Notes under the pieces: model-generated | Told to the model about the DNA's origin: nothing | Databases searched by the model: none | What the model saw: the letters and a program-made list of their open reading frames with translations, nothing else | Assembly: GCA_035295165.1 (NCBI GenBank) | Contig: DATGJN010000049.1 | Coordinates: 1-64,000, forward strand | Source of the DNA: a bacterium | GTDB taxonomy: Bacteria > Sysuimicrobiota > Sysuimicrobiia > Sysuimicrobiales > Segetimicrobiaceae | DNA length: 64,000 nucleotides | Direction of reading: 5' to 3' | In this document: piece by piece, positions 1 to 64,000 of the stretch | How positions within the stretch are numbered: position 1 is the first letter of the stretch | How the letters are laid out: each line of letters starts with the position of its first letter | Made by a program: the position numbers and the translations under genes

Positions 1-1399
1 CCGCGGGATGGAGCCGGTACGCGCCGTTCGTGATGTGGGTCGTGCCGATGTTCTTGGCGGCCGGGAGGAGGTTCGACGTTCGGGCTGGCACCAGCGCGCC
101 GAGCGGGATCTGGAACGGTTTGGTGTCGATGTCGGTCGTCCGATCGCCGCACCCGTGGAGGTCGATCGGATAGAACGCGATTCCCACCGCGTCGTCGAAG
201 CGTGCAGCGCGCGATTCGGGGTGTGCGTGCGCCGCGATGTCCCGTTCGACGATCGTAGAACGCGCCCGCAGGCGCCGTCCCTCGCGCACGTACGGGACCT
301 GCGACAGGCCGTCTGCGCTGCCCATCACGTCCGGCCGGAGACGAAGCTCGGGGTACCCGGTGCCGCCTTCGTCCCGGGGCGCTTCGGTCTGGAGCCAGTA
401 CAGGAAACCCAGGCTCAACAACCGCGCCTGCCGGTACCGCGTCGCTTGTTCGTCGGCCGCCCGGTCGACGACGGTGCCTCCGCGAAAGTCGTTCCCCGTC
501 CAGTTCAGGATGCTGACGTCGCGGGGAACCCGCGGGTCGTTGAAGTTGCGCGCGTCCAGCGCGCGCCGGTACGTCCAGAACGGACCCCCGGTCCCCTGGG
601 CCGTTGCGAACATCTTGTACGGGGGCGTGCCGGTCAGCCACGGACGATAGACGAACGTGTAGGGCTGGGCGTCGCGATTCTGCTCGTACCCCTCGGGTTT
701 GGGGATCGTGTGGTCTTCCCCAGGACAGTACTCCACGGCGATCGGGAAGGTGAAGTTCTGGAGGCAGGCCGGGTTCGGTACGTCGGGCGCCGATGGCTCT
801 CCGGTCTCCGCCCGCGATTCCTGCCCGAGCGCATACGCCGTCGCCGTGTAGACGAGCACGTCGCCCAGATCCGTGGCGTCGAGGACGAACGCCGCCCGGA
901 ACCGGATGAATGTTCCGTTCTCGCGGTGCCGCGTGAGGACGGACGCGACCTGTCCGTCGTAGACTTCCGCGGCGACCGCGCGCGTGTGGTAGAAGACCTG
1001 GAGCTCGCCGGTCTCGTGCGGGCCGGCCATCATCGCCTCGAGCACCGCGGCGCCGGCGCGGGGTTCGAACGACAGCCGGCTGACCCACGCGTTGCCGGGG
1101 TTGAGTTGCGGAGCGGCCGCAGCCGCGGAGGTGAGCGCGTACTGCGAGCGGTAGTAACTGCGGATCGCCTCACGCAGCGCATAGTACGAGCCGGTCCCGC
1201 CGAACGTTTCGATGTAACGGTGTTCGTCGAGCGACGAGACGCCCTGCGTGCTGATCTGACCGCCCGGCCACCCCGTCTCTTCGATGAGGCACACCCGCCG
1301 CCCGAGCCGGACCGCGCGCAGGGCCGCTGCGCACCCGCCAAGGCCGGCGCCCACAACGAGGACGTCGCAGGCGATCTCGATCTCCTGCTCCACTCCCAT
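1..1399 (-). CDS. FAD-dependent oxidoreductase, C-terminus beyond window
   Basis: The reading frame starts at an ATG at 1399 with an AGGGAG-like ribosome site about 8-10 bases upstream and runs off the left edge, giving about 466 residues. The N-terminus carries a Rossmann dinucleotide-binding fold (VLVVGAGLGGCAAALRA) with the ribose-binding acidic residue at the end of strand two (CLIEETGWPGG), as in the FAD_oxidored (PF12831) family. An ATDLGD segment in the middle and a PAKNIGTTHITNGAYRLHPA segment near the edge are typical of this family. The substrate cannot be told from sequence. It is divergent from the aminotransferase at 1644; the roughly 245 bases between them would hold both promoters. 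Confidence 0.85.
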   Translation of the reverse strand, partial: MGVEQEIEIACDVLVVGAGLGGCAAALRAVRLGRRVCLIEETGWPGGQISTQGVSSLDEHRYIETFGGTGSYYALREAIRSYYRSQYALTSAAAAAPQLNPGNAWVSRLSFEPRAGAAVLEAMMAGPHETGELQVFYHTRAVAAEVYDGQVASVLTRHRENGTFIRFRAAFVLDATDLGDVLVYTATAYALGQESRAETGEPSAPDVPNPACLQNFTFPIAVEYCPGEDHTIPKPEGYEQNRDAQPYTFVYRPWLTGTPPYKMFATAQGTGGPFWTYRRALDARNFNDPRVPRDVSILNWTGNDFRGGTVVDRAADEQATRYRQARLLSLGFLYWLQTEAPRDEGGTGYPELRLRPDVMGSADGLSQVPYVREGRRLRARSTIVERDIAAHAHPESRAARFDDAVGIAFYPIDLHGCGDRTTDIDTKPFQIPLGALVPARTSNLLPAAKNIGTTHITNGAYRLHPA

Positions 1400-1643
1400 G
1401 CGCACATGCTCCCTGGCGGGCCGCCGTCCCGTCCGGGGGCGCGTGCCTGGTTCCCGCCGAGTTCGCTTCTCGCGCGTGCCCGTAACGCCGTCCGGCCGAG
1501 GCGCGCGCACGGGCGTGGATGGCCGGGGCGGCCGGCCCCGATACGCGCGCAGGTTGCTTCGGCGGGGTCGTGGGGCTTCCTGCCCCACGCGACCGTCGAG
1601 ACCGAGACGGGATCGCCCCGCTCCGGCAGAGAAATCTGGCGCC

Positions 1644-3005
1644 ATGACGCGTTCACGTCCGCCCGTCCTGCGTGCGCCGTCTTTGTGGCATCAGGGGCAG
1701 ACCCAGGCGGCGCTGGCCCGCGCCGGTGGCCCGCTGCTTCTCGTGCGAGGCCAGGGCAGCCACGTGTGGGATTCGCGGGGGCGCGACTACCTTGATGCGC
1801 GCTCCGGCCTGTGGGCGGTGCTGGTGGGGTACGGCCGCGACGATGTCATCGCCGCGGTGGACGCTCAACTCCGCACGCTCTCGTTTGCGCCGCTCACCGA
1901 CGTGGCGTCGCCGGTGGCGGCGGAGCTCGCCGTCCGTCTCGGCGCGCTCGCGCCCGGCGATCTCGAGAGCGTGGCGCTCGTGCCGACCGGCTCCGAAGCG
2001 GTGGACACAGCGCTCAAACTCGCCAGGTTGTTTCACTATGCGGGCGGAGACCGTCGGCGGCGCATTGTGATCAGCCGCGAGTACTCGGCGCACGGCAGCA
2101 CGTACGCCGGTATCTCGCTCAGCGACCCCGATCGCGGGTTGCTGCGGGGCATCGGTCCCGGCGTCCGCGGCATCCGGTTTGCGCCGACGCCGTATCGGTA
2201 CCGCTGTCCCTACTGCGCGGACGCGTCGGCCTGCACGCTCGCGTGCGCGGGAGCGCTGGAGGACGCGATCATTGAGGCCGGCCCCGACCGCGTCGCCGCG
2301 ATCTTCGCGGAGCCGGTCCCGGGACCGGGCGGCGTCATCGTTCCCCCGGACGCGTACTGGCCGAGCGTGCGCGCGCTCTGCGATCGGTACGGCGTGCTGC
2401 TCGTGGCCGATGAGGTGGTGACGGGGTTCGGGCGGACCGGCCGCTGGTTCGCGTGCGACCATTGGGGGCTGGTTCCGGATTTGCTGATCGTGGGGAAGGC
2501 CATGACCGGGGGATATCAGTCGCTCGCGGCGGTGATGATGCGCCGACGCGTCGCCGAGCGTCTCGCGACTCGGCTCGTGCCTCACGGGTTCACCTACAGC
2601 GGCCACCCGGCCGCGTGTGCGGCGGCGCTCGCGTGCCTGCGCATCGTCGAGGACGAGGCCTTGGCGGAGCGCGCCGGGCGCCTGGGGCGCCGCTTGCTCG
2701 ACGGCCTCCGCGATGCCCTCTCGGGGTGTCCTCTCGTGGGCGAGGTACGCGGCATCGGGCTCATGGCCGCGGTGGAGTTGGTCGACGATCCAGCGACGCG
2801 CGCGCCGGCGCGTCTGACGGCGCGGTTGTTGCGCCGCCTGGACGCGGATCTGCGAGGGCGCGGCGTGCTGTGCTTCGTCGACAATCCCGTGATCGTCGCC
2901 CCGCCCCTCGTCGTCTCCGACGAGGACGTGGACCGCTTGGTGAGCGTCGTGTCAGAGTCGCTGCGCGCGCTGGCGGAGCGCCGGCGCACCGCGTGGAGCG
3001 GATGA
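1644..3005 (+). CDS. Class III aminotransferase (PLP-dependent)
   Basis: A 453-residue fold-type I enzyme that would move an amino group between an omega- or alpha-amino donor and a keto acid. The PLP lysine is in LIVGKAMTGGYQS at about residue 285, and the aspartate that contacts the pyridine nitrogen is in VADEVVTGFGRTGRW. An internal cysteine cluster (CPYCADASACTLACAG) is seen in a subset of the family near taurine-pyruvate-type transaminases. I chose ATG 1644 because homology to the family begins there (SLWHQGQTQAALARAG), although the frame is open further upstream. The stop codon overlaps an ATG at 3002, so it is coupled to the crotonase gene that follows; together they suggest catabolism of an amino acid or amine through a CoA thioester. 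The exact substrate is unknown. Confidence 0.88.
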   Translation: MTRSRPPVLRAPSLWHQGQTQAALARAGGPLLLVRGQGSHVWDSRGRDYLDARSGLWAVLVGYGRDDVIAAVDAQLRTLSFAPLTDVASPVAAELAVRLGALAPGDLESVALVPTGSEAVDTALKLARLFHYAGGDRRRRIVISREYSAHGSTYAGISLSDPDRGLLRGIGPGVRGIRFAPTPYRYRCPYCADASACTLACAGALEDAIIEAGPDRVAAIFAEPVPGPGGVIVPPDAYWPSVRALCDRYGVLLVADEVVTGFGRTGRWFACDHWGLVPDLLIVGKAMTGGYQSLAAVMMRRRVAERLATRLVPHGFTYSGHPAACAAALACLRIVEDEALAERAGRLGRRLLDGLRDALSGCPLVGEVRGIGLMAAVELVDDPATRAPARLTARLLRRLDADLRGRGVLCFVDNPVIVAPPLVVSDEDVDRLVSVVSESLRALAERRRTAWSG

Positions 3006-3019
3006 AGGGGGGACGGCCC

Positions 3020-3799
3020 ATGACCGAGGCGATCGTGACGCTCGACGGCCAGGATGGCATCTTCACACTGACGCTGCACCGGCCGGACGTGCTGAACGCG
3101 CTGAGCACGGTCCTGTGTCGCGAGACCGCGGACGCGATCGCACGCGTCGCGCAGGATCCGGGTGCTCGGGCATTGATCCTCACGGGGGCGGGCCGTGCGT
3201 TCTGCGCTGGCGCCGACCTCAAGGAGCGGGAGGGCGCGACGCTCGAGGCGCTCTGGGCCCACAACCGCAGTATCGTGCAACTTCCGCACGCGCTCGAGCG
3301 GCTCTCGGTGCCGACGATCGCGGCTATCAACGGGTTGGCGCTCGGCGGCGGCTGCGAACTGGCGTTGGGATGCGACCTGCGGTGGGCCACCGAGGCAACC
3401 GTGCTCGGGTGTCCCGAGGTGACCCGCGGCATCATTCCGGCGGCCGGCGCGACCCAGCGATTGCCGCGCCTCGTGGGACCCTCGCGCGCAATGGCGATCA
3501 TTCTGACCGGCGGGCGCATTACGGCGCAGGAAGCCTATCGGATCGGGTTGGTCGACGCGGTCGTTCCGGCGGATCGACTCTTGTCGGCCGTGACAGAGGT
3601 CGCGCGGGTGATCGCGGCCAATGCGCCGCTGGCCGTGCGCGCCGCGAAACAGGCGATCCGAGAAGGCTTGGCGCGCGGGCCGGAGGAGGGGTTCGAACTC
3701 GAGGGCCGGCTGCAGCGGCAGCTGTACGAGACTGCCGACTGCCGGGAGGGGATCGCGTCGTTCCGCGAGCGTCGGCCGCCGCGCTGGGTCGGGCGCTGA
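3020..3799 (+). CDS. Enoyl-CoA hydratase/isomerase family protein
   Basis: A 259-residue crotonase-fold protein. The CoA and oxyanion-hole motifs are clear: GAGRAFCAGADLKE near residue 60 and NGLALGGGCELALGCD near residue 105, followed by a glutamate in GCPEVTRGIIPAAGAT at the position used for hydration. Two in-frame ATGs lie close together. I prefer 3020 because GGGGGA sits about 6 bases upstream and the family start (TEAIVTLDGQDGIFTLTL) follows directly; ATG 3002 overlaps the upstream aminotransferase stop. The pair forms a tight two-gene operon. Substrate chain length cannot be read from the sequence. Confidence 0.9.
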   Translation: MTEAIVTLDGQDGIFTLTLHRPDVLNALSTVLCRETADAIARVAQDPGARALILTGAGRAFCAGADLKEREGATLEALWAHNRSIVQLPHALERLSVPTIAAINGLALGGGCELALGCDLRWATEATVLGCPEVTRGIIPAAGATQRLPRLVGPSRAMAIILTGGRITAQEAYRIGLVDAVVPADRLLSAVTEVARVIAANAPLAVRAAKQAIREGLARGPEEGFELEGRLQRQLYETADCREGIASFRERRPPRWVGR

Positions 3800-4025
3800 G
3801 CTCGGCGCCGCGCGGTCGTGTCCAGCCGATCGCGAACTCCATTCTCGCGGCGGCGGCGTTGGGGATTGGCGAGGGCCGATCAGGGAGGCAGACCCAGGGT
3901 GTTGGTGACACCGCTGGCAGCACGAAGATCTCGATGAACACCCGGCCGTCCGCGCTGCCGACGACCCTTGGTCCACCGGCTACGTTACCGCGTCGCGTGC
4001 GCGCCCGCCGGCGGGGCCCCGGCGA

Positions 4026-5009
4026 CTACGCGGTGGGTGTCTTGGGCGACAGCGACCGCCGCTTCATCGCGTACAGGCGGGTGTCGGCCGCCTGCAAGAG
4101 CTGGTCTGCGGTATCTCCGTCCACCGGCCACGTCGCGGTGCCCCAGCACAACGCCAGGTGATGATGCGCGGGCAGGATCTCCGCCGCGCGCAGCCGGGTG
4201 ACCAGGGCCTCCGCCTGCTCCGCGGACGTCTCGGGCATTAACAGGACGAACTCGTCGCCGCCGTACCGAGCGGCCAGGTCGGACAGTCGAATGGACTCGT
4301 GCAAGGCGCGACCAAAGGAGGCCAGCGCCGTATCCCCCGCGTTGTGCCCGAACGTATCGTTGATAGTCTTGAACCCATCGAGATCAAGCAGGGCGATGCT
4401 GCACGGCCTGGTGGTGCGGCGGCAGCGTCCGATCTCGCCGGTCAGGCGTTCAAGTAGCGTTCTGCGGTTCGGTAGCCCGGTCAGCGAGTCCGTGGTTGCG
4501 GCCTCCCGCAACTGTTCGTGCAGGCGCGCCACCTCGATCGCGCCCGCCAGATAGCTAGCCACCACCGTGAGCAGGTCCAGATCGGCATCTGTGAACGCGT
4601 CGGTGGACGCGCGATACGCGCTCAAGACGCCGACGCAGTGGCCCTGGCTGATCATCGGCGCGAAGATGCCTGAGCGCACACCCGGGTCTCTTCGGGTCAC
4701 GCGACCGTCTGCGTGGAGGTCGGGCACGATCTCGGGGGTGGCCGAATCGATGACCCTCCACACCAACCCTTGGCCCCTGGGTAGGACGTATCCGCGTACG
4801 ATGTGCCGGAGTCCGGAGCCCGCTCGAACCACGACGACCTCCTCGCCGTCGCGTGTCTCGCACAGGCCGATCGCACACGAGTCAAGCCCGGCCGCGTCCC
4901 GCAGGGCGTCCACCACCTGGTGCAACAGATCGGCCAGGTTGAGCACGACGGTGAACTCGGTCGTCAGCCGCGCGAGAAACGCGAGGGCCTTGTCCGGTTT
5001 GTTCTGCAT
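4026..5009 (-). CDS. Diguanylate cyclase with N-terminal GAF domain
   Basis: A 327-residue soluble protein that would make cyclic di-GMP from two GTP. Residues about 10-165 form a GAF sensor (EFTVVLNLADLLHQVVDAL through LLTVVASYLAGAIEVARL), and the rest is a GGDEF domain with the intact active-site signature RYGGDEFVLL. An RLSD sequence five residues before GGDEF fits the RxxD product-inhibition site, so feedback control is likely. No membrane segment is seen. The frame extends to a GTG at 5087, but the extra 26 residues are low-complexity (PRPASSGARSRRRPA) and look non-coding, so I prefer ATG 5009. It is convergent with the crotonase gene and ends 226 bases from it. Confidence 0.88.
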   Translation of the reverse strand: MQNKPDKALAFLARLTTEFTVVLNLADLLHQVVDALRDAAGLDSCAIGLCETRDGEEVVVVRAGSGLRHIVRGYVLPRGQGLVWRVIDSATPEIVPDLHADGRVTRRDPGVRSGIFAPMISQGHCVGVLSAYRASTDAFTDADLDLLTVVASYLAGAIEVARLHEQLREAATTDSLTGLPNRRTLLERLTGEIGRCRRTTRPCSIALLDLDGFKTINDTFGHNAGDTALASFGRALHESIRLSDLAARYGGDEFVLLMPETSAEQAEALVTRLRAAEILPAHHHLALCWGTATWPVDGDTADQLLQAADTRLYAMKRRSLSPKTPTA

Positions 5010-5943
5010 GGGTGCGTCCGCCGCTGGTCGACGTCGAGACCGCGCGCCGCTACTCGCGGGCCGCGGCGTATCGGAGGCGTCATGCACGCGGCCCGCGTGT
5101 GTTCACGCCACCGATCACGCTGTCCCCCCCGTGGTTCAAGTAAGGAACTCTGTCCGTACACAGCCATCCTGCCCTCATGCGGGCCGGCTTAGACGCAGGC
5201 ACGCGATCGGGGATCACGCCGCCGACATGATCAGTGAGATGTGAATGGCGAATAGTCGCTAAGTGTGGTTGTGCCGTGCGATGGTGACGGCCACATGCAG
5301 GTTCAGTGCAAGTTTCCTTGAACCGAATGCGTCCCCCGCCGGATAGTCAGTGACTCACCCCTGGACCGACGTTCGCGCGAATCTGGGCCCGATGAACGCA
5401 GACGTGCTCAAACTTCACGCGAGGGACATTCCGGCATAAGCGGATGTCTCGCCGCATGGGCAAGCCAGCGTCGGCGTACGGCGAGCACGGCAGCAGGAAA
5501 TCTCAGGGTACTCGCGTAGGATGTCAGTGGCGCCAGCATCTCCGGGGAGATCAGATGCGAGCGGAAGTTACTGTCTTCCAACCGGCCAAGGAGTTGCGCG
5601 CACATCGGTCATTGTGGTTGCGCCGCCGGCAGGTTGGTGGATACGCCTACGTTGCCTCTTGGACGGTCGGCGTGAACGGTTCGAATCGCGCGTGCGCACG
5701 CGTGCCGCAGGTGCTGATTGAGCCGCGAGCACCTTTGATCGTACGCCCTCTGCAACCCTGCCACATTTCATCAGGTACTGGGATGCCTGTAAGGCATCCT
5801 GAAGCTGATTCCGGCGCCCCCGAGACGGCCACAAGATCAGAAGGGAGTGGGCAGGCGCGCGTTCCGCGGATCGCCCGCGATGCTACTTGCGGCGATCCGG
5901 AACGCCATGCGCTACCAAGAACCCTCGGAGGCGAGGTCCAACA
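5010..5943. other. Gene-free stretch upstream of the PTS operon
   Basis: No reading frame here has a recognisable domain or convincing start. The open frames present are low-complexity and look like chance frames. The stretch holds the upstream region of the diguanylate cyclase on its left and the leader of the PTS operon on its right, including the inverted repeat at 5770-5809. Confidence 0.5.
5770..5809 (+). promoter_or_regulatory. Two-tier inverted repeat upstream of gutM
   Basis: An inner stem GGATGCC/GGCATCC with a TGTAA loop (5781-5799) is nested in an outer ATCAG/CTGAT pairing. It lies about 135 bases before gutM with no T-run after it, so an operator or leader hairpin for the PTS operon is more likely than a terminator. 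There is no direct evidence for the binding protein. Confidence 0.35.
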
Positions 5944-6381
5944 ATGAGTTCCACGGCGGCGGTCATCGTCATCGCCCTAGCCATCGTGTGGACACTTCAG
6001 TACCTGCTGACCTTCCGGCAGATGCGGCGGTTCTACAAGCGCACGGCCGAGTTGCGAGGTGACGGACTGCTGTCCATTGGCGTGGCGGGCTCGACGTGGC
6101 GGCGGAAGCAGTACGCGGTGCTCGTGGTCGACGAGCATCAGCGGATCGTCCACGCTGAGCAACTCTCCGGTTGGACAGTGTTCGCGAGCTTGAAACCCAT
6201 TCCGGGGATCGTCGGCCAGCCGCTGGGCAATCTGAGGGACGACGATCTCAAGCTGCCGGTGTCACCGAAGTTGTTGGGCGCGCTGCGTAGTGCGTCGACG
6301 TACATCGAAAACCGCACGATCCGCGAGGGTACGACGCAAGCAAACGGGACCATGGGGGGCAAATCGGCTACGGCGAGTTGA
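5944..6381 (+). CDS. gutM: GutM-like glucitol operon activator
   Basis: A 145-residue protein of the GutM/SrlM family (PF06923): an N-terminal membrane-spanning segment (VIVIALAIVWTLQYLLTF, about residues 7-24), the conserved RQMRRFYKR run, and a C-terminal domain with GVAGSTWRRKQYAVLVVD. In Escherichia coli this protein activates the glucitol operon together with the SrlR/GutR repressor; no repressor is visible here. ATG 5944 follows a GGAGG about 10 bases upstream, and homology starts there. It is the first gene of a six-gene unit with the PTS components. Confidence 0.85.
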   Translation: MSSTAAVIVIALAIVWTLQYLLTFRQMRRFYKRTAELRGDGLLSIGVAGSTWRRKQYAVLVVDEHQRIVHAEQLSGWTVFASLKPIPGIVGQPLGNLRDDDLKLPVSPKLLGALRSASTYIENRTIREGTTQANGTMGGKSATAS

Positions 6382-6485
6382 TGCGTGGCGCACCCGAGAG
6401 GGGGTGAGGGTTCGAACAACACTACGAACTCGATCCTGAGGAACAGGATCGGTTCGGACCCACGATGCAACACCCGAGGTGGGAC

Positions 6486-7067
6486 ATGGATGCTGTCGTC
6501 GCGTCGGCGGTATGGTTCATCGGCTTGTTTCAAGCTGGCGCCAAGTATTTCACGGGTTTGGTCACCGGTATTATCCCACTGGTCATCGTGCTGATGACGG
6601 CGTTCAACGCGGTCATTGCGCTCATCGGTCAGGAACGCGTCGACCGTTTTGCCGTGTTCGCGTCACGCCCCGGCTGGGCGTACACTCCCCTGCGGTACGT
6701 CGCGCTGCCCATCGTCGCAGTATTCTTCCTCACCAACCCGATGGCGTATACGATGGGACGCTTCCTGCCGGAGCGGTTGAAGCCGGCCTTCTACGACTCA
6801 GCAGTGTCGTTCGTGCATCCCCCGCTGGGCCTCTTCCCACACGTCAATCCCGGTGAGCTCTTCGTCTGGGCCGGCATCGCGCTGGGGGTGACGACTGGCT
6901 ACGGGGCCGCCACGACGGCCCGGCTCGCGGTCGCCTATCTGATCATGGGGGTCGTGGTCATCTTCATCCGTGGCATCGTCACCGAGCGCATCACCGCAGC
7001 GCTCTGGAAGGCGCCGGCGCAGACGCCGGAAACCGTGGCAGTCGCTGGTGAAGGAGAGGCCCCATGA
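6486..7067 (+). CDS. srlA: PTS glucitol/sorbitol-type EIIC component
   Basis: A 193-residue membrane protein matching the EIIC-GUT family (PF03608): it opens with FIGLFQAGAKYFTGLVTGIIP and has several further hydrophobic spans, with the conserved LTNPMAYTMGRFLPE and PLGLFPHVNPGE segments. It would form half of the sugar channel. ATG 6486 follows GAGGTGGG directly upstream; an earlier ATG at 6465 lacks a ribosome site. Its stop overlaps the next start (ATGA at 7064), so the two channel halves are translationally coupled. Confidence 0.88.
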   Translation: MDAVVASAVWFIGLFQAGAKYFTGLVTGIIPLVIVLMTAFNAVIALIGQERVDRFAVFASRPGWAYTPLRYVALPIVAVFFLTNPMAYTMGRFLPERLKPAFYDSAVSFVHPPLGLFPHVNPGELFVWAGIALGVTTGYGAATTARLAVAYLIMGVVVIFIRGIVTERITAALWKAPAQTPETVAVAGEGEAP

Positions 7068-7603
7068 AAGCGTTCACCAACTTCCTCGAGAGGCTCGGAC
7101 GCGGCACGGGGAAAGTGGTCGGCACATTGTATCAGGCCGGCCGCGACTCGGTGGATCAAGTCGTCAAGAACATCCTGCCGTTCATGGCGTTCATTTCGTT
7201 CGTCATCGGCATCATCACCGCGACCGGGGTGGGCAGCTGGCTGGCGCATGTCCTGCGGCCGTTGGCCAGCAACCCCATCGGCTTGATTGTGATGTCGTTG
7301 ATCGTTGGCTTTCCCGTGCTCTCTCCGGTGCTCGGCCCGGGCGCGGTCATTGCGCAGATCATCGGGACCCTGCTGGGGACTACGTTTGCGAGCAAGGCGC
7401 TCCCGGCATCCATCGCGCTCCCGGCGCTCTTTGCCATCAACCCGCAGGTGGGGTGCGACTTCATTCCCGTGGGCTTGGCGCTCGGTGAGGCCGAGCCGTA
7501 CACGGTAGAGGTCGGTGTGCCGGCGGTCCTGACGTCGCGGCTCATCACGGGGCCCATCGCCGTGATCCTCGCGTACTTTGCGAGCTTTGCTTTTGGATTC
7601 TAA
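7064..7603 (+). CDS. PTS glucitol/sorbitol EIIC2 (C-terminal half of SrlE as a separate gene)
   Basis: A 179-residue membrane protein corresponding to the C-terminal domain of EIIBC-GUT (PF07663), with the family segments VKNILPFMAFISFVIGII, LSPVLGPGAVIAQIIG and FAINPQVGCDFIPVGLALGEAE, ending in a hydrophobic helix. In E. coli SrlE this domain is fused behind the EIIB domain. Here it stands alone and comes before the EIIB gene. It overlaps the EIIC gene by four bases. Confidence 0.88.
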   Translation: MKAFTNFLERLGRGTGKVVGTLYQAGRDSVDQVVKNILPFMAFISFVIGIITATGVGSWLAHVLRPLASNPIGLIVMSLIVGFPVLSPVLGPGAVIAQIIGTLLGTTFASKALPASIALPALFAINPQVGCDFIPVGLALGEAEPYTVEVGVPAVLTSRLITGPIAVILAYFASFAFGF

Positions 7604-7628
7604 GCTACACGACGAGCGGAGGGCGCGC

Positions 7629-8012
7629 ATGCCGGAGGAAAGGGTCTATCATAAGGTCCGCGTCAAGAAGGGTCCGAAAGGCTGGGGAGGGCCGTTGGTC
7701 ATCGCCCCCAAACCCGGCCGCGATTTGATCTATTCGGTGACCGGGGGTGGCATTCATCCGCTGGCGGCCAGGATCGCCGAGATGACTGGCGGGATCCCGT
7801 TCGACGGCTATAGGTCCAAAGCGGCCTTCGAACAAATCGCCGTGGCGGTCATCGACTGCGGTGGCACCGCCCGCGTTGGCGTCTATCCGATGAAGAAGGT
7901 GCTCACGGTGGATATCTATCCCACGTCGCCGTCTGGACCGCTGATGCGTTTCATCACCGAGGAGCTCTTTGTCTCGGGTGTGCGGCCGGAAGACATCGAG
8001 CTCATCCCCTAG
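7629..8012 (+). CDS. PTS glucitol/sorbitol EIIB (N-terminal half of SrlE as a separate gene)
   Basis: A 127-residue soluble domain of the EIIBC-GUT N-terminal family (PF03612): KVRVKKGPKGWGGPLVIAP near the start, the phosphorylated cysteine in VAVIDCGGTARVGVYPMKK, and SGPLMRFITEELFVSGV near the end. It carries phosphate from EIIA to the sugar. ATG 7629 has a GGAGG about 6 bases upstream. The order EIIC2 then EIIB is the reverse of the domain order in SrlE, so the fusion was split and rearranged, or never made. Confidence 0.9.
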   Translation: MPEERVYHKVRVKKGPKGWGGPLVIAPKPGRDLIYSVTGGGIHPLAARIAEMTGGIPFDGYRSKAAFEQIAVAVIDCGGTARVGVYPMKKVLTVDIYPTSPSGPLMRFITEELFVSGVRPEDIELIP

Positions 8013-8099
8013 CGGGGATGGGCGCGGCGGGGCGCGGGCACGATCGGCCCGGCGGCGACGGCCACCGTGCATCCGGACAGACCGGTGGCTGCTGACGCC

Positions 8100-8483
8100 A
8101 TGATCAAGTACCAGGCGCGTATCACGGCCATCGGGCCGCTCGTGTCCGAATTCGTCGACGCGGGCATCCTCGTGTTCTTCGGCCAGACCGCGCCGCCCGA
8201 GTTGGCAGAGTTCTCGATCTTGCACGATGGCGTTCGTCTCGAAGGCACCGTTTCCCCCGGTGATCAGTTTTGTTTCGACGATCACCGGTATCGGGTGCTG
8301 GCAGTAGGCGAGGTGGCCAACAAGAATCTCGATATGCTCGGCCATCTGGTAGTCAAGTTCACGGGCGCGACCATGGCCCAGCTGCCCGGCGATGTGTGCG
8401 TGGAAGCTGCTCCGCTGCCCAAGCTCGCGCTCGGGATGTCCTTTCGTATCGAAGGAGGAGACGGCGACACGCGAGCTAACTGA
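8100..8483 (+). CDS. srlB: PTS glucitol/sorbitol EIIA component
   Basis: A 127-residue EIIA-GUT protein (PF03829). Recognisable parts are YQARITAIGPLVSEFVDAGILVFFG, the histidine of AEFSILHDGVRLEG that fits the phospho-accepting site, and YRVLAVGEVANKNLDMLGHL. ATG 8100 matches the family start; a GTG at 8067 would add 11 residues with no clear ribosome site. It passes phosphate from HPr to EIIB; HPr and EI are not in this window. Confidence 0.88.
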   Translation: MIKYQARITAIGPLVSEFVDAGILVFFGQTAPPELAEFSILHDGVRLEGTVSPGDQFCFDDHRYRVLAVGEVANKNLDMLGHLVVKFTGATMAQLPGDVCVEAAPLPKLALGMSFRIEGGDGDTRAN

Positions 8484-8509
8484 GAGTCTTCCAGGGAGGA
8501 TCAACTGAC

Positions 8510-9811
8510 ATGTCGTTGCGTCGGCGACTGCAGGAACGCGCGCGGACACTTGGCCCGATCCGTGTGGGGCTCGTCGGTGCGGGGCAAATGGGCACGGGCT
8601 TAGTCTGCCAGATGGAGCGGATGGATGGGATGCGCATCGTGGCGACGGCAGACGTCGTGTCTGGACGGGCGGCCTCCGCGTACGGCGAGAGCGGTGTGCC
8701 AGTCTCGCACGTCGTCTCTATGGACGACGATGTCGAGAGAGCCGCGGAGTTGATTCAGGAAGGCAAACGCATCGCCACCGCGCACGCCGACTGGCTCGTG
8801 CGGATTCCCGCGCTGGACGTCATCGTCGAGTGCACGGGTGTTCCCGAGGTGGGTGCGCAGGTGTGCCTGGCGGCCATCGAGGCTGGCAAGAGCATCGTGA
8901 ATATGAACGTCGAGGCCGACGCGACGGTCGGGTACCGGCTGGCCCAGCTTGCGCTCGACAAGAACGTGGTCTACACGCTGATCGGCGGCGACGAACCGGG
9001 AGCGATCAAACAACTGTACGATTTTGCGGATGTCTTGGGGTTTGAGATCGTGGCCATCGGGAAGGGCAAGAACAACCCCCTGGACCGTACCGCGAACCCC
9101 GAGACGGTCCGCGCACAGGCCATCGAGCAGATGATGAGTCCCAAAATGCTGGCGTCCTTTGTGGACGGCACCAAGACGATGGTGGAGATGACCGCGGTCG
9201 GGAACGCGACCGGCTTTGCCCCAGAAGTTCCGGGCGGGTATGGTCCCCAATGCACGGTGGACGATCTGCCCAGAGTATTCGTGCCCAGGTCGGCCGGCGG
9301 CATTCTCTGCGCCCCCGGCGCGGTCGACTACGCCATCGGTCCGGCACCCGGGGTCTTCGTCGTCATCACCACCGATCAGCCCAAGATCATCCGGGACCTT
9401 GATTACCTGCACTTGCGAGGCCATGGCCGCCATTGGGTTTTGTATCGCCCGTATCATCTGGCCAATCTTGAGGCCCCGATCACAATCGCTGATGCGGTCC
9501 TCGACAGGAAGGTGACCCTCGCGACCTACCGTCCGCCGGTGTGCGAGACCGTCGCATGCGCAAAGCGCGACCTCAGGCCGGGGGACAAGATCGATGCGCT
9601 CGGAGGATACACCGTATACGGCCTCATTGAGCGGGCGCAAACGTCGTCCGCCGAGGGCATGGTGCCCGTGGGCCTGATCGTCGGTGCAACGGTGGAGCGA
9701 CCAGTGAAGGCGAACGAGCCGATCCGGTTCCCCGATGTGGCACTCGACGAAACCCAGTCCATCGTGCGCCTGCGGCGCGAGCAGGATCGGGCGCTTCTGA
9801 CTGTATCTTGA
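8510..9811 (+). CDS. Homoserine-dehydrogenase-like NAD(P) oxidoreductase with C-terminal SAF domain
   Basis: A 433-residue protein of the COG4091 type. The N-terminal Rossmann domain has VGLVGAGQMGTGLVCQMERM at about residues 18-38, then a dehydrogenase core (VIVECTGVPEVGAQVCLAAI, IGGDEPGAIKQLYDFAD), and from about residue 350 a SAF domain (LRPGDKIDALGGYTVYGLIE). True homoserine dehydrogenases lack the SAF part. ATG 8510 follows an AGGGAGGA about 10 bases upstream. It ends the PTS operon in the place where sorbitol-6-phosphate dehydrogenase sits in E. coli. I infer that it oxidises the phosphorylated product of this PTS or an intermediate from it, and that the imported sugar may not be glucitol. 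Confidence 0.85.
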   Translation: MSLRRRLQERARTLGPIRVGLVGAGQMGTGLVCQMERMDGMRIVATADVVSGRAASAYGESGVPVSHVVSMDDDVERAAELIQEGKRIATAHADWLVRIPALDVIVECTGVPEVGAQVCLAAIEAGKSIVNMNVEADATVGYRLAQLALDKNVVYTLIGGDEPGAIKQLYDFADVLGFEIVAIGKGKNNPLDRTANPETVRAQAIEQMMSPKMLASFVDGTKTMVEMTAVGNATGFAPEVPGGYGPQCTVDDLPRVFVPRSAGGILCAPGAVDYAIGPAPGVFVVITTDQPKIIRDLDYLHLRGHGRHWVLYRPYHLANLEAPITIADAVLDRKVTLATYRPPVCETVACAKRDLRPGDKIDALGGYTVYGLIERAQTSSAEGMVPVGLIVGATVERPVKANEPIRFPDVALDETQSIVRLRREQDRALLTVS

Positions 9812-9883
9812 ACGTCCGGCCATTCCTCGCGGCCGCCCTGCACCCAATCCGATCATGTCGGCGAGATTGTGCGGTCCGGTGTT

Positions 9884-9912
9884 TGGTGCCCCCAGCGAGA
9901 TTCGAACTCGCG
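9884..9912 (-). repeat. attL: duplicated 3' end of tRNA-Glu
   Basis: 29 bases identical to 18541-18569, comprising the CCA end, the acceptor 3' strand and the T arm of tRNA-Glu. No tRNA 5' half follows, so it is an attachment-site copy and not a tRNA gene. Confidence 0.92.
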
Positions 9913-9988
9913 GATTCTGAGGGGACTGACCCGAGCAAGCCCAAGCAGGACAAGGGTACCAGCGAGCCCACTTAGCTCCGCTTCCCTC

Positions 9989-10010
9989 TTTTGCACTTGT
10001 TTTGCACTTG
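9989..10010 (+). repeat. Tandem 11-bp repeats, possible integrase arm sites (left)
   Basis: Two perfect head-to-tail copies of TTTTGCACTTG, 77 bases inside the left attachment core. The same GCACTT core recurs twice with the same 11-base spacing near the right end (18406-18425), which fits arm-type binding sites for the integrase. Confidence 0.5.
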
Positions 10011-10179
10011 TGAGTGCCCGTGCCGACGACGCCCGCTCGGCCACACTCCAGCATTCAAAGTAACGGCTTCGACGGCGGCCGCGTACCACTGTCCAAGCCG
10101 ATACAGGGGGATTCCCCGGTCGTCGGCGTTGCTCCAGTGTCGTCGCCCCCAAAATAGAAGCGAAGGAGAGAGATGCGTA

Positions 10180-11118
10180 ATGACCCCTTGGCAAAATCAA
10201 ACAGACTACACCTTTGGCGCGTCACAAGGTACTCCTGGCTCTGGTGCTGTCAATCCGTTTTCGATCAATTCCGCCTACCCTGGAATCTCCCTGGTGGGGA
10301 CCGAGGGGAGCGGGCAAACTGTCTCGTGGTATGAAGTCGCAGGCAATCTTTGGTTGACAGTCAATGCGGTCCCATCCACCACGTCAGGGTTGTTCTCGTG
10401 TGTTTCGACGGGCTCACCGGCCTATGCTATCGAGTTAGATTCGAGTGGGAACCAAACGAAGTGGACGAGTCCCGCAACATCCGGACCCATTTCCTGGGTA
10501 CAGGTCTGGACCGTAGACGCCAACGGTATCATTTCCACATCGGGACCTCAGAGATTCTCTCTGCTGACCCTGACTACAGGCACGACAGGAGCCCATACCA
10601 TTGGCGGTGCGGCCACCTTTGGCCCCAATGTCACCTTCCCGTCCAGTCTCGCCACGACCGGCGGCACACAGACGGTTGCCAATAAGACAATCAATGCTTC
10701 CACGTTTGGCGGAAATGTCACATCCGCTATCATCTCGGCTTCAACATTCAGCGGCGGGAATCTCATCGGCGCAACCACATTAAGCGGAGCCTTGACGCTC
10801 GCAGCAGGAGCGACCATCGGCGGTGCCACACTCGCCGTTCCCCAAGTTACGATGTTCGGCGCAGGATCGAGTGTGTATACCTCGCCCTCCGGTGCCCGGT
10901 GGCTGATCGTTGAGGGCGTGGGGTCTGGTGGCGGCGGCGCTGGAGGGACCAGTGCCAATAACGGGTCTCGCGGAAGCGCAGGAGGGTACTTCAGAAAACT
11001 CCTTACCGCTCTTGCCACGACATATGGCTATACGGTGGGCGCAGGCGGCAGCGGTGGGAGTGCCGGGGGTAACAATGGTGTCGCGGGCAACGCCACGACA
11101 TTCGGCACAGGTGGCTGA
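10180..11118 (+). CDS. Phage tail-fibre-like, glycine-rich repetitive protein
   Basis: A 312-residue protein rich in Gly, Ser, Thr and Ala. The middle has tail-fibre-like repeats (TFGPNVTFPSSLATTGGTQT, NASTFGGNVTSAIISASTFS), and the C-terminus is a glycine-rich domain of the phage structural kind (VEGVGSGGGGAGGTSANNG, TTYGYTVGAGGSGGSAGGNN). The protein stops in the middle of that glycine-rich stretch, so it is probably truncated at the C-terminus. ATG 10180 is about 12 bases after a GGAG. Base composition is clearly lower in GC than the chromosomal flanks. No other virion genes are present, so it is a phage remnant within the island. Confidence 0.65.
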   Translation: MTPWQNQTDYTFGASQGTPGSGAVNPFSINSAYPGISLVGTEGSGQTVSWYEVAGNLWLTVNAVPSTTSGLFSCVSTGSPAYAIELDSSGNQTKWTSPATSGPISWVQVWTVDANGIISTSGPQRFSLLTLTTGTTGAHTIGGAATFGPNVTFPSSLATTGGTQTVANKTINASTFGGNVTSAIISASTFSGGNLIGATTLSGALTLAAGATIGGATLAVPQVTMFGAGSSVYTSPSGARWLIVEGVGSGGGGAGGTSANNGSRGSAGGYFRKLLTALATTYGYTVGAGGSGGSAGGNNGVAGNATTFGTGG

Positions 11119-11154
11119 AACGACAGGTCGAGTCTGTCTCGCTCGGGTGAACGG

Positions 11155-11267
11155 GTGTGGCGGAGGGATGTGGGATTCAAACCCACGAGACCTCGCCGCA
11201 CAGGTGCATTCGTGAGTAAGAGTCGGCACGAACGCTGACTCCCCAGCCCGGAACCGCTCCGCCACAC
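11155..11267 (-). other. tRNA-like element with intact T arm and 11-bp closing helix
   Basis: On the minus strand the 3' part reads as a tRNA end: a T arm GTGGG-TTTGAAT-CCCAC (11170-11186), then ATCCCTCC and GCCA. The matching 5' acceptor strand is absent. Instead the element is closed by a different perfect 11-bp inverted repeat (GTGTGGCGGAG at both ends), with an internal 9-bp stem GCGTTCGTG/CACGAATGC. I cannot fold it as a normal tRNA with a 7-base anticodon loop, so it is a tRNA pseudogene, an old attachment-site remnant, or another structured RNA. Confidence 0.3.
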
Positions 11268-11306
11268 TTAATTCGGTACTGCCCATCCTAGCTTTGAGCT
11301 AGCCGC

Positions 11307-11331
11307 GTTCGGCAGGAGCCGCGCACCGAAC
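11307..11331. repeat. 25-nt interspersed hairpin repeat, copy 1
   Basis: Arms GTTCGG and CCGAAC enclose the 13-base loop CAGGAGCCGCGCA. First of five copies between 11.3 and 13.85 kb, all between genes of the island. Confidence 0.8.
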
Positions 11332-11377
11332 ACGGGCGCAGGCGGGAATTCAGCGTGGACATTCTTGGGGCGGGGCT

Positions 11378-11560
11378 CTAGGAAGGCCGGTCGGAATCTA
11401 GCCCAACTCGTACGATCATGCCGGGTTGTTCGATGGCTTCCTCGGCGACCGTGCACACCAACTCATGTGGCAGCTTTCGCATTTTGCGCGCCAGGCGACG
11501 GTAGTGCTCGATGGCGCCCGGCGCGAGACCGAGGACCCGCAGCAACTCGAGCGACTCCAT
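11378..11560 (-). CDS. Small hypothetical protein
   Basis: A frame of 60 residues from ATG 11560 (MESLELLRVLGLAPGAIEHY then RRLARKMRKLPHELVC), with an amphipathic pattern that looks protein-like. The frame extends upstream to 11647, but that part is arginine-rich and less convincing. No ribosome site is clear and no family is recognised. It lies between hairpin copies 1 and 2. Confidence 0.35.
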   Translation of the reverse strand: MESLELLRVLGLAPGAIEHYRRLARKMRKLPHELVCTVAEEAIEQPGMIVRVGLDSDRPS

Positions 11561-11740
11561 GAAGCGGGCTCGCCGCCCGACGCCGCGCGGGCTCGTGTCG
11601 CGTCGTTCGACGAAAACCTGTCTGCCCTCACGTGAGGACTGTTTCATATCCGGCCCCGGGCCATGTCACCGCGTGCGTCCCATCCGTATTCCTCGTAAGG
11701 TCCATACCCGTTGCCGAGCAGCCTTAGACGGGCGCTCTCT

Positions 11741-11765
11741 GTTCGGCAGGACCTCCGCACCGAGC
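11741..11765. repeat. 25-nt interspersed hairpin repeat, copy 2
   Basis: Arms GTTCGG and CCGAGC (one G-T pair) with loop CAGGACCTCCGCA. It lies just after the 3' end of the minus-strand gene 11793-12287. Confidence 0.75.
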
Positions 11766-11792
11766 CGTTCTCGTGGACGTGAGATCTTGCGC

Positions 11793-12287
11793 CTACTGAC
11801 GGACTGTGGGGAGTTTGGTTATCACGGACAGTTCTGTGATTAGTTCCTCGAGGGGTGGGACGCCTTTCGGGTAGTTGACCACGATAGGCGGGTGGTTCCG
11901 CCCGTTGGCATCCGTCTCTCTCCAGACGCGGAGCAGGTTCAGCCCGGCCTTCGTGAAGGATTCGAGCGCGTCTTCGAACGCTAGGCGTCGCGGGTCGTCC
12001 ACTGCCGCGGGATTCGGCGGCCTCACAGCCTCTCCCGCGATGCGACTGAATGCTGCCGCAATCACTCTAGAATCCGCCGCGGCCTCGCTCACCGCTACCT
12101 TGGCCAACTCACCACAGATCGCTTCGAATCTCTCGCGCCCCACGGCACCCAACACTTCCCACCCGTGCCGGAAGGGGGGACGCCGCAGCAATATGCCGTC
12201 GGCCCGCAGCATAACTGCAGATTCGTCCGGCATCTCCCGTCGTGCGACCTCGCCCGGGTTCTGCGAACCGCCCTTAACGCCCGCCAT
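11793..12287 (-). CDS. Hypothetical protein (island cargo)
   Basis: A 164-residue soluble protein from ATG 12287, with AAAGGA about 6 bases upstream. It shows no signal peptide or membrane segment. The middle is helical and alanine-rich (ICGELAKVAVSEAAADSRVI, FSRIAGEAVRPPNP), and the C-terminus has HPPIVVNYPKGVPPLEELIT. I do not recognise a family. The frame is open further upstream, but the residues there look random. It is flanked by hairpin copies 2 and 3. Confidence 0.55.
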   Translation of the reverse strand: MAGVKGGSQNPGEVARREMPDESAVMLRADGILLRRPPFRHGWEVLGAVGRERFEAICGELAKVAVSEAAADSRVIAAAFSRIAGEAVRPPNPAAVDDPRRLAFEDALESFTKAGLNLLRVWRETDANGRNHPPIVVNYPKGVPPLEELITELSVITKLPTVRQ

Positions 12288-12441
12288 ATTGTATCCTTTC
12301 CGTCGAATACCCCTTGCAACTTGAACATAGTGACCCCCGTTCTGAAAGACTATCAGTCGCAAAGAGCATTTCGGGCCTTCTGAGTGTTTGATGCGGCGGT
12401 CCTGCCAAACAATGAAGAACGTACTCCGCACCAAGATGTTC

Positions 12442-12466
12442 GTTCGGCAGGCCCCCCGCACCGAAC
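12442..12466. repeat. 25-nt interspersed hairpin repeat, copy 3
   Basis: Perfect arms GTTCGG and CCGAAC with loop CAGGCCCCCCGCA. It ends 18 bases before the small gene at 12485, in the gap between that gene and the minus-strand gene ending upstream. Confidence 0.8.
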
Positions 12467-12484
12467 ACCTAGTAAGCACATTCC

Positions 12485-12769
12485 ATGTGCCCCTACTGCG
12501 GCGAGCGCGACTGCGCGCACGTGATCCTGCGCTATCGGGGTCGGGACGCGATTGCTCGGCTCTATATGTGGAGTGAACTGGGCGTGAACACCGTCCATGC
12601 CGCCCCCGGTCCCTCCCTGGCAACGGAGATCCTCAACGCGCTGAACACCTACTGCTCGGTGCAGCGTGACGTCGTCTACGGCACCGAATGGGGACGAGAG
12701 TACGCGAGGCGGCAGGTTGCAACATACCTTCGGGAGATTGGGCTAGAAGTGGACAGTGGGGAGACTTAG
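12485..12769 (+). CDS. Small putative zinc-binding hypothetical protein
   Basis: A 94-residue protein that starts with a compact cysteine/histidine set, MCPYCGERDCAHVILRY, which could bind one zinc (C2, C5, C10, H12). The rest is a helical, acidic domain (GPSLATEILNALNTYCSVQR) without a known family. ATG 12485 begins right after hairpin copy 3 with no strong ribosome site. Possible roles (adaptor, small regulatory or nucleic-acid-binding protein) cannot be told apart. Confidence 0.5.
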   Translation: MCPYCGERDCAHVILRYRGRDAIARLYMWSELGVNTVHAAPGPSLATEILNALNTYCSVQRDVVYGTEWGREYARRQVATYLREIGLEVDSGET

Positions 12770-12822
12770 GGGCCACGCCCTGACGAAGCGACGCGGCCCC
12801 TCTACCTCCAGCGGCAAGTTTA

Positions 12823-13152
12823 CTAGCGCGGAGCAGTGGCCCGTTGGAACGCCGCTCTGTCGCGGTCGACCGCGGAAGCCCATGATTGAAGCGGGGTCAC
12901 ATGCCATTTGACTATCCCCCAAAACGGCAAACTGGCTAGCAGATCGCCCAGTGCTTCGTGAGAGTCTGCTTCGACCATGAAGACGCCTGCGCGTTCACCC
13001 GCCAACACACCACCCTTTATCTTACCCTCCTGTTCCCACTTGGCGAGTGTCTGAAGGCTCGGGAGTATGACGTTCTGCGCGAGTGGACCAAGGTGTTCGG
13101 GCGGCAGCAGCGCGCCCGTCTCAACGTACTTACCGGTAACCAAGAAACGCAT
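12823..13152 (-). CDS. Muconolactone isomerase-like/YciI-like small protein
   Basis: A 109-residue protein of the dimeric alpha-beta barrel type: MRFLVTGKYVETGALLPPEH at the start, then helices and the strand pattern GVLAGERAGVFMVEADS-HEAL ending in FWGIVKWHVTPLQSW. This resembles muconolactone delta-isomerase and related small barrel proteins. ATG 13152 has GGGGGTG about 7 bases upstream. True muconolactone isomerase activity is not shown by the sequence, and no catechol pathway genes are nearby; it may be a general small-molecule-binding member. Confidence 0.6.
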   Translation of the reverse strand: MRFLVTGKYVETGALLPPEHLGPLAQNVILPSLQTLAKWEQEGKIKGGVLAGERAGVFMVEADSHEALGDLLASLPFWGIVKWHVTPLQSWASAVDRDRAAFQRATAPR

Positions 13153-13295
13153 ATCCACACCCCCATAAATCAAATGTGGTGTCGGTAATGGCTTCGCGCC
13201 CTCTTTCGTCCGTGAAACGGCTGACGTAACGTCAGGTACTAATCCGTCGAGTCAGACTCCTGCCCTGACGACCGACGGAGCGCGGTTCCGGCGTT

Positions 13296-13320
13296 GTTCG
13301 GCAGGAACCCCGCACCGAAG
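13296..13320. repeat. 25-nt interspersed hairpin repeat, copy 4
   Basis: Arms GTTCGG and CCGAAG (outermost pair lost) with loop CAGGAACCCCGCA. It lies in the gene-free stretch 13153-13477, where I see nothing else. Confidence 0.75.
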
Positions 13321-13477
13321 GTCGGGCCAACCTAGCGCCAGGGATCCGTCAAGTCACGCTAGCGGGGATAGAGGGTTCGTGTGTAGTCCAGAAGAACAGG
13401 GCACTCGTGCTTCAAGGTGTTCCCCGTGATCTGTCGTGCGGTAGTTGCTTCGCATTCGCCATCAGGGAAGCGCCAGC

Positions 13478-13808
13478 GTGAGTATTCTCGCGTGGATTGT
13501 CGTCGGCATTATAGCGGGATGGCTTGCGAGAATGCTCGTGCCAGGTGAGGGTCCCGGTGGTCTCATCGGCGACCTCGTTATCGGCATCGTTGGAGCCCTT
13601 CTTGGCGGATGGATCTTTAGACAGTTGGGGCATGCCGGCGTGACCGGACTCAATATCGGTTCCCATCGTCGTGGCCTTCATCGGCGGCGTGATTCTGTTG
13701 TTGATTGTCCGCGCTGTGACGGGGAAACGGTTAGGGCCTAGGCTTAGACGGCTTCGCCCGCGCCTGAATCCAGGTGACGGGTCATGTGCGGCCGCGGCTC
13801 CGGGGTAG
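13478..13808 (+). pseudogene. GlsB/YeaQ/YmgE-family membrane protein, frameshifted
   Basis: From GTG 13478 the frame gives the classic family start SILAWIVVGIIAGWLARMLV, then PGEGPGGLIGDLVIGIVGAL and HAGVTGLNIGS. After that the frame turns arginine-rich and stops at 13741. One base over, the expected third membrane helix appears (IVVAFIGGVILLLIVRAVTG) and runs to a stop at 13806-13808. Removing one C from the CCC run at 13662-13664 restores a full-length protein of normal architecture. The family comprises small three-helix membrane proteins linked to general stress. The break is a real mutation or a sequence error. Confidence 0.75.
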
Positions 13809-13816
13809 CCGAGTTC

Positions 13817-13841
13817 GTGTTGCAGGAGCCCCGCACCGAAC
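13817..13841. repeat. 25-nt interspersed hairpin repeat, copy 5 (degenerate 5' arm)
   Basis: The loop and 3' arm (CAGGAGCCCCGCA, CCGAAC) match the family; the 5' arm reads GTGTTG, although GTTCG lies four bases further upstream (13813). It sits between the GlsB-like pseudogene and the gene at 13885. Confidence 0.65.
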
Positions 13842-13884
13842 GCCGGGAACCCTCCGCATATTCTCACTCGAGAGAGTCCACAGC

Positions 13885-14202
13885 GTGTCACGTGATGCCG
13901 AACGTATCCTAATCGACTTCCCTGGGTTTCTCCGCAGTGCCGAGGGAGGCTATATCAAGATCGAGGACTTCCTCTCGTTCGTTGCCGGCGCGTCACAGGG
14001 CAAGGGAGACACCAAGGATCGGGCGATGGCCTGGCTTCGGAAGCAAGGCGTAAGCGGGCCGATCGACCACCTCTCGCCGGCAGACGTCAGCCGACTCACC
14101 GCCGCTGCCCAGAAAGTAATCGCCGCCAAGCACGGGGCGAGACCGTCGCGTTGGTCCGTCCGCTGGCACGCCCGACCTCCCACCACTGCCAGAACCCAAT
14201 GA
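13885..14202 (+). CDS. Hypothetical protein (island cargo)
   Basis: A 105-residue soluble protein from GTG 13885 (SRDAERILIDFPGFLRSAEG), continuing with KIEDFLSFVAGASQGKGDTK and AAAQKVIAAKHGARP and ending in a basic, low-complexity tail. No family is recognised and no membrane segment is present. The frame is open upstream to 13774, but that part runs through the repeat and looks non-coding. An ATG in a different context was not found, so the start is uncertain. Confidence 0.45.
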   Translation: MSRDAERILIDFPGFLRSAEGGYIKIEDFLSFVAGASQGKGDTKDRAMAWLRKQGVSGPIDHLSPADVSRLTAAAQKVIAAKHGARPSRWSVRWHARPPTTARTQ

Positions 14203-14559
14203 CGAGGAGCCCACCGAGGGATAGCGAGCACGACTATGCCATGCAAAGGCTTCCACCGTGTGACACTCGAGCAGGCCCACCAGCCGACGATCACCACCTT
14301 GCAACACCTACGCGACGAATCGATCCGCATGGCGAAGGACTCACTCGCTACGGGGAGTGGCGATCCGCGCTCAGCTGCTTGGGGAAGGCGGCACAGTATG
14401 AGAACCAGAGTGTGGCGCTAATCCAAAGAGACGCTCTCGAGGGGGAAGCGGGCGGAGTGGAGGTGTCCGGCTCCTACGCCGCCGGAGGGGTCCGAGACGG
14501 GCAGGACGAACGACAGCGACGGGGGCGTACCATTTTGTTTCTCTTTAGGGGGTGATTCC
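14203..14559. other. Gene-free stretch inside the island
   Basis: Only short frames without family features occur here. The end of the stretch holds the ribosome site (AGGGGGTGA) of the GYD-domain gene at 14560. Confidence 0.4.
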
Positions 14560-14853
14560 GTGGCGACCTACGTCATGTTGGTCAATTTCACGCAGAAGGG
14601 AATTGAGGATATCAAGCACGGCCCCGACCGGCTCACTGCGGCAAAGGAGCGGGTCCGCAAGAGCGGGGGAGAGATCAAAGCCTTCTATCTGACGATGGGG
14701 CAATACGATGCGATCATCATCATGGAGGGCCCGAACGACGAGACGGTGGCGACGGGAATTCTCCAGGCCGCTTCTCAAGGGTACATTCGCACCCGGACCC
14801 TTCGGGCGTTTCCCGAAAACGACTACCGGAAGATCGTCGCGGCACTGCCGTAA
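14560..14853 (+). CDS. GYD-domain protein
   Basis: A 97-residue protein matching the GYD family (PF08734): MATYVMLVNFTQKGIEDIKH, then GGEIKAFYLTMGQYDAIIIM with the characteristic GQYD turn, and GYIRTRTLRAFP. These are small ferredoxin-fold, usually oligomeric proteins with no proven biochemical role. GTG 14560 follows AGGGGG at good spacing. It lies upstream of the AhpD-like selenoprotein candidate, separated by about 150 bases. Confidence 0.85.
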   Translation: MATYVMLVNFTQKGIEDIKHGPDRLTAAKERVRKSGGEIKAFYLTMGQYDAIIIMEGPNDETVATGILQAASQGYIRTRTLRAFPENDYRKIVAALP

Positions 14854-15004
14854 GCGGGATGGTAGTCACGGGTGCGCCCCCGAAGAAGACATGTGAAGTC
14901 GCACGCGACCAGTCAGTCGTCGAGTGAACCGACCCCAGAATAACGGCCCCGAGCTGTTGGCGTTAACGCCTGCCGGTGGTTAGTATTCAACGGAGGTGAG
15001 GAGC

Positions 15005-15601
15005 ATGGCGTTTATTCGCACGATTCCCCCGGAAGAAGCCGCTGACGTGCTACGACAACTCTACGACAGCGATCTCAAGAGCGGAGGCGCCGTGGCCAAC
15101 CACACTCGCGCCCTCAGCCTCCGGCCAGATGTTACGGTGGCATGGCGCGCCCTTAGCAAGGCCATCCGCACACACATCGATCCACGCCGGTACGAGTTGA
15201 TCACCACCGTGGTCGCTGCCAGTCTGCGGTGCAGCTACTGAACACTTGCACACGGGGCGGTGCTCCGTAACCAGTTTTTCAAGCCGGAAGAGGTCGAAGC
15301 CATCGTGCGCGATTACCGGAATGCCGGGTTAGCCGCTGCGGACGTCGCTATGCTCGCGTTCGCGGAGAAGGTTGCGCTCCACGCCTACCGGGTGACGAAA
15401 GAGGACGTGGATGAACTGCGGAATCACGGATTCGCCGACGACGAGATCCTCGACATCGTCCTTACGGCTGCGGCCCGGAACTTCTTCAGTCGGGTGATCG
15501 ATGCGGTGGGGGCGGAGCCCGATCCGGAGTACCTCGACCTTGAGGCAGGCTTTCGGCAGACCTTGGCAGTCGGGCGTCCATTTGGAGGGCCGGCCAAATA
15601 G
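15005..15601 (+). CDS. AhpD-like peroxidase, probable selenoprotein (in-frame TGA = Sec79)
   Basis: Read through the TGA at 15239-15241, this is a 198-residue AhpD/carboxymuconolactone-decarboxylase-fold protein. The conserved catalytic set is Glu64, Cys76, Sec79 and His83 (segment RCSY-TGA-TLAHGAVL). The spacings of 12, 3 and 4 residues equal those of Glu118, Cys130, Cys133 and His137 in mycobacterial AhpD, so the TGA falls exactly on the peroxidatic cysteine. Protein homology continues without a shift on both sides (FFKPEEVEAIVRDYR, LTAAARNFFSRVIDAVG). A SECIS-like hairpin follows the TGA. ATG 15005 has GGAGG 8 bases upstream. The alternative is a nonsense mutation of TGC/TGT, but the exact position and the hairpin argue for selenocysteine. 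The selenocysteine machinery is not in the window. Confidence 0.75.
15239..15268 (+). promoter_or_regulatory. UGA codon with bacterial SECIS-like hairpin
   Basis: Sixteen bases after the TGA starts a hairpin with stem ACGGGG/CTCCGT (one G-T pair) and apical loop CGGTG. A small apical loop with G among its first two bases, and 16 or more bases between UGA and the loop, fit the known bacterial SECIS pattern read by SelB. Confidence 0.6.
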
Positions 15602-15608
15602 TAGACCG

Positions 15609-16067
15609 ATGGAGGTGCCTGCGCTACGGCGGATCCCAATGCTGCTACGTCGCGCCCGGGTCGGGCACTTAGCTACCGCCGACCGGCGTGGACAACCCTA
15701 CGTCGTCCCCATTTGTTTTGTTTTCGACGGGTACGCGATCTTCACGCCGATCGACAAGAAACCCAAACGGGTGGCACCGCGACAACTTCGACGGGTGCGC
15801 AACATCGATGCCAACGCTCGCGTCGCCCTCATGGTGGATGCGTATCGTGAGGACTGGCGACGCCTGTGGCATATCCTCGTCCTTGGGACTGCGAAGGTGA
15901 TTCAACCTGGCGCAACGGATCACGAGCGTGCAGTGCAGTTGTTGCGTCGAAAATACCGTCAGTACCGTACGATGCGACTCGAGGATAGCTTGGTACTCCA
16001 AATCGCCCCGCACAGAATCACATCGTGGCGCGCCGGCACGCGATCACGTATTCCGCGGTCCAGCTAA
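15609..16067 (+). CDS. PPOX-class, probably F420-dependent enzyme
   Basis: A 152-residue split-barrel flavin/F420-binding protein. It shows RRARVGHLATADRRGQPYVV, then TPIDKKPKR, NIDANARVALMVD, and the WRRLWHILVLGTAKVI strand, as in the Rv0121-like group of PPOX proteins that is thought to use coenzyme F420. The closest known relatives reduce or bind small redox substrates, but the reaction is unproven. ATG 15609 lies 8 bases after the AhpD-like stop, so the two are probably co-transcribed. The next gene is an LLM-type oxidoreductase that often also uses F420. Confidence 0.8.
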   Translation: MEVPALRRIPMLLRRARVGHLATADRRGQPYVVPICFVFDGYAIFTPIDKKPKRVAPRQLRRVRNIDANARVALMVDAYREDWRRLWHILVLGTAKVIQPGATDHERAVQLLRRKYRQYRTMRLEDSLVLQIAPHRITSWRAGTRSRIPRSS

Positions 16068-16094
16068 CTCCCGGATGATGAGGTGGGATGGTCG

Positions 16095-17012
16095 TCAAAC
16101 GACACGGCGAATCTCCTCCAAGATCCTGAGAACGTCGCTCTCGGAGTGTACCCCGGGTGAGAACGTGGCGTCAAAGAAGATCTCATTCACCCCAAGTGTT
16201 TTAACAGCCGCGATGTCAGCTTTGATTTCCTCCAGTGTGCCAGAGAATATCCAGCGCTTTTCCCCCAATGGCTGTTGGGTTATCGAGAGATTAGCGCGCA
16301 CCACGACCTCTACGGAGGCGGGGTCTCTCCCTGCAGCCCTTGCCATGTCCTTGAGGCCCGCCATCATCTGCTTCATTCCGTCCACCGGCACGGCTACCGG
16401 ATTCCACCCATTTGCCAGCGTTGCTGCCCGCTTGAGGGCGCTAGGAGAGAACGCAGCGAGGTACAGTGGCGGATGAGGTTTCTGCACAGGTTTGGGCTGG
16501 ATGATGGACTTAGGGATTTGAAAATAGTGGCCGTGAAACTCCACAGGGTCAGTCGTCCAGATTGCCTTGAGAACCTGAATGAATTCGTCTGCACGCTTGC
16601 CCAGTCCGTTGGGGGAGATTCCCACCGCATCATACTCGTCCTTGGACCACCCTTGGCCAAGCCCGACGCGTAGGCGCCCCGCCGAGAAGATGTCCAGAGT
16701 AGTCAGGCGTCGTGCCAGCATCACGGGATTGTAGAATGGCATATCGAGCACACTGGTACCGAGTGCAATGCGCTTCGTTTGGGCCGCCACAAACGTGAGC
16801 GTCTCAAGGGGATCAAAGACAATTTTGTATGCCTCCGGCAGCGAACCGTCCGGGGTTGCACCATAAGGCGTCTGGGGTTTAACCGGGTAGAGCAACCGCT
16901 CCGTGACCCACACGCTATCGTAACCTAAGGCCTCCGCACGTTGTGCGACCCGTACGATCGAATGAGGATTTGCACTGGAGCCCACTTGGGGAAGGACAAA
17001 ACCCGTACGCAC
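16095..17012 (-). CDS. LLM-class flavin/F420-dependent oxidoreductase
   Basis: A 305-residue luciferase-like TIM-barrel protein. Typical segments are RTGFVLPQVGSSANPHSIVR, AEALGYDSVWVTERLLYP, LGTSVLDMPFYNPVMLARR, LDIFSAGRLRVGLGQGWSKD and the C-terminal GTLEEIKADIAAVKTLGVNE. GTG 17012 is preceded by AGGAGG about 9 bases upstream, which fixes the start although the frame is open further up. It is convergent with the PPOX gene. The family uses FMN or F420 to oxidise or reduce diverse substrates; F420 is favoured by the neighbour, but this is inference. Confidence 0.85.
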   Translation of the reverse strand: MRTGFVLPQVGSSANPHSIVRVAQRAEALGYDSVWVTERLLYPVKPQTPYGATPDGSLPEAYKIVFDPLETLTFVAAQTKRIALGTSVLDMPFYNPVMLARRLTTLDIFSAGRLRVGLGQGWSKDEYDAVGISPNGLGKRADEFIQVLKAIWTTDPVEFHGHYFQIPKSIIQPKPVQKPHPPLYLAAFSPSALKRAATLANGWNPVAVPVDGMKQMMAGLKDMARAAGRDPASVEVVVRANLSITQQPLGEKRWIFSGTLEEIKADIAAVKTLGVNEIFFDATFSPGVHSESDVLRILEEIRRVV

Positions 17013-17139
17013 CAGTCCACCCTCCTGACCTCGGAATCTGATTAATACCGACGAGGTCACGCACGATGGTAATCTGACAACGCCGTTTTGGGTTCCTGCA
17101 CTCCTGTGTTCGAGGAGCCACCCTACCAAGATAAGATCA

Positions 17140-17424
17140 TCAAGCGGACCCCCTACCTCGCAGAGCCTTGAGCGCCGCATGGCGCAGTCCATCCTTCAGC
17201 CTCTCGCGATACTCAACTTCGACGACGAGCGTCGGCTTCACCCAATGCGGCGGCAGGTCGGTCCGTAGCTCACCCCAGTGGTCGCGGAGAGTCGGAACGG
17301 GCGTGAATGGGCAGGTCTCGGCGGGCGTCGCCTTGAGCTCTTCGAGGATCACTTTGCGGGTATCGACCGGAAGCCCGCTGCCTGCCAGTCCCGCATACAC
17401 GAGTTTGCCCTTGCGGTCGTACGC
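17140..17424 (-). pseudogene. ATP-dependent DNA ligase, C-terminal fragment
   Basis: About 95 residues reading AYDRKGKLVYAGLAGSGLPV, then CPFTPVP, HWVKPTLVVEVEYRERLKDG and LRHAALKALRGRG. This is the last part of the OB-fold domain of LigD/LigC-type ATP-dependent ligases. The catalytic nucleotidyltransferase domain is absent: going upstream, homology ends at about 17425, where integrase sequence on the opposite strand begins. It is therefore a gene fragment left by recombination. Confidence 0.8.
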
Positions 17425-17431
17425 CGAGACC

Positions 17432-18581
17432 CTGCTGCACCAGCGGATCTATGAAGTGCGTTCGGGCAAGTACCCGATTCTTGCTAAGCGCACACGAATA
17501 ATCTTCGCGGCCTTTGCCGAAGAGTGGCAGACGAAGCATTTGGTCCGTGTGCGAGCCTCAAGCGCCAAGCGATACCGTGAGCTACTCCAACAGCAGTTGC
17601 TACCAGAGTTCGGAGACCTGCTGCTTGCTGGCATCACCGTTTCGCTTGTACAGACGTTCATGGCGGAGAGTATACGGTCCGGCAAACTTGCGCCCACGAC
17701 GATCAACAGCGCAGTCGCCTTGCTCAAACAGATGCTAGCGTCTGCCGCGGACTGGGGCTATCTTACCACGTCGCCGATTGCCAAGGTACGGAAACTCCCG
17801 ATTCCGCGACGGTCTCTGCCGCTCTGGACGCCGGCCGAACTCCGACGGTTCCTCCTGGTGGTCCCTGGTGCGTGGCGTCCCTTGTGGCTCGTGGCGACGT
17901 TCACAGGACTTCGCCCCGGCGAGATCCAGGCGATGCGATGGACCGATCAAAACTGGCCTGATTTCACGGCCAACAAGATCCACGTCACGATGTCCTACGA
18001 GGCACGATCGAAGGTGCTTGGGGCCCCGAAGACCGACCGGTCCGTGCGAGACGCGGATATGGTTCCGACCGGGTGTCGGATCCTGCAATCGCGTCCGAGT
18101 CGTGCGCATGGCGGACTCGTGTTCCCCGGGGCTGGGGGAGGAGTCTTCAGCCGGGACACCATGAGGGCGGCGTGGGAGCGTACGATCTCTGCGGCGCGAG
18201 TGCGTCCGCTTCGGCCTTATGATCCGCGGCATACGTTCGCGTCGCTCCTGATTGCGGCCGGCAAAAACCCCACTCTACATCGCCCGTCAGATGGGCCACC
18301 ACTCGGCTGGCTTCACTCTTGACACTTACGGGCACCTGATGGAGTCCGCGCCCAAGCGTCAGGTCGAGTGGATTGACGAGCTTGTCTTTCCTGAGGGGTT
18401 CGAATCTGCACTTAATTTGCACTTGTACAGCGCTCCGATCGATTCAGAACCGTGCAGTTCTGTTCTATCGGGGGACAGGTCAGACCCCTTGTATGACGGG
18501 CTTCCCGGTAGTGTCGTGCCGAACGATGCAGAACAGTGCGTGGTGCCCCCAGCGAGATTCGAACTCGCGTTACCGGCTTGA
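17432..18581 (+). pseudogene. Tyrosine integrase of the island, 5'-truncated and frameshifted
   Basis: Integrase homology starts abruptly (LLHQRIYEVRSGKYPILAKR) without the N-terminal arm-binding part. It continues through the core-binding SAM-like domain (VRASSAKRYRELLQQQLLPE) and the catalytic domain, with the first arginine in TGLRPGEIQAMRW and the PYDPRHTFASLL box. At the CCCC run 18268-18271 the frame shifts by one base; in the other frame the end is intact (LYIARQMGHHSAGFTLDTYG), with the catalytic tyrosine in DTYGH. The shifted frame runs into the tRNA-Glu end. Both defects make an active recombinase unlikely. Confidence 0.88.
18406..18425 (+). repeat. Tandem GCACTT repeats, possible integrase arm sites (right)
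   Basis: Two copies of the GCACTT core 11 bases apart (CTGCACTTA and TTTGCACTTG), in the same orientation and spacing as the left-end pair at 9989-10010, about 115 bases inside the right attachment core and inside the 3' part of the integrase. Confidence 0.45.
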
Positions 18582-18618
18582 AGGGCCGATGTCCTAGGCC
18601 AACCTAGACGATGGGGGC
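18541..18618 (-). tRNA. tRNA-Glu (TTC), island insertion site
   Basis: A full cloverleaf on the minus strand: acceptor GCCCCCA/TGGGGGC, D arm with GTCTAGGTTGGCCTAGGAC, anticodon stem TCGGC/GCCGG around the loop CCTTCAA (anticodon TTC), T arm GCGAG-TTCGAAT-CTCGC, then A and an encoded CCA. Unusually, position 33 is C where U is nearly universal. The last 29 bases are duplicated at 9884-9912. A possible -10 (TATGAT) lies about 20 bases upstream. Confidence 0.93.
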
Positions 18619-18776
18619 GGTTTCTCGATCACCTTATCATATCTGCGATGCCCTCGTCATCGGGGTTTTCGCATCTATCTGGATCGGTGCAAGCGCGACC
18701 CGACTGGCCTGCGATGCGGGTTCTCTTCGGACGCCTTGCCTCCCAAGTGTGGTAGGACATTGTCGAATCAGCTGGT

Positions 18777-19277
18777 TCATGAAGAGTCCGGCCCCGCCGG
18801 GCCGCGCGGGCGTTCGTCGAACGCCGGATGTCCTATCGACGCGAGGATCAGCGCCCGATGATCCTCGCGAAGTCCTTCGGGCCATTCGCCGGGCAGGATG
18901 TAGCGTACTTCGACGACCTCATCGCTCGGACGGAACGTGCCTCCCTCGATGCGGGCGGCGTACACCACGGTCAGGTGGTGGGGCCCTTCCCGCTGGACGG
19001 TCAGCGGTCCCACCGTCCTGATGCGCAGCCCCGTTTCTTCGAAGACCTCTCGGACCACGGTGTGCGCCGGGTCCTCGCCGCGCTGGATCCAGCCGCCGGG
19101 GAGTCCCCACGGCCGCTTCCGCCGGTAGGTGTGGCGTGCGATCAGCACGTGCCCCCGGTCGTCGCGGACGACGGCGACCGCGCCGATCACGAAATGGGCG
19201 TTGAGCCGCCAGACGAGGGCATTCCGCGCCCACGCCGGGAGGCGCGACCACAGCCGCGCCCCCAGTTGTCTCCACAT
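18777..19277 (-). CDS. NUDIX hydrolase
   Basis: A 166-residue protein with a perfect Nudix box, G-x5-E-x7-REVFEETGL, at about residues 68-90 (GGWIQRGEDPAHTVVREVFE), so it hydrolyses a nucleoside-diphosphate-linked substrate with a divalent metal. The N-terminus is a short helical extension (WRQLGARLWSRLPAWARNAL), and the strand HFVIGAVAVVRDDRGHVLIA precedes the box. ATG 19277 starts 13 bases after the Lon-like stop, so the two genes are one transcription unit. The substrate cannot be told. Confidence 0.9.
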   Translation of the reverse strand: MWRQLGARLWSRLPAWARNALVWRLNAHFVIGAVAVVRDDRGHVLIARHTYRRKRPWGLPGGWIQRGEDPAHTVVREVFEETGLRIRTVGPLTVQREGPHHLTVVYAARIEGGTFRPSDEVVEVRYILPGEWPEGLREDHRALILASIGHPAFDERPRGPAGPDSS

Positions 19278-19290
19278 CTGTGCCGGCGGG

Positions 19291-21762
19291 CTAGTGAACC
19301 GATGCGGGCGGCGGACCGTCGTCCTTCTTGCGTTCGTCCGGTTGCCCGTCGCGTTCCGCGAACTTTCGGTAGCGCTCGGCGAGGTCGGCGAGCCTGGCGG
19401 TGACGCGCCCATTCACGGAGGTCGCAGGATACCGCCCCGCGTCGTCGCGCGTGCCTGCCGGCGTGCCGGTGAGGATCTCGATCCCTTCGTCGATGTGGTG
19501 AACTGCCCATACCTGAAAGCGGCCCTCGCGGACGGCCGCGACAATCTCGTCACGGAGCATGAGGTCCGTCACGTTTTGGTGGGGGATGATGACCCCTTGA
19601 CGCCCCGTCAGCCCCTTCGCTTTGCACACGTAATAGAACCCCTCGATCTTTTCGTTGACGCCGCCGATCGGCTGGATCTCACCCATCTGGTTCACCGAAC
19701 CGGTCGTCGCGATGCCCTGATCGATCGGCAGCCCCGCGAGCTCGCTCAGGAGTGCATACAGCTCCGTCGAGCTCGCGCTGTCGCCGTCCACATCCGAGTA
19801 GAGCTGCTCGAACGTCAGCGACGCCGACAGGCTGAGGGGCTGCTGTTGCGCAAATCGGCTTGCCAGGAACGAGGAGAGCACGAACACGCCCTTGCTGTGG
19901 ATCCGGCCCGACATCTGCGTTTCCCGTTCGATGTTCACCACGCCGCGCCCGCCGACGTAGGCGCGGGCCGTGATCCGGCTCGGTTGCCCGAAGGTGTAGT
20001 CGCCGAGCTGGAGCACCGAAAGACCGTTGATCTGGCCGGCGACAGCACCGTCCGTGTCCACGAGGATCTGTCCCCGCGTCATCATCTCCCGGATCTTCTC
20101 CTCCACGAGGTTCGAGCGAGACGCCTTCTCGTCGATCGCGCGTTGCACGTGCTCGCGTGTCACCAACGGGCGCTGGGCTTGCCGCGCCCAGGCGGCGGCC
20201 TCGAAGACGATCTCCACCACCTCGTTGAAACGCGTGCTGAGCTTGTCTTGCTGCGCCGCGAGGCGGGCGCTGTACTCAAGAATCCTCGCCACGGCCGACG
20301 GATCGAGATGGCAGAGCTGATTCCGGTGGCAGATTGCCGCGATCGCGCGCGCGTACTCTTGAATCGTGGCCGGCGTGCGATCCATGACCACGTCGAAATC
20401 GGCCCGGATCTTGAACAGTTTCTCGAACTCCTCGTCGAGCGCGTACAGGAGGTGGTAGATGTCGGGGGTGCCGATCAGCGCAATCTTGACCTGCAGCGGG
20501 ATCGGGTCCGGTTTGAGCGTCGCCGTGGGCATCATGCCCATGCTCTCGCCGAGTGACTCGATCCGGATCTGCTGGCTCCGCAATGCGCGCTTGAGCCCTT
20601 CGTACGCGAAGGGGTTGGTCAGCACGTCCCTGGCCTGCAGGATGAGATAGCCGCCGTTCGCCAGGTGCAGGGCACCCGGCTTGATCATTGTGAAATCGGT
20701 CACCATCGCGCCGAACTCGGCGCGATACTCTGTCTTGCCGACGAGGTTATAGTAGGTGGGGTTCGGCTCGATGACGACCGGTGCCCCGGTCCCGTCCTGG
20801 TGCGAGACAAACAGGTTCACCTGATACCGGGCGAGCGGATCGCGCCGGGGCATCGGCAGTTCGAGCCTCGGGGTACCGCCGCCCTCCTCGTCGCCGTCGC
20901 CGCGAATGTCGGAGAGGTGCTCCAGCATGTCTTGCTTGGCGGCGTCGAGAAACGCCGCGACGGCTGGATGGTCCGCGTACTGCTCCTTCACCCGGTCCAC
21001 CGGCGTGTCAATCATGTACTGGGCGGTCTGTCGCTCGAGCGCCCGCAGCGCCTCCCGTCCTTCCCGTTCCTTGGCGCGGATCTGTCGCACCGTGTCTGAG
21101 ACCAGGTCCTGCAGCCCCTGGGTGCGCTGGACGATCTGCTGCCGGTCGGCCTCGGGGAGCTGCTGGAACACTTCCTCGGAGATCGGGCGGCCCTGGAGAT
21201 CGACGGGCACCGTCGCCACGCCGGCGGGGGTGCGTTGCAGGACGAGGCCCTGCTGACGCGCCTGTTCCTCGAGCTGTTGCCAGATGCCCCCAACGGCTTG
21301 TTCGTATTGCTTGAGGATTTCGGTCCGACGCCGCTCGTACACCTCGCTTGCAAACGCACGGCGCAGGCCATCGCGCACTTCCGCGATCATCTCCGCGACG
21401 TCATGCTGGAACCCCCGGCCGCGCCCCGCCTGGAGGGAGATCGCCGTGGGCTGGCTGCCGTTGGCGAAGTTGCGGACGTAACACCAATCCAGTGGCGTCG
21501 GGCGGGTTCGCGCAGCCCGCTCGACTTGGACGCGGGTGTAGGTACTGCGCCCGGTGCCCGACGCCCCGCTGACGAAGATGTTGTAGCCGATCTGTTCGAC
21601 TGCGAGCCCAAACTCGAGGGCGCGCAGTGCACGTTCTTGTCCGATGATCTGCACGTCAGCCGCCAAGTCTGCGGTCGATCCGAACTCGAGCTGCGTCGGA
21701 TCGCAACGCCATGCCAGCGCATCGGCGGCGAGCCTCCGTACGTCACGCATCGAAATCCCCAT
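19291..21762 (-). CDS. Lon-family ATP-dependent protease (COG1067 type)
   Basis: An 823-residue cytosolic protease of the AAA_32/Lon-related group, without the substrate-binding N-domain of classical Lon. The nucleotide site is GASGTGRS at about residues 66-73, with Arg in place of the usual Walker A Lys. A long helical region follows (LEEQARQQGLVLQ), then a second ATPase-like section with Walker-B-like ALHLANGGYLIL. The proteolytic domain has the Ser-Lys dyad S662 (DGDSASS) and K705 (GGVNEKIEGF), 43 residues apart exactly as in E. coli Lon. It removes damaged or regulatory proteins. The divergent VirB-like cluster starts 136 bases away and may share a regulatory region. Confidence 0.9.
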   Translation of the reverse strand: MGISMRDVRRLAADALAWRCDPTQLEFGSTADLAADVQIIGQERALRALEFGLAVEQIGYNIFVSGASGTGRSTYTRVQVERAARTRPTPLDWCYVRNFANGSQPTAISLQAGRGRGFQHDVAEMIAEVRDGLRRAFASEVYERRRTEILKQYEQAVGGIWQQLEEQARQQGLVLQRTPAGVATVPVDLQGRPISEEVFQQLPEADRQQIVQRTQGLQDLVSDTVRQIRAKEREGREALRALERQTAQYMIDTPVDRVKEQYADHPAVAAFLDAAKQDMLEHLSDIRGDGDEEGGGTPRLELPMPRRDPLARYQVNLFVSHQDGTGAPVVIEPNPTYYNLVGKTEYRAEFGAMVTDFTMIKPGALHLANGGYLILQARDVLTNPFAYEGLKRALRSQQIRIESLGESMGMMPTATLKPDPIPLQVKIALIGTPDIYHLLYALDEEFEKLFKIRADFDVVMDRTPATIQEYARAIAAICHRNQLCHLDPSAVARILEYSARLAAQQDKLSTRFNEVVEIVFEAAAWARQAQRPLVTREHVQRAIDEKASRSNLVEEKIREMMTRGQILVDTDGAVAGQINGLSVLQLGDYTFGQPSRITARAYVGGRGVVNIERETQMSGRIHSKGVFVLSSFLASRFAQQQPLSLSASLTFEQLYSDVDGDSASSTELYALLSELAGLPIDQGIATTGSVNQMGEIQPIGGVNEKIEGFYYVCKAKGLTGRQGVIIPHQNVTDLMLRDEIVAAVREGRFQVWAVHHIDEGIEILTGTPAGTRDDAGRYPATSVNGRVTARLADLAERYRKFAERDGQPDERKKDDGPPPASVH

Positions 21763-21898
21763 ATTCGTGCTCTTCGCTGGAGAGCAACAGTTCGCCTCTT
21801 GACGCGCGGTGACTTTCCGATATATTGATGCTCAGACATATAAGCATCCCACATAAGACCACGGACAGCGGTCCACGACAGGAGCGGTGGGGTTGCAC

Positions 21899-23203
21899 AT
21901 GGAGATTACTCTCAGCCCCGAGACAACGCGGCGGGTTCGCGACGTGCTCGGGGACGATGTGGACCTGTCCCCCGGCGCCGTGCCATCCGCGCTGGCGAGG
22001 CTCGCGGTTGAGGCGCCGCGTGTATACTCGCAGATCCTCACGGAACTGTCGGGGACGGAGATCCGGCTCGACAGCGAGCGTGTGCTCGTTCGACGGCGCT
22101 GGTGGAGCGTGGTGCGGCGCCACCTATTTGGGTGGGCGGAGTACGAGAGCGACGCGGGGGACCGGCTGGTCGCCAAGCGCCACGTCGCGGCGGCGGTGCC
22201 GCTCGGATTGGCCGGCGTGATTCTTCTCCTCCTGGCCGGCTCCGCGGTGTTTCGACACCATGCGCCCGGCGCGGGCGGTCGCCGTCCGGCGGTCGCAGCG
22301 GTGCCGCACACGACATTCGCCCTGCCGCATGCCGCTGCGTCCACGCAGGTGCTCGCCGCTCACCAGACCATGTCCCCGCCGCTGGTTAACCTGCCGATTC
22401 CTCCGCTCGGGCTCCTGGCGTTAGGTGCGGCTGCGAGCGCGCCTGCGGCGCAGGCGGCATCCAGTGCTGAGCCGCCGCGAGATCCCTTGGTGTTCCAGTC
22501 CGATCCGGAGCCGTCTGCGGCGACGACCACGGCAACACCTGCGTCGCACGACGCGGGCGTGGACGCTGCAGCGGGGAGGGGTTCTCCGATCGTCTACGAT
22601 CGCGACCGAGACGAGGCCGAATCGGTACCCGCCGCTGCCAGGGCCACATCCGTGGGACGCGGACCGATGGACGTCGGGAGCGCAGGACAACTCTTGGCCG
22701 CGGGCATGCGCCTTGAAGCGCGCCTCGCCACCGGCGTACTGGTGGCATCGGGCGGGTTGCCCTCGCCGGCGATCGCCGAGACCAGCGGCCCAGTGTTCAC
22801 GTGGCTCGGACACGCGACGCTGGGCGTGGACGGGCGCGTGCAGATCGAATTCACCGTGGCCCGACGCGGTGACGTTGTTCGAGGCGTCGCTCTGGACCCC
22901 GATCGACTCGTGCCGGGACTGCCCGGTCGGACGGAGTTGCGGCAGCCGCGGGCGGCGGCGGCGGCGCTGACAGCGGCGGCGCGTGCGGTCGCGGAGTATG
23001 CGCGCGCGCTCGCTCAGCAAGGCCTCGCCCTGGCCGGGAGTTGGGGTCAGATGACGCTGGGACAAGCGGCGCCGCCCTGGGCCTACTTTGCCTCGTCCTT
23101 CGCGGACGGTATTGCGCCGCGCGGCGACGTCCCGGGACCCGTGGAGACCAGCGAGATCTCCGCGGGGACACCCCTGCTCATCCTGGTGACGGAGGCGCCG
23201 TGA
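21899..23203 (+). CDS. VirB10/TrbI-like protein, first gene of the T4SS-like cluster
   Basis: A 434-residue bitopic protein with a cytoplasmic N-terminal region of about 95 residues, one membrane span (about residues 96-118, LGLAGVILLLLAGSAVF), a long Ala/Pro-rich linker, and a C-terminal domain beginning near LLAAGMRLEARLATGVLVAS, with FTWLGHATLGVDGRVQIEFT. This layout and the C-terminal pattern resemble VirB10/TrbI, which links inner and outer parts of type IV secretion machines. The similarity is moderate, and the call rests partly on its position before the VirB2-, VirB3- and VirB4-like genes. ATG 21899 is used; a GTG four codons upstream is possible. It may be co-regulated with the divergent protease gene. 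Confidence 0.6.
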   Translation: MEITLSPETTRRVRDVLGDDVDLSPGAVPSALARLAVEAPRVYSQILTELSGTEIRLDSERVLVRRRWWSVVRRHLFGWAEYESDAGDRLVAKRHVAAAVPLGLAGVILLLLAGSAVFRHHAPGAGGRRPAVAAVPHTTFALPHAAASTQVLAAHQTMSPPLVNLPIPPLGLLALGAAASAPAAQAASSAEPPRDPLVFQSDPEPSAATTTATPASHDAGVDAAAGRGSPIVYDRDRDEAESVPAAARATSVGRGPMDVGSAGQLLAAGMRLEARLATGVLVASGGLPSPAIAETSGPVFTWLGHATLGVDGRVQIEFTVARRGDVVRGVALDPDRLVPGLPGRTELRQPRAAAAALTAAARAVAEYARALAQQGLALAGSWGQMTLGQAAPPWAYFASSFADGIAPRGDVPGPVETSEISAGTPLLILVTEAP

Positions 23204-23204
23204 A

Positions 23205-23534
23205 ATGTCCGACCCCATCACGCGCCGGATCCTCGCCAGGGCTGCCGCGGCAACCGCCGCCGCAGGTGGGCTAGCTGTGTCCCCGTCCAGCGCTGCCGCG
23301 CAGACGACGCAGTCCGGCGGCGACCTCTTTGCACCGTTGACCAACCTGTTCAACGAGGCGGCGCTCAGCCTGTCAGGCGCCTTCGGGCTCGCCTACGCGA
23401 CGGCGGCGCTGCTGGTCGCGGGCGCGGTGATCGTTGCCGATCATCGGAACGGGGTGCGCAACGCCCTGTGGGTGATCATCGGGTCCGTCATCCTGTTCTT
23501 CGGCGGTCAGATCATCCGGATGATTCACGGCTGA
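23205..23534 (+). CDS. VirB2/TrbC-like pilin
   Basis: A 109-residue protein with the typical layout of VirB2-type pilins: an N-terminal signal sequence (ARAAAATAAAGGLAVSPSSA, cleavage likely after AAAQ or SAAA), a short linker, and two hydrophobic helices (LSLSGAFGLAYATAALLVAG, LWVIIGSVILFFGGQII) joined by a charged loop (DHRNGVRN). Such subunits build the conjugative-type pilus or a short channel. ATG 23205 overlaps the region just after the VirB10-like stop, with GGAGG about 10 bases upstream. It is followed after 4 bases by the VirB3-like gene. Confidence 0.75.
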   Translation: MSDPITRRILARAAAATAAAGGLAVSPSSAAAQTTQSGGDLFAPLTNLFNEAALSLSGAFGLAYATAALLVAGAVIVADHRNGVRNALWVIIGSVILFFGGQIIRMIHG

Positions 23535-23538
23535 CGCG

Positions 23539-23859
23539 ATGCTTCCGCAGCACCCCGTGTACCGCAAACTCGACTCGCCAGTGACGTTGCTCAGCGTAGA
23601 GTTGGAGGACTGGTTCGGACTCGGCGTGGCGTTCGTCGTCTTATCGCGCGTGAGCGATCTTGTCATCGGAGGTGCGCTGGGGTGGCCGCGCGCGGAGGCT
23701 GTCGCGTCACTGCTCATGACCGGATTGTTGTTTGTCATTTGGCGCCGTGTGCGGGAGCGAACTCCGCGCCACTACCTCCGTCACCTGCTAGAGTATCTCG
23801 GCGAGCCTCACGTCTACGAGCTTGACCCGGATGTCGACGCCAATCCCTACCTGCGGTGA
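23539..23859 (+). CDS. VirB3-like protein
   Basis: A 106-residue membrane protein: short N-terminus (LPQHPVYRKLDSPVTLLSVE), two adjacent hydrophobic segments (WFGLGVAFVVLSRVSDLVIG, AVASLLMTGLLFVIWRRV), and a charged tail rich in His, Arg and acidic residues. VirB3 proteins have this size and layout and are encoded directly before VirB4, as here, where the VirB4-like start lies 10 bases after this stop. It probably anchors the ATPase to the inner membrane. Confidence 0.75.
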   Translation: MLPQHPVYRKLDSPVTLLSVELEDWFGLGVAFVVLSRVSDLVIGGALGWPRAEAVASLLMTGLLFVIWRRVRERTPRHYLRHLLEYLGEPHVYELDPDVDANPYLR

Positions 23860-23869
23860 CCGTCTTGTG

Positions 23870-26350
23870 ATGCGGAGCGACCCGGCCGGAAGCCTCACGC
23901 GCGAGCTTCCGTATTGGACGGTCGGCGATGGTGTCGTGGTGTTGCGCGATGGGAGCTACCGGATCGGTTTTGAGATCACGCTTCCCGGGACGGAAGTGTG
24001 GAACGCCGCACGCCTAGCCCGGAGCAACGACCACCTGCGAACGCTGTTGAACGCGGCGGTGCCGGAGGGTGAATGCCTCCGCGTCATCGTCGAAGTGCAC
24101 GCGGACTACACGGACGTGCTTCGAGCGTACGCGGAGGGATGCCGGTCGCCGCACCCGGTCGTATGTGATCTGCACCGTCGACGGGTGGTCGCGTGGAGCC
24201 GTGCACACGCGGACGAGCGCCTCACCAACTACCGACTGTTTTTCGATCTTTCGTACCATCCGGCCCGGCGTGCGCGACGCTGGTGGGCGTCGATCGACGC
24301 GGCCGTGTATGGGCACCATCTCGAGGAGGTGCGGTTTCTCCGGGATGCGATGGCTGTGCACGCTGACCGCGCAGGGTTTCGCGCCAGGCCGATGACTGAC
24401 GCGGCCCTCGTGGGCGTGGTCTGGCGGTACTTCAACCCGGGCCGAAAGCGCACCGGGGCCCCTCCGCCGGTGCCGGCGGGGAGCCAGGAGGTGGAGTTCC
24501 CCCGGCGCCTGCTCGCGACTTGGCCGACGCTCGGGCGGCCCTCGTTGCGGACCGCGCTCGCGCGGTCGGATCTCTATCGACGATGGGACTTTCTCTGGAT
24601 GGATGGCTTCGCCCATGCGGTTGTTGCCATGGACTTGTTGCCCGACCGCCCCACGTCGCCGAACGTGCTCGCGCCGCTGCTCAGTCTACCGGGATCCTGT
24701 TGGATCGTCATGGAGGCATGGAACGACCCGCGATCCGAGCAGGTCAAGCGGCTCGAGCTCAAGAGCCGGCTCAGCCGGCAGGCGGTTCACGCGCAGGACG
24801 GGGGTGATTCGAACTCGCGCGCTGTGGAACGCCAGGTGGCGAGCGCGCTCGACCTGGTGCAACTTACCGGCGAGCGTGTGATGCGCGTCGGCGCCGCGGT
24901 CGTGCTGCAGGAGCGCACCCCGGAACGCGCGCGCGAAGCGGCGCATCGTGCGCTCGACGCGTTCCGGCAGATTCCCGGAGTTGACGCCCGGATCGAGTCG
25001 GTCGCGCTCCGCCGGCAGTTCTTTCAGCTTGCGCCGTTCAGCGGGTTGCCGAACGAACGCCTCCTTCGCATGCTGACGAGCAACGCCGCCGACTTCGTTC
25101 CCTGCTACGCGCCATGGCGGGGCGGGGGCCGCCCCGTGTGTCCGCTTCTGACACGCGGGGAGAGCCTCGTGAGCCTCGATCCGTTCGACCCGCGGCTGCC
25201 GTCATGGAACGCCGTGGTTGTGGGCGAGTCCGGCGGTGGAAAGACGCATTTTGCGATCGCGTGGCTGTCGCACTTGCTCACGCTTGACCCGGTGATCGTG
25301 ATCGTGGACAAAGGCGGCGCGTACCGGGCGTTCTGCGACGTGTACGGTGGGCAGCACGTGCGGCTCGATCCGACAGCGGACGTAGCGGTCAACCCGTTCG
25401 AGCTCCTTCCGGGGGAGATCGAACCGGACCCGGCGCATCTCGTGCTCCTCCGTAGTTTGGTCGCGCTGATGGTGGTCGAGCCGGCGGTCGAACCAAGCCG
25501 GCAGGAACTTGCCGTGCTCGAGTCTGCGATTCGGCAGACGTACACCCGCGCCGCGGGTGCCCCGGTCTTGCTGCGGGACGTCGTGCGGACCCTGCGTACG
25601 TTCGAGCAGGTCGGGCGGCAGGATGCCGGCCCCGAGGAGTGGGCGGTCGCCCGCGGGATTGCACGCCGCCTCGAGCGTTGGACGGGGCACGGCGTGTACG
25701 CGCGACTGCTCGATCGGCCGTCCACCGTGGATCTTCACGCGCCGATCGTCTGTCTGGACACCGAAGGGTTGGACGCTGAGTATCCCGAGCTGGCGCCGAT
25801 CGCCGCGTTGCTCGCCAACCACCTGATCTACCGCCGGATCCGTACCGAAGCGCTGCGGCCGAAGTACGTCGTGAGCGACGAAACCTGGGCGGCGCTGCTC
25901 AACCCGGTCGCCGCCGAGTCCCTGGTGGGAATGTTTCGACGGTTTCGGAAGTTCGGGGCGGGGGTCATGGCGATCAGCCAGCGGCTCGAGGACTTTGAGG
26001 GAGAACACGCGCGCGGCATCTTGGAAAACGCGCCGATGAAGGTTCTGACGCGCACCGCGAACGTGGACCGAGTCGCGCCCGTGCTGCACCTCGACGATCA
26101 GTACCGCGCGCTCTGGAAAAGCCTTGGCCAACGCCGCGGCGTGTTCAATGAAGTCCTGGTCGTGTTGGATCTTCTCGAAGGACGAGAAGGGGGCGTGGTC
26201 GTCGTCCGGGACATTCCGGAGGACTACGTGATTGCGACGACGACCGCGGCCGAACGGCTCGAACGGGACCGGCTCGGTCGCGAAATCGGCGTGTGGCCAG
26301 CGATCCAACAGCTCGCGGCGCGACGGCGCACGCCGCCGCGCCGCGATTGA
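23870..26350 (+). CDS. VirB4-family ATPase
   Basis: An 826-residue ATPase that would power subunit assembly or transport. The Walker A motif is GESGGGKT (residues 452-459) after the family strand LPSWNAVVV, and Walker B is KYVVSDETW (about 665-673). Around them are the VirB4/TraC-type segments DPVIVIVDKGGAYRAFCDVY and FRRFRKFGAGVMAISQRLED. The N-terminal half (about 1-440) is the VirB4-specific domain with little fixed motif. ATG 23870 is the best start; GTG 23867 and ATG 23831 are alternatives overlapping virB3. No VirD4-type coupling ATPase or VirB11 is found near, so this is the only motor of the cluster. Confidence 0.92.
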   Translation: MRSDPAGSLTRELPYWTVGDGVVVLRDGSYRIGFEITLPGTEVWNAARLARSNDHLRTLLNAAVPEGECLRVIVEVHADYTDVLRAYAEGCRSPHPVVCDLHRRRVVAWSRAHADERLTNYRLFFDLSYHPARRARRWWASIDAAVYGHHLEEVRFLRDAMAVHADRAGFRARPMTDAALVGVVWRYFNPGRKRTGAPPPVPAGSQEVEFPRRLLATWPTLGRPSLRTALARSDLYRRWDFLWMDGFAHAVVAMDLLPDRPTSPNVLAPLLSLPGSCWIVMEAWNDPRSEQVKRLELKSRLSRQAVHAQDGGDSNSRAVERQVASALDLVQLTGERVMRVGAAVVLQERTPERAREAAHRALDAFRQIPGVDARIESVALRRQFFQLAPFSGLPNERLLRMLTSNAADFVPCYAPWRGGGRPVCPLLTRGESLVSLDPFDPRLPSWNAVVVGESGGGKTHFAIAWLSHLLTLDPVIVIVDKGGAYRAFCDVYGGQHVRLDPTADVAVNPFELLPGEIEPDPAHLVLLRSLVALMVVEPAVEPSRQELAVLESAIRQTYTRAAGAPVLLRDVVRTLRTFEQVGRQDAGPEEWAVARGIARRLERWTGHGVYARLLDRPSTVDLHAPIVCLDTEGLDAEYPELAPIAALLANHLIYRRIRTEALRPKYVVSDETWAALLNPVAAESLVGMFRRFRKFGAGVMAISQRLEDFEGEHARGILENAPMKVLTRTANVDRVAPVLHLDDQYRALWKSLGQRRGVFNEVLVVLDLLEGREGGVVVVRDIPEDYVIATTTAAERLERDRLGREIGVWPAIQQLAARRRTPPRRD

Positions 26351-26451
26351 ACGGCCGGGCCTTGCGCGTGCGCGGCATCGGTGCAAGGGGACGCACCGCG
26401 ATGCGTTCCGCGTGCGTTACTGGACGCTTCACACCAAGGAGGAAGCGCGCC

Positions 26452-27555
26452 ATGGCGACCCATCGCGAACGGTGCTCCGCCAGGTCGGTCCGCACGGTTG
26501 GTACGTCGTTCAACGTGTCATGTCGCCGGGCCTGGATGATGGGGCTGCTTGTACTTTTGGTCGCAACCGTCATGTTGGAGATCGAGTCGGCATTCGTTCA
26601 GCCGGCACGGGCGGGAACGGCACCCGCGGCGGACGGTCCGAGCTCGGCGCCGGTGCCCCTGCCGCCGCTGGGCCCCGCGCGTCCGCTGCCACCGTTCGTT
26701 CCGATCCTTCCCCTGGCGCAGTCGGAACCTGGGGACGCAAATCCGACGTCGATCCTCAACGATCTCGAGAGCGTGATCGCCGGCGTGCAGCAGGTGCTCG
26801 ACGCCGTCGCCGGGTGGGTGCGCAGTGCACAAGAGGCGACCGGGAACGCCATTGCGGAGATCATCGGCGCTACGCCTGGGGATCTCCCTCAAGGGGTCGA
26901 TCTTGCTCGGCTGCTCGGCTCGGTGCCGGGGCTCCCGGCCGATCTTCGACGCATGCTGGCTGCCGTGCTCGCCGGGTGGCAGAGCCCGGTCCAACCGGGT
27001 TCACCGGTTGCCGACCACCAAGCGTACGTCTCCGCCGACCCCGTGCTCGCGCATGACGCGATTGGCGTCGCCGTGACCTCCGCCGCCCTGGCAGCCGGAA
27101 ACATCCGCCAGCAGCTCGCGACCTCGGTAGCGTCTCAGGACGCCGCCGCGGTGGCTGCGGACCCCGTGTTGCCGGCGGCCGCCCGGGCCGCGCGCCAGGT
27201 CGGCGCGGCGCTCGTGCAGGGTGCACCGCAGTTGCCGAGCTCTCGCGCGGGGATTGAAATGCTCGTTGCGGGAATGGGGGCCGGCATGCAACAACAGGCC
27301 GATCTCGAGACGGCGCTCGCGGAACGCCTTACCGTGCTCGCACAACAACTTGCGGCCCTCAGCCAACAAATGGGGACGCTTGGAGAGACGACCGCCGCGT
27401 TGGCCGCACGCGATGCGGAGCGGGATCGGCGGGAGCTCGATGCGCGGCTTGGTCTGATGGACGCGGTTCGCGCCGGTGGCCAGGTCCTGTCACAAGCGCT
27501 CGCCGGTGCCGGCGAACCGTCGGGGGTGGAGTTGCCGCTCGTGTCGTTGTACTGA
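26452..27555 (+). CDS. VirB5/TrbJ-like exported protein
   Basis: A 367-residue protein with a long basic N-terminus and one hydrophobic export segment (MGLLVLLVATVMLEIESAFV) followed by PARAG, a likely cleavage site. The mature part is Ala/Gln-rich and strongly helical, with a coiled-coil stretch near the end (ERLTVLAQQLAALSQQMGTL). VirB5/TrbJ proteins, minor pilus components, are helical exported proteins encoded between VirB4 and VirB6; the placement here is the same. Direct sequence similarity is weak, so the assignment rests mainly on position and architecture. ATG 26452 has AAGGAGG about 9 bases upstream. Confidence 0.6.
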   Translation: MATHRERCSARSVRTVGTSFNVSCRRAWMMGLLVLLVATVMLEIESAFVQPARAGTAPAADGPSSAPVPLPPLGPARPLPPFVPILPLAQSEPGDANPTSILNDLESVIAGVQQVLDAVAGWVRSAQEATGNAIAEIIGATPGDLPQGVDLARLLGSVPGLPADLRRMLAAVLAGWQSPVQPGSPVADHQAYVSADPVLAHDAIGVAVTSAALAAGNIRQQLATSVASQDAAAVAADPVLPAAARAARQVGAALVQGAPQLPSSRAGIEMLVAGMGAGMQQQADLETALAERLTVLAQQLAALSQQMGTLGETTAALAARDAERDRRELDARLGLMDAVRAGGQVLSQALAGAGEPSGVELPLVSLY

Positions 27556-27582
27556 CGCCGCCGCCTCGGAGCCCAAGCGTAC

Positions 27583-28617
27583 GTGACCGGCGACATCGAG
27601 CACGCGATCGCAGACATCTTCACGGCCCTTGAGACATGGTTGGTCTCCACCGGCGCCACGGCGTCAATGGGACGGTTTGCGTGGGCCGTCTTTACCGTGC
27701 TGTGGCTGGGGCACGTTGGCGCGTCCAGCCGTCCCGGCCGGCAGCTGGACCTGATCGAGGCGTTTGGACGTCTGGTGGTGGCCGGCGGGCTCCTCAGCGC
27801 GGTCGGGCCGCTCACGCAGACGATCGTCTTCGGGTTTGACGCGTTTCGGGATGCAGGTACCGCGGTGCTCAACGGGCTGATCGGTCAGAACTGGGATCAA
27901 TTCGTGCAGGGATGGCTCGTTCCACAGATGACTTCCCTGTTCAACATCGCGGGCCCGTGGTTTACGTACCCGTGGGCCTTGACGGTGCTCGTAGTCGGGT
28001 TGCTGCTCGGTGTGCTCTTGTTTGCCGTGGGCGTCATGGTCTACCTCGCCATCCTGTTCTTCGCGCACCTGACACTGTTGCTGGCGACGTTCCTCGCGCC
28101 GTTGGCGATAGCGCTGCTGGCAGCGCCCGCCACCCAGCGCTGGACCGGCCGCTGGGCGGTCGTGGTCGTGCGGACGGCCCTCATCGTGTTTTGTGTCCGA
28201 GTGATCCACGCCGCCGTACTGTACCTCGCCGTCATCGTGCCGGTGCGCGACGCCGCGTCCGGCTTCCAGCAGGGGGGGCTCCAGCCGGGTGCCGACCCTG
28301 CGGCCGCGCTCGGTGCGTTGCTCTTCAATCTCGTCGGGTATCTGTTCGTGATGCTGGTGGGCACGGGGATCGGAATCTACGCGATGCTGCGGGCGGAGCA
28401 CCTCGTCGGGCAGTTCGTTGAGGGCACAACGTTTGGCCAGGGCGTGCTCTCCGGACCGATGTGGCTTCAACGACAGACGGCGGGGTGGATCGAGCGCCAA
28501 AGTCGCGATCAACTCGAGCCGAACATTGCGATGGGATCCGCCAGCCCCTGGGCCGAAGGGATGGGGGGCGCACAGGAGGCCACGATCATGCGTGCGACCG
28601 GCCGATTCGGCGCGTGA
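27583..28617 (+). CDS. VirB6/TrbL-like polytopic membrane protein
   Basis: A 344-residue protein with about six membrane spans: FAWAVFTVLWLGHVG, an amphipathic middle (GRLVVAGGLLSAVGPLTQTI), the strong hairpin ALTVLVVGLLLGVLLFAVGV and VYLAILFFAHLTLLLATFLA, and later LFNLVGYLFVMLVGTGIGIY. The AxFLAPLAIALLAAPATQRW region resembles the conserved centre of VirB6/TrbL channel proteins. The C-terminal 80 residues are soluble and polar. GTG 27583 follows a GGAG 11 bases upstream. It would form the inner-membrane pore of the apparatus. Confidence 0.75.
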   Translation: MTGDIEHAIADIFTALETWLVSTGATASMGRFAWAVFTVLWLGHVGASSRPGRQLDLIEAFGRLVVAGGLLSAVGPLTQTIVFGFDAFRDAGTAVLNGLIGQNWDQFVQGWLVPQMTSLFNIAGPWFTYPWALTVLVVGLLLGVLLFAVGVMVYLAILFFAHLTLLLATFLAPLAIALLAAPATQRWTGRWAVVVVRTALIVFCVRVIHAAVLYLAVIVPVRDAASGFQQGGLQPGADPAAALGALLFNLVGYLFVMLVGTGIGIYAMLRAEHLVGQFVEGTTFGQGVLSGPMWLQRQTAGWIERQSRDQLEPNIAMGSASPWAEGMGGAQEATIMRATGRFGA

Positions 28618-28624
28618 CCGCGCC

Positions 28625-29215
28625 ATGATGCGTGCGCCCAGATGGGTCGCGGCCGTAGGTGTCGCGGTCGGTACCGGTGTGGTGCTGGCGTTGGGGCCGA
28701 CGGTCGGGGGATCGTCAGGGACGCCGCTCCCAGTTGCCGCGAGTGCCCCCGCGCTTCCCGCCGGCGCCACCGGCGCAACCCTGTCGTTCGTGGACGCAGC
28801 GTCGGGTGTGGTCGAAGTCGTGCGGCACTGGCCAGCCGCCCCCGCTGACGTTGCGGTCGTTCCGTTCGTGCCCTATTTCTGGGACGGATGCCCTGGAGAT
28901 GGCGCAATCATGATGTTGCTCACCGGGCCGCCGACCGCAGGCGCCCTCGGTCGGCGCGTGGCCGCGGTCCTCGAAGCCGGCGGAGTGCGCGCCGGCTCCA
29001 CCTCGGATGCGCTGGCGCGAATCATCGCCTCGCTGCGAACCCCCGGCTCGCCAGCGGTTGAATCGCTGAAGACAATCGCGCCGTGGGTGAGTGACCTCGC
29101 GACATACGAGCGCGAGGGATACGCCGTGTTCCTGTTCGTGCGTTGGACCGGCATGGCATGCGCCGTGACGCTGCGGGCGGTGCCCGAAGGGTACGGGATC
29201 CCATACGTTCGTTGA
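28625..29215 (+). CDS. Exported protein of unknown function at the end of the T4SS-like cluster
   Basis: A 196-residue protein with a signal sequence or N-terminal anchor (RWVAAVGVAVGTGVVLALGP) and a globular mature part (AAPADVAVVPFVPYFWDGCP, APWVSDLATYEREGYAVFLF). Two cysteines, in DGCPGD and MACAVTL, could form a disulfide outside the membrane. No family is recognised. The ATG lies 7 bases after the VirB6-like stop, so it belongs to the same operon, and I infer an accessory role in the apparatus. Confidence 0.65.
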   Translation: MMRAPRWVAAVGVAVGTGVVLALGPTVGGSSGTPLPVAASAPALPAGATGATLSFVDAASGVVEVVRHWPAAPADVAVVPFVPYFWDGCPGDGAIMMLLTGPPTAGALGRRVAAVLEAGGVRAGSTSDALARIIASLRTPGSPAVESLKTIAPWVSDLATYEREGYAVFLFVRWTGMACAVTLRAVPEGYGIPYVR

Positions 29216-29516
29216 GAGCCCTTTCGAGCGCGTCGCGGTCGCGGTGAGGCGACGTCGCGGGCGGCGCCTGACGAGCGCGAACCAGACTCGTCCTCCGCAG
29301 TACATGCCAGACACCACGGCGCGCGGCGATCAGGGACGTGCGTGCTCTGCCGATCCAGGCCATCCCCGTGACCCATGCTTGTGTGTGCGGGGCCGCTCCT
29401 CCGCCGGCTGCGCGGCGCTTCGAGCCCACGGCGTCCGACCATCGTCACCGGTGCATAGGACTCCGCGGCCAACGGGATGAACTGAGCCGATGTCACCCGC
29501 CGGAGGTCTGCGGTCT
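29216..29516. other. Intergenic region between T4SS-like cluster and MFS gene
   Basis: No protein-like frame is seen. It should hold the end of the cluster transcript and the promoter of the MFS gene, but I cannot point to a clear -10/-35 pair or terminator hairpin. Confidence 0.35.
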
Positions 29517-30821
29517 ATGTCCGTTACGCGAAACACCCACATTGAGCGGGCGGACCGACCTCCGGTCGCCGGGATCGTTGGGGCGCGGGCCCGCCGCGTC
29601 CTGGCGATCTGCTGCGGCGTGCACGCGCTCCATGACGGATACACCGACGTGCTCTACGTGCTCTTGACCCTGTGGCGCACCGAGTTCCGCCTCGGGTATG
29701 CCGAGGTAGGCCTGTTGCGCGCGCTGTATACCGGCGCCATGGCGGTGTTCCAGGTTCCCGTCGGCCTGCTCGCGGAGCGCATCGGGACCCGAGGAGCGCG
29801 CTATGTCCTGCTCGCCCTGGGGACGGGTGTGGCCGGCCTCGGCTACATCGCGGCGGGCGCGAGCACCGGTTTTGCCCTCCTTGCCGCTGCACTCGTCTTC
29901 AGCGGAGCCGGTTCGAGCACCCAGCATCCTGTCGGCGCGGATCTGGTCGCATACGCGCACCGCGATTCCACCTCGCGGCGGATCGCACTCAGCACATACA
30001 ATTTTTCTGGCGATCTCGGCAAGATGGCGATGCCCGCGGCGGTCGCGTGGACGGTGACGCTGCTTCCGTGGCGTTCAGCGGCCGTGCTGCTGGGCGCGGT
30101 CGGCGTCGCCGCAGCCTGCATCGTACTGCCGCTGCTCCGCCGCGTGTGGCCCGACGACTCCGTGACGGCCGCCCCTTCGTCGCACCCCCACGGCACCGAC
30201 GCGGATGCGCACGCCGGGGGAGTGCCCGGGGAGGATGTGCGCGAGACGAGACGATACCGCGGGTTCCCGCTGTTGTTTACTATCGGCCTGATCGACAGCG
30301 CGACCCGTATGGGGTTTCTCACGTTTCTCCCGTTCCTCCTCATCGCGAAGGGGGCGACCGGGCCGACGATCGGTCTCGCGCTGAGCCTGATCTTCGCGGG
30401 TGGCGCGGCCGGCAAGCTGTTGTGCGGCCTGTTCGGCGCGCGGTTCGGCATCCTCGCGACCGTGCTCGCGACCGAAGGGCTGACCGCGGCGGGCATCCTC
30501 GCGTTGTTGCCGTCGACGCTGGGCGCAGGTCTCGTGCTGCTGCCCGTGCTCGGCGTGGCCCTCAACGGGACGTCGTCGGTGCTCTACGGCAACGTGCCGG
30601 CGCTGATCCCGCCGGCGAGACGGACGCGCGCGTTCGGATGGTTCTACACCGGCACGATTGGCGCCGGCGCCGTTGCGCCTGCCCTGTACGGCGTGGTCAG
30701 CGACGCGGCCGGCGTGCCCGCCACGCTGACGATCGTGGCAGGTGTCGTCCTACTCACCCTGCCGCTCGCCTGGGGCCTGCGCCAGGTGCTGCGCGCATCC
30801 GGAGAGACGGCTTCCAGGTAG
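29517..30821 (+). CDS. MFS transporter, fosmidomycin-resistance-like
   Basis: A 434-residue major-facilitator protein with twelve expected helices. The N-terminal HALHDGYTDVLYVLLTLW and the loop LLAERIGTRGARYVLL (motif A-like) resemble the Fsr-type drug/metabolite exporters. A charged, His-rich cytoplasmic loop (SSHPHGTDADAHAGGVPG) joins the two halves. ATG 29517 has GGAGGT 9 bases upstream and is preferred over GTG/ATG at 29490. The substrate cannot be deduced. Confidence 0.82.
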   Translation: MSVTRNTHIERADRPPVAGIVGARARRVLAICCGVHALHDGYTDVLYVLLTLWRTEFRLGYAEVGLLRALYTGAMAVFQVPVGLLAERIGTRGARYVLLALGTGVAGLGYIAAGASTGFALLAAALVFSGAGSSTQHPVGADLVAYAHRDSTSRRIALSTYNFSGDLGKMAMPAAVAWTVTLLPWRSAAVLLGAVGVAAACIVLPLLRRVWPDDSVTAAPSSHPHGTDADAHAGGVPGEDVRETRRYRGFPLLFTIGLIDSATRMGFLTFLPFLLIAKGATGPTIGLALSLIFAGGAAGKLLCGLFGARFGILATVLATEGLTAAGILALLPSTLGAGLVLLPVLGVALNGTSSVLYGNVPALIPPARRTRAFGWFYTGTIGAGAVAPALYGVVSDAAGVPATLTIVAGVVLLTLPLAWGLRQVLRASGETASR

Positions 30822-30891
30822 CGGCCCACCACGTCAGCGCTGCGGTAGAGGCGACACAGGCACGGGCGCGGGCCGCAGCGAACACGATCGC

Positions 30892-33177
30892 ATGGACATT
30901 GCGCGTGTGCTCGCCGCGCTCGAACACGAACCCCAGTACCGCGGCCAGATCGTCCACCGCGAGCCGTTCTCCGCCAAACCTGCCCGGTACGGGGCGATCG
31001 AGCGGCCCCTCCCGGCCGAGCTCGAGGCGGCGCTGGAGCGCCGAGGGGTGACCCGGCTCTACGCCCATCAGGCGGAGGCGCTCGACGCCGTGCGCGCGGG
31101 TGCGTCCGTCATCGTGACCACCGGGACCGCGAGCGGCAAGACCCTCTGCTACGCGCTGCCCGTGCTCGAAACGTTGATCGCCGACCCGGGCGCGCGGGCG
31201 CTCTTCATCTATCCGACGAAGGCGCTCGCGCAGGATCAGCTGAACGCGCTCGCGGAGTTGAACCTCCCCGTGCGCATCGGGACCTATGATGGCGACACGC
31301 CCCAGGATGCGAGGCGGCGCCTCCGTGTCGAGGCCCAGATCCTGCTCACCAACCCCGACATGCTGCACGTCGGCATCTTGCCGCAGCACTTCCGATGGAC
31401 GTCGTTTCTGCGTTCGCTCCGCTACGTGGTGCTCGACGACATGCACGTGTACCGGGGCGTGTTCGGGAGCCACGTTGCGCTCATCCTCCGGCGACTCAGG
31501 CGTCTGGCCCGGCTGCGCGGCGCCGATCCGCAGTTCATCTGTACGTCCGCCACCATCGCGAACCCCGGAGAGTTCGGCGGACGCCTGACGGGGGTGCCCC
31601 TGCGCGTCGTCGCCTCCGACGGCGCGCCGCGCGGCCCCAAACGGTTCGTGCTGTGGAACCCGCCGCTCGTGGACCGCGCCCGAATGGCGCGGCGCAGTCC
31701 CTATCTGGAGGCGAGCTGGCTGTTCGCGGCGTTGGTCCGACGGAACATCAGGACGATCGTCTTCACGAAGGCGCGGAAGATTACGGAGCTGATCTATCGG
31801 TACGCGGTCGAGGCGGTGCGCGACGACCCCGCGCTGGCCGCCCGCATTCGTCCCTACCGGGCAGGCTATCTCGCCGAAGAGCGGCGGGAGATCGAACAGC
31901 AGTTGTTCCGCGGCGAGCTGGCCGGGGTCGTCAGCACGAGCGCGCTCGAGCTCGGCATCGACGTGGGTGGGCTGGATGCGGCGATCCTCGTGGGGTATCC
32001 GGGAACGATGGCCAGTGTGTGGCAACGCGCCGGCCGCGCCGGCCGCGGCGCGGAGGAGTCCCTCGCCGTGTTGATCGCGCTTGAGGACGCCCTCGACCAG
32101 TATCTGATGCGGCAACCCGCCTATTTCTTCGGACGGCCGATCGAGCATGCTGCGGTGAACCCCGACAACCCCTACGTTCTGGCCGCGCACTTGCGCTGCG
32201 CTGCGTCCGAGATCGCGCTGTGGCCCGGGGACGAGGCGCTGTTTGGCTCCAGGATGCGGGAGGTCGCCGGCGCGCTTGAGACGCTGGGGGTGCTCACGCA
32301 CCGGCGAGACCGGTGGCACGCGCCCACGCGGACGTATCATGCCCGGTCCGTAGACATCCGTGCCGCGTCCGGCGACACGTACCGCATCGTGCGCGCGGGC
32401 ACGCGGCGGGTACTCGGGACGGTGGACGCGTCCCGCGCGTTTGAGCAACTTCACGAGGGCGCGATCTACCTGCACCAGGGTGATGCGTACCGCGTCGCGC
32501 GGCTCGACCCCGACGCACGCACCGCGGCCGTCGAACCCGATGCTGGCGGGTACTACACCGAGGCGCGCGTGCTGACCGACCTCTGGATCGAGCGCGCCAC
32601 CGGCGCGCGGGAGGTTGGACCCGCTGAGGCGCACTTGGGCGACGTCCGCGTGTCCCAGCAGGTCGTCGAGTACCGGCGGAAGCAGCTCGTGACCGACACG
32701 GTCTTGGGCGTGACGCCCCTCGAGATGCCGGCGCAGGACCTGCGCACCGTGGCGCTGTGGATCGTGCTGCCGGATGCCCTCGCCGCGGCTGTGGCGACGG
32801 AGGGGCTCGACCTCGCGGGCGGGATCCACGCGATCGAGCACGCCGCGATCGGCCTCCTGCCGTTGCTCACGATGTGCGACCGGTGGGACATCGGCGGGGT
32901 CAGCTACCCGGTCCATCCCGAGACGGGTCGCGCCACGATCTTCATCTACGACGGTTACCCCGGAGGCGTGGGCGTCGCCGAGGAGGGGTTTCAGGTGCTC
33001 GACGCGCTCCTCGCCCGGACACTCGACGCGATCGTGTCGTGTCCGTGCGAGTCGGGGTGCCCGTCCTGCGTCCAATCACCCAAGTGCGGTAATCTCAACT
33101 CGCCGCTCGACAAGCGCGCGGCGGTGTTCCTGTTGCGGCGCCTGCTGCGAACGGAGACCGCGACGGTGCGCCCGTGA
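30892..33177 (+). CDS. Hrq1/MrfA-type superfamily 2 helicase with DUF1998
   Basis: A 761-residue DNA helicase. Motif I is TTGTASGKTLCY (about residue 80), motif II reads LDDMH in place of DEAH, followed by the family signature VYRGVFGSH, and motif VI is WQRAGRAGRG. The C-terminal DUF1998 domain carries a four-cysteine metal site, CPCESGCPSCVQSPKCGN. In Bacillus, MrfA of this family repairs mitomycin-type DNA damage, and a related role is likely here. ATG 30892 is 70 bases after the MFS stop; an upstream open frame is disregarded because homology starts at MDIARVLAALEHEPQYRGQI. Confidence 0.9.
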   Translation: MDIARVLAALEHEPQYRGQIVHREPFSAKPARYGAIERPLPAELEAALERRGVTRLYAHQAEALDAVRAGASVIVTTGTASGKTLCYALPVLETLIADPGARALFIYPTKALAQDQLNALAELNLPVRIGTYDGDTPQDARRRLRVEAQILLTNPDMLHVGILPQHFRWTSFLRSLRYVVLDDMHVYRGVFGSHVALILRRLRRLARLRGADPQFICTSATIANPGEFGGRLTGVPLRVVASDGAPRGPKRFVLWNPPLVDRARMARRSPYLEASWLFAALVRRNIRTIVFTKARKITELIYRYAVEAVRDDPALAARIRPYRAGYLAEERREIEQQLFRGELAGVVSTSALELGIDVGGLDAAILVGYPGTMASVWQRAGRAGRGAEESLAVLIALEDALDQYLMRQPAYFFGRPIEHAAVNPDNPYVLAAHLRCAASEIALWPGDEALFGSRMREVAGALETLGVLTHRRDRWHAPTRTYHARSVDIRAASGDTYRIVRAGTRRVLGTVDASRAFEQLHEGAIYLHQGDAYRVARLDPDARTAAVEPDAGGYYTEARVLTDLWIERATGAREVGPAEAHLGDVRVSQQVVEYRRKQLVTDTVLGVTPLEMPAQDLRTVALWIVLPDALAAAVATEGLDLAGGIHAIEHAAIGLLPLLTMCDRWDIGGVSYPVHPETGRATIFIYDGYPGGVGVAEEGFQVLDALLARTLDAIVSCPCESGCPSCVQSPKCGNLNSPLDKRAAVFLLRRLLRTETATVRP

Positions 33178-33362
33178 GTGGGCGCTGACTGGGTGGCCCT
33201 CGCTCCTCCGGGTTCGACGCGGCAGGGGCGACGGATGTGACTGCTCGGAACCCGTCGCACCATGGGAACGGCGTCCCGGCCCCGGGGACTCTAAACACGG
33301 CGGGCGTAGGCCGCGTCGGGATCGATCCCGGGATCGTCGTAGGAAATCGTCGTCGCATTGCG

Positions 33363-33890
33363 ATGCAGCAGAGATCGCCGCATTGGGGGTGGGTAGTGTG
33401 CCCGTATTATCTTGTCGCGATCCTTGTCGTGTCCGTCTTCGCGTCTGCCGCGCCCGCCGCGTTGGTGGACGCGAGATACCTCGTCGTTCCGGGGCGGGGC
33501 GTTGGTCCGGTGAAGCTCGGCATGAAAGTGGGGGAGGTCGCGGCGATTCTCGGTACCCCCGCGAAGGTCGACCGGGACGCCCGAACCGTTTGGTACACAT
33601 GGCGGGATGCCCCGCAGCGCCCGGTTCGCTCGCTTGTCGTCGAAACCGTGGACGACCTGGTTATTCTGATCAGCGTCGCCCACGACGGGCGCTATCGGAC
33701 TCGTGAAGGGGTCGGCGCCGGCGACACGGACGGGACGGTGCGCGACGTGTACGGCCGGCCCTCCGGGGTCCTCCATCTTCCCGGATACGACATGCTTGAG
33801 TACCGGGCCCGCGGGGTCAGCTTCGTCGTCGCTACCGCGACCGCGAGCCCCCGCCTCGTGACCGGGGTGGTGGTGGCGGCGCATCTCTAG
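33363..33890 (+). CDS. Small exported protein, SmpA/OmlA-like fold suspected
   Basis: A 175-residue protein with an N-terminal membrane/signal segment (YYLVAILVVSVFASAAPAAL) and a mature domain in which VGPVKLGMKVGEVAAILGTP resembles the conserved G-M-x-x-x-E-V-x-x-x-L-G-x-P motif of SmpA/OmlA- and BLIP-like domains. A second similar half (GRYRTREGVGAGDTDGTVRD, YGRPSG) suggests a tandem. ATG 33363 is chosen because the signal sequence follows; the frame is open upstream. Role unknown; it ends 12 bases from the convergent GH57 gene. Confidence 0.6.
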   Translation: MQQRSPHWGWVVCPYYLVAILVVSVFASAAPAALVDARYLVVPGRGVGPVKLGMKVGEVAAILGTPAKVDRDARTVWYTWRDAPQRPVRSLVVETVDDLVILISVAHDGRYRTREGVGAGDTDGTVRDVYGRPSGVLHLPGYDMLEYRARGVSFVVATATASPRLVTGVVVAAHL

Positions 33891-33902
33891 GCGCCAGGCG
33901 CC

Positions 33903-36365
33903 CTATGTCGGCGCGGGTGTCCCGGCGCGGAGCGACTCGAGGTTGAAGTTCAACCGGGTCCCGAGGCGCCAGAACTCGGCGACGCGGTCGGACCAATCAG
34001 CCGGCCCGTCGCCGGATGGGGTCGGATCGCCGCGCAGCGCGTCCCGATGGGTGACCGCCGCGGCGTGGTAGAGGTTTTGCACCTGCCACAGGTTCACGGT
34101 GACCCCGAGCGTGTCCGCGAGATCGAGCAGGCGGTGCGTCTGGGCGAGCGCGGGGCCCAACGGGTCCTGTTTGAGGCCGTCTGCTCGCGCCGCCAGCGTC
34201 TGCCGGAGCAGAGGGGCGGCGTCGGCCCATTCCGCCGCGAGCCCGAGCGCATCGAGATCGCCGGCGAGCTCGAACGCGCGATCCCCGAGCGGCTCGTCCG
34301 CGGCGCGGCGGATCTCCTGGGCGAGCGCGCGCGTCAGGGTGTACTGGGCCGCCATGAGGAACGCCGGCGGCACCGGGATCTCGGACTCCCGCATGAACGC
34401 GAGCAGCGGCCGGGACTCTTCGTACAGCTCGCGGTAGACGCCCTCAAACCGGCCGAGCCGCTCCTCGGTCAGGAGCCCGAGGATTTTGCGTCGCTCCTCC
34501 ACGAAGAGGTCGGGCAGACCGAAGAGGCTGCGCCCGAACCGGTCGTCCAGATGGCGGAGCGCTGCGCTCGCTCCCTGGCCGAGAAACGCGTCCGCCAGCG
34601 TTTGCTTCGTCGCCTCGTACCACGCCGGGGTCGCGTCCGGTCGGACGCCGCACTGCAGATCGTGGCCGCCGAGGTGCAGCGCCGCGTACGCGGCGTCCGC
34701 GGTCTCCTCCGTGATCCGGGAGGTGACCGTGACGAGCTCGGCGGCGAGCGCGTGGCCGCCCGCGGTCTCCCGGCGGGCGTCGCGGCGCCGCACCGTGTAG
34801 CTGAAGACGGACGTCTCGTCCTCGTACGGCTCGAACAGCGAGCTGATCCCGTAGTGGGCGACCACCCGCGGCAGGGTGACGATCGACCGCTTCACGGCGC
34901 GCCGGTACACCCCGGCGCCGTCTCCCCACTGCCGCAGGTTGCTCTTCGCGATGGCGAGCCGTCGGACGAACTCGTCCTCCAGACGGGCGCCGAAGCGTTC
35001 TGCGAGCTGGAGCGCCCGCGCGGCGTACTTGATCACCTGGACCGTTTCGATCCCGGATAGCTCGTCGAAGAACCAGCCGCACGACGTGTACATCAGCATG
35101 GCGTGGCGCTGCATCTCCAGCAACTGCAGCGCTCGGCACCGCCCGTTCCCGTCGGGGGCCGCTCGTGCGTGCGCGGCAAAGAGCGCGTCCACGGCCTCCG
35201 GGGCGCGGGTGAGGATCACCTCGATGTATGCGTCGCGCGCCGCCCACGGATCGGTGAAGTAGTTCCCGCCCTCCCGCTCGAAGACGCCCGCGAGCTCGTC
35301 GCGCAGCCAGTCCAGCGCGTCCCGCAGCGGCCCGCGCCAGGCCTGGTTCCAGCCGGGGTGTCCCGCCCGGCACCCGCAGTCCGCGCGCCACCGCTCCACT
35401 CCGTGCGCGCACGACCAGCTCGTCCCTTCCACGATCTCCGCCGCGTGGTCCGGCGGAAACATCGCCAGGTACTCGCCGAAGTTGGTCAGGCGGCCCAGGT
35501 TCCGCTCTTCGATCACCCGCAGCGCGTACGTCAGCGCCATCTCCCCAAACGGGTGATGATGGCCGTAGGACTCGCCGTCGGTCGCGACATGCACGAGCTG
35601 CGGTCCCGGTCGATCCGTGAATCCCGCGGCGAGCCGCGAAGCGAACCGCTCGCCGTTGTTGAGCAGTCCCTCGAACGCGATCGCCCGCGAGATCGGGCCG
35701 TCGTAGAAGAAGACGGTGATTGCGGCACCGCTCGGCAGGCGGCACGTGTAGGGTCGCCTCGGGTCGACATGTTCGCCCCCGACGTCGCTCCAGTCGCCGC
35801 CGGCGAGCGGCCGGATGCGCGCCGCCTGGTGCGGCGCCAGGATCGTGAACGCGATCCCGTGGGCGGCGAGCACTTCAAGCGTCTCGATGTCGACCGCCGT
35901 TTCCGGGAGCCACATGCCCTCGGGATCGCGGCCGAATCGGTGACGAAAGTCGGCGATCCCCCAGGCCACCTGTGTGTGTTTGTCGCGCTGGACGGCGAGC
36001 GGCAGGATCATGTGGTTGTACACTTGGGCGAGCGCGTTGCCGTGACCGCCTCGCTGCGCGCGGCTCGCCCGGTCGGCGTCGAGGATACGGGCGTAGGCTT
36101 CGGGGGCGGCGTGCTCCATCCAGGCGAGCAACGTGGGGCCGACGTTGAAGCTGATCTGCGCGTAGTTGTTGGTGATCTCGAGGATGCGCTGGTTGCCGTC
36201 GAGCACGCGCGACGCGCCGTTGGGCGCGTAGCACTCCGCGGTGATCCGGGCGTTCCAGTCGTGGTAGGGCGCCGCCGAGTCCTGGACCTCGATCACCTCG
36301 AGCCACGGGTTCTCTCGCGGCGGCTGGTAGAAGTGGCCGTGCACGCAGATGCAGTGATCGGTCAT
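33903..36365 (-). CDS. GH57-family protein with DUF3536
   Basis: An 820-residue protein. The N-terminal barrel begins CICVHGHFYQPPRENPWLEV, the hallmark of this GH57 subgroup, with the candidate nucleophile Glu in GMWLPETAVDIETLEVLAAH; the C-terminal half is the all-helical DUF3536 region. Members act on alpha-glucans (amylase or glucanotransferase type), but few are characterised. It is the third gene of a minus-strand operon, 72 bases after GlgC, which supports a role in glycogen-type polymer metabolism. Confidence 0.88.
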   Translation of the reverse strand: MTDHCICVHGHFYQPPRENPWLEVIEVQDSAAPYHDWNARITAECYAPNGASRVLDGNQRILEITNNYAQISFNVGPTLLAWMEHAAPEAYARILDADRASRAQRGGHGNALAQVYNHMILPLAVQRDKHTQVAWGIADFRHRFGRDPEGMWLPETAVDIETLEVLAAHGIAFTILAPHQAARIRPLAGGDWSDVGGEHVDPRRPYTCRLPSGAAITVFFYDGPISRAIAFEGLLNNGERFASRLAAGFTDRPGPQLVHVATDGESYGHHHPFGEMALTYALRVIEERNLGRLTNFGEYLAMFPPDHAAEIVEGTSWSCAHGVERWRADCGCRAGHPGWNQAWRGPLRDALDWLRDELAGVFEREGGNYFTDPWAARDAYIEVILTRAPEAVDALFAAHARAAPDGNGRCRALQLLEMQRHAMLMYTSCGWFFDELSGIETVQVIKYAARALQLAERFGARLEDEFVRRLAIAKSNLRQWGDGAGVYRRAVKRSIVTLPRVVAHYGISSLFEPYEDETSVFSYTVRRRDARRETAGGHALAAELVTVTSRITEETADAAYAALHLGGHDLQCGVRPDATPAWYEATKQTLADAFLGQGASAALRHLDDRFGRSLFGLPDLFVEERRKILGLLTEERLGRFEGVYRELYEESRPLLAFMRESEIPVPPAFLMAAQYTLTRALAQEIRRAADEPLGDRAFELAGDLDALGLAAEWADAAPLLRQTLAARADGLKQDPLGPALAQTHRLLDLADTLGVTVNLWQVQNLYHAAAVTHRDALRGDPTPSGDGPADWSDRVAEFWRLGTRLNFNLESLRAGTPAPT

Positions 36366-36437
36366 CGGCTCTCTCGCTTTCGCACCACGTCGATCTCGCG
36401 CCGCTCCGTCCCGGCACGCGATCGTTCGCGGCCCGCG

Positions 36438-37679
36438 TCAGGGATGCACGTGCTGGCTGCCCCGGACGCGCGTGGCCCCGCGGCCCACGACCACGATCCC
36501 GGAGGGATCCAGGATCCCCGCGTCGAGGTCCCGCGACGGATCCCACCCGAACACGGCACCGGGGTCGATCGTGTTGAAGCGGTCGATGATCGCCCGGCGG
36601 ATCCGCGCGTGGGAGCCGACCGTCGTGTTGTCCATCACGATGCTGTCCTCGATCATCGCGCCGGCCTCGACCAGCACGCCCTGGCCGAGGATGGAGCGGC
36701 GAACCGACCCGCCTCGGATGATCGAGCCTTCCCCGAGCATCGAGTCTTCGACCTCGCCGGCGACGACCCGCGCCGACGGGCCGGCGAACGGGGGAGCGAA
36801 GATCGGCCAGCGCGGATTGTCGAGATCGAGCGCCGGCGTCTGCCCTAAGAGATCCATGTTGGCGCGCCAGTACGCCTCGATGGTGCCCACGTCCCGCCAG
36901 TACCCGCGTTCCTCGGTCGGCTTGAGATCCGGGAGTTCGTTGGTCAAGAAATCGTACGCGTACACCCGCGCGTACGGGTAGAGTTCCGGGATGATGGTGC
37001 GACCGAAGTCGTGGTCCGTGCTGCGCCGGGCATCCTCGACCAGCACGTCCTCCAGGACTTCCGTCGTGAAGATGTAGTTGCCCATCGAGGACAACGCCCG
37101 GGCCGGATCGCTCACCATCGGCTTCGGCCGGGCCGGCTTTTCCTCCCAGCCGACGATCCGGCCGTTCGCGTCGGCGTCGATGATCCCGAACCCCGACGCC
37201 GTCTCGATCGGCACGGGGAGCGCCGCGACGGTGACGTCGGCCCGGCGGGCAAGGTGCGTGTCGACCATCTGCTGCAGGTCCATGCGATAGATGTGGTCCG
37301 CCCCGAAAATTGCGATCAGATCCGGGTCGATGTCGCGAATCAGGTTCAGGTTTTGGAACACCGCGTCTGCGGTCCCGCGATACCAGGACTCGCCCCACCG
37401 CATCTGTGGCGGCACGGGGATGATGAAATGCTCGTCGACGACCGCGCTCATCCGCCATCCCCGGCGGATGTGGTCGATCAGCGACTGGGATTTGTACTGG
37501 ACCAGGATGTACAGCGAGAAGATCCGCGAGTTGATGAAGTTGCTGAGCACGAAGTCCACGATCCGGTATTTGCTGCCGAACGGCACCGCGGGCTTGCTGC
37601 GTTCCTTCGTGAGCGGATACAGGCGCTCGCCCCTGCCGCCGGCGAGGATGACGCCGAGGATGCGGGGACGGGTTACCAA
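36438..37679 (-). CDS. glgC: Glucose-1-phosphate adenylyltransferase
   Basis: A 413-residue enzyme making ADP-glucose from ATP and glucose 1-phosphate, the committed step of bacterial glycogen synthesis. The nucleotide-binding start ILAGGRGERLYPLTKERSKP, the KYRIVDFVLSNFINS segment, the substrate loop (FIIPVPPQMRWGESWYRGTA) and the left-handed beta-helix at the end are all present. It starts 22 bases after the branching-enzyme-like gene. Allosteric properties cannot be told by eye. Confidence 0.95.
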   Translation of the reverse strand: MVTRPRILGVILAGGRGERLYPLTKERSKPAVPFGSKYRIVDFVLSNFINSRIFSLYILVQYKSQSLIDHIRRGWRMSAVVDEHFIIPVPPQMRWGESWYRGTADAVFQNLNLIRDIDPDLIAIFGADHIYRMDLQQMVDTHLARRADVTVAALPVPIETASGFGIIDADANGRIVGWEEKPARPKPMVSDPARALSSMGNYIFTTEVLEDVLVEDARRSTDHDFGRTIIPELYPYARVYAYDFLTNELPDLKPTEERGYWRDVGTIEAYWRANMDLLGQTPALDLDNPRWPIFAPPFAGPSARVVAGEVEDSMLGEGSIIRGGSVRRSILGQGVLVEAGAMIEDSIVMDNTTVGSHARIRRAIIDRFNTIDPGAVFGWDPSRDLDAGILDPSGIVVVGRGATRVRGSQHVHP

Positions 37680-37701
37680 TGTCGCCCGCGCGCGAAGCCG
37701 G

Positions 37702-39420
37702 CTACGCCGGCGGGAGCCCCGCGGCCGCCTCGATGTGCTCGGCGATGCCAGGAAAGCAGAAGTCCTGGGCCTCCTTGCCGACCAACAGTTCGTCTTCCTC
37801 CCACGACAGCGTTCCGCCGCCGTGCACGCGCTTCGCGAGCTCGAGCAGCCGCGTGAAGTCGGCGTAGTGTTCGGCGAACCGCGTCTCCGCGTAGTTCCGA
37901 GCCGCCCAGGTCGTGATCAGGAACTGCCAGTCCGAGGCCTGCAGCAGGAGCATCTCCCGGCCGAGCTGGGCGACGATTCGCCGCAGCAGCGGGGTCCGCT
38001 GCCAGGGCGTGTGCGACACAAATTCCCACAGTTCCTCCTCGGCTTGGTAGACCATCTCCCACGTCCATGCGGTATCCTTGTTCAGCCAGACGCGGTGGTC
38101 TCCTCCTTCCCCCCACGACCCTTCGAGCAGCGTGATCGGGCCGCTGGCCCGATGCTCGGCATGATATGTGCCGGCCGCGGTCGCCGACACGCCCTCGGCC
38201 GCGAGGCCGCGGAGCACGTGATCGAGCCAGGTGGGACCCTCGTGCCACCAGTGTCCGAACAGCTCGGTGTCGAACGGACTGCAGAGGACGCCGGCCTGCC
38301 CTGCCTCGTCCGCATGGCGCGCGAGCACGCTGCGGACGAGTGCCGTGAAGTGGGCCGCGTGCGCGCGCGTCCGTTCCCGGGCCCGCTCCGGCACGTAGAT
38401 CTGCTTGTCGGCGAGGTCGCTCTTCGGATGCGTGACCCGCCAGAACCGGAGCCCGCCGGGAAAGTGGCGCTTGTGAAACTCGAGGTACCACTCGTCGCCC
38501 GGATACCCCGCGTCCCGGCTCCAGACCTGGAGCGTCGTCTCCGGGTCACGCACGAACGACACGGCGTCCCCGGTCCCCCCCCGCGAAGCCACCCGGTAGG
38601 ACAGGTAGGGACTCCGGTCCTCCCGGCGGTGAAACTGTCCCTCCGGCCCCGCCACGGTGCGCAACCGGGGGAAATAGTCGCGGTACGCCGACAGCGCTTG
38701 TCCGCCGCGTACGAGGTGGACGTCGGTGAAAAAGTACGCGAGGCCGTGCCCGGCCAGCAACTCCTCGACGCCGCGGCGCCGGTACCGGACCTTTCCGCTG
38801 CGCGGCCCGACCGGCGGGGTCCACTGGTACCGCGGACGATACGCGCACTCGGGAAGCCACACTCCCGTCGGCGCGCGGCCGAAGTGTCGGCTGTGCGTCT
38901 CGACGGCCGTGCGGAGTTGCAAGTCCAGGCTCTCGTCCCGGCTGAGCAGCGGGAAGTAGCCATGCGTCGCGGCCGTTGTGATGAGCTCGATCGCGCCCCG
39001 GTCCGCGAGGCGGCGGAAGCGTGCGAGCAGATCTCCGCCCATCTCCTCAAACTCACGCCGCCGCGCTTCGTAGACCGCGCGCCAATGGCCGCAGAGGGCC
39101 GCGAGGGTGTCCTCGTGCGTGTCGGAGAAGTGGCGGCGGGTTTCCTCACAGCTCCGCAGGCACTGGTCTAGGAACGCTGTGATCTCCTCGCGGAACGCGA
39201 CGCTCGCGAGCTGCTCGCACAAGATCGGCGAGATATTGATGGTCACCGCGGCGTCGACGTCGTCGTCGGCCAGGCGGTCCAGCATGCGGAGGAGCGGGAG
39301 GTAGCACTCGACGGTGACCTCGGACAGCCAGTCGCTTCCATGTGGCCACCGCCCGTGGTTGAGGACGAACGGGAGGTGCGTGTGTAGGGTGAAGACCAAG
39401 TGGCCGACCGGTTTCGACAT
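37702..39420 (-). CDS. GH57 1,4-alpha-glucan branching enzyme-like protein (DUF1957)
   Basis: A 572-residue GH57 protein starting GHLVFTLHTHLPFVLNHGRW. The likely catalytic pair is Glu in GVWLPECAYRP (about residue 190) and Asp in LCSPFDTELFGHWWHEGP (about residue 350); the C-terminal DUF1957 helical domain follows (RDSWQFLI-type region LLLQASDWQFLITTWAARNY). Thermophilic relatives add alpha-1,6 branches to glucans. ATG 39420 is the natural start; the frame is open upstream into random sequence. It is the first gene of the operon with glgC and the DUF3536 GH57 gene. Confidence 0.9.
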   Translation of the reverse strand: MSKPVGHLVFTLHTHLPFVLNHGRWPHGSDWLSEVTVECYLPLLRMLDRLADDDVDAAVTINISPILCEQLASVAFREEITAFLDQCLRSCEETRRHFSDTHEDTLAALCGHWRAVYEARRREFEEMGGDLLARFRRLADRGAIELITTAATHGYFPLLSRDESLDLQLRTAVETHSRHFGRAPTGVWLPECAYRPRYQWTPPVGPRSGKVRYRRRGVEELLAGHGLAYFFTDVHLVRGGQALSAYRDYFPRLRTVAGPEGQFHRREDRSPYLSYRVASRGGTGDAVSFVRDPETTLQVWSRDAGYPGDEWYLEFHKRHFPGGLRFWRVTHPKSDLADKQIYVPERARERTRAHAAHFTALVRSVLARHADEAGQAGVLCSPFDTELFGHWWHEGPTWLDHVLRGLAAEGVSATAAGTYHAEHRASGPITLLEGSWGEGGDHRVWLNKDTAWTWEMVYQAEEELWEFVSHTPWQRTPLLRRIVAQLGREMLLLQASDWQFLITTWAARNYAETRFAEHYADFTRLLELAKRVHGGGTLSWEEDELLVGKEAQDFCFPGIAEHIEAAAGLPPA

Positions 39421-39497
39421 GGTGTCCCTGTCGCGATGGGGTAGATCAGCGCTGATCGAGATGGCCGCATCGAGTGCGGTGCAGCCACTTAACCCGT

Positions 39498-39506
39498 ATT
39501 GTAGCA
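39498..39506 (-). promoter_or_regulatory. Extended -10 promoter of the glycogen operon
   Basis: On the minus strand TGC-TACAAT, an extended -10 element, lies about 78 bases before the GH57 start at 39420. A perfect GTCAC-AAA-GTGAC palindrome (39514-39526) overlaps the mscS stop just upstream and could be an operator. Confidence 0.5.
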
Positions 39507-39514
39507 TTCCCGTG

Positions 39515-40342
39515 TCACAAAGTGACGGATACCCGGGAGTCGATCGGAACCCCCCGCGCGGCGAGCGCCGCGATCGCCCGCTGCCGCAGCACCGATTCCA
39601 CGGCCCACTGCCGGCCGGGGCGCACGCGGACGGACAATTGGAGGACGACGCCCGCCTCGTGCGCATCCACCGCGCCGTCCACGATCGGCTGTCCCTGCGC
39701 GTCCGCGGTGTTCTCCGCGGCCCATTCGGTCGCGACGGTGCGCAGGACGTCGAGCGCGACGGCGAGATCCGCCCGGTACGGCACGGTGATCCGCACCATC
39801 GCCGTCCCGTAGTCGCGGCTGAGGTTGCCGATCCGCCCGATCTGGCCGTTCGGGACCGTCAGCAACTCGCCGTTCGCCTTTCGCAGCTGGACGGTGCGCA
39901 GCGTGACGCGCTCGACGGTCCCCGTGTCGCCGTCGAGCCGGACGATGTCCCCCGTTTGGACGATGCCCTCCGAGATCAGGAAGAGACCCGCCAGCACGTC
40001 TCTGATGAGGTACTGGGCCCCAAAGCCCAGCGCCACGCCGACCACGCCGGCGCTGGCCAACAGCGCCGTGACGTTGACGTGCACCACCTGGAGTCCCAGC
40101 ACGAGCGCGGCGAACACCACCGCAAACTGGATCACCCCCTCGACGATGGGGATGAAGGTGCGGCCGGCGGCGGTGCGTCCGGCCGCCGCGCGGCGGAGCA
40201 GCCGGCGCGCGGCGTGCAGCACCAGCCACGCCGCGACCGCGATGAGGACGAGCGCCGCCACCGCCTCGATCGCCGCGGCGAGGTGGGGGGCGGTCAGGGT
40301 GTCGCGTTGCAGCTGCTGCGCGATGTCTCGTAGCAGTCCCAT
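39515..40342 (-). CDS. Small-conductance mechanosensitive channel (MscS family)
   Basis: A 275-residue membrane protein with three N-terminal helices, of which the pore helix reads LLASAGVVGVALGFGAQYLI (the alternating Ala/Gly pattern of TM3), followed by the beta domain VQTGDIVRLDGDTGTVERVT and LLTVPNGQIGRIGNLSRDYG. It opens under membrane tension to release solutes after osmotic downshock. It is 18 bases downstream of the glucosylglycerate synthase gene, a logical pairing with compatible-solute metabolism. Confidence 0.92.
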   Translation of the reverse strand: MGLLRDIAQQLQRDTLTAPHLAAAIEAVAALVLIAVAAWLVLHAARRLLRRAAAGRTAAGRTFIPIVEGVIQFAVVFAALVLGLQVVHVNVTALLASAGVVGVALGFGAQYLIRDVLAGLFLISEGIVQTGDIVRLDGDTGTVERVTLRTVQLRKANGELLTVPNGQIGRIGNLSRDYGTAMVRITVPYRADLAVALDVLRTVATEWAAENTADAQGQPIVDGAVDAHEAGVVLQLSVRVRPGRQWAVESVLRQRAIAALAARGVPIDSRVSVTL

Positions 40343-40360
40343 GTCAGCGAGCGCTCCCCA

Positions 40361-41440
40361 TCAGCCGCGGGTCGACGGGATCTCTCCGTCCGAGATCCCG
40401 GCGGGCGTCGTTGCCGAACGGGCCGCCCGGCGCAGGCGGTACGCGGGGACCGTCACGATCGGCGGACGCTCGCGCTCCTCGAGTTCCCGAACCTCGAGCG
40501 ACGGCCCATTGTCCAGGTGGATCAATTTCATCGCAAGGTTCATCTGGTCGCCCAGCCGCGCACCGATCCGCGGCCCGAGTCGTGTCATCGCCACCTGGAC
40601 GATCGCAAACGCCATCAGCGAGAGCGACGTCAACTCCCGGTTCCGGTGGACGCGTTGTTCCAGGTTGACCTGAGCGATGGCGTCCAGCCCGTATCGGGAC
40701 CACGCGTCGATGAGCAGGCCCATCTCCACGCCGTATCCCGTGAAGAACGGGAGTTGCTCCAGCAGGGTACGCCGGCCCGCGTATTCGCCGGCGAGCGGCT
40801 GGATCACGCCCGACAGCTCCGGGTAGAACAGGTTCAGCAGCGGCCTGGCCGTGAGCTCCGTCACGCGCCCGCCGCCTGTGCCGTGGAGCCGGGGGCCCAC
40901 CTGGATCGGTCGCGCGTAGTACCCTTTGACGTAGCCGATCCGTGGTTCCCGGAGCAGCGGACCGAGCAGACCGTACACGAACTTTGGATGGATGTTCCGA
41001 ATGTCCGTGTCGACCCAAACTATCAGATCCCCGCGGAGCACGTGCAGGCTCTTCCAGAGGGCTTCACCCTTGCCGTCGAAGGTCCCAGTCTCAGGGAGGA
41101 TGCTCGAGTGCAGGTACGTCGGCACGCCGAGTCGCCGGGCGACCTCGACGGTCCGATCGGCCGAGCCGCTGTCCACCACGACGATTTCGTCCAGCAGCGG
41201 CACCTCGTCCATGAGGGCCCGGCGGAGCACCGAGATCTCGTGGCCGATCGTCGCTTCCTCGTCGAGCGCCGGCAACCCGAGGCTGATCGTCACTCCCTGA
41301 CGCTGCTTGAGGGCGACGAGACTGGGGAGATCGTCGAACTCCCCCGCGTGGAACGTGTTGGCGCGGAACCATTGGTCCACGATCTCCGAGGTCCACCGTG
41401 GGAAGGTGGAGACGACGCCGAGCGGGACGGAGTCGCTCAT
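40361..41440 (-). CDS. gpgS: Glucosyl-3-phosphoglycerate synthase (GT81-type)
   Basis: A 359-residue GT-A glycosyltransferase. It has the start VTISLGLPALDEEATIGHEI, the metal-binding segment LIVWVDTDIRNIHPKFVYGL, and LSGVIQPLAGEYAGRRTLLE with GYGVEMGLLIDAW, all as in GpgS. It would transfer glucose from a nucleotide sugar to 3-phosphoglycerate, the first step to glucosylglycerate, a compatible solute and primer of methylglucose lipopolysaccharides. ATG 41440 overlaps the stop of the GT4 gene by 4 bases. The phosphatase that would complete the pathway is not obvious nearby. Confidence 0.88.
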   Translation of the reverse strand: MSDSVPLGVVSTFPRWTSEIVDQWFRANTFHAGEFDDLPSLVALKQRQGVTISLGLPALDEEATIGHEISVLRRALMDEVPLLDEIVVVDSGSADRTVEVARRLGVPTYLHSSILPETGTFDGKGEALWKSLHVLRGDLIVWVDTDIRNIHPKFVYGLLGPLLREPRIGYVKGYYARPIQVGPRLHGTGGGRVTELTARPLLNLFYPELSGVIQPLAGEYAGRRTLLEQLPFFTGYGVEMGLLIDAWSRYGLDAIAQVNLEQRVHRNRELTSLSLMAFAIVQVAMTRLGPRIGARLGDQMNLAMKLIHLDNGPSLEVRELEERERPPIVTVPAYRLRRAARSATTPAGISDGEIPSTRG

Positions 41441-42714
41441 CGCCGCGCCGCCGCGTCGCGCTGGGTCAGGAGGGGTACGATCCGGTCGCGCATGACGACC
41501 TCCCACGTGTACGCACCGAGGATCCGGTGCCGGAGCCGGTAGCCGCGATCGTCCATGAGACCGTGGATGATCCGCTGGGCGCATGCGGCCGGGGCATCGT
41601 CTGTGCCGAACATCTGCACCGCGTCGCTGCCGATCTCCCGAAACGTGCGGAGACTGGTCGTGAACGCGGGCACGCGCGCCAGCGCCGCCTCGAGGAGCGG
41701 CAACCCGAACCCTTCCTCTCGACTGGTCAACAGCAGCGCGTCGGCGAGCGCGTACAAGTCCGTCATGACGCGATCCGACAGCACCAACCCCCTGCCGTCG
41801 GGCCCGGGAAGCTCGTGACAGAACACGACCTGCTCGTCCAGGTGCAGTGCGTGACGCAACGCCCGAAGCTCGTTCAAATATTCCGCGTTCCGAGGGTTGT
41901 GCGCGCCGGGCGGCCCGGTCACGAGCAATCGGACCGCGAGCTCGCGCCGCACCAACTCCGCGACCACTTGCAGCGCGTACTCGATGCGTTTGCGGCGGGT
42001 GATGCGGACCGGGAGGAGCAGGACGACTTGCTGTTCCCACAGGCGAAGCGTGTCGGCGAGCCATTGAGCGGCGGGGGTCAGGCGAAGGAACAGCGCCGGA
42101 TCCACCCCGTTCGGGATGACCTCGATGCGCGACAGGGGGAGTCTGAGGCCCGCACTCAGTTCCCGCTGGCGGTCTCGTGACACCGCAACGTACGTCGCCC
42201 CAGCGATCGGGGTCGTAAGCAGGCTCCACGGCGCGCCGGCGTGGAGCGCGGGGCGGTACTGGGGGTTCGTCCAGGCCAGGTCGTGGCACCAGGCGATGAC
42301 GCGCAGCGCCGGCCGTCTGGCGGCAACCGCGTGCAGCGCCTCGGTCAGCGCGAGGTTTTTATGGAGGGTCAAGACGTTGTGGGCGAGACAGACGTCGACG
42401 CCCCGAAGTGCCCGCGCGAGCGCCATCTCAATCTGCGTGGTCAGCACTGTGTAGGCCGGCGTGACATGCCCGTCTTCCAGCTGGCGCGTGACCGCCATGA
42501 CCCGCGGATGCCGCGAATCCAGCAGCGGGAGGCGGTAGAGCCGCACCCGGCCCCCCGGGGCCGCCCCACGCCCCGCCACGATGCGCACCTGAAACCCGCC
42601 GTCGGCGAGGAGGTGTGCCTGCCTCGCGAGCACCCGTTCGACGCCGCCGATCACGGGGGGGGCCGCGTAGTGCAGCAGCGCGACGGTCGGACGCGCGTGG
42701 CGGAGGTCCGGCAT
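41437..42714 (-). CDS. GT4-family glycosyltransferase
   Basis: A 425-residue GT-B enzyme. The N-terminal domain starts PTVALLHYAAPPVIGGVERV, with the GGVER acceptor-side motif. The C-terminal domain has IEVIPNGVDPALFLRL, LLPVRITRRKRIEYALQVVA and the E-x7-E donor motif SREEGFGLPLLEAALA. ATG 42714 overlaps the upstream stop (TGATG), so translation is coupled. Between gpgS and a small unknown gene, it probably extends a glucan or glucosylglycerate-linked glycan; donor and acceptor are unknown. Confidence 0.9.
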   Translation of the reverse strand: MPDLRHARPTVALLHYAAPPVIGGVERVLARQAHLLADGGFQVRIVAGRGAAPGGRVRLYRLPLLDSRHPRVMAVTRQLEDGHVTPAYTVLTTQIEMALARALRGVDVCLAHNVLTLHKNLALTEALHAVAARRPALRVIAWCHDLAWTNPQYRPALHAGAPWSLLTTPIAGATYVAVSRDRQRELSAGLRLPLSRIEVIPNGVDPALFLRLTPAAQWLADTLRLWEQQVVLLLPVRITRRKRIEYALQVVAELVRRELAVRLLVTGPPGAHNPRNAEYLNELRALRHALHLDEQVVFCHELPGPDGRGLVLSDRVMTDLYALADALLLTSREEGFGLPLLEAALARVPAFTTSLRTFREIGSDAVQMFGTDDAPAACAQRIIHGLMDDRGYRLRHRILGAYTWEVVMRDRIVPLLTQRDAAARR

Positions 42715-43121
42715 CAACCGCGTGACAGGGACGACGGCGCGCGGGCCGTCGGCGCGGTGTCCGCAGTGGGCCGGCGGCGTTCCGCGCGCCACCGCGTGAG
42801 ACGGCGGACGTAGCGGGCGAGCGTCTCAGCGTCGGCCGGCGGAAGGGTCCCGAGGCGCCAGTTGATCTCGCGGACGAGCTCCCCGGACGTCATGTCGGGC
42901 AGAGCCGACGGCGGGCCGAGTGCCGGCCGCGCGCCGTCCGGACCGATCGTCCGCTCATGACGCAGCCGTTCCATCATCGCGAGCACGCGGCGCTTGGCGT
43001 GCCGGGGCAAGAGATATGCGGTGATCTTGATGAATTCGCGATCTTGGAGCAGCGCGCGGACGTTCACGACCCGCCGCGCCGCCTCTTTCGGGTGCCGTCG
43101 TGCGTGTGGTCCGCTTCCCAC
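42714..43121 (-). CDS. Hypothetical protein coupled to glycosyltransferase
   Basis: A frame of up to 135 residues. The confident part begins near RALLQDREFIKITAYLLPRH and continues with RRVLAMMERLRHERTIG and ELVREINWRLGTLPPADAET, which looks like a basic, helical small protein; the first 20 residues may be non-coding, with GTG starts at 43070 or 43061 possible. No family recognised. It overlaps the GT4 gene start, so it belongs to the gpgS operon. Confidence 0.55.
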   Translation of the reverse strand: MGSGPHARRHPKEAARRVVNVRALLQDREFIKITAYLLPRHAKRRVLAMMERLRHERTIGPDGARPALGPPSALPDMTSGELVREINWRLGTLPPADAETLARYVRRLTRWRAERRRPTADTAPTARAPSSLSRG

Positions 43122-43297
43122 CGGGGTGCTCCTCCCGGCCGTGCGGGGCCCGGCCGCGGCCTTGAGGTTCCCGCCCCCGTGGTTCGGGTTCGCCGCGGGG
43201 ACTCCCTGCGGCTCCGCCGTTCGCCGGGAGCGCCGCCCACAACCCCCGGGCTTCGACGGATGAGGAACGCCGGGGAGACCGGCGAATACTTTCGGGC

Positions 43298-44359
43298 ATG
43301 GTGGCCCTCGACGACGTTTCCGCCTTTCGTGCCTGCGATCCGTCCGGCATGCTCAAGACCGTGCTGGCGTTTCCGGCGCAACTCCTCGAGTCGTGGGAAC
43401 GTGCCGTCGCGGCGCCGATCGCGCGACCGGCCGTGGCGCCTGCGCACATCGTCGCGCTGGGCATGGGCGGGTCTGCGATCGCGGCGGATCTGGTGGCCGC
43501 GTACCTCGCTCCGCGCCTCAGCCTTCCGCTGGTCACCGTGCGCGACACCCGCGTGCCGGCCTACGTGGGCCGGGCGTCGGCGGTGATTGCCACGAGCTAC
43601 TCTGGCGAGACCGAGGAAACACTCGCCGCCGCGGAGATGGCGGTCCGAGCTGGCGCGCACGTCGTTGTGATCACCTCTGGAGGGCGGCTCGCGACGCTGG
43701 CCGCCGGAGGGACGGTGCTGCGGGTCCGCGGCGGCCTGCAGCCCCGCGCGGCGCTTGCGCACCTGTTCGCCCCGACGCTCGCGGTCCTCGAGAAATGGGG
43801 GCTGGCCGGGCCGTGCGGCGCAGACGTGGACGAGGCCGTCGGCGTACTGGGCGCGATCGCGACCGAGGCAGGGCCGGATGTCCCGACGTCGCGCAATCCC
43901 GCGAAGCAGCTCGCCGAGGCGCTGCAGGGCGTGATTCCCGCCGTGTATGCCGGCACGCCGGAACTCGCACCGGTCGCCCGTCGCTGGAAGACGCAGTTCA
44001 ACGAGAACAGCAAAACGCTGGCCACCTGGGACGTGTTTCCCGAGTTGACCCACAACGAGGTGGTCGGGTGGGGCGCGCCCCGGGACCTGGTTAGCCGGGC
44101 TGCGGCGGTCATCCTGCTCGGCGGGGACGAGGACGAGCGGGCCGTGCGGCGCATCCAGGTCGCCCGCGAAGCGGCGTTGCAGGGTGCCGCAGGCGTGCAT
44201 GAGGTGCGTGGACGCGGCGCCGGCCGCCTCTCGCGGATGCTGTCCCTCGTGTTTCTTGGCGATCTCGCGAGCGTGTATCTGGCCTATCTGCGCGGGGTGG
44301 ATCCCACCCCGGTCGGAGCGATCGACCGCGTCAAGCAGGGGATGCGCGCCACCTCGTAG
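43298..44359 (+). CDS. Bifunctional phosphoglucose/phosphomannose isomerase
   Basis: A 353-residue two-SIS-domain sugar isomerase (PF10432 type): HIVALGMGGSAIAADLVAAY, AVIATSYSGETEETLAAAEM with the Ser/Thr phosphate-binding cluster, and in the second half FNENSKTLATWDVFPELTHN, where the Glu and His are catalytic. It converts fructose 6-phosphate to glucose 6-phosphate and mannose 6-phosphate, feeding glycogen and glycan synthesis on both sides. ATG 43298 is divergent from the gpgS operon (176 bases to 43121). Confidence 0.9.
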   Translation: MVALDDVSAFRACDPSGMLKTVLAFPAQLLESWERAVAAPIARPAVAPAHIVALGMGGSAIAADLVAAYLAPRLSLPLVTVRDTRVPAYVGRASAVIATSYSGETEETLAAAEMAVRAGAHVVVITSGGRLATLAAGGTVLRVRGGLQPRAALAHLFAPTLAVLEKWGLAGPCGADVDEAVGVLGAIATEAGPDVPTSRNPAKQLAEALQGVIPAVYAGTPELAPVARRWKTQFNENSKTLATWDVFPELTHNEVVGWGAPRDLVSRAAAVILLGGDEDERAVRRIQVAREAALQGAAGVHEVRGRGAGRLSRMLSLVFLGDLASVYLAYLRGVDPTPVGAIDRVKQGMRATS

Positions 44360-44460
44360 TCCCCGGCAGGGAGGCGGGTCGGGGACGTCGTACTGAGCCC
44401 AAGACGGCGGAAACTCACTGGGCGCGGCTCGCCGCGCAGAGACTGGTCCGCCGTTCGGGG

Positions 44461-45570
<1,110 letters not shown>

Positions 45571-45588
45571 GCGCCGACCCGATCGCGA

Positions 45589-45628
45589 AATGACGACGGG
45601 GGCCTCGTTCGGGGCCCCCGTCGTCATT
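45589..45628. terminator. Bidirectional hairpin terminator
   Basis: A perfect 16-bp stem (45589-45604 with 45613-45628) with an 8-base loop stands between the convergent ABC ATPase and SPFH genes. There is no long T-run, as is common in GC-rich genomes. Confidence 0.8.
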
Positions 45629-45644
45629 CGGTGAAGCCAGCCCG

Positions 45645-46508
45645 CTACGGCGTGCGCGGCGTGCCGGTCCGTCCCGCGCCGTCGATGAACGGCTGCAGCA
45701 GCTTCGTGAACTCCATCGGAAACACGAACTTCGTCGCGGGGCTCGCCCCGAGTGCCTTGAGCGCCTCCAGGTACTGCAGGCTCATCGTGTTCGTGTCGAC
45801 GCCCTTGGCGACGGCGAAGATCCTGTCGAGCGCAAGCGAGAACCCCTCCGCGCGAAGGATCGCCGCCTGGCGGTCTCCCTCCGCCTTCAGGATCGCGGCC
45901 TGCTTCTCGCCCTCCGCGATCGTGATCGCCGCCTGCTTCTTGCCGTCCGCCTCCGTGACCAGGGCCCGCCGGCTGCGTTCCGCCGACATCTGGCGCGTCA
46001 TCGCCTCCTGGACGTCCCTCGGCGGCGTGATCTCCCGGATCTCGACGGTGGTTACCTTGACGCCCCAGCGCTCCGTGACCTCGTCGAGCTTCGCGCGCAG
46101 GATCTGGTTGATCTGGTCGCGCTTGGCGAGCACCTCATCGAGGCTGATGTCACCGATGACCGCCCGGAGCCCGGTGGTGGCGATCCCCTGCGCGGCGCCG
46201 GCGAAGTTCCCCACCTGGATCACGCTGAGCGACGGGTCCAGGACCTTCCAGTAGATCAGGAAGTCGATCGAGATCGGGGCGTTGTCCTTCGTGATGCACG
46301 TCTGCGCCGGGATCTCAAGGAACACCTCGCGCAGGTCCACCCAGACCGCCTTGTCGACCAGGGGGATCAAGTACACGAGCCCCGGGCCCTTCTGACCCAC
46401 GCTGCGTCCCAAACGGAACACGACGAGGCGCTGGTACTCTCGGACGATCTTGATCCCGTTCCACCACAGCAGCGCCGCGACGATCACCACCGCGACCAAG
46501 AAACTCAT
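45645..46508 (-). CDS. SPFH/band 7 membrane protein (slipin type)
   Basis: A 287-residue protein with one N-terminal membrane segment (FLVAVVIVAALLWWNGIKIV), the band-7 start (REYQRLVVFRLGRSVGQKGP, LVYLIPLVDKAVWVDLREVF) and a long Ala/Glu/Lys/Gln coiled coil (AERSRRALVTEADGKKQAAI). It resembles bacterial stomatin/slipin proteins that form membrane scaffolds and often work with a NfeD-type protease, which is not seen nearby. ATG 46508 is chosen because homology begins there. Confidence 0.92.
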   Translation of the reverse strand: MSFLVAVVIVAALLWWNGIKIVREYQRLVVFRLGRSVGQKGPGLVYLIPLVDKAVWVDLREVFLEIPAQTCITKDNAPISIDFLIYWKVLDPSLSVIQVGNFAGAAQGIATTGLRAVIGDISLDEVLAKRDQINQILRAKLDEVTERWGVKVTTVEIREITPPRDVQEAMTRQMSAERSRRALVTEADGKKQAAITIAEGEKQAAILKAEGDRQAAILRAEGFSLALDRIFAVAKGVDTNTMSLQYLEALKALGASPATKFVFPMEFTKLLQPFIDGAGRTGTPRTP

Positions 46509-46668
46509 CTGGGTCTCCCCCTCTCGCGTCTCGGGTCCCGTTCGCGCCGCAATCGTACGCTCCCTGCCGCGGCGGGAGGGGTCGCGCACGGCGGCGAATC
46601 ACCCGGCGGGGGCGCGGATGTCGGCGTCGGGACTCTGGCGTCCGGTGGGGACGCGGGCGAGGTGGACG

Positions 46669-47862
46669 ATGCGGTGGACGATCAGCGAGGATGAGTTTCG
46701 CGGCCGCCAGGTACGGGTGCGCGAGGCGTTGGCGCGCCGCGGCCTCGGGGGGTTGTGCTTGTTCAGCCCGACCCAGGTGTTCTATCTGACCGGGTTCGCG
46801 TTCATTCAAACCGAGCGGCCGATCGGCTTCGCGTTTCCCCGCGAGGGGCGGAGCGTCCTGTTCGTGCCGCAGCTCGAGGCGGAGCACTCGCGACTCCACG
46901 CGCTCGTGGACCAAGTCGAGGCGTACCCCGAATACCCGGGGCGCACCCATCCGATGAAGCGCTTCGCCGAGATCTGTCGCGAGCTCGGGTTGGGGAGCGG
47001 TCGCGTCGGGGTCGACGGGGACGGGTACGGCGGCGGATACGGCTACCGCGGCCCCGCGTTGAGCGAGCTTCTCGCGGACGCCAAGATCGTCCCCTCGCGC
47101 GACCTGATCGAGGAGATGATCGCGGTGAAGTCGCCGGAAGAAGTGACGTTGATCCGCGAGAGCGCGAAATGGGGGAATCTCGCGCACACGCTGCTGCAGC
47201 AGTACACGCGTCCGGGCCTCACCGAAACCGAGGTGAGCGGGCGTGCGTCGTTCGACGCCACGCAGGCGATGATCCGCACGCTCGGCCCGTCCTACCGGCC
47301 GCTGTCCTGGTTACGCGCGGGCGCGTACGCTGGGTACCGGGGTCAGATCGGCAAGGATTCGGCGCTGCCGCACTCGCTGACGACCAACGCGGTGTTCCGG
47401 GCCGGCGACGTCCTCGTCACAGGCGCCGCGTCCGGCGTCGGGGGATACGGCAGCGAGTTGGAGCGGACGATGATCATCGGCAAACCCGACGACCGCCAAC
47501 GGCGTTACTTCGACCTGATGGTGGGGGCCCAGCAGGCGGCGTTCGACGCGATCCGCCCCGGTGCCAAGTGCTCGGACGTGGACCATGCGGTAATGGCGTT
47601 CTTCGAACAGCACGACCTCATGTCGTGCTGGCGGCACCACACCGGCCACGCGCTCGGTATGGGGATTCATGAGGGACCGTTCTTCGACGTCGGCGACCAC
47701 ACGCCGATGGTACCGGGAATGGTGTTCAGCGTCGAGCCCGGCATCTACATTCCCGGCTACGCCGGGTTCCGACACTCCGACACGGTGTTGGTCACCGAGG
47801 ATGGGATGGAGATGATCACGTACTACCCGCGGATGTTGGAGGACCTGGTCATCGACGCCTGA
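46669..47862 (+). CDS. M24-fold (aminopeptidase P/creatinase-like) protein with altered metal ligands
   Basis: A 397-residue pita-bread-fold protein with the creatinase N-terminal domain (LGGLCLFSPTQVFYLTGFAF) and the M24 domain from about residue 140. Of the five metal ligands of aminopeptidase P, the His (TGHALGMGIHEGP) and first Glu (MVFSVEPGIYIPG) are kept, but the first Asp is missing in GDVLVTGAASGVGGYGSELE, the second is Glu (SELERT), and the last Glu is Ser (GFRHSDTVLVTEDG). It is therefore perhaps a metal-independent hydrolase like creatinase, not a classical Xaa-Pro peptidase. ATG 46669 follows GAGGTGG directly. Confidence 0.82.
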   Translation: MRWTISEDEFRGRQVRVREALARRGLGGLCLFSPTQVFYLTGFAFIQTERPIGFAFPREGRSVLFVPQLEAEHSRLHALVDQVEAYPEYPGRTHPMKRFAEICRELGLGSGRVGVDGDGYGGGYGYRGPALSELLADAKIVPSRDLIEEMIAVKSPEEVTLIRESAKWGNLAHTLLQQYTRPGLTETEVSGRASFDATQAMIRTLGPSYRPLSWLRAGAYAGYRGQIGKDSALPHSLTTNAVFRAGDVLVTGAASGVGGYGSELERTMIIGKPDDRQRRYFDLMVGAQQAAFDAIRPGAKCSDVDHAVMAFFEQHDLMSCWRHHTGHALGMGIHEGPFFDVGDHTPMVPGMVFSVEPGIYIPGYAGFRHSDTVLVTEDGMEMITYYPRMLEDLVIDA

Positions 47863-47898
47863 ACGTGGCGGGCTGCGCGCCCGTCCTACGACGGAACA

Positions 47899-47935
47899 AG
47901 GGGCCCCGCGCCGGTCGAGCCGGCGCGGGGCCCCT
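47899..47935 (+). terminator. Hairpin terminator after the M24-fold gene
   Basis: A perfect 16-bp GC-rich stem (47899-47914 with 47920-47935) with a TCGAG loop, 37 bases after the stop codon. Confidence 0.8.
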
Positions 47936-48050
47936 GCCCGTCCCCCGGGCCCGCGTTCGTGGCAGCGCTGTGACCGTGCGGTGACGCGCGCGTGAACGGC
48001 GCCCCCCATGCTGTGGGGTGAGGCGGAACCATCTTGGGGAGGTGACAGGA

Positions 48051-48599
48051 TTGCGGACGAGCGTACGTGCGACGGCGGTGCTGCTGGCCGGCGCTCTCGC
48101 CGTGGTCGGCTTGGCCGCGGCGGGCTTCGCGGCGGGGTATACGGTCGATACGGCGATGGTGACGGTCGGGGGCGCGCAGAAGAAGGTGCTGACGGATGCG
48201 AACGGGATGACCCTGTACTACTTCTCGGCGGACACTCCGACCCAGAGCGCCTGCACGGGCGGATGCGCGGCGTCCTGGCCGGCGGTGGTGAGCACGGCGG
48301 CCCCGACGTCCGAGACGCAGCTGCCCGGAAAACTCTCGCTCGCGCACACGGCGAACGGCTCTCAGGTCGCGTACAACGGTCATCTTCTGTACCGGTACGC
48401 CGCTGACACGGCGCCCGGCCAGGCGAACGGCCAGGGTATCGCCGGCAAGTGGTGGGTGGCCGGCCTCGACCTCAAGCCGCTTGCGGTTACGCCCAGCGTG
48501 CCGTCTGGCGGCTACGGGGGATACGGCGGCGGGGGCGGCGGGATGGGCGGTGGCGGCATGGGCGGCGGGAGCAACAGCGGCGGGGGCTCGCACTACTAG
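48051..48599 (+). CDS. Exported COG4315-type protein with repeated Y-x-(FWY)-x-x-D motif
   Basis: A 182-residue exported protein: signal/anchor AVLLAGALAVVGLAAAGFAA, then two COG4315-type repeats, NGMTLYYFSADTPTQSACTG with a CxxxCAASWPA element and NGHLLYRYAADTAPGQANGQ, and a Gly-rich tail. The family is common in Gram-positives and Proteobacteria as a lipoprotein or surface protein of unknown role; here no lipobox cysteine is seen at the signal end. TTG 48051 has GGGAGGTG 8 bases upstream; GTG 48042 or 48018 are alternatives. Confidence 0.78.
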   Translation: MRTSVRATAVLLAGALAVVGLAAAGFAAGYTVDTAMVTVGGAQKKVLTDANGMTLYYFSADTPTQSACTGGCAASWPAVVSTAAPTSETQLPGKLSLAHTANGSQVAYNGHLLYRYAADTAPGQANGQGIAGKWWVAGLDLKPLAVTPSVPSGGYGGYGGGGGGMGGGGMGGGSNSGGGSHY

Positions 48600-48649
48600 G
48601 CGGGCGTCAGGTAGCGCCGCGCGTCCGCGTGCGCGCTGGCGGCGAGATC

Positions 48650-48689
48650 GACGGACCGGCGGCGGGCGCGTTTGCGCCGCCGGTCCGTC
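48650..48689. terminator. Bidirectional hairpin terminator
   Basis: A perfect 15-bp stem (48650-48664 with 48675-48689) with a 10-base loop, followed by TTC, lies between the convergent COG4315 gene and accC. Confidence 0.78.
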
Positions 48690-48710
48690 TTCCCGCTCCC
48701 GGTTCCGCGA

Positions 48711-50069
48711 TCAGGCCGGCCGGAGGCCGCCGAGGTCGACGCGCCGCTGAACGAAGTTGACGTACACCTCGCCCTTGCGGAAGAACGCGTTGTCGAGAAT
48801 CTCGAGGTGAAGCGGGATCGTCGTTTGGACCCCGCCGATCTCGAACTCGCGGAGCGCACGCTGCATGCGCGCGATCGCCTCGTCCCGATCCCGCCCCCAC
48901 GCGACCACCTTGGCGATCAGCGAATCGTAGTTCGGCGGGATCGTGTAGCCTGCGAACGCGTGCGTGTCGACGCGGATGCCGGGTCCACCGGGCGGCACAA
49001 ATGCGGTGATCTGGCCCGGGGAGGGGAGGAAGTCCCGAGATGGATCCTCGGCGTTCACGCGGCATTCGATTGCATGGCCGCGCGACTCGACCTCCCGGGG
49101 CAGCGACAGCCGCTCGCCCGCCGCGATCCTGATCTGCTCCTTGACCAGATCGATGCTCGTCACCATCTCGGTGACCGGGTGCTCGACCTGGATCCGCGTG
49201 TTCATCTCGATGAAGTAGAGATGGCTGGTGCCCTCGACGAGGAACTCCACCGTGCCGGCGTTGACGTACCCGACCACCTCCGCGGCGCGGACGGCGGCCC
49301 GCAGCAGCGCCCGGCGAAGCCGCGCGGTCAGTCCGACGGCGGGGGATTCCTCGAGCAGTTTCTGGTGGCGGCGCTGAACCGAGCAGTCACGTTCGCCGAC
49401 CGCGATGACCGTTCCGCGGCCGTCGGCGAGGACCTGAACCTCGATGTGCCGCGGTTGCTCCAGGTACTTCTCGATGTAGACTTCGCCGTTTCCGAATGCG
49501 GCCTCGGCTTCCTGCTGCGCCGCGGTGAACGCGCGCCTGAGATCGGCGGCCGACTGGACGACGCGCATGCCGCGCCCGCCGCCGCCGGCGGCCGCTTTGA
49601 TGATGAGCGGGTAGCCGGCGCCCCGCGCGGCGGCGAGCGCCGCGGCCTCGTCGCGGATCGGCCCCGGGCTCCCGGGGATGACGGGGATGCCGGCCTTACG
49701 CATGATCTGCCGCGCCGCCGCCTTGTCGCCCATCTTGTGGATCGCCGCTGGCGGCGGGCCGATGAACGTGATCTTGCAATCCTGGCAGATCTCCGCGAAG
49801 TGTGGGTTCTCCGCAAGGAAGCCGTACCCGGGGTGGATCGCGTCCACACCGAGCAGCTCCGCGGTGGCCATGATGTTCGGGATGTTGAGATAGCTGTCCC
49901 GCGACGGAGGCGGACCGATGCAGAACGCCTCATCCGCCAACCGCACATGCAGCGCATCGCGGTCGGCCTCGGAGTACACGGCGGCCGTCCGGATGCCGAG
50001 TTCGCGGCACGCGCGGATCACGCGCACGGCGATCTCGCCACGGTTGGCAATCAGGATTTTGTTGAACAT
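48711..50069 (-). CDS. accC: Acetyl-CoA carboxylase, biotin carboxylase subunit
   Basis: A 452-residue ATP-grasp enzyme that carboxylates biotin on AccB. Family marks: [20 protein letters not shown], the glycine-rich ATP lid [15 protein letters not shown], the biotin/bicarbonate site [14 protein letters not shown], and the C-terminal [23 protein letters not shown] 50069 lies 9 bases after the accB stop. It is the last gene of accD-accA-accB-accC, the complete first step of fatty-acid synthesis. Confidence 0.96.
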
Positions 50070-50077
50070 GCGGGCGG

Positions 50078-50566
50078 CTACGCGACCGGGGATGGGTCGA
50101 GAAGGAACAGCGGTTGTCCGTATTCGACCGGGGCGCCGTTTTCCACCAGGACGCGAACGACACGGCCGGCGATTTCGCTCGGGATCTCGTTGAACAGCTT
50201 CATCGCTTCCAGGATGCAAACGGTCTGTCCCGGTTCGATCGCGTCGCCTTCCTGCACGAACGGCGCGGCATCCGGCTTCGGGGCGCGGTAGAACGTACCG
50301 ACCATCGGCGCGACGATCGGCGCGTAGCGTTTCTCTGCGGTCGGCGTGCGACCTTCCTCTGTATGGGCGTCCGTCCCCGCGCGCGGCGTCGCGGCCGACG
50401 AGCCGGCCGTCACCAACATGACCGGTGCCGCCCCTTGGTCGTGCGCCTTCTTGATCCGGACCTTGACGTGCGCGCCCTCGACTTCGAGTTCCGCGATGTT
50501 CGCCTCGGCCGCCAGCCGGATGAGCGCCCGGATCTCCTCGAGGTCAAACCGCTGGTGCTCGCTCAT
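50078..50566 (-). CDS. accB: Acetyl-CoA carboxylase, biotin carboxyl carrier protein
   Basis: A 162-residue carrier: N-terminal helix ([20 protein letters not shown]), a Pro/Ala/Thr linker, and the biotinyl domain with the biotinylated lysine in [13 protein letters not shown] near residue 122 and the thumb loop [15 protein letters not shown]. It shuttles carboxybiotin between AccC and AccA/D. Its ATG overlaps the accA stop (ATGA). Confidence 0.96.
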
Positions 50567-51612
50567 TCCGTCTGCCCCCCCGCGTCGTGGTTCGCCGCAG
50601 CGCCCGGGTTTGCAGCATCGCGCACGTGTCCGATGCGGCGGTACCGCTGATACCTGGCCGCAACGAGCGATTCCTCCGAGCGTCCATGCTGGGCCGCGAG
50701 ATGCCGGCGCACCGCCTGGGCGACCGCGACGACGGCCTCCTCCCGATGTCGGTGGGCGCCCCCTGGCGGTTCGGGGATGATCTCATCGACGATCCCGAAG
50801 CCGGCGAGGTCGCGCGCCGTGAGGCGCAGGGCGTCCGCCGCGTCGCGTGCGCGCGACGCGTCCCGCCACAGGATCGCGGCGCAGCCTTCGGGTGAGATTA
50901 CGGAGTACACCGCATGTTCCATCATGAGCAGGACGTCGCAGACACCGACCGCGAGCGCACCGCCGCTCCCGCCTTCGCCCGTGATGACGGTGACGATCGG
51001 CGTGCGCAGATGCGCCATCTCGAGCAGAGACCGCGCGATCGCCTCGCTTTGGCCGCGTTCCTCCGCTTCCTTGCCCGGGAACGCGCCGGCGGTATCGATC
51101 AGCGTGACGACGGGGATCCGCAGCTTTTCCGCGAGCCTCATCACACGCACTGCCTTGCGGTAGCCTTCGGGGTTTGGCATCCCGAACCGGCGCAAGATGT
51201 TCTCGCGCGTGTCGCGCCCTTTGGCATGACCGATAATCGCGGCGGGCCGCCCGTCGATCATGCCGAGCCCGACCACGACCGCCGGATCGTCGCCGAACGA
51301 GCGATCGCCGTGCAACTCGACGAACTCCGAGGTCAGGCCCTCGATGTAGTCGCCGATTCTGGGGCGTTCCGGGTGCCGCGCGAGCTGGACCGTCTGCCAG
51401 GCGGTGGGGTGCCGCGCGATCTCTTCGCGCAACCGCTCCGCCTTTGCTTCGAGCGCCGAGATTTGCTCGCCCAGATCCATTCGCTGGGCCGTGGTGATGC
51501 GCCGGAGGGCGCCGATCTCCCGCTCCACGTCCGCGAGGTCCCGCTCCAGCGCTTCCGGCGGAACGGCGTCCCCGGCGCCCGGGCCGGCGAGGTCAGGCGG
51601 TCGGTGGCTCAT
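50563..51612 (-). CDS. accA: Acetyl-CoA carboxylase carboxyltransferase, alpha subunit
   Basis: A 349-residue crotonase-fold subunit that with AccD moves the carboxyl group from biotin to acetyl-CoA. It shows a coiled N-terminus ([20 protein letters not shown]), [40 protein letters not shown] and [20 protein letters not shown], all diagnostic. ATG 51612 lies inside the end of accD (20-base overlap), so the subunits are translationally coupled. Confidence 0.95.
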
Positions 51613-52513
51613 CCGCGGCGGCAGCCTGATCGACCGCCCATCCCTGCGCACTCGCCCCGACCATCGCTGGGTCCAACGGTGCGTTCGTCAACCTGAGGAG
51701 GCGCGCGAGCGCGGCCCGCAGCTCGCCCCTCGACACAATCGCGTCGAGGAACCCGTGTTCGAGCAGGAACTCGGCGGTCTGGAATCCTTCCGGCAGCTTT
51801 TGCCTGATCGTCTGCTCGATGACCCGAGGGCCCGCAAAGCCGATCAACGCGCCCGGCTCGGCGACGATCACGTCGCCCTGGAACGCGAAGCTCGCGGCGA
51901 CGCCGCCGGTCGTCGGATCGCACAACACCGTGACGAATGCGACGCCCGCGTCCGCGAGTCGGGCTAACGCCACGCTGGTCTTCGCCATTTGCAGCAGCGA
52001 CAGCGTGCCTTCTTGCATGCGCGCGCCGCCCGAGGCCACAAACAGGACGAACGGCCACCGGTGGTCGTGCGCACGCTCCGCGGCGCGGGCGATCTTCTCG
52101 CCGACAACGGAGCCCAAGCTGCCTCCCATGAACCCGAACTCCATCGCGCCGACCACCGTCCGCGCGCCTTCGATCGCACCGGTTCCCGTGAGGATTGCTT
52201 CCGCCTGGCCGGTCTTCCGACGATATTCTTCGACCCGCTCGGGGTAGGGCTTCTCGTCGACGAAGCCCAACGGGTCCCCGGGTACCAGCTCCGCGTCGGT
52301 CTCGATGAACGAGCCGCGGTCGAGCACGAGGGCCAGCCGGTCTACCGCCGAAAGGCGATGGTGAAAGCCGCACCGCGGGCAGACGCGCAGGTTGCGCTCC
52401 AACTCCTTCCGATAGACAAGGTTGGCGCAGCGGGGGCATTTGATCCACAGCCCTGCCGGCATGTCGCGCCGTTCGGACGCGGCGTGCTTGGGTCGACTGA
52501 GCCAGTCTAGCAA
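51593..52513 (-). CDS. accD: Acetyl-CoA carboxylase carboxyltransferase, beta subunit
   Basis: A 306-residue subunit with the N-terminal four-cysteine zinc ribbon (KCPRC at about 25-29 and [11 protein letters not shown] at about 44-54), which binds RNA and substrate in E. coli, and the crotonase core ([60 protein letters not shown]). It is the first gene of the acc operon; the likely -10 TATAAT is at 52582-52587. Confidence 0.96.
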
Positions 52514-52581
52514 CGCAGGGACCGCGTCAGCGGACGCGTCATGGGATGAGCAATCACATGAGGGTGTCTCAAGGCCACTCG

Positions 52582-52587
52582 ATTATA
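52582..52587 (-). promoter_or_regulatory. Likely -10 box of the acc operon
   Basis: TATAAT on the minus strand about 70 bases before the accD start. It is not paired with a clear -35 box. Confidence 0.5.
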
Positions 52588-52638
52588 CCGCACGCCCCCT
52601 CAGCCGAGCAAACGCGCCCGGCCGCGCAACAACGGGGG

Positions 52639-52647
52639 TGTTATAAT
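52639..52647 (+). promoter_or_regulatory. Extended -10 promoter of the HtrA gene
   Basis: TGT-TATAAT, a consensus extended -10, about 37 bases before the HtrA start; no -35 box is seen. It is back-to-back with the acc promoter. Confidence 0.65.
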
Positions 52648-52683
52648 TGGGAGGCATCGAACGTGCAGGGAGGGATCGTGGCG

Positions 52684-53904
52684 ATGGCGATGCAGCCCCC
52701 CGGTCCGCGCGAACGTGGCGGTCCGGCGTACTCAACCGCGGTGGCGCTGGTTCTTGCCGCGGTGGTTGCGGGAGCCCTGTTGGGGGGCGTGGTGCTGCCC
52801 GACTACCTGAACGTGCATCCGCTGTTTTCGTCCCCGGTGGCCCCAGCGCCGGCGCCCACGCCGCCGACACCGCCGGCGACACCCGGCCCGTCGGCTTCGG
52901 CCCCAGCGCTCACGCCCGCCGTGCCGATCGTGCCGGTGCAGCCACCGACGCGCGGATCGACGCTGACGCCGGATGAGTCCGTAGTGATCAACGTCGTCAA
53001 GCTGGTCCGGCCCTCGGTCGTCAACATCAACACCGAATCGCAGGTTCAGACGATGTTCGGCGTGTTCCCGTCGCAGGGCGCCGGTTCTGGCGTGATCGTG
53101 CGCGCGAACGGGTACATCCTCACGAACAACCACGTCGTGCAGGGCGCGGCAACGATCAAGGTCACGCTGGCCGGCGGGAAGACGCTCACCGGCAAGATCG
53201 TGGGAACGGACCCGTTCGCCGATCTCGCCGTGATCAAGGTGGATGCTCCGGAACCGCTCCCCGCCGCGGCGCTCGGCACGAGCGGCGCGCTCCAGGTCGG
53301 CCAGCTCGCGATCGCGATCGGCAACCCGTTCGGCCTCGGCAGCACCGTCACCACCGGCGTGGTCAGCGCTCTTAACCGCAACATTCAGCTTCCCAACCTG
53401 ATCGTGGAGAACCTGATCCAAACCTCGGCGCAGATCAACCCGGGGAACAGCGGCGGGGCGCTCGTGGACAGCGGAGGCCGGGTGATCGGGATCAACACCG
53501 CGATCATCCCCAACGCGCAGGGGATCGGGTTCGCGATCCCGAGCGACGTGGCCCGGGTCGAGATGGAGCAGCTGATCGCGCAGGGCCGCATTATCCGCCC
53601 CTGGGTGGGCGTGGACTACGGGGGCGAAGTCGACGAGCAGATGTCGAAGGCGTACAACCTCGGCGCGGATCACGGCGTCGTTGTGCGCAATGTCGAGCCG
53701 TCGTCGCCCGCGGCGAAGGCCGGCGTGCAGGCCGGGGATATCATCACCGCGGTCGACGGCAGTCCGATCGCGAGCTGGAACGACTTTGTGCGGGAGATCG
53801 TCACCAAGAAGATCGGCGGCACGGTCACGCTCACGGTGGTGCGCGACCACGCCGCGCGGAAGATTCCCGTGGGCCTGACCGAGCGGCCTGCCGAACCTCG
53901 CTAG
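52684..53904 (+). CDS. HtrA/DegP-type serine protease with PDZ domain
   Basis: A 406-residue membrane-anchored protease for folding stress outside the cell membrane. It has one N-terminal span ([20 protein letters not shown]), a Pro/Ala-rich spacer, a trypsin-like domain with His in [15 protein letters not shown], Asp in [12 protein letters not shown] and Ser in [16 protein letters not shown], and one PDZ domain ([20 protein letters not shown]). GGGAGGG precedes two possible starts; ATG 52684 has the better spacing than GTG 52678. Confidence 0.95.
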
Positions 53905-53949
53905 GGCCTCGAGCCGGGAGCAGACCCCGCGGCCGGGAAGGGAGGGGCG

Positions 53950-54921
53950 ATGGAGGAACGAACGCTCGCGATCGACGTCGTCACCGTCACCGAGGCCGCG
54001 GCGTTGGCCGCCGCCCACCACATGGGGGAGGGCGACAACGAGGGCGCGGACCAAGCGGCCGTGACGGCGATGCGCGGGGTGCTCGGTCGCCTGCCGATCC
54101 ACGGCCGCATCGTGATCGGGGAAGGCGAGCGCGACGAGGCCCCGATGCTCTACATCGGCGAGGAGGTCGGAACCGGTGACGGGTTCGCGGTCGACATCGC
54201 GGTCGACCCGGTGGAGGGCACCAATCTCGTGGCGAAGGGGCTCCCCAACTCCATCGCCGTCCTGGCGCTGGCCAAGCGCGGGGACATCCTGCACGCGCCG
54301 GACATTTATATGGAAAAGCTGATCGTGCCCCCTCAGGCTGCCGGCAAGGTCGATCTCCGCTGGCCGCCGGAGCGCAACCTCGGAGTCCTCGCTGAGGCCC
54401 TCGGACGCAAGGTCACCGACGTCACCGTGGTGATCCTGGACCGCCCGCGGCACGCCGACTTGATCGCGGCGGTGCGCCGCGCCGGCGCCCGCATCAAGCT
54501 TATCTCGGACGGCGACGTCGCCCCCGCGATCTCGGTCGCCGTGTCCGGTACGGGGGTCCACGCGGTCATGGGGATCGGCGGGGCGCCGGAGGGAGTGCTG
54601 GCGGCCGCGGCCCTCCGATGCCTCGGGGGCGAGATCCAGGGGCGGTTATGGTACCGAAACGACGCGGAGCGGGAGCGCACGCGGGCCATGGGGGTCAGCG
54701 ATCCCGACCGGATTTTCCGGACCGACGAGTTGGTGCGCGGCGAGAACCTCATCTTTGCCGCGACCGGGATCACGGACGGCGATCTCTTCCGTGGCGTACG
54801 CCTGTTTGGCGGCGGCGCGCGCACCCATTCGCTCGTCATGACCTCGGGCACGCGGGAGATCCGGTTCGTGGACACGATTCACATTCAAGATCCCTCCCGG
54901 ATCGGTGTCGTCCGGCTGTAG
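53950..54921 (+). CDS. glpX: Class II fructose-1,6-bisphosphatase
   Basis: A 323-residue GlpX-type enzyme of gluconeogenesis: [20 protein letters not shown], the metal site [37 protein letters not shown], and the substrate-side [13 protein letters not shown] and [23 protein letters not shown] 53950 follows GGGAGGGGCG. It lies 45 bases after the HtrA stop and before argS, probably in one run of transcription. Confidence 0.95.
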
Positions 54922-54983
54922 AGCCGGGTCGCCGGTCATCCGGCGTCCGCGGCGCACCGTGAAGAGGATGGGGCGGTAGCGGC

Positions 54984-56657
54984 GTGATCACGCGAGAGCT
55001 TCGTGCGCTCATCGCGTCGGCGGTTGGGCGCGCCGCTGCCTCCGGCGACCTGCCGCCGTTGCCGGAGCCGCTGCCCGCGTTTGAGGTCGAGCCCCCCCGG
55101 GATTCCCGCCACGGCGACTACGCGACGAACGTTGCGTTGGTGCTGGCGAAGATCGCCGGGCGGCCCCCGCGGAGCGTCGGTGAGGCCGTGCTTCGCCATC
55201 TCGGCGTACCGTCAGACCATCTGGTCCGCGCGGAGCTTGCCGGCCCAGGCTTCCTGAACCTCTTTCTCGCCCCCGGGTTCGTGCACGGCTGGCTCCGGCG
55301 GGCGCACGCCGAAGACCACCGCTTCGGCGGTTCGGACGAGGGCGGCGGGCGCCGCGTCCTGGTGGAATACGTGAGCGCCAACCCGACGGGGCCCCTGCAC
55401 GTGGGCACTGGACGGAACGGTGCGGTCGGTGAAACTATCGCCCGACTGCTCGAGGCGCTCGGATACGCCGTGTCTCGCGAGTACTATGTCAACGACTACG
55501 GGGGGCAGGTCGAGACGCTTGCCCGCTCCGTTGAGGCCCGTTACCTGGAACTGGTGGGGCGGTCCGCCGAGTTTCCCGCCGACGGCTACCAGGGGGCGTA
55601 CGTCGGCGAGATTGCGCGCCGGATCCTCGAGGTCGAGGGCCCCGGACTCGCGGACGCAGGAGAGGCAGACCGTCTCGCTCGGATCCAGGATCGTGCCCTC
55701 CGTATGATGGTCGACGAGATCCGGGATACCCTGGCAGCGTTTGGGCTCACGTTCGACACGTGGTTCAGCGAGCGGACGCTCTACGAGCGCGGCGACGTCA
55801 AGCGGTGCCTCGACGCCCTGCGAGAGCGCGACCTGGTCTACGCGCAGGACGAGGCGCTGTGGTTTCGGGCGACGCGATTCGGGGATGACAAGGATCGCGT
55901 GATCGTGCGTCGCGACGGCCGTCCGACGTATTTCGCGGCGGACATTCCCTACCATCTGGACAAGTTCGCGCGGGGATTCGAGCATCTGATTGACGTGTGG
56001 GGTGTGGATCACATCGGTGACGTCGCGCGGGTGCGGGGGGGCGTCGAGGCGTTTGGGCACGACCCGACCGCGCTGGAGGTGATCCTGTACCAGCACGTCC
56101 GGTTGCGCAACGAGGGCGAGGCCGTGCGGATGAGCAAGCGCAGCGGAGAGTTCGTGACGCTGCGTGAACTCATCGAGGCCGTTGGAAAGGACGCGGCCCG
56201 CTTCTTCTTCATCATGGCGAGTCCGTCCGCCCCGATGGACTTCGACTTCGCGTTGGCGCGCCGGCAGTCGTCCGAGAACCCGGTGTACTATGTGCAGTAC
56301 GCTCATGCCAGGATCTGCAGCATCCTGCGCGAGGCCGAGCGTCTCGGTGTGCCGGCGTCGTCGCCCGAGACAGCCGACCTCGGGCGGCTCGCCGCACCCG
56401 AGGAGTGGGCCCTCGCGAAGCGGGTGGTCACGTTGCCCGAGGTCGTGTACGCCGCCGGCATGCGGCGCGAGCCACAGCGCCTGTGCGCGTACGCGCGTGA
56501 ACTGGCGGAGGCGTTCCACGTGTTCTACGGACAGTGCCGTGTGCTGACCGACGACCCGGTGCTCACCGGGGCGCGCCTGGTGTTGGTCGACGCGGTCCGA
56601 CGGGCGCTCAGGAACACGCTCGACCTGGCGGGGGTCGCCGCCGTGGAGCGTATGTAA
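54984..56657 (+). CDS. argS: Arginyl-tRNA synthetase
   Basis: A 557-residue class I synthetase. The N-terminal Add1 domain has DSRHGDYATNVALVLAKIAG, the HIGH-type motif is HVGTGRNGAVG (about residue 140), the KMSKS-type motif appears as RMSKRSGEFVTL, and the DALR anticodon-binding domain follows with VYYVQYAHARICSIL. GTG 54984 is used. It charges tRNA-Arg. A gene-free stretch of about 840 bases follows. Confidence 0.95.
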   Translation: MITRELRALIASAVGRAAASGDLPPLPEPLPAFEVEPPRDSRHGDYATNVALVLAKIAGRPPRSVGEAVLRHLGVPSDHLVRAELAGPGFLNLFLAPGFVHGWLRRAHAEDHRFGGSDEGGGRRVLVEYVSANPTGPLHVGTGRNGAVGETIARLLEALGYAVSREYYVNDYGGQVETLARSVEARYLELVGRSAEFPADGYQGAYVGEIARRILEVEGPGLADAGEADRLARIQDRALRMMVDEIRDTLAAFGLTFDTWFSERTLYERGDVKRCLDALRERDLVYAQDEALWFRATRFGDDKDRVIVRRDGRPTYFAADIPYHLDKFARGFEHLIDVWGVDHIGDVARVRGGVEAFGHDPTALEVILYQHVRLRNEGEAVRMSKRSGEFVTLRELIEAVGKDAARFFFIMASPSAPMDFDFALARRQSSENPVYYVQYAHARICSILREAERLGVPASSPETADLGRLAAPEEWALAKRVVTLPEVVYAAGMRREPQRLCAYARELAEAFHVFYGQCRVLTDDPVLTGARLVLVDAVRRALRNTLDLAGVAAVERM

Positions 56658-56968
56658 CGCGCTCGGCCGCCGGCCGTCCGAGGATGCCACGTCACAGCCG
56701 GTGGGCGCAGGTCGGAGGTCACCGATCCGCGTGCCGGATCGAGTGCTTCAGCAGCGGCGGTGCCATCGACGCGGTCCGCTTGGTGCCGTCTTGGACCGTC
56801 ATCACACGCTCGAGCGACGAACGATGCATGGTGAAAAGAACGTGGGCAGTGCGCCGCGACCGCGCAACATTACCAAAGATAACCTGTCCCGCGGGATAGG
56901 GTGCGCTCGGCGCGATCCCAATCAGCGTTGCGCCAGTCCGCGCAGGCCGGTCCGAGACCCGAAGTCGT

Positions 56969-56997
56969 TTGAACCCGCTGCACAGAGGTAGTATACT
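56969..56997 (+). promoter_or_regulatory. Sigma70-type promoter, no gene directly downstream
   Basis: TTGAAC and TATACT with an exact 17-base spacer, one of the best promoter matches in the window, and not followed by a ribosome site or coding frame for about 480 bases. Confidence 0.6.
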
Positions 56998-57420
56998 GTC
57001 AGTGGTTCCGGTTGCTCCTGTGTTGCCTACCTCTTGTCCGTCAAAAGGCGCAAGACGCTGCTGGGTCCCCTGGCGGGTTGTGAAGTGCGTGATTGAGCGT
57101 TTGCCGGGACCGTGACGACTGATCGGACGGGTTCGAGGGAGAAGACAGATGCGGGAAGAAGGAAAATAGAGTGTCGCGGAGAATACCGCGCCCGAGGTTG
57201 ATGGTCCATTCCGCATGATTCACGGTCATATATCCGCCCAGGTCGTGTGTGCTCGGGTGGCGTCTGTTCTGAGTCTGCGGAGGCCCCGGACGAGCGTACG
57301 GCCCGCCTGTGTAGGCATCCCTTCCGGTGATGTCTCGTCTGTTTCCCCAACCGGCCGTTAGCGCGTGGTGCCCCCTAAGAAACGTTGCCGCCCGCGTGTC
57401 GATTGCGGTTATGCGAAAGT

Positions 57421-57449
57421 GACCCGCCGCCGCGGGTCGAGGATATAAT
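57421..57449 (+). promoter_or_regulatory. Hairpin plus TATAAT box before the SLH gene
   Basis: A GACCCGC/GCGGGTC hairpin (57421-57438) is followed by a TATAAT at 57444-57449, about 50 bases before the start of the SLH gene. The hairpin could be an operator or a terminator of the upstream transcript. Confidence 0.5.
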
Positions 57450-57497
57450 ACGTATTCAAGACGAACACGAGGCAACATGAATGAGGAGGTCACGCTC

Positions 57498-58751
57498 ATG
57501 ACACAACGAGTCCGCACGGTCTTCGCGGCGTTCATGGCCGTTGCGTCGGCCGTGCTGCTGACCGCCGCGGCGCAGGCGGCCGCGCTTTTCTCGGACATCG
57601 GCGGCAGCCCGTATCAGCAGGCGATCATCAAAGTGGGTGTGACCGGCGTGATGACCGGCGGGTCCGACGGCACCTTCAAGCCGGACCAGCCGATCACGCG
57701 GCTGCAGGCGGTTGAAGCGCTGGCCGCGGGCCTGAACGTCCAGGGGACCGGGACAATCCCCAACTACAAAGACCTGAACGATATCCCCGAGAGCGTCCGG
57801 CCCGCGATCGCGGCGTTGCTCAACACCGGCGCAGCCTCGGCCCAGAACGCCCAAGTCAAAGATGGCGACATCACCTACACCCTCACGACCGACAAGGCGG
57901 TGTACGGGGTCGACGACCCCGTCGATCTCACGTTCACGATCGCGAACACCGGCAAGAGCGACGCCGTGTTCCAGTTTCCGTCCACACAGAATTACGATTT
58001 CATCATCAAACGCGGCAGCGATGAACTCGCGCGCTGGTCGCTCGGTCAGACGTTCGTGCAGACCCCGACGTCGCTGACCCTGGCCGGGGGGCACGCGTTT
58101 TCCTTCACGACGCGCTGGTTGCAGCGGGATCAGGACAGCCACTCGGTTCCGCCCGGGACGTACACGCTGAGCGCGCTGTTCCCGCTGAAGGATCACCCCG
58201 TGCAGGTGAACCTGGACTTCCAGAAGGGGTTGTTGACCACGTTTCCGGACAACACGTTCCGGCCGAACGCCCAGGTGACGCGCGCGGAGTTTGCGGCGCT
58301 GCTGGTCCGGGCGATGGGGCTGCAGGGCGAGGCGACCCAGAAGGCCCAAGCGTCGCTGTCCTTCAAGGATGCGGGTGACGTGCCGGCGCCGCTGCATGGC
58401 TACGTGGCGGTGGCGATCGACCACAAGATCATGCCGTTGCTTCCGGACGGGGGCTGGCGCCCGGCCCAGCCGACCACGCGCGGGGACGCGGCGGGTGCGT
58501 TGGCCGCGGTGATGGATTCGCTCAACAAGTTCAACTACGTTAAAGGCACGTTCGTGAGCGTCACCGGGTCCAACGTGACGGTCAGCAGCATCAACAAGAC
58601 GGTCACAAGCTACGCGCTCACGCCCTCGGTCGCGATCTACCGAAACGGGAAGCCGGCGGCCGCGGGTGATCTGAAACCCAACGATCAGGTGGTCATGCTG
58701 CTGACCGGGCCGAGGGGTCGGGCCGGCTACATCGAGGCAACAGGTCAGTGA
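57498..58751 (+). CDS. S-layer-homology protein with BsuPI-like domain
   Basis: A 417-residue exported protein. After a signal peptide (AFMAVASAVLLTAAAQAAAL) come SLH modules (YQQAIIKVGVTGVMTGGSDG, TFKPDQPITRLQAVEALAAG, and again FPDNTFRPNAQVTRAEFAAL and ARKIMPLLP-type sequence DHKIMPLLPDGGWRPAQPTT), which bind cell-wall polymers. Inserted between them is a beta-sandwich like the intracellular proteinase inhibitor BsuPI (YGVDDPVDLTFTIANTGKSD, RWSLGQTFVQTPTSLTLAGG). ATG 57498 has GAGGAGGT 7 bases upstream; ATG 57477 is an alternative. It is probably a cell-surface structural or attachment protein. Confidence 0.85.
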   Translation: MTQRVRTVFAAFMAVASAVLLTAAAQAAALFSDIGGSPYQQAIIKVGVTGVMTGGSDGTFKPDQPITRLQAVEALAAGLNVQGTGTIPNYKDLNDIPESVRPAIAALLNTGAASAQNAQVKDGDITYTLTTDKAVYGVDDPVDLTFTIANTGKSDAVFQFPSTQNYDFIIKRGSDELARWSLGQTFVQTPTSLTLAGGHAFSFTTRWLQRDQDSHSVPPGTYTLSALFPLKDHPVQVNLDFQKGLLTTFPDNTFRPNAQVTRAEFAALLVRAMGLQGEATQKAQASLSFKDAGDVPAPLHGYVAVAIDHKIMPLLPDGGWRPAQPTTRGDAAGALAAVMDSLNKFNYVKGTFVSVTGSNVTVSSINKTVTSYALTPSVAIYRNGKPAAAGDLKPNDQVVMLLTGPRGRAGYIEATGQ

Positions 58752-58814
58752 GCGTCGTGGACACGTTCGCGAGCCTCCTTCCCATGGGGGCGACCACAAC
58801 GGAGGTGGCACGGC

Positions 58815-60074
58815 GTGGCGATCGCTGAGCTCGACACCAAGAGTCTCAACGAGCTCCAGGATGTGGCCAAAGATCTCAACATCCCGAATTTCCGGCGTTA
58901 CCGGAAGCAAGAGTTGATCATGAAAATCTTGCAGGCCCAGACCGAACAGAGCGGGTTGATGTTCCGCTCCGGCATCCTCGAGATCATGCAGGAAGGGTAT
59001 GGCTTCCTGCGGACGAGCGGCTACCTGCCGGGGTCCGAGGACATCTACGTGTCGCCGTCCCAGATCAAGCGGTTCGGACTCCGCGTCGGAGACGAGGTGC
59101 TGGGTCAGGTCCGGGCGCCGAAGGACAACGAAAAGTACTACGCGCTCCTGCGCGTCGAGGCCGTGAACGGTCTCGATCCCGAACAGGCCCGGTCGCGGCC
59201 CGACTTCGAGAAGCTCACGCCGGTGTTCCCACACGAGCGGCTCAAGCTGGAGCTGCCCCAGAGCGACCTGACGGTGCGCATCGTCGACCTGTTCTCGCCG
59301 ATTGGCAAGGGACAGCGGGCGATGCTGGTGTCTCCGCCCAAGGCCGGCAAGACGACGCTGCTCAAGAAGATCGGTCAGAGCATCGTGCAGAACCATCAGG
59401 AGATCTACCTGATGGTTCTGCTCCTCGACGAGCGGCCTGAGGAGGTTACCGATATGCGGCGGTCGGTCGAGGCGGAGGTCGTGGCCTCGACCTTCGATCG
59501 GCCGCCGGAAGAACACGTGCAGGTTGCAGACCTGGTGCTTGAGCGCGCGAAGCGCCTGGTGGAGGGCGGCCGCGACGTGGTCGTGCTGCTCGACAGCCTG
59601 ACCCGGTTCTCGCGCGCTAACAACCTCGTGATCCCGCCGAGCGGGCGTACGCTGTCCGGCGGTCTCGATCCAGCCGCGCTGCACCGGCCGAAGCGTTTCT
59701 TCGGCGCGGCCCGCAAGATCGAGGAGGGGGGCAGCATCACGATCGTTGCCACCGCGCTGATTGATACCGGCAGCCGGATGGACGACGTGATCTATGAGGA
59801 GTTCAAAGGCACCGGCAACATGGAGCTCCATCTCAACCGGAAGCTCCAGGAACGGCGGACGTTCCCTGCGATCGACATCAAGCTCTCCGGGACGCGGCGG
59901 GAGGAGCTGCTCCTGTCCGAGGAGGAACTGCGGAAGGTCTGGGTCCTGCGGAAGAGCCTCGAGACGCTCGACACGGTCGCGATGACGGAGTTGATCCTCG
60001 ACCGCCTGCGCAAGACGCCCAACAACCAAGCCTTCCTGCGCTCGATCATCAAGAACAGCGAGGCGGACGCGTAG
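58815..60074 (+). CDS. rho: Transcription termination factor Rho
   Basis: A 419-residue RNA-dependent ATPase: the N-terminal Rho domain ([20 protein letters not shown]), RNA-binding cold-shock fold ([20 protein letters not shown]), Walker [14 protein letters not shown] (about residue 172), Walker [17 protein letters not shown] and the Q/R loops ([20 protein letters not shown]). There is no long insertion as in actinobacterial Rho. GTG 58815 follows GGAGGTGG. It is terminated by the hairpin at 60112. Confidence 0.97.
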
Positions 60075-60111
60075 GCGACGGCGCGTCGCTTCGTGTCGTC
60101 TGAGCGCACTG

Positions 60112-60136
60112 AGGGCCACCTGGCACGGGTGGCCCT
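60112..60136 (+). terminator. Hairpin terminator after rho
   Basis: A 9-bp stem AGGGCCACC/GGTGGCCCT with a 7-base loop, 38 bases after the rho stop. Confidence 0.7.
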
Positions 60137-60309
60137 TACGTTCGCTGTCCGCGCCCGTGCGTTGCGCCACGCACACGCGATCGCGGGCGGCGCGATGAAC
60201 CGAGCGCACCGCGCCGCCGGCGGGTTCCATCGGCCGCCGCCTCGCGGGTGCTCCATCCGACGACGCGTCGGCCAGCCCTGACTCACGCACGCGACGATCG
60301 TCGACCGGG

Positions 60310-60460
60310 CGCTCACCTCAGGGCCGCGAGACGGCGAGAACGAAGGAGATCGAACGACATCCGGGCTGCGCACAGAAGACAGTTGACGGCCAGGCCGACG
60401 CCGAGTGCACAGGAAGGGAGTCGCAGTGCCCGCACCGAAGCGCCAGTCAGGCTAGAAAAT
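60310..60460 (+). ncRNA. Possible c-di-AMP (ydaO-type) riboswitch leader
   Basis: The leader of the LysM-M23 gene contains GCCGAGTGCACAGG, then GTGCCCGCACCGAA and GCCAGTCAGGCTAG. This order (a GAGTGCAC..GTGCC.GCAC hairpin, then CCGAA and a GTCAG box) resembles the 3' half of ydaO/yuaA riboswitches, which in many Gram-positives control cell-wall peptidases. The 5' half is less clear. The rest of the 60141-60562 gap shows no gene. Confidence 0.35.
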
Positions 60461-60562
60461 ACACACGCCGCACCCGTTCGACACGCTCAAGCGGACGCTG
60501 TTACTTCGACCCAGCGATCCCACGCTACAATCTCAAGGGTCCCGTGTGCCGCAGGAGGGCTG

Positions 60563-61606
60563 ATGACCCGGTTCAGTCGGTTTGCGCCTGCCATCGTGCT
60601 GCTCGCCGTCACGCTCGCAATCGTGCCGAGCCTGCTCCCGGGGAGTCTCTTGGCGCGGAGTCACTCTGCGCCAACGCTGTCTGCCCCGACACAGACGAGG
60701 GTGCAGACCCACCCCGTGATCGTCGTGCACCTCCGGCCGGTCGCCCTTCCGATGCCGGTGTCCCCACCGCCGCTGGCGCACACGGTCGTCGCAGGCGACA
60801 CACCCTGGGACGTCGCGCGCATGGCGGGTGTCGACGTTGCGGCGCTGCTCGCCGTGAACCATCTTGTTCCAGGAGCGTTGCTCCATCCCGGTCAGGTGCT
60901 CGTGCTCCCGCCGGCCGATACCCCGGGCGTCGGGGACGTCCGTCGTGCCGCGGCCCCGCCGCAGCCTGTGACGCACACGGTCGTGCCCGGGGACACGCTC
61001 TGGGATATCGCCGCGAGCGCGGGAGTGAGCGTGAGCGCGTTGGCCGCGGCGAATCAACTTGTCCCGCGCGAGACGCTGCACCTGGGGCGCGTGTTGATCG
61101 TTCCGGCGGAGGGAAGTGCGCCGACGGTGCGCACCGCGACCGGCCCCGCCGCGCCACGTCCCGGTTCGGCCGGGTCGAGCGGCGAGCCTCTGTCGACAGC
61201 GCAGCAAATCCAGGCGCGGCGATCGCAGTTGTCGTGGCCGGCGTCCGGCACGATCACGTCCCGGTTCGGGTGGCGCATCCATCCGATCTTTCGAACCCGA
61301 GAGTTCCACACCGGCCTCGACATCGCGACGCGCTGGGGATCGCCTGTGCTGGCGGCGCGGAGCGGCGTCGTGCGGTTCGTGGGCTGGAAGTCCGGATACG
61401 GCCAGATGATCGTGCTAGACCACGGCGACGGTCTCGAGACCACCTACTCTCATCTGTCGTCCGCCGTGGTGTCGCCCGGGCAGACGGTGGCGCAGGGACA
61501 ACTCATCGGGCACATCGGGAACAGCGGGTGGAGTACTGGTCCGCACCTCTTCTTCGAAGTCCGGCGAGACGGGGTCGCGGTCGACCCGACCGGGTACCTG
61601 AACTAG
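60563..61606 (+). CDS. Cell-wall peptidase: two LysM domains plus M23 domain
   Basis: A 347-residue exported protein: signal anchor (APAIVLLAVTLAIVPSLLPG), two LysM modules that bind peptidoglycan (HTVVAGDTPWDVARMAGVDV and HTVVPGDTLWDIAASAGVSV), a Ser/Pro linker, and a C-terminal M23 metallopeptidase with the zinc ligands in FHTGLDIATRWG and GPHLFFEVR and the TTYSHLSS segment. It cleaves or remodels the cell wall. ATG 60563 follows CAGGAGGG. A riboswitch-like leader precedes it. Confidence 0.93.
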   Translation: MTRFSRFAPAIVLLAVTLAIVPSLLPGSLLARSHSAPTLSAPTQTRVQTHPVIVVHLRPVALPMPVSPPPLAHTVVAGDTPWDVARMAGVDVAALLAVNHLVPGALLHPGQVLVLPPADTPGVGDVRRAAAPPQPVTHTVVPGDTLWDIAASAGVSVSALAAANQLVPRETLHLGRVLIVPAEGSAPTVRTATGPAAPRPGSAGSSGEPLSTAQQIQARRSQLSWPASGTITSRFGWRIHPIFRTREFHTGLDIATRWGSPVLAARSGVVRFVGWKSGYGQMIVLDHGDGLETTYSHLSSAVVSPGQTVAQGQLIGHIGNSGWSTGPHLFFEVRRDGVAVDPTGYLN

Positions 61607-61664
61607 GCTGGCCCTGCGACGCCGCGCCGACTCGCGGCACCCTCATGACTCACAGGCCCGGTGT

Positions 61665-61693
61665 TTGCTTGGTCGCGAGGGGTGTGGTATACT
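61665..61693 (+). promoter_or_regulatory. Promoter of rpmE
   Basis: TTGCTT and TATACT with a 17-base spacer and an extended TGG before the -10, about 67 bases before rpmE. Confidence 0.65.
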
Positions 61694-61760
61694 TTCGGCT
61701 GTTGTGACGCGTTCCGCCGCAGGGCACTGACGCCGCGGCGGCGTCCGAGGGAGACCCCCC

Positions 61761-61964
61761 ATGAAGAAGGGCATTCATCCGCAATATCGTCAGACGACGG
61801 TGACGTGCGCGTGTGGCGAGACATTCACCACGGGTTCGACGAGGGAGAACATCCGGGTGGAGATCTGCTCGAAGTGCCACCCATTCTATACGGGACAACG
61901 GAAGTTCGTCGACTCCGAGGGGCGCGTGCAGAAATTTGCCAAGAAGTACGGCCTTCAGATCTAA
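61761..61964 (+). CDS. rpmE: Ribosomal protein L31 (zinc-binding type)
   Basis: A 67-residue L31: [20 protein letters not shown] with the first cysteine pair (C16, C18) and [14 protein letters not shown] with the second (C36, C39), the zinc-binding C+ form. It sits between the peptidase gene and a DUF1385 gene, with prfA beyond, an order common in Bacillota and relatives. Confidence 0.97.
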
Positions 61965-61990
61965 GTTCTCGGAGCGATATCCGTGTGGGT

Positions 61991-62016
61991 CGGGCGGGGG
62001 CGGACACCCCCGCCCG
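61991..62016 (+). terminator. GC-rich hairpin after rpmE
   Basis: A perfect 10-bp stem CGGGCGGGGG/CCCCCGCCCG with a 6-base loop between rpmE and the DUF1385 start; it is a terminator or attenuator, and without a T-run may be leaky. Confidence 0.6.
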
Positions 62017-62024
62017 CGGTGTCC

Positions 62025-62906
62025 ATGGCGTCCCTGACGATCGGCGGCCAGGCGGTGATCGAGGGGGTGATGATGCGCTCCCCCCGATACGTGTCGGTTG
62101 CGACACGCCAGCCGTCCGGCGCGCTCGCGGTCGCGACCCGGCGCGCGTCGTCCCTGCTCCTCGCCGCACGGTGGCTGCGCCTACCGGTTCTGCGGGGCAT
62201 CGCAGTGCTGTACGATGCCGTGGTGCTCGGCGCGGGTGCCATTCTGGTTTCTGCGAACGCCACCGTCGACGGCGGCGCGCAGCGCCCGCTCACCGGCCGC
62301 GACGTGGGGGTCGCCGTCGGGATTGGCCTCGGGGTCTCGCTCGGGCTGTTCTTCGTGGCGCCGACGCTGCTCGCGCGGGCGGCGGAGCCGTATGTCTCCT
62401 CCCCGGTTCTGTTCAACCTGGCGGAAGGCATCTTGCGCATCGCGCTTGTGGTGGGGTACGTCGCGGCGATCGGGCACATGTCGGGGCTCGGTCGGGTCTA
62501 TGCGTATCATGGCGCGGAGCACAAGGTCGTGAACGCGTTCGAGCGTGGCCTGAGCCTGGACGTCCCGTCGGCGCGCGCGTGCAGCCGGTTTCATCCGCGC
62601 TGCGGCACGAGTTTCGTGCTGGTCGTGTTGCTCGCGTCCATCATCGTGTTTGCGTTCCTCGGTCGGCCGCCGCTCGGCGTCCGCCTCGCGGAGCGGCTGC
62701 TGTTGCTGCCGTTGATCGCCGGACTCAGCTACGAGATCATCCGGGGGGCGCGCCGGTGGGCGGTCTTGCGTGCGCTTGTCGCACCCGGGATGTGGCTGCA
62801 ACGCCTGACGACGCGCGAGCCTGACGACGCGCAGATCGAGGTGGCGATCCTGGCGTTGCGCCGGGTCGCCGAGGCCGAGGCCGCCGCCGCGCCCGCGGTG
62901 TGGTGA
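62025..62906 (+). CDS. DUF1385 membrane protein
   Basis: A 293-residue polytopic membrane protein of the DUF1385 family: the N-terminal signature [20 protein letters not shown], a cytoplasmic stretch, several helices ([20 protein letters not shown]), and the conserved [20 protein letters not shown] and [20 protein letters not shown]. The family is widespread next to rpmE/prfA, but its function is unknown. ATG 62025 is chosen because homology starts there; GTG 61983 would include the hairpin. Confidence 0.9.
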
Positions 62907-62930
62907 GCAGCCGGGGACCCGCCGGTCCGA

Positions 62931-62939
62931 TGCTATAAT
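62931..62939 (+). promoter_or_regulatory. Extended -10 promoter of prfA
   Basis: TGC-TATAAT about 29 bases before the prfA start; no -35 match upstream. Confidence 0.65.
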
Positions 62940-62967
62940 CAAGGCAGTCTTCAGGGAGGCGGCCGCG

Positions 62968-64000
62968 GTGCGCCCAGAGCTGCTCAGCAAATTGGTCACC
63001 ATCGAAACGCGCTACAACGAACTCACCCAGCGGCTGGCGGATCCGGCGGTGTTCGGCGAGCCCGCGCAGTACCAGCAGCTTGCCCGGGAACACGCGGCGC
63101 TTCGCGACCTGATGGCCGCGTACGACGAATATCGCCGTGTCGTGCGGGAAGCCGAGGAAGCCGCCGAGCTGGCGCGCGCGGAAGGCGACGCGGAGCTGCG
63201 GGCACTTGCCGAAACGGAGCGCAACACGCTCGTCGCGCGGCAGCAGGCGCTCGGGCGCGAGATCGAGGCGCTCTTGGTTCCGCGCGATCCCCGCGACGAG
63301 CGCAACGTCATCATCGAAATCCGGGCGGGGACGGGGGGCGACGAAGCGGCGTTGTTCGCCGGCGACCTCTTCCGAATGTACGCTCGGTACGCGGAACGGC
63401 ACGGCTGGAGCTCCGAGGTACTGTCTGGGAGCCCCACCGGGCTCGGCGGGTTCAAGGAGGTCGTCGTCGGGGTGCAGGGGCGGGGGGCGTACAGCCGGTT
63501 GAAATACGAGAGTGGCGTCCACCGCGTGCAGCGGGTCCCGGCGACGGAGGCGAGCGGCCGGATTCACACCTCGACCGCCACGGTCGCCGTCCTTCCGGAG
63601 GCCGAAGAGGTCGACGTGATCATCCGTCCCGACGAGTTGCAGATCGACACGTACCGCGCAGGCGGGGCGGGCGGTCAGAACGTGAACAAGGTCGAGACTG
63701 CGGTGCGGATCACGCACCTGCCGACCGGGATCGTGATCGCGTGCCAGGACGAGCGCTCTCAGCATCAGAATCGTGAGAAGGCGATGCGGATCCTACGCGC
63801 CCACCTGTTGGAGCGGGCGATCGAGCAGCAGAAGGCGGAGATCGACGCGGCCAGGCGACGGCAGGTTGGCAGCGGCGAGCGCAGCGAGAAGATCCGGACC
63901 TACAACTTCCCCCAAGATCGCGTGACCGACCATCGGATCGGCAAGACCGTGCATGACCTGCCGAGCGTACTGGACGGCGATCTCGACGAGCTGATCGAGG
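62968..64000 (+). CDS. prfA: Peptide chain release factor 1, C-terminus beyond window
   Basis: About 344 residues are visible, most of the usual length of about 355-360. It has the helical N-terminus ([20 protein letters not shown]), the domain-2 start [20 protein letters not shown], the stop-codon-recognition region near [20 protein letters not shown], which has the PxT-type tripeptide replaced by the sequence around PATEASG, and the catalytic GGQ in [20 protein letters not shown]. It reads UAA and UAG. GTG 62968 has AGGGAGG about 8 bases upstream. Confidence 0.95.

Follow-up and report, generated by a model that had tools for sequence, protein, structure and literature searches.

The gene analysed here lies on the forward strand at 15005–15601 of the window, the 64,000-nucleotide stretch of DNA that was examined as a whole. 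It contains a single internal stop, a TGA at 15239–15241 (codon 79), and when this codon is read as selenocysteine, the translation gives one frame of 198 residues that is closed by a TAG. A ribosome-binding-like GGAGG (14992–14996, same strand) is situated upstream of the ATG, and GGAGG or a comparable purine-rich run precedes most of the orthologue starts. The sequence-only reading of this DNA had proposed that the TGA interrupts one AhpD-type protein, and the profile searches bore this out: the product of the entire frame matched the Pfam CMD family (7.9e-12) and scored above the cut-off of NCBIfam TIGR01926, "peroxidase-related enzyme" (96.1 vs. 81.8 bits). The same cut-off was passed by two of the three orthologues scanned, with the third (L110) slightly under it at 75.4 bits. 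Around the TGA the motif E-x11-C-x2-U-x3-H can be read, comprising Glu64 (15194–15196), Cys76 (15230–15232), residue 79 and His83 (15251–15253), so that Cys76-Ser-Tyr-Sec79 forms a CxxU motif. The catalytic residues of Mycobacterium tuberculosis AhpD are Glu118, Cys130, Cys133, and His137 (PMC3141380), and the spacing of 12, 3, and 4 residues, which had been noticed earlier, proved to be exactly the same in the two proteins.

A lone TGA in a draft genome could come from a mutation or an error, in which case it would be a true stop and the locus a pseudogene or an assembly mistake. The orthologues argue strongly against this origin. Seven of them (L104–L110), which come from separate assemblies of other genera in the same order and are 48–84% identical to the window protein, carry TGA in the identical column, so that the codon is present in 8/8 orthologues including the window gene; each of the seven has this one internal TGA and no other internal stop, and the stops scattered to other sites that would have spoken for decay were not seen among them. 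More distant relatives showed the alternation of TGA with TGC/TGT that had been anticipated for a selenocysteine site. From the named genomes that were scanned, 80 relatives were retained, at most 46% identical, and among the 79 in which the full E-x11-C-x2-[CU]-x3-H motif was readable the column held TGC/TGT in 77 (a total that includes L042 with its TGC) and TGA in two. TGA was found at the CxxU position of the distant homologues L119, L120, L121, L123, and L125 as well. Together with L083 and L086, these make up further AhpD-like frames with TGA at CxxU, which belong to the same order and to Nitrospinota and fall on separate branches where they were included in the tree. In that tree of 37 rows, the eight selenocysteine orthologues group together in a single clade (support 96/92), with at least five changes between Sec and Cys across the family. 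Their sister group, a Cys clade (L111, L115, L117, and L126), has S-x-x-C instead of Cys-x-x-U and Tyr/Phe instead of the His, thus the two-residue redox centre was probably lost in that lineage.

Directly after the TGA, the transcript can form a hairpin, ACGGGGC[GGU]GCUCCGU (15252–15268), with a stem of 7 bp that begins 10 nt past the TGA and a 3-nt GGU loop (15259–15261) that begins 17 nt past it. The hairpin reported previously is therefore present, but its loop is this GGU at 17 nt and not CGGTG at 16 nt. It falls within all limits published for bacterial SECIS elements (PMC13188914), having a 3-nt loop that starts with G, a 7-bp stem, a spacing of 17 nt from the TGA, and a folding energy of −9.0 to −9.3 kcal/mol. 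The suggestion that such a hairpin would be improbable by chance did not hold for the window taken alone: folding of 15230–15290 gave no signal (z = +0.25), and 199 of 2000 synonymous-codon permutations were at least as stable, which is a weak result. For the other seven orthologues, just 1–26 of 2000 such permutations folded as stably. The significance of the hairpin comes from its conservation in the orthologues rather than from the fold of the window sequence. Across the orthologues, codons 83–88 read CAC GGA GCG GTG CTC CGT, and the window has GGG instead of GGA, which introduces a G.U pair into the stem. When the eight orthologues were compared, the same codon was used in 96% of the same-residue comparisons in this stretch, vs. 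a median of 50% per six-codon window, and all eight top-ranked six-codon windows overlapped it. A strict SECIS script, which accepts perfect stems only, was passed by 12 of 15 TGA homologues vs. 18 of 86 Cys homologues and 12% of the TGA triplets of the window, counts that are not independent tests as the rows are related. Four distant TGA homologues passed with stems of other sequence and three failed. When a second post-TGA hairpin of the same sequence was sought across the genome, only this one was found.

The list of open reading frames gives 14996–15241 and 15260–15601 separately, and annotation programs would probably call both, which raises the alternative that two polypeptides are made, the first stopping at the TGA and the second, 113 residues long, being re-initiated at GTG 15260. 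This seems highly improbable, since re-initiation would omit Sec79 and His83, two residues that every orthologue retains, the GTG in question falls within the hairpin, and the Cys homologues are single continuous proteins.

The sequence beyond the hairpin also speaks for readthrough. Differences between the window gene and its orthologues are about as frequent 3′ of the hairpin as 5′ of the TGA; in the comparison with L104, pS and pN were 0.39 and 0.11 before the TGA and 0.38 and 0.09 after it, and dN/dS downstream of the hairpin was about 0.1–0.26 where it could be estimated (synonymous sites were saturated in the comparison with L107). Judged by these substitutions, purifying selection acts on the codons downstream of the TGA just as it does on those upstream, which argues against a stop followed by dead sequence.

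The machinery for selenocysteine insertion, for which the earlier reading had recommended a search, was found complete in the source assembly (121 contigs, 97.9% complete). The tRNA-Sec gene (70.6 bits, contig C76) was confirmed by ARAGORN with the anticodon TCA, selA (536.7 bits) and selB (329.6 bits) adjoin each other on C24, and selD (383.4 bits) is located on C80. The selD frame (L096:1501–2421) has an in-frame TGA of its own within the motif CAGUASKLSP, after which comes a stem of 7 perfect base pairs closed by a CGUGU loop, thus by its sequence selD is itself a predicted selenoprotein gene with a SECIS-like hairpin. In the order as a whole, tRNA-Sec was detected in 36 of the 43 genomes searched. 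The same search gave no tRNA-Sec match in three genomes with a TGA homologue, namely G040 (85% complete), which has the close orthologue L109, G042 (69% complete), and G030 (93% complete), which holds a distant TGA homologue only; the first two assemblies are clearly incomplete. These genomes weigh to some extent against the selenoprotein reading, as do the weak fold of the window hairpin by itself and the three distant homologues that failed the strict script.

The frame becomes open once the TGA stands for any residue, therefore reading as another amino acid without selenium, such as Trp through suppression or an altered code, was also considered. We regard it as the remotest of possibilities: the homologues have Cys at the site and not Trp, the genome encodes the whole Sec pathway, the hairpin conforms to a SECIS element, and TGA serves as the terminal stop of the orthologue frames L105, L106, and L107. 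As for the nonsense mutation or error, the shared TGA column, the purifying selection that persists past it, the frozen hairpin codons, and the Sec machinery of the genome leave it very unlikely. Considering the tRNA-Sec, selA, selB, and selD genes, the TGA in seven orthologues, the selection past the TGA, and the frozen hairpin codons, we concluded that 15005–15601 very probably encodes an AhpD-like selenoprotein, as the sequence-only reading had proposed, in which Sec79 is predicted to be read from TGA by means of the SECIS element. In the proposed course of decoding, SelB with Sec-tRNA(UCA) would bind the hairpin directly 3′ of the UGA, and the ribosome would place selenocysteine at residue 79 rather than terminate.

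The product would be an enzyme of 198 residues with the AhpD/CMD fold, built of helices throughout. The AlphaFold2 model, calculated from 13 aligned sequences with residue 79 as Cys, is all helical (pLDDT 92.9, pTM 0.89) and places Glu64 in helix 60–73 and both residue 79 and residue 83 in helix 77–90. The nearest solved structures are the AhpD-like peroxidase-related proteins 2prr, 6k40, 2oyo, and 3c1l (TM about 0.8). The protein combines a predicted AhpD fold with the Glu/Cys/Cys/His spacing of 12, 3, and 4 of AhpD peroxidases. In the AhpD family, the residue at the position of Sec79 acts as the attacking nucleophile. The redox centre would be formed by the Cys76-x-x-Sec79 pair with Glu64 and His83; we infer by analogy a peroxidatic Sec79 with Cys76 as the resolving residue. 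Sec79 would most likely attack a peroxide or a similar oxidised substrate, then Cys76 would close a selenenylsulfide, which a cellular thiol system would reduce. Our best guess for the function is a thiol-dependent peroxidase. It is less likely, though a serious possibility, that the selenoprotein is not a peroxidase and uses its CxxU centre to reduce something else, such as a disulfide or a halogenated aromatic. In favour of this, the debrominase Bmp8 (6ohi, 6ohj) is also among the fold matches, the place of His132 in M. tuberculosis AhpD is taken by a Tyr, the solved structures nearest to the protein are labelled uncharacterised, and the neighbourhood includes genes for a luciferase-like monooxygenase, a muconolactone-isomerase-like protein, and a PNPOx-like protein. 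Bmp8, however, ranks below the peroxidase-related structures, and these neighbours are not conserved: near the orthologues, no conserved neighbour was found for GYD, PNPOx, or others, with weak luciferase-family matches only.

The gene is situated between two exact 29-bp direct repeats. The right repeat (18541–18569) is the 3′-end of a tRNA-Glu gene (TTC) on the reverse strand at 18541–18618, beside which a phage-type integrase, identified by Pfam, is encoded at 17168–18322 on the forward strand; the left repeat, the copy of this tRNA 3′-end at 9884–9912 (forward strand), marks the left end of a probable island. A repeat of a tRNA 3′-end with an adjacent integrase is the usual form of integrated islands. 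Since the selenoprotein gene lies between the two copies, one of which is beside the integrase, it probably belongs to the cargo of an integrated island of about 8.7 kb. The homologue search showed that the gene is absent from both other genomes of the genus (G001 and G002). In these, synteny holds on the right-hand side of tRNA-Glu, and the far left part of the window (to about 3.8 kb) recurs about 3.8 kb (G002) or 7.5 kb (G001) past the tRNA with different DNA between, which indicates from the arrangement of the three genomes that the site is variable within the genus. Neither G001 nor G002 showed an empty site in the strict sense, as other DNA intervenes. A DRL-oxidoreductase gene to the left of the island was considered as a left anchor and dropped, its homologues in the relatives being only 36–48% identical. 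No related integrase turned up in the flanking stretches that were read for the other orthologues, so any mobility would so far concern the copy of this genome, in its probable island. Two further observations were made at such sites. In G002, a NUDIX homologue beside tRNA-Glu (L152, C92:23538–24161) has one TGA within the matched stretch. The tRNA-Sec gene of the source genome also adjoins a phage-type integrase (L001:1497–2839, C76), 41% identical to that of the window, which makes tRNA-Sec a possible site of integration.

Taken together, the comparative evidence makes one selenoenzyme of a gene that is likely annotated as two fragments. The AhpD-like Sec family gains a clade, from an order that has largely retained tRNA-Sec (36/43 genomes searched), and the frozen codons of the SECIS provide a clean case of RNA constraint within a coding region. 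The island setting points to a testable path by which a selenoprotein could spread. A tentative interpretation, which we consider possible but somewhat doubtful in its entirety, is that this AhpD-like selenoprotein clade, so far seen in one order and here carried as cargo of a tRNA-Glu island, represents a mobile gene dependent on the Sec machinery of its recipient, maybe with a substrate other than peroxide.

Such proteins have been on record since 2005, when 27 sequences of AhpD-like CxxU selenoproteins were reported from the Sargasso Sea (PMC1088965), and in 2008 the Global Ocean Sampling set yielded them again (PMC2398784). A 2026 review lists the "AhpD-like protein, TIGR01926, CxxU" (PMC13188914), a definition into which the predicted window protein falls. 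It shares with that family a TIGR01926 score above the cut-off, the CxxU motif, a SECIS element after the TGA, and widespread Cys homologues, whereas its eight orthologues make up a well-supported clade of their own within one order, the published family having been compared by its description. NF041238 (AhpD_rel_CFYUT), which the same review gives as CxxU (PMC13188914), and NF053654 (YciW-related) are likewise AhpD-type (seleno)proteins. Membership in either was rejected, the scores lying far under the thresholds at 52.7 bits against a cut-off of 175 and 35.9 bits against 310, respectively, and NF041238 differs also in its longer model of 357 positions. The structural relatives 2prr, 6k40, 2oyo, and 3c1l, mostly described as uncharacterised, are 26–30% identical to the window protein, and in the alignments 2oyo and 6k40 have Cys where it has Sec. 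M. tuberculosis AhpD has the same Glu/Cys/Cys/His arrangement and also Cys in place of Sec, but it is more remote, with 12–14% identity in the structural alignment and a TM of about 0.5. At the residue preceding the selenocysteine, the window protein has Tyr78 where M. tuberculosis AhpD has His132, and this Tyr is shared with PA0269 of Pseudomonas aeruginosa.

Follow-up and report, generated by a model that had tools for sequence, protein, structure and literature searches.

A seven-gene cluster for type IV secretion

The window, i.e. the whole stretch of 64,000 nucleotides analysed here, carries between positions 21,899 and 29,215 seven genes in the order VirB10-2-3-4-gene5-6-gene7, all located on the plus strand (Table 1). 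When position 23870 is taken as the start of VirB4 and position 28625 as that of gene 7, the intergenic gaps from gene 1 to gene 7 are 1, 4, 10, 101, 27 and 7 bp, confirming the tight packing described in the initial annotation. Gene 4 matched the profiles P-loop_TraG (2.6e-18) and TIGR02746 (6e-49), and a TTG at 23822 represents an alternative start. In the searches on gene 4, a match in G034 (5.6e-4 over 51 columns) was taken as chance.

Table 1. Genes of the type IV secretion cluster and the adjoining VirD4a site.
Feature	Position	Strand	Product	Basis
Gene 1 (p1)	21899..23203	+	VirB10-like, 434 aa	Predicted fold
Gene 2	23205..23534	+	VirB2/TrbC pilin, 109 aa	Pfam TrbC 7.3e-11 (above cut-off)
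Gene 3	23539..23859	+	VirB3/TraL-like, 106 aa	Pfam TraL 0.005 (below cut-off), position, conservation
Gene 4	23870..26350	+	VirB4/TraC ATPase, 826 aa from ATG 23870	
Gene 5	26452..27555	+	Exported helical protein, putative VirB5	Position
Gene 6	27583..28617	+	VirB6/TrbL-like membrane protein, 344 aa	Pfam TrbL 0.025 (below cut-off), hydrophobic segments, position
Gene 7	28625..29215	+	Exported protein, 196 aa, two conserved Cys	
VirD4a place in 11/11 family relatives	29216..30821	+	Here MFS transporter gene (29490-30821)	

Genes 1, 5 and 7 had no sequence-family match in profile searches, and profile comparison of their products and of the VirB9-like protein described below with PDB sequences returned nothing relevant. 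Comparing the families by hhalign with individual VirB9, VirB10, VirB5 and VirB8 sequences of R388, a weak test in each case, gave no support. The gene 1 product is VirB10-like by predicted fold: it comprises cytoplasmic helices, a membrane helix (93-119), a Pro-rich linker and a VirB10 beta domain (271-434), and when its AlphaFold2 model was compared with the PDB, the top 13 rows were all VirB10-family chains (Z 10.7-5.5). Gene 5 encodes a protein with a single N-terminal hydrophobic stretch and an alignment conserved among relatives; its position fits the VirB5 role initially proposed, but homology to VirB5 found no backing, either in the weak hhalign test or in the PDB profile search, which yielded only helical bundles and coiled coils and nothing informative. 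The one exported protein that had been left without an assignment is gene 7, which is kept across the family as well as in G015, G017 and G029. Its structure model (pLDDT 47) was unusable, and we describe it as an exported protein of the CSP1-3 lineage without a recognised fold. Five of the cluster genes are thus parts of a type IV secretion system (T4SS), i.e. VirB10 (by predicted fold), VirB2, VirB3, VirB4 and VirB6, which supports the T4SS identity and these five assignments as originally given, with the profile matches of VirB3 and VirB6 below cut-off.

Chromosomal fixation of the cluster

Checked in related genomes of Ca. Sysuimicrobiota (CSP1-3), the seven-gene cluster proved syntenic, with Lon upstream and a helicase downstream as flanks common to the relatives. 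Genera stay together in the VirB4 tree, and omega of VirB4 (0.09-0.10) is similar to that of flanking control genes. The seven genes are real, intact and under purifying selection, and the cluster is vertically inherited and, as had been suggested, chromosomally fixed between housekeeping genes. In genome G006, VirB10 and part of VirB2 are missing within the stretch retrieved.

In each of the 11 family relatives, gene 7 is followed by the cognate VirD4a, which only the source genome lacks at this place; there, no VirB8, VirB9, VirB11, VirD4 or relaxase gene lies beside the cluster. The initial statement that such partners are missing nearby holds for the source genome, while all 11 family relatives have a VirD4 at the cluster.

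Probable partner genes elsewhere in the genome, and ComEC and DprA in the family

Two further loci, both conserved in the family, were found on other contigs of the source genome. Contig C66 carries a pair of VirB9-like and VirB11-like genes; the VirB9-like assignment has weak profile support, with CagX matching 1/10 members (E 0.001) and an hhalign match of the N-terminal domain (E 2e-4, probability 48). Contig C88 carries a Replic_Relax protein and a VirD4-type coupling protein (VirD4b), which is present in 12/12 family genomes and falls outside the cluster's own VirD4 lineage. Replic_Relax was likewise detected in 12/12 family genomes, as against 0/7 tested members of the order without this VirB4. 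In G015 and G017, the VirB9-like and VirB11-like genes, VirB10, VirB2-6 and gene 7 form a single contiguous block, in a version without VirD4 and with ComEC present, and in the VirB11-like tree the family copies are sister to the cluster-linked copies of these two genomes (96/97). The VirB9-like and VirB11-like genes of two other families lie directly upstream of VirB10, from which we conclude that a single operon of the ancestor has been broken up.

The initial annotation had seen neither coupling protein nor core-complex genes and had proposed an unusual minimal composition. Neither statement is supported, given VirD4b on C88 and the VirB9-like and VirB11-like genes on C66, probable further parts of the system. 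Missing subunits, which just outside the window would have refuted the initial reading, are present in substance, though on other contigs and with VirB7 and VirB8 not among them. We identified no VirB7, VirB8 or classical relaxase: the relaxase profile PF03432, the only one of the MOB classes searched, matched 0/17, and the VirB8 profile PF04335 also matched 0/17, a search that is uninformative because no control genome responded either. On our reading, the seven genes make up a third of a conjugation-type T4SS that is close to complete, the remainder of which lies elsewhere on the chromosome. If so, a T4SS judged from one locus can seem minimal for no other reason than the splitting of its operon.

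ComEC is absent from all 12 family genomes and present in 10 of 11 other tested members of the order, while DprA is kept in 10/12 family genomes, with no match in the source genome and G006. Omp85 was detected in 18/19 genomes, from which we judge the cells to be two-membraned.

Related systems and probable function

The nearest named relatives of the cluster are T4SS modules on Thermus plasmids, namely pTTJL1802 (T. thermophilus JL-18), the NEB1569 plasmid and pTA69 (T. aquaticus Y51MC23); PMC4605624 presents one of these modules as a conjugation system. Their VirB4 is ~33% identical over 98%, the order VirB2-3-4-gene5-6-VirD4 is the same, and VirB10-like, VirB11-like and Replic_Relax genes are nearby. 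The plasmid modules, however, form a single block with a transglycosylase, whereas the family system is chromosomal, is distributed over three loci and has gene 7 and a second VirD4. Vertical inheritance in several scattered chromosomal islets is also described for the rvh T4SS of Rickettsiales (PMC2653234), which is not closely related, belonging to the vir/MPF-T lineage of intracellular bacteria and having a duplicated VirB6. The T4SS of Patescibacteria is reported as phylum-wide and chromosomal, with the relaxase mostly absent and the coupling protein often distant from virB4 (PMC12102498); it is of the monoderm MPF-FATA type, in contrast to the two-membrane type with VirB10 found here.

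We favour, with modest confidence, the view that the family has a domesticated conjugation-type T4SS that moves cellular DNA between cells. The observations behind it are the genes present and their intact state, their vertical descent under purifying selection, the VirB10 fold, the loss of VirD4a from its place here and the absence of ComEC. A module like that of the Thermus plasmids would have become fixed in the chromosome of the family's ancestor, its genes now being found in three conserved loci: the cluster (normally with VirD4a), the VirB9-like/VirB11-like pair, and Replic_Relax with VirD4b. Co-distribution and operon fusion suggest that the three loci form one machine, whose products would assemble into an envelope-spanning structure with the cluster supplying pilus, channel and main ATPase. 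VirD4a and VirD4b would feed DNA into it, Replic_Relax would take the role of the relaxase by putative nicking, and the cargo would be cellular DNA passed from cell to cell, this direction being likewise presumed. In the source genome, VirD4b may serve alone, or the machine may run without a coupling protein.

DNA might instead be pulled in, with the T4SS in the role of ComEC. An importer of this kind, which we regard as unlikely, would account for the absence of ComEC from a family in which DprA mostly persists, and would give bacteria an equivalent of archaeal Ced, described as domesticated chromosomal conjugation machinery transferring cellular DNA (PMC9905601). Import has been shown for Ced, which is archaeal and without a VirB10-type outer-membrane part. 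VirD4 and Replic_Relax favour export over import, the ComEC loss may be a single historical event independent of the T4SS, and the source genome and G006 have no DprA match. Uptake through ComEC in the manner of Helicobacter ComB, a T4SS without VirD4 and similar in composition to the G015/G017 version with ComEC, is ruled out for the family, since ComB works with ComEC (PMC12857230) and the family has VirD4 and no ComEC. Delivery of proteins, e.g. toxins into neighbouring cells, can be performed by chromosomal T4SSs with VirD4 in other bacteria (PMC12857230). We consider it quite improbable here, as the loci examined showed neither effectors nor immunity genes next to the cluster and one member has an intact channel without a coupling protein at the cluster.

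That same member, the source genome, could after the loss of VirD4a have kept an attachment pilus only, comparable to Bartonella Trw; Trw-type systems without VirD4 are described (PMC12857230), and all seven genes are intact here. Its retention of VirB9-like, VirB11-like, VirD4b and Replic_Relax genes makes this very doubtful. A genuinely minimal machine built from the seven genes alone would explain why no partner gene adjoins the cluster in the source genome, but partners were found on C66 and C88, and in other families partners form one block with the cluster; we therefore reject this reading as having hardly any probability. Least probable of all is a remnant of an integrated conjugative element. 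An integrase/tRNA-Glu island does end ~3.3 kb upstream, but the 25-bp repeat on either side of it (9884 and 18541) excludes the cluster, and we discard this origin because the cluster and its neighbours are syntenic family-wide, with VirB4 following genus limits.

In our literature search, no paper was found joining CSP1-3 with type IV secretion, and the main text of PMC11604079 on the phylum makes no mention of secretion, outer membrane, competence, pili, conjugation or lipopolysaccharide. Because the family lost ComEC, the usual DNA-uptake channel, the T4SS may be its means of DNA exchange. The fuller proposal, that a conjugation machine, chromosomally fixed and in three loci, was turned into the family's own DNA-exchange organ, replacing natural transformation through ComEC, with Replic_Relax and VirD4b standing in for a classical relaxosome and as the Ced counterpart of a two-membrane bacterial cell, is put forward tentatively as an outside prospect. 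If our main reading holds, conjugation machinery passed on by vertical descent would be an ordinary function of the chromosome throughout a family of uncultured bacteria, in a lineage that has lost ComEC. Replacement of transformation by a T4SS in bacteria would then become a testable question, for which the relatives on Thermus plasmids offer a tractable model.

Make-up of the seven-gene cluster

The assembly that carries the cluster comprises 4.79 Mb in 121 contigs (completeness 97.9%), with the window on contig C49. Related named contigs are MAGs deposited under Bacillota, Terrabacteria group bacterium ANGP1 and Armatimonadetes; the current name of ANGP1 is Ca. Segetimicrobium genomatis, phylum Ca. 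Sysuimicrobiota. The seven genes follow one another closely in a single orientation, and the genome (G000) has a single VirB4 copy. Searching the seven proteins against Pfam and NCBIfam profiles gave firm support for the VirB2 and VirB4 identities of the initial annotation, weak support for VirB3 and VirB6, and no match for genes 1, 5 and 7. The exported product of gene 5 occupies the VirB5 position and is a candidate VirB5 by position. A tyrosine integrase gene next to tRNA-Glu marks an integrated island about 8.7 kb long; as annotated, the T4SS genes lie outside it.

Coordinates of the features and of the loci fetched from relatives
Feature	Location	Positions	Remark
Integrated island	window	9884-18618	
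Tyrosine integrase gene	window	17168-18322	island, adjoins tRNA-Glu
tRNA-Glu	window	18541-18618	25 bp of 3' end repeated at 9884
Gene 7-helicase interval	window	29216-30890	holds MFS gene
Exported VirB9-like protein	G000, C66	28335-29402	orthologue of G015/G017 exported protein
VirB11-like ATPase	G000, C66	from 29408	orthologue of G015/G017 ATPase
Cluster lacking VirB10 and the 5' part of VirB2 (L033)	G006, C34	177000-196000	possibly decay, rearrangement or an assembly join
Second T4SS cluster (L042)	G005, C11	12000-31000	

For gene 1, an AlphaFold2 model built from 13 sequences displayed N-terminal helices, a membrane helix (93-119), a Pro-rich low-confidence stretch (121-262) and a beta domain with inserted helices (271-434; pLDDT about 90 across most of the domain). 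Compared with solved structures, the best 13 rows were all VirB10-family chains (Z 10.7 to 5.5), including DotG, F-type TraB, Xanthomonas VirB10, CagY, TrwE and ComB10, and the next row had Z 3.6; the best Foldseek E was 2.1e-5. At the sequence level, Pfam TrbI matched only 1 of the 13 proteins (E 0.02). Structure prediction and comparison support the annotated identity, and gene 1 is VirB10-like according to its modelled fold.

Conservation and descent

Among the 11 relatives that form family f1 together with G000, nine carry the complete seven-gene set, that of G011 being spread over two contigs; where contigs extend far enough, Lon precedes the cluster, the helicase follows it, or both. In G006, VirB10 was undetectable, VirB2 was represented by its 3' part only and the fetched stretch contained no Lon. 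The genes may have decayed or been rearranged, or the contig may contain an assembly join. G010 (64% complete) gave matches for gene 7, the coupling protein VirD4a and the helicase only. The block was also present in three genomes that belong to other families in this order (G015, G017 and G029; gene 6 of G017 was assigned from position, not BLAST). Of the 43 genomes of the order, 12 belong to the family, and 11 of these have this kind of VirB4; outside the family, 4 of 31 do (the same three and G036; a G034 match taken as chance-level is omitted). Three genera each held together in the VirB4 tree. Omega was 0.09-0.10 for VirB4, 0.07-0.14 for the controls Lon and helicase and about 0.3 for gene 1; these values are rough, since dS approaches saturation in pairs that include G000. 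G005 carries an additional T4SS cluster, divergent (VirB4 about 33% identical) and with its own VirD4, to which a cluster in G036 (L040) is related.

The best VirB4 matches in the plasmid collection were Thermus plasmids (32-33% identity, 97-98% coverage). On pTTJL1802, VirB10-like and Replic_Relax-like genes precede the series VirB2-3-4-gene5-6-VirD4, and genes for a transglycosylase and a T2SS/T4P/T4SS-kind ATPase follow it; the NEB1569 plasmid is laid out similarly, one gene being annotated replication-relaxation. The version on T. aquaticus pTA69 is described as a conjugation system (PMC4605624).

Partner genes at other loci

On the G015 and G017 contigs, a SpoIIIAA/T2SSE-kind ATPase, preceded by an exported protein, lies immediately upstream of VirB10. 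Orthologues of both stand side by side on contig C66 of G000, as they do at 9 of 9 more loci fetched from the family. A tree of the ATPases joined the family copies to the cluster-linked ones as sister groups (96/97), with a longer paralogue placed apart. Most family genomes have two such SpoIIIAA-like ATPases (C66 and C74 in G000), one T4SS-associated and the other longer. All 10 members of the exported protein family contain PF13629, a domain that also fits secretin-type proteins, and the VirB9 match is weak (CagX in 1 of 10, E 0.001). A set of nine VirB9s from plasmids gave a co-linear alignment with the N-terminal domain (E 2e-4, probability 48, against E 0.1 or worse for three control families) and none with the C-terminal domain. 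With moderate confidence, the sequence comparisons suggest a VirB9-like protein. Besides this locus, C28 of G000 gave a weak further match (1.5e-6). No VirB7 or VirB8 was recognised among the T4SS parts.

A PF02534 search detected VirD4a directly after gene 7 in 11/11 other family genomes and a second coupling protein, VirD4b, at a separate locus in 12/12. In G000 it detected VirD4b and no other VirD4; between gene 7 and the helicase, an MFS gene was the sole content and no VirD4a match exceeded chance. VirD4a is lost from this genome. What lies between gene 7 or VirD4a and the helicase differs in nearly all relatives (L026, L027, L028, L029), and the interval therefore resembles an insertion hot spot. 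In a VirD4 tree, VirD4a fell with the VirD4s that accompany the clusters of Thermus, Deinococcus and G029 (99/96) and VirD4b lay elsewhere; long branches leave the deep joins unsure. A Replic_Relax protein (PF13814, E 6e-19) is encoded ahead of VirD4b, in surroundings that are mostly syntenic throughout the family. Replic_Relax was found in 12/12 family genomes and G036, and in neither G015, G017 nor any of seven tested order members without this VirB4; G029 has a below-cut-off match immediately upstream of VirB10, as in Thermus. The machine had been taken to be minimal, with seven genes. Given the VirB9-like and VirB11-like genes on C66 and VirD4b with Replic_Relax elsewhere, it is therefore not minimal, and a single operon is split across three loci.

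Function of the machine

The cells are two-membraned, as judged from Omp85 in 18 of 19 genomes. None of the 12 family genomes has ComEC, a gene carried by G061 and by 10 of 11 order members tested from outside the family; this pattern argues against a ComB-style route via ComEC; DprA was found in 10 of 12 family genomes, with none in G000 and G006. G015 and G017 possess ComEC and the channel genes without VirD4 or Replic_Relax, and theirs is possibly a ComB-like uptake system. Their channel, VirB9-like and VirB11-like genes form one block (L038, L030/L127).

Vertically inherited, scattered T4SSs are already known from Rickettsia (PMC2653234) and domesticated ones from archaea (PMC9905601). The components found here are individually of known kinds; their combination and the lineage are new. 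We infer assembly, cargo and direction from gene content, and the transfer of cellular DNA between cells is the likeliest function. The absence of ComEC may go back to a single historical loss, and is consistent with replacement of transformation by the T4SS in this family.
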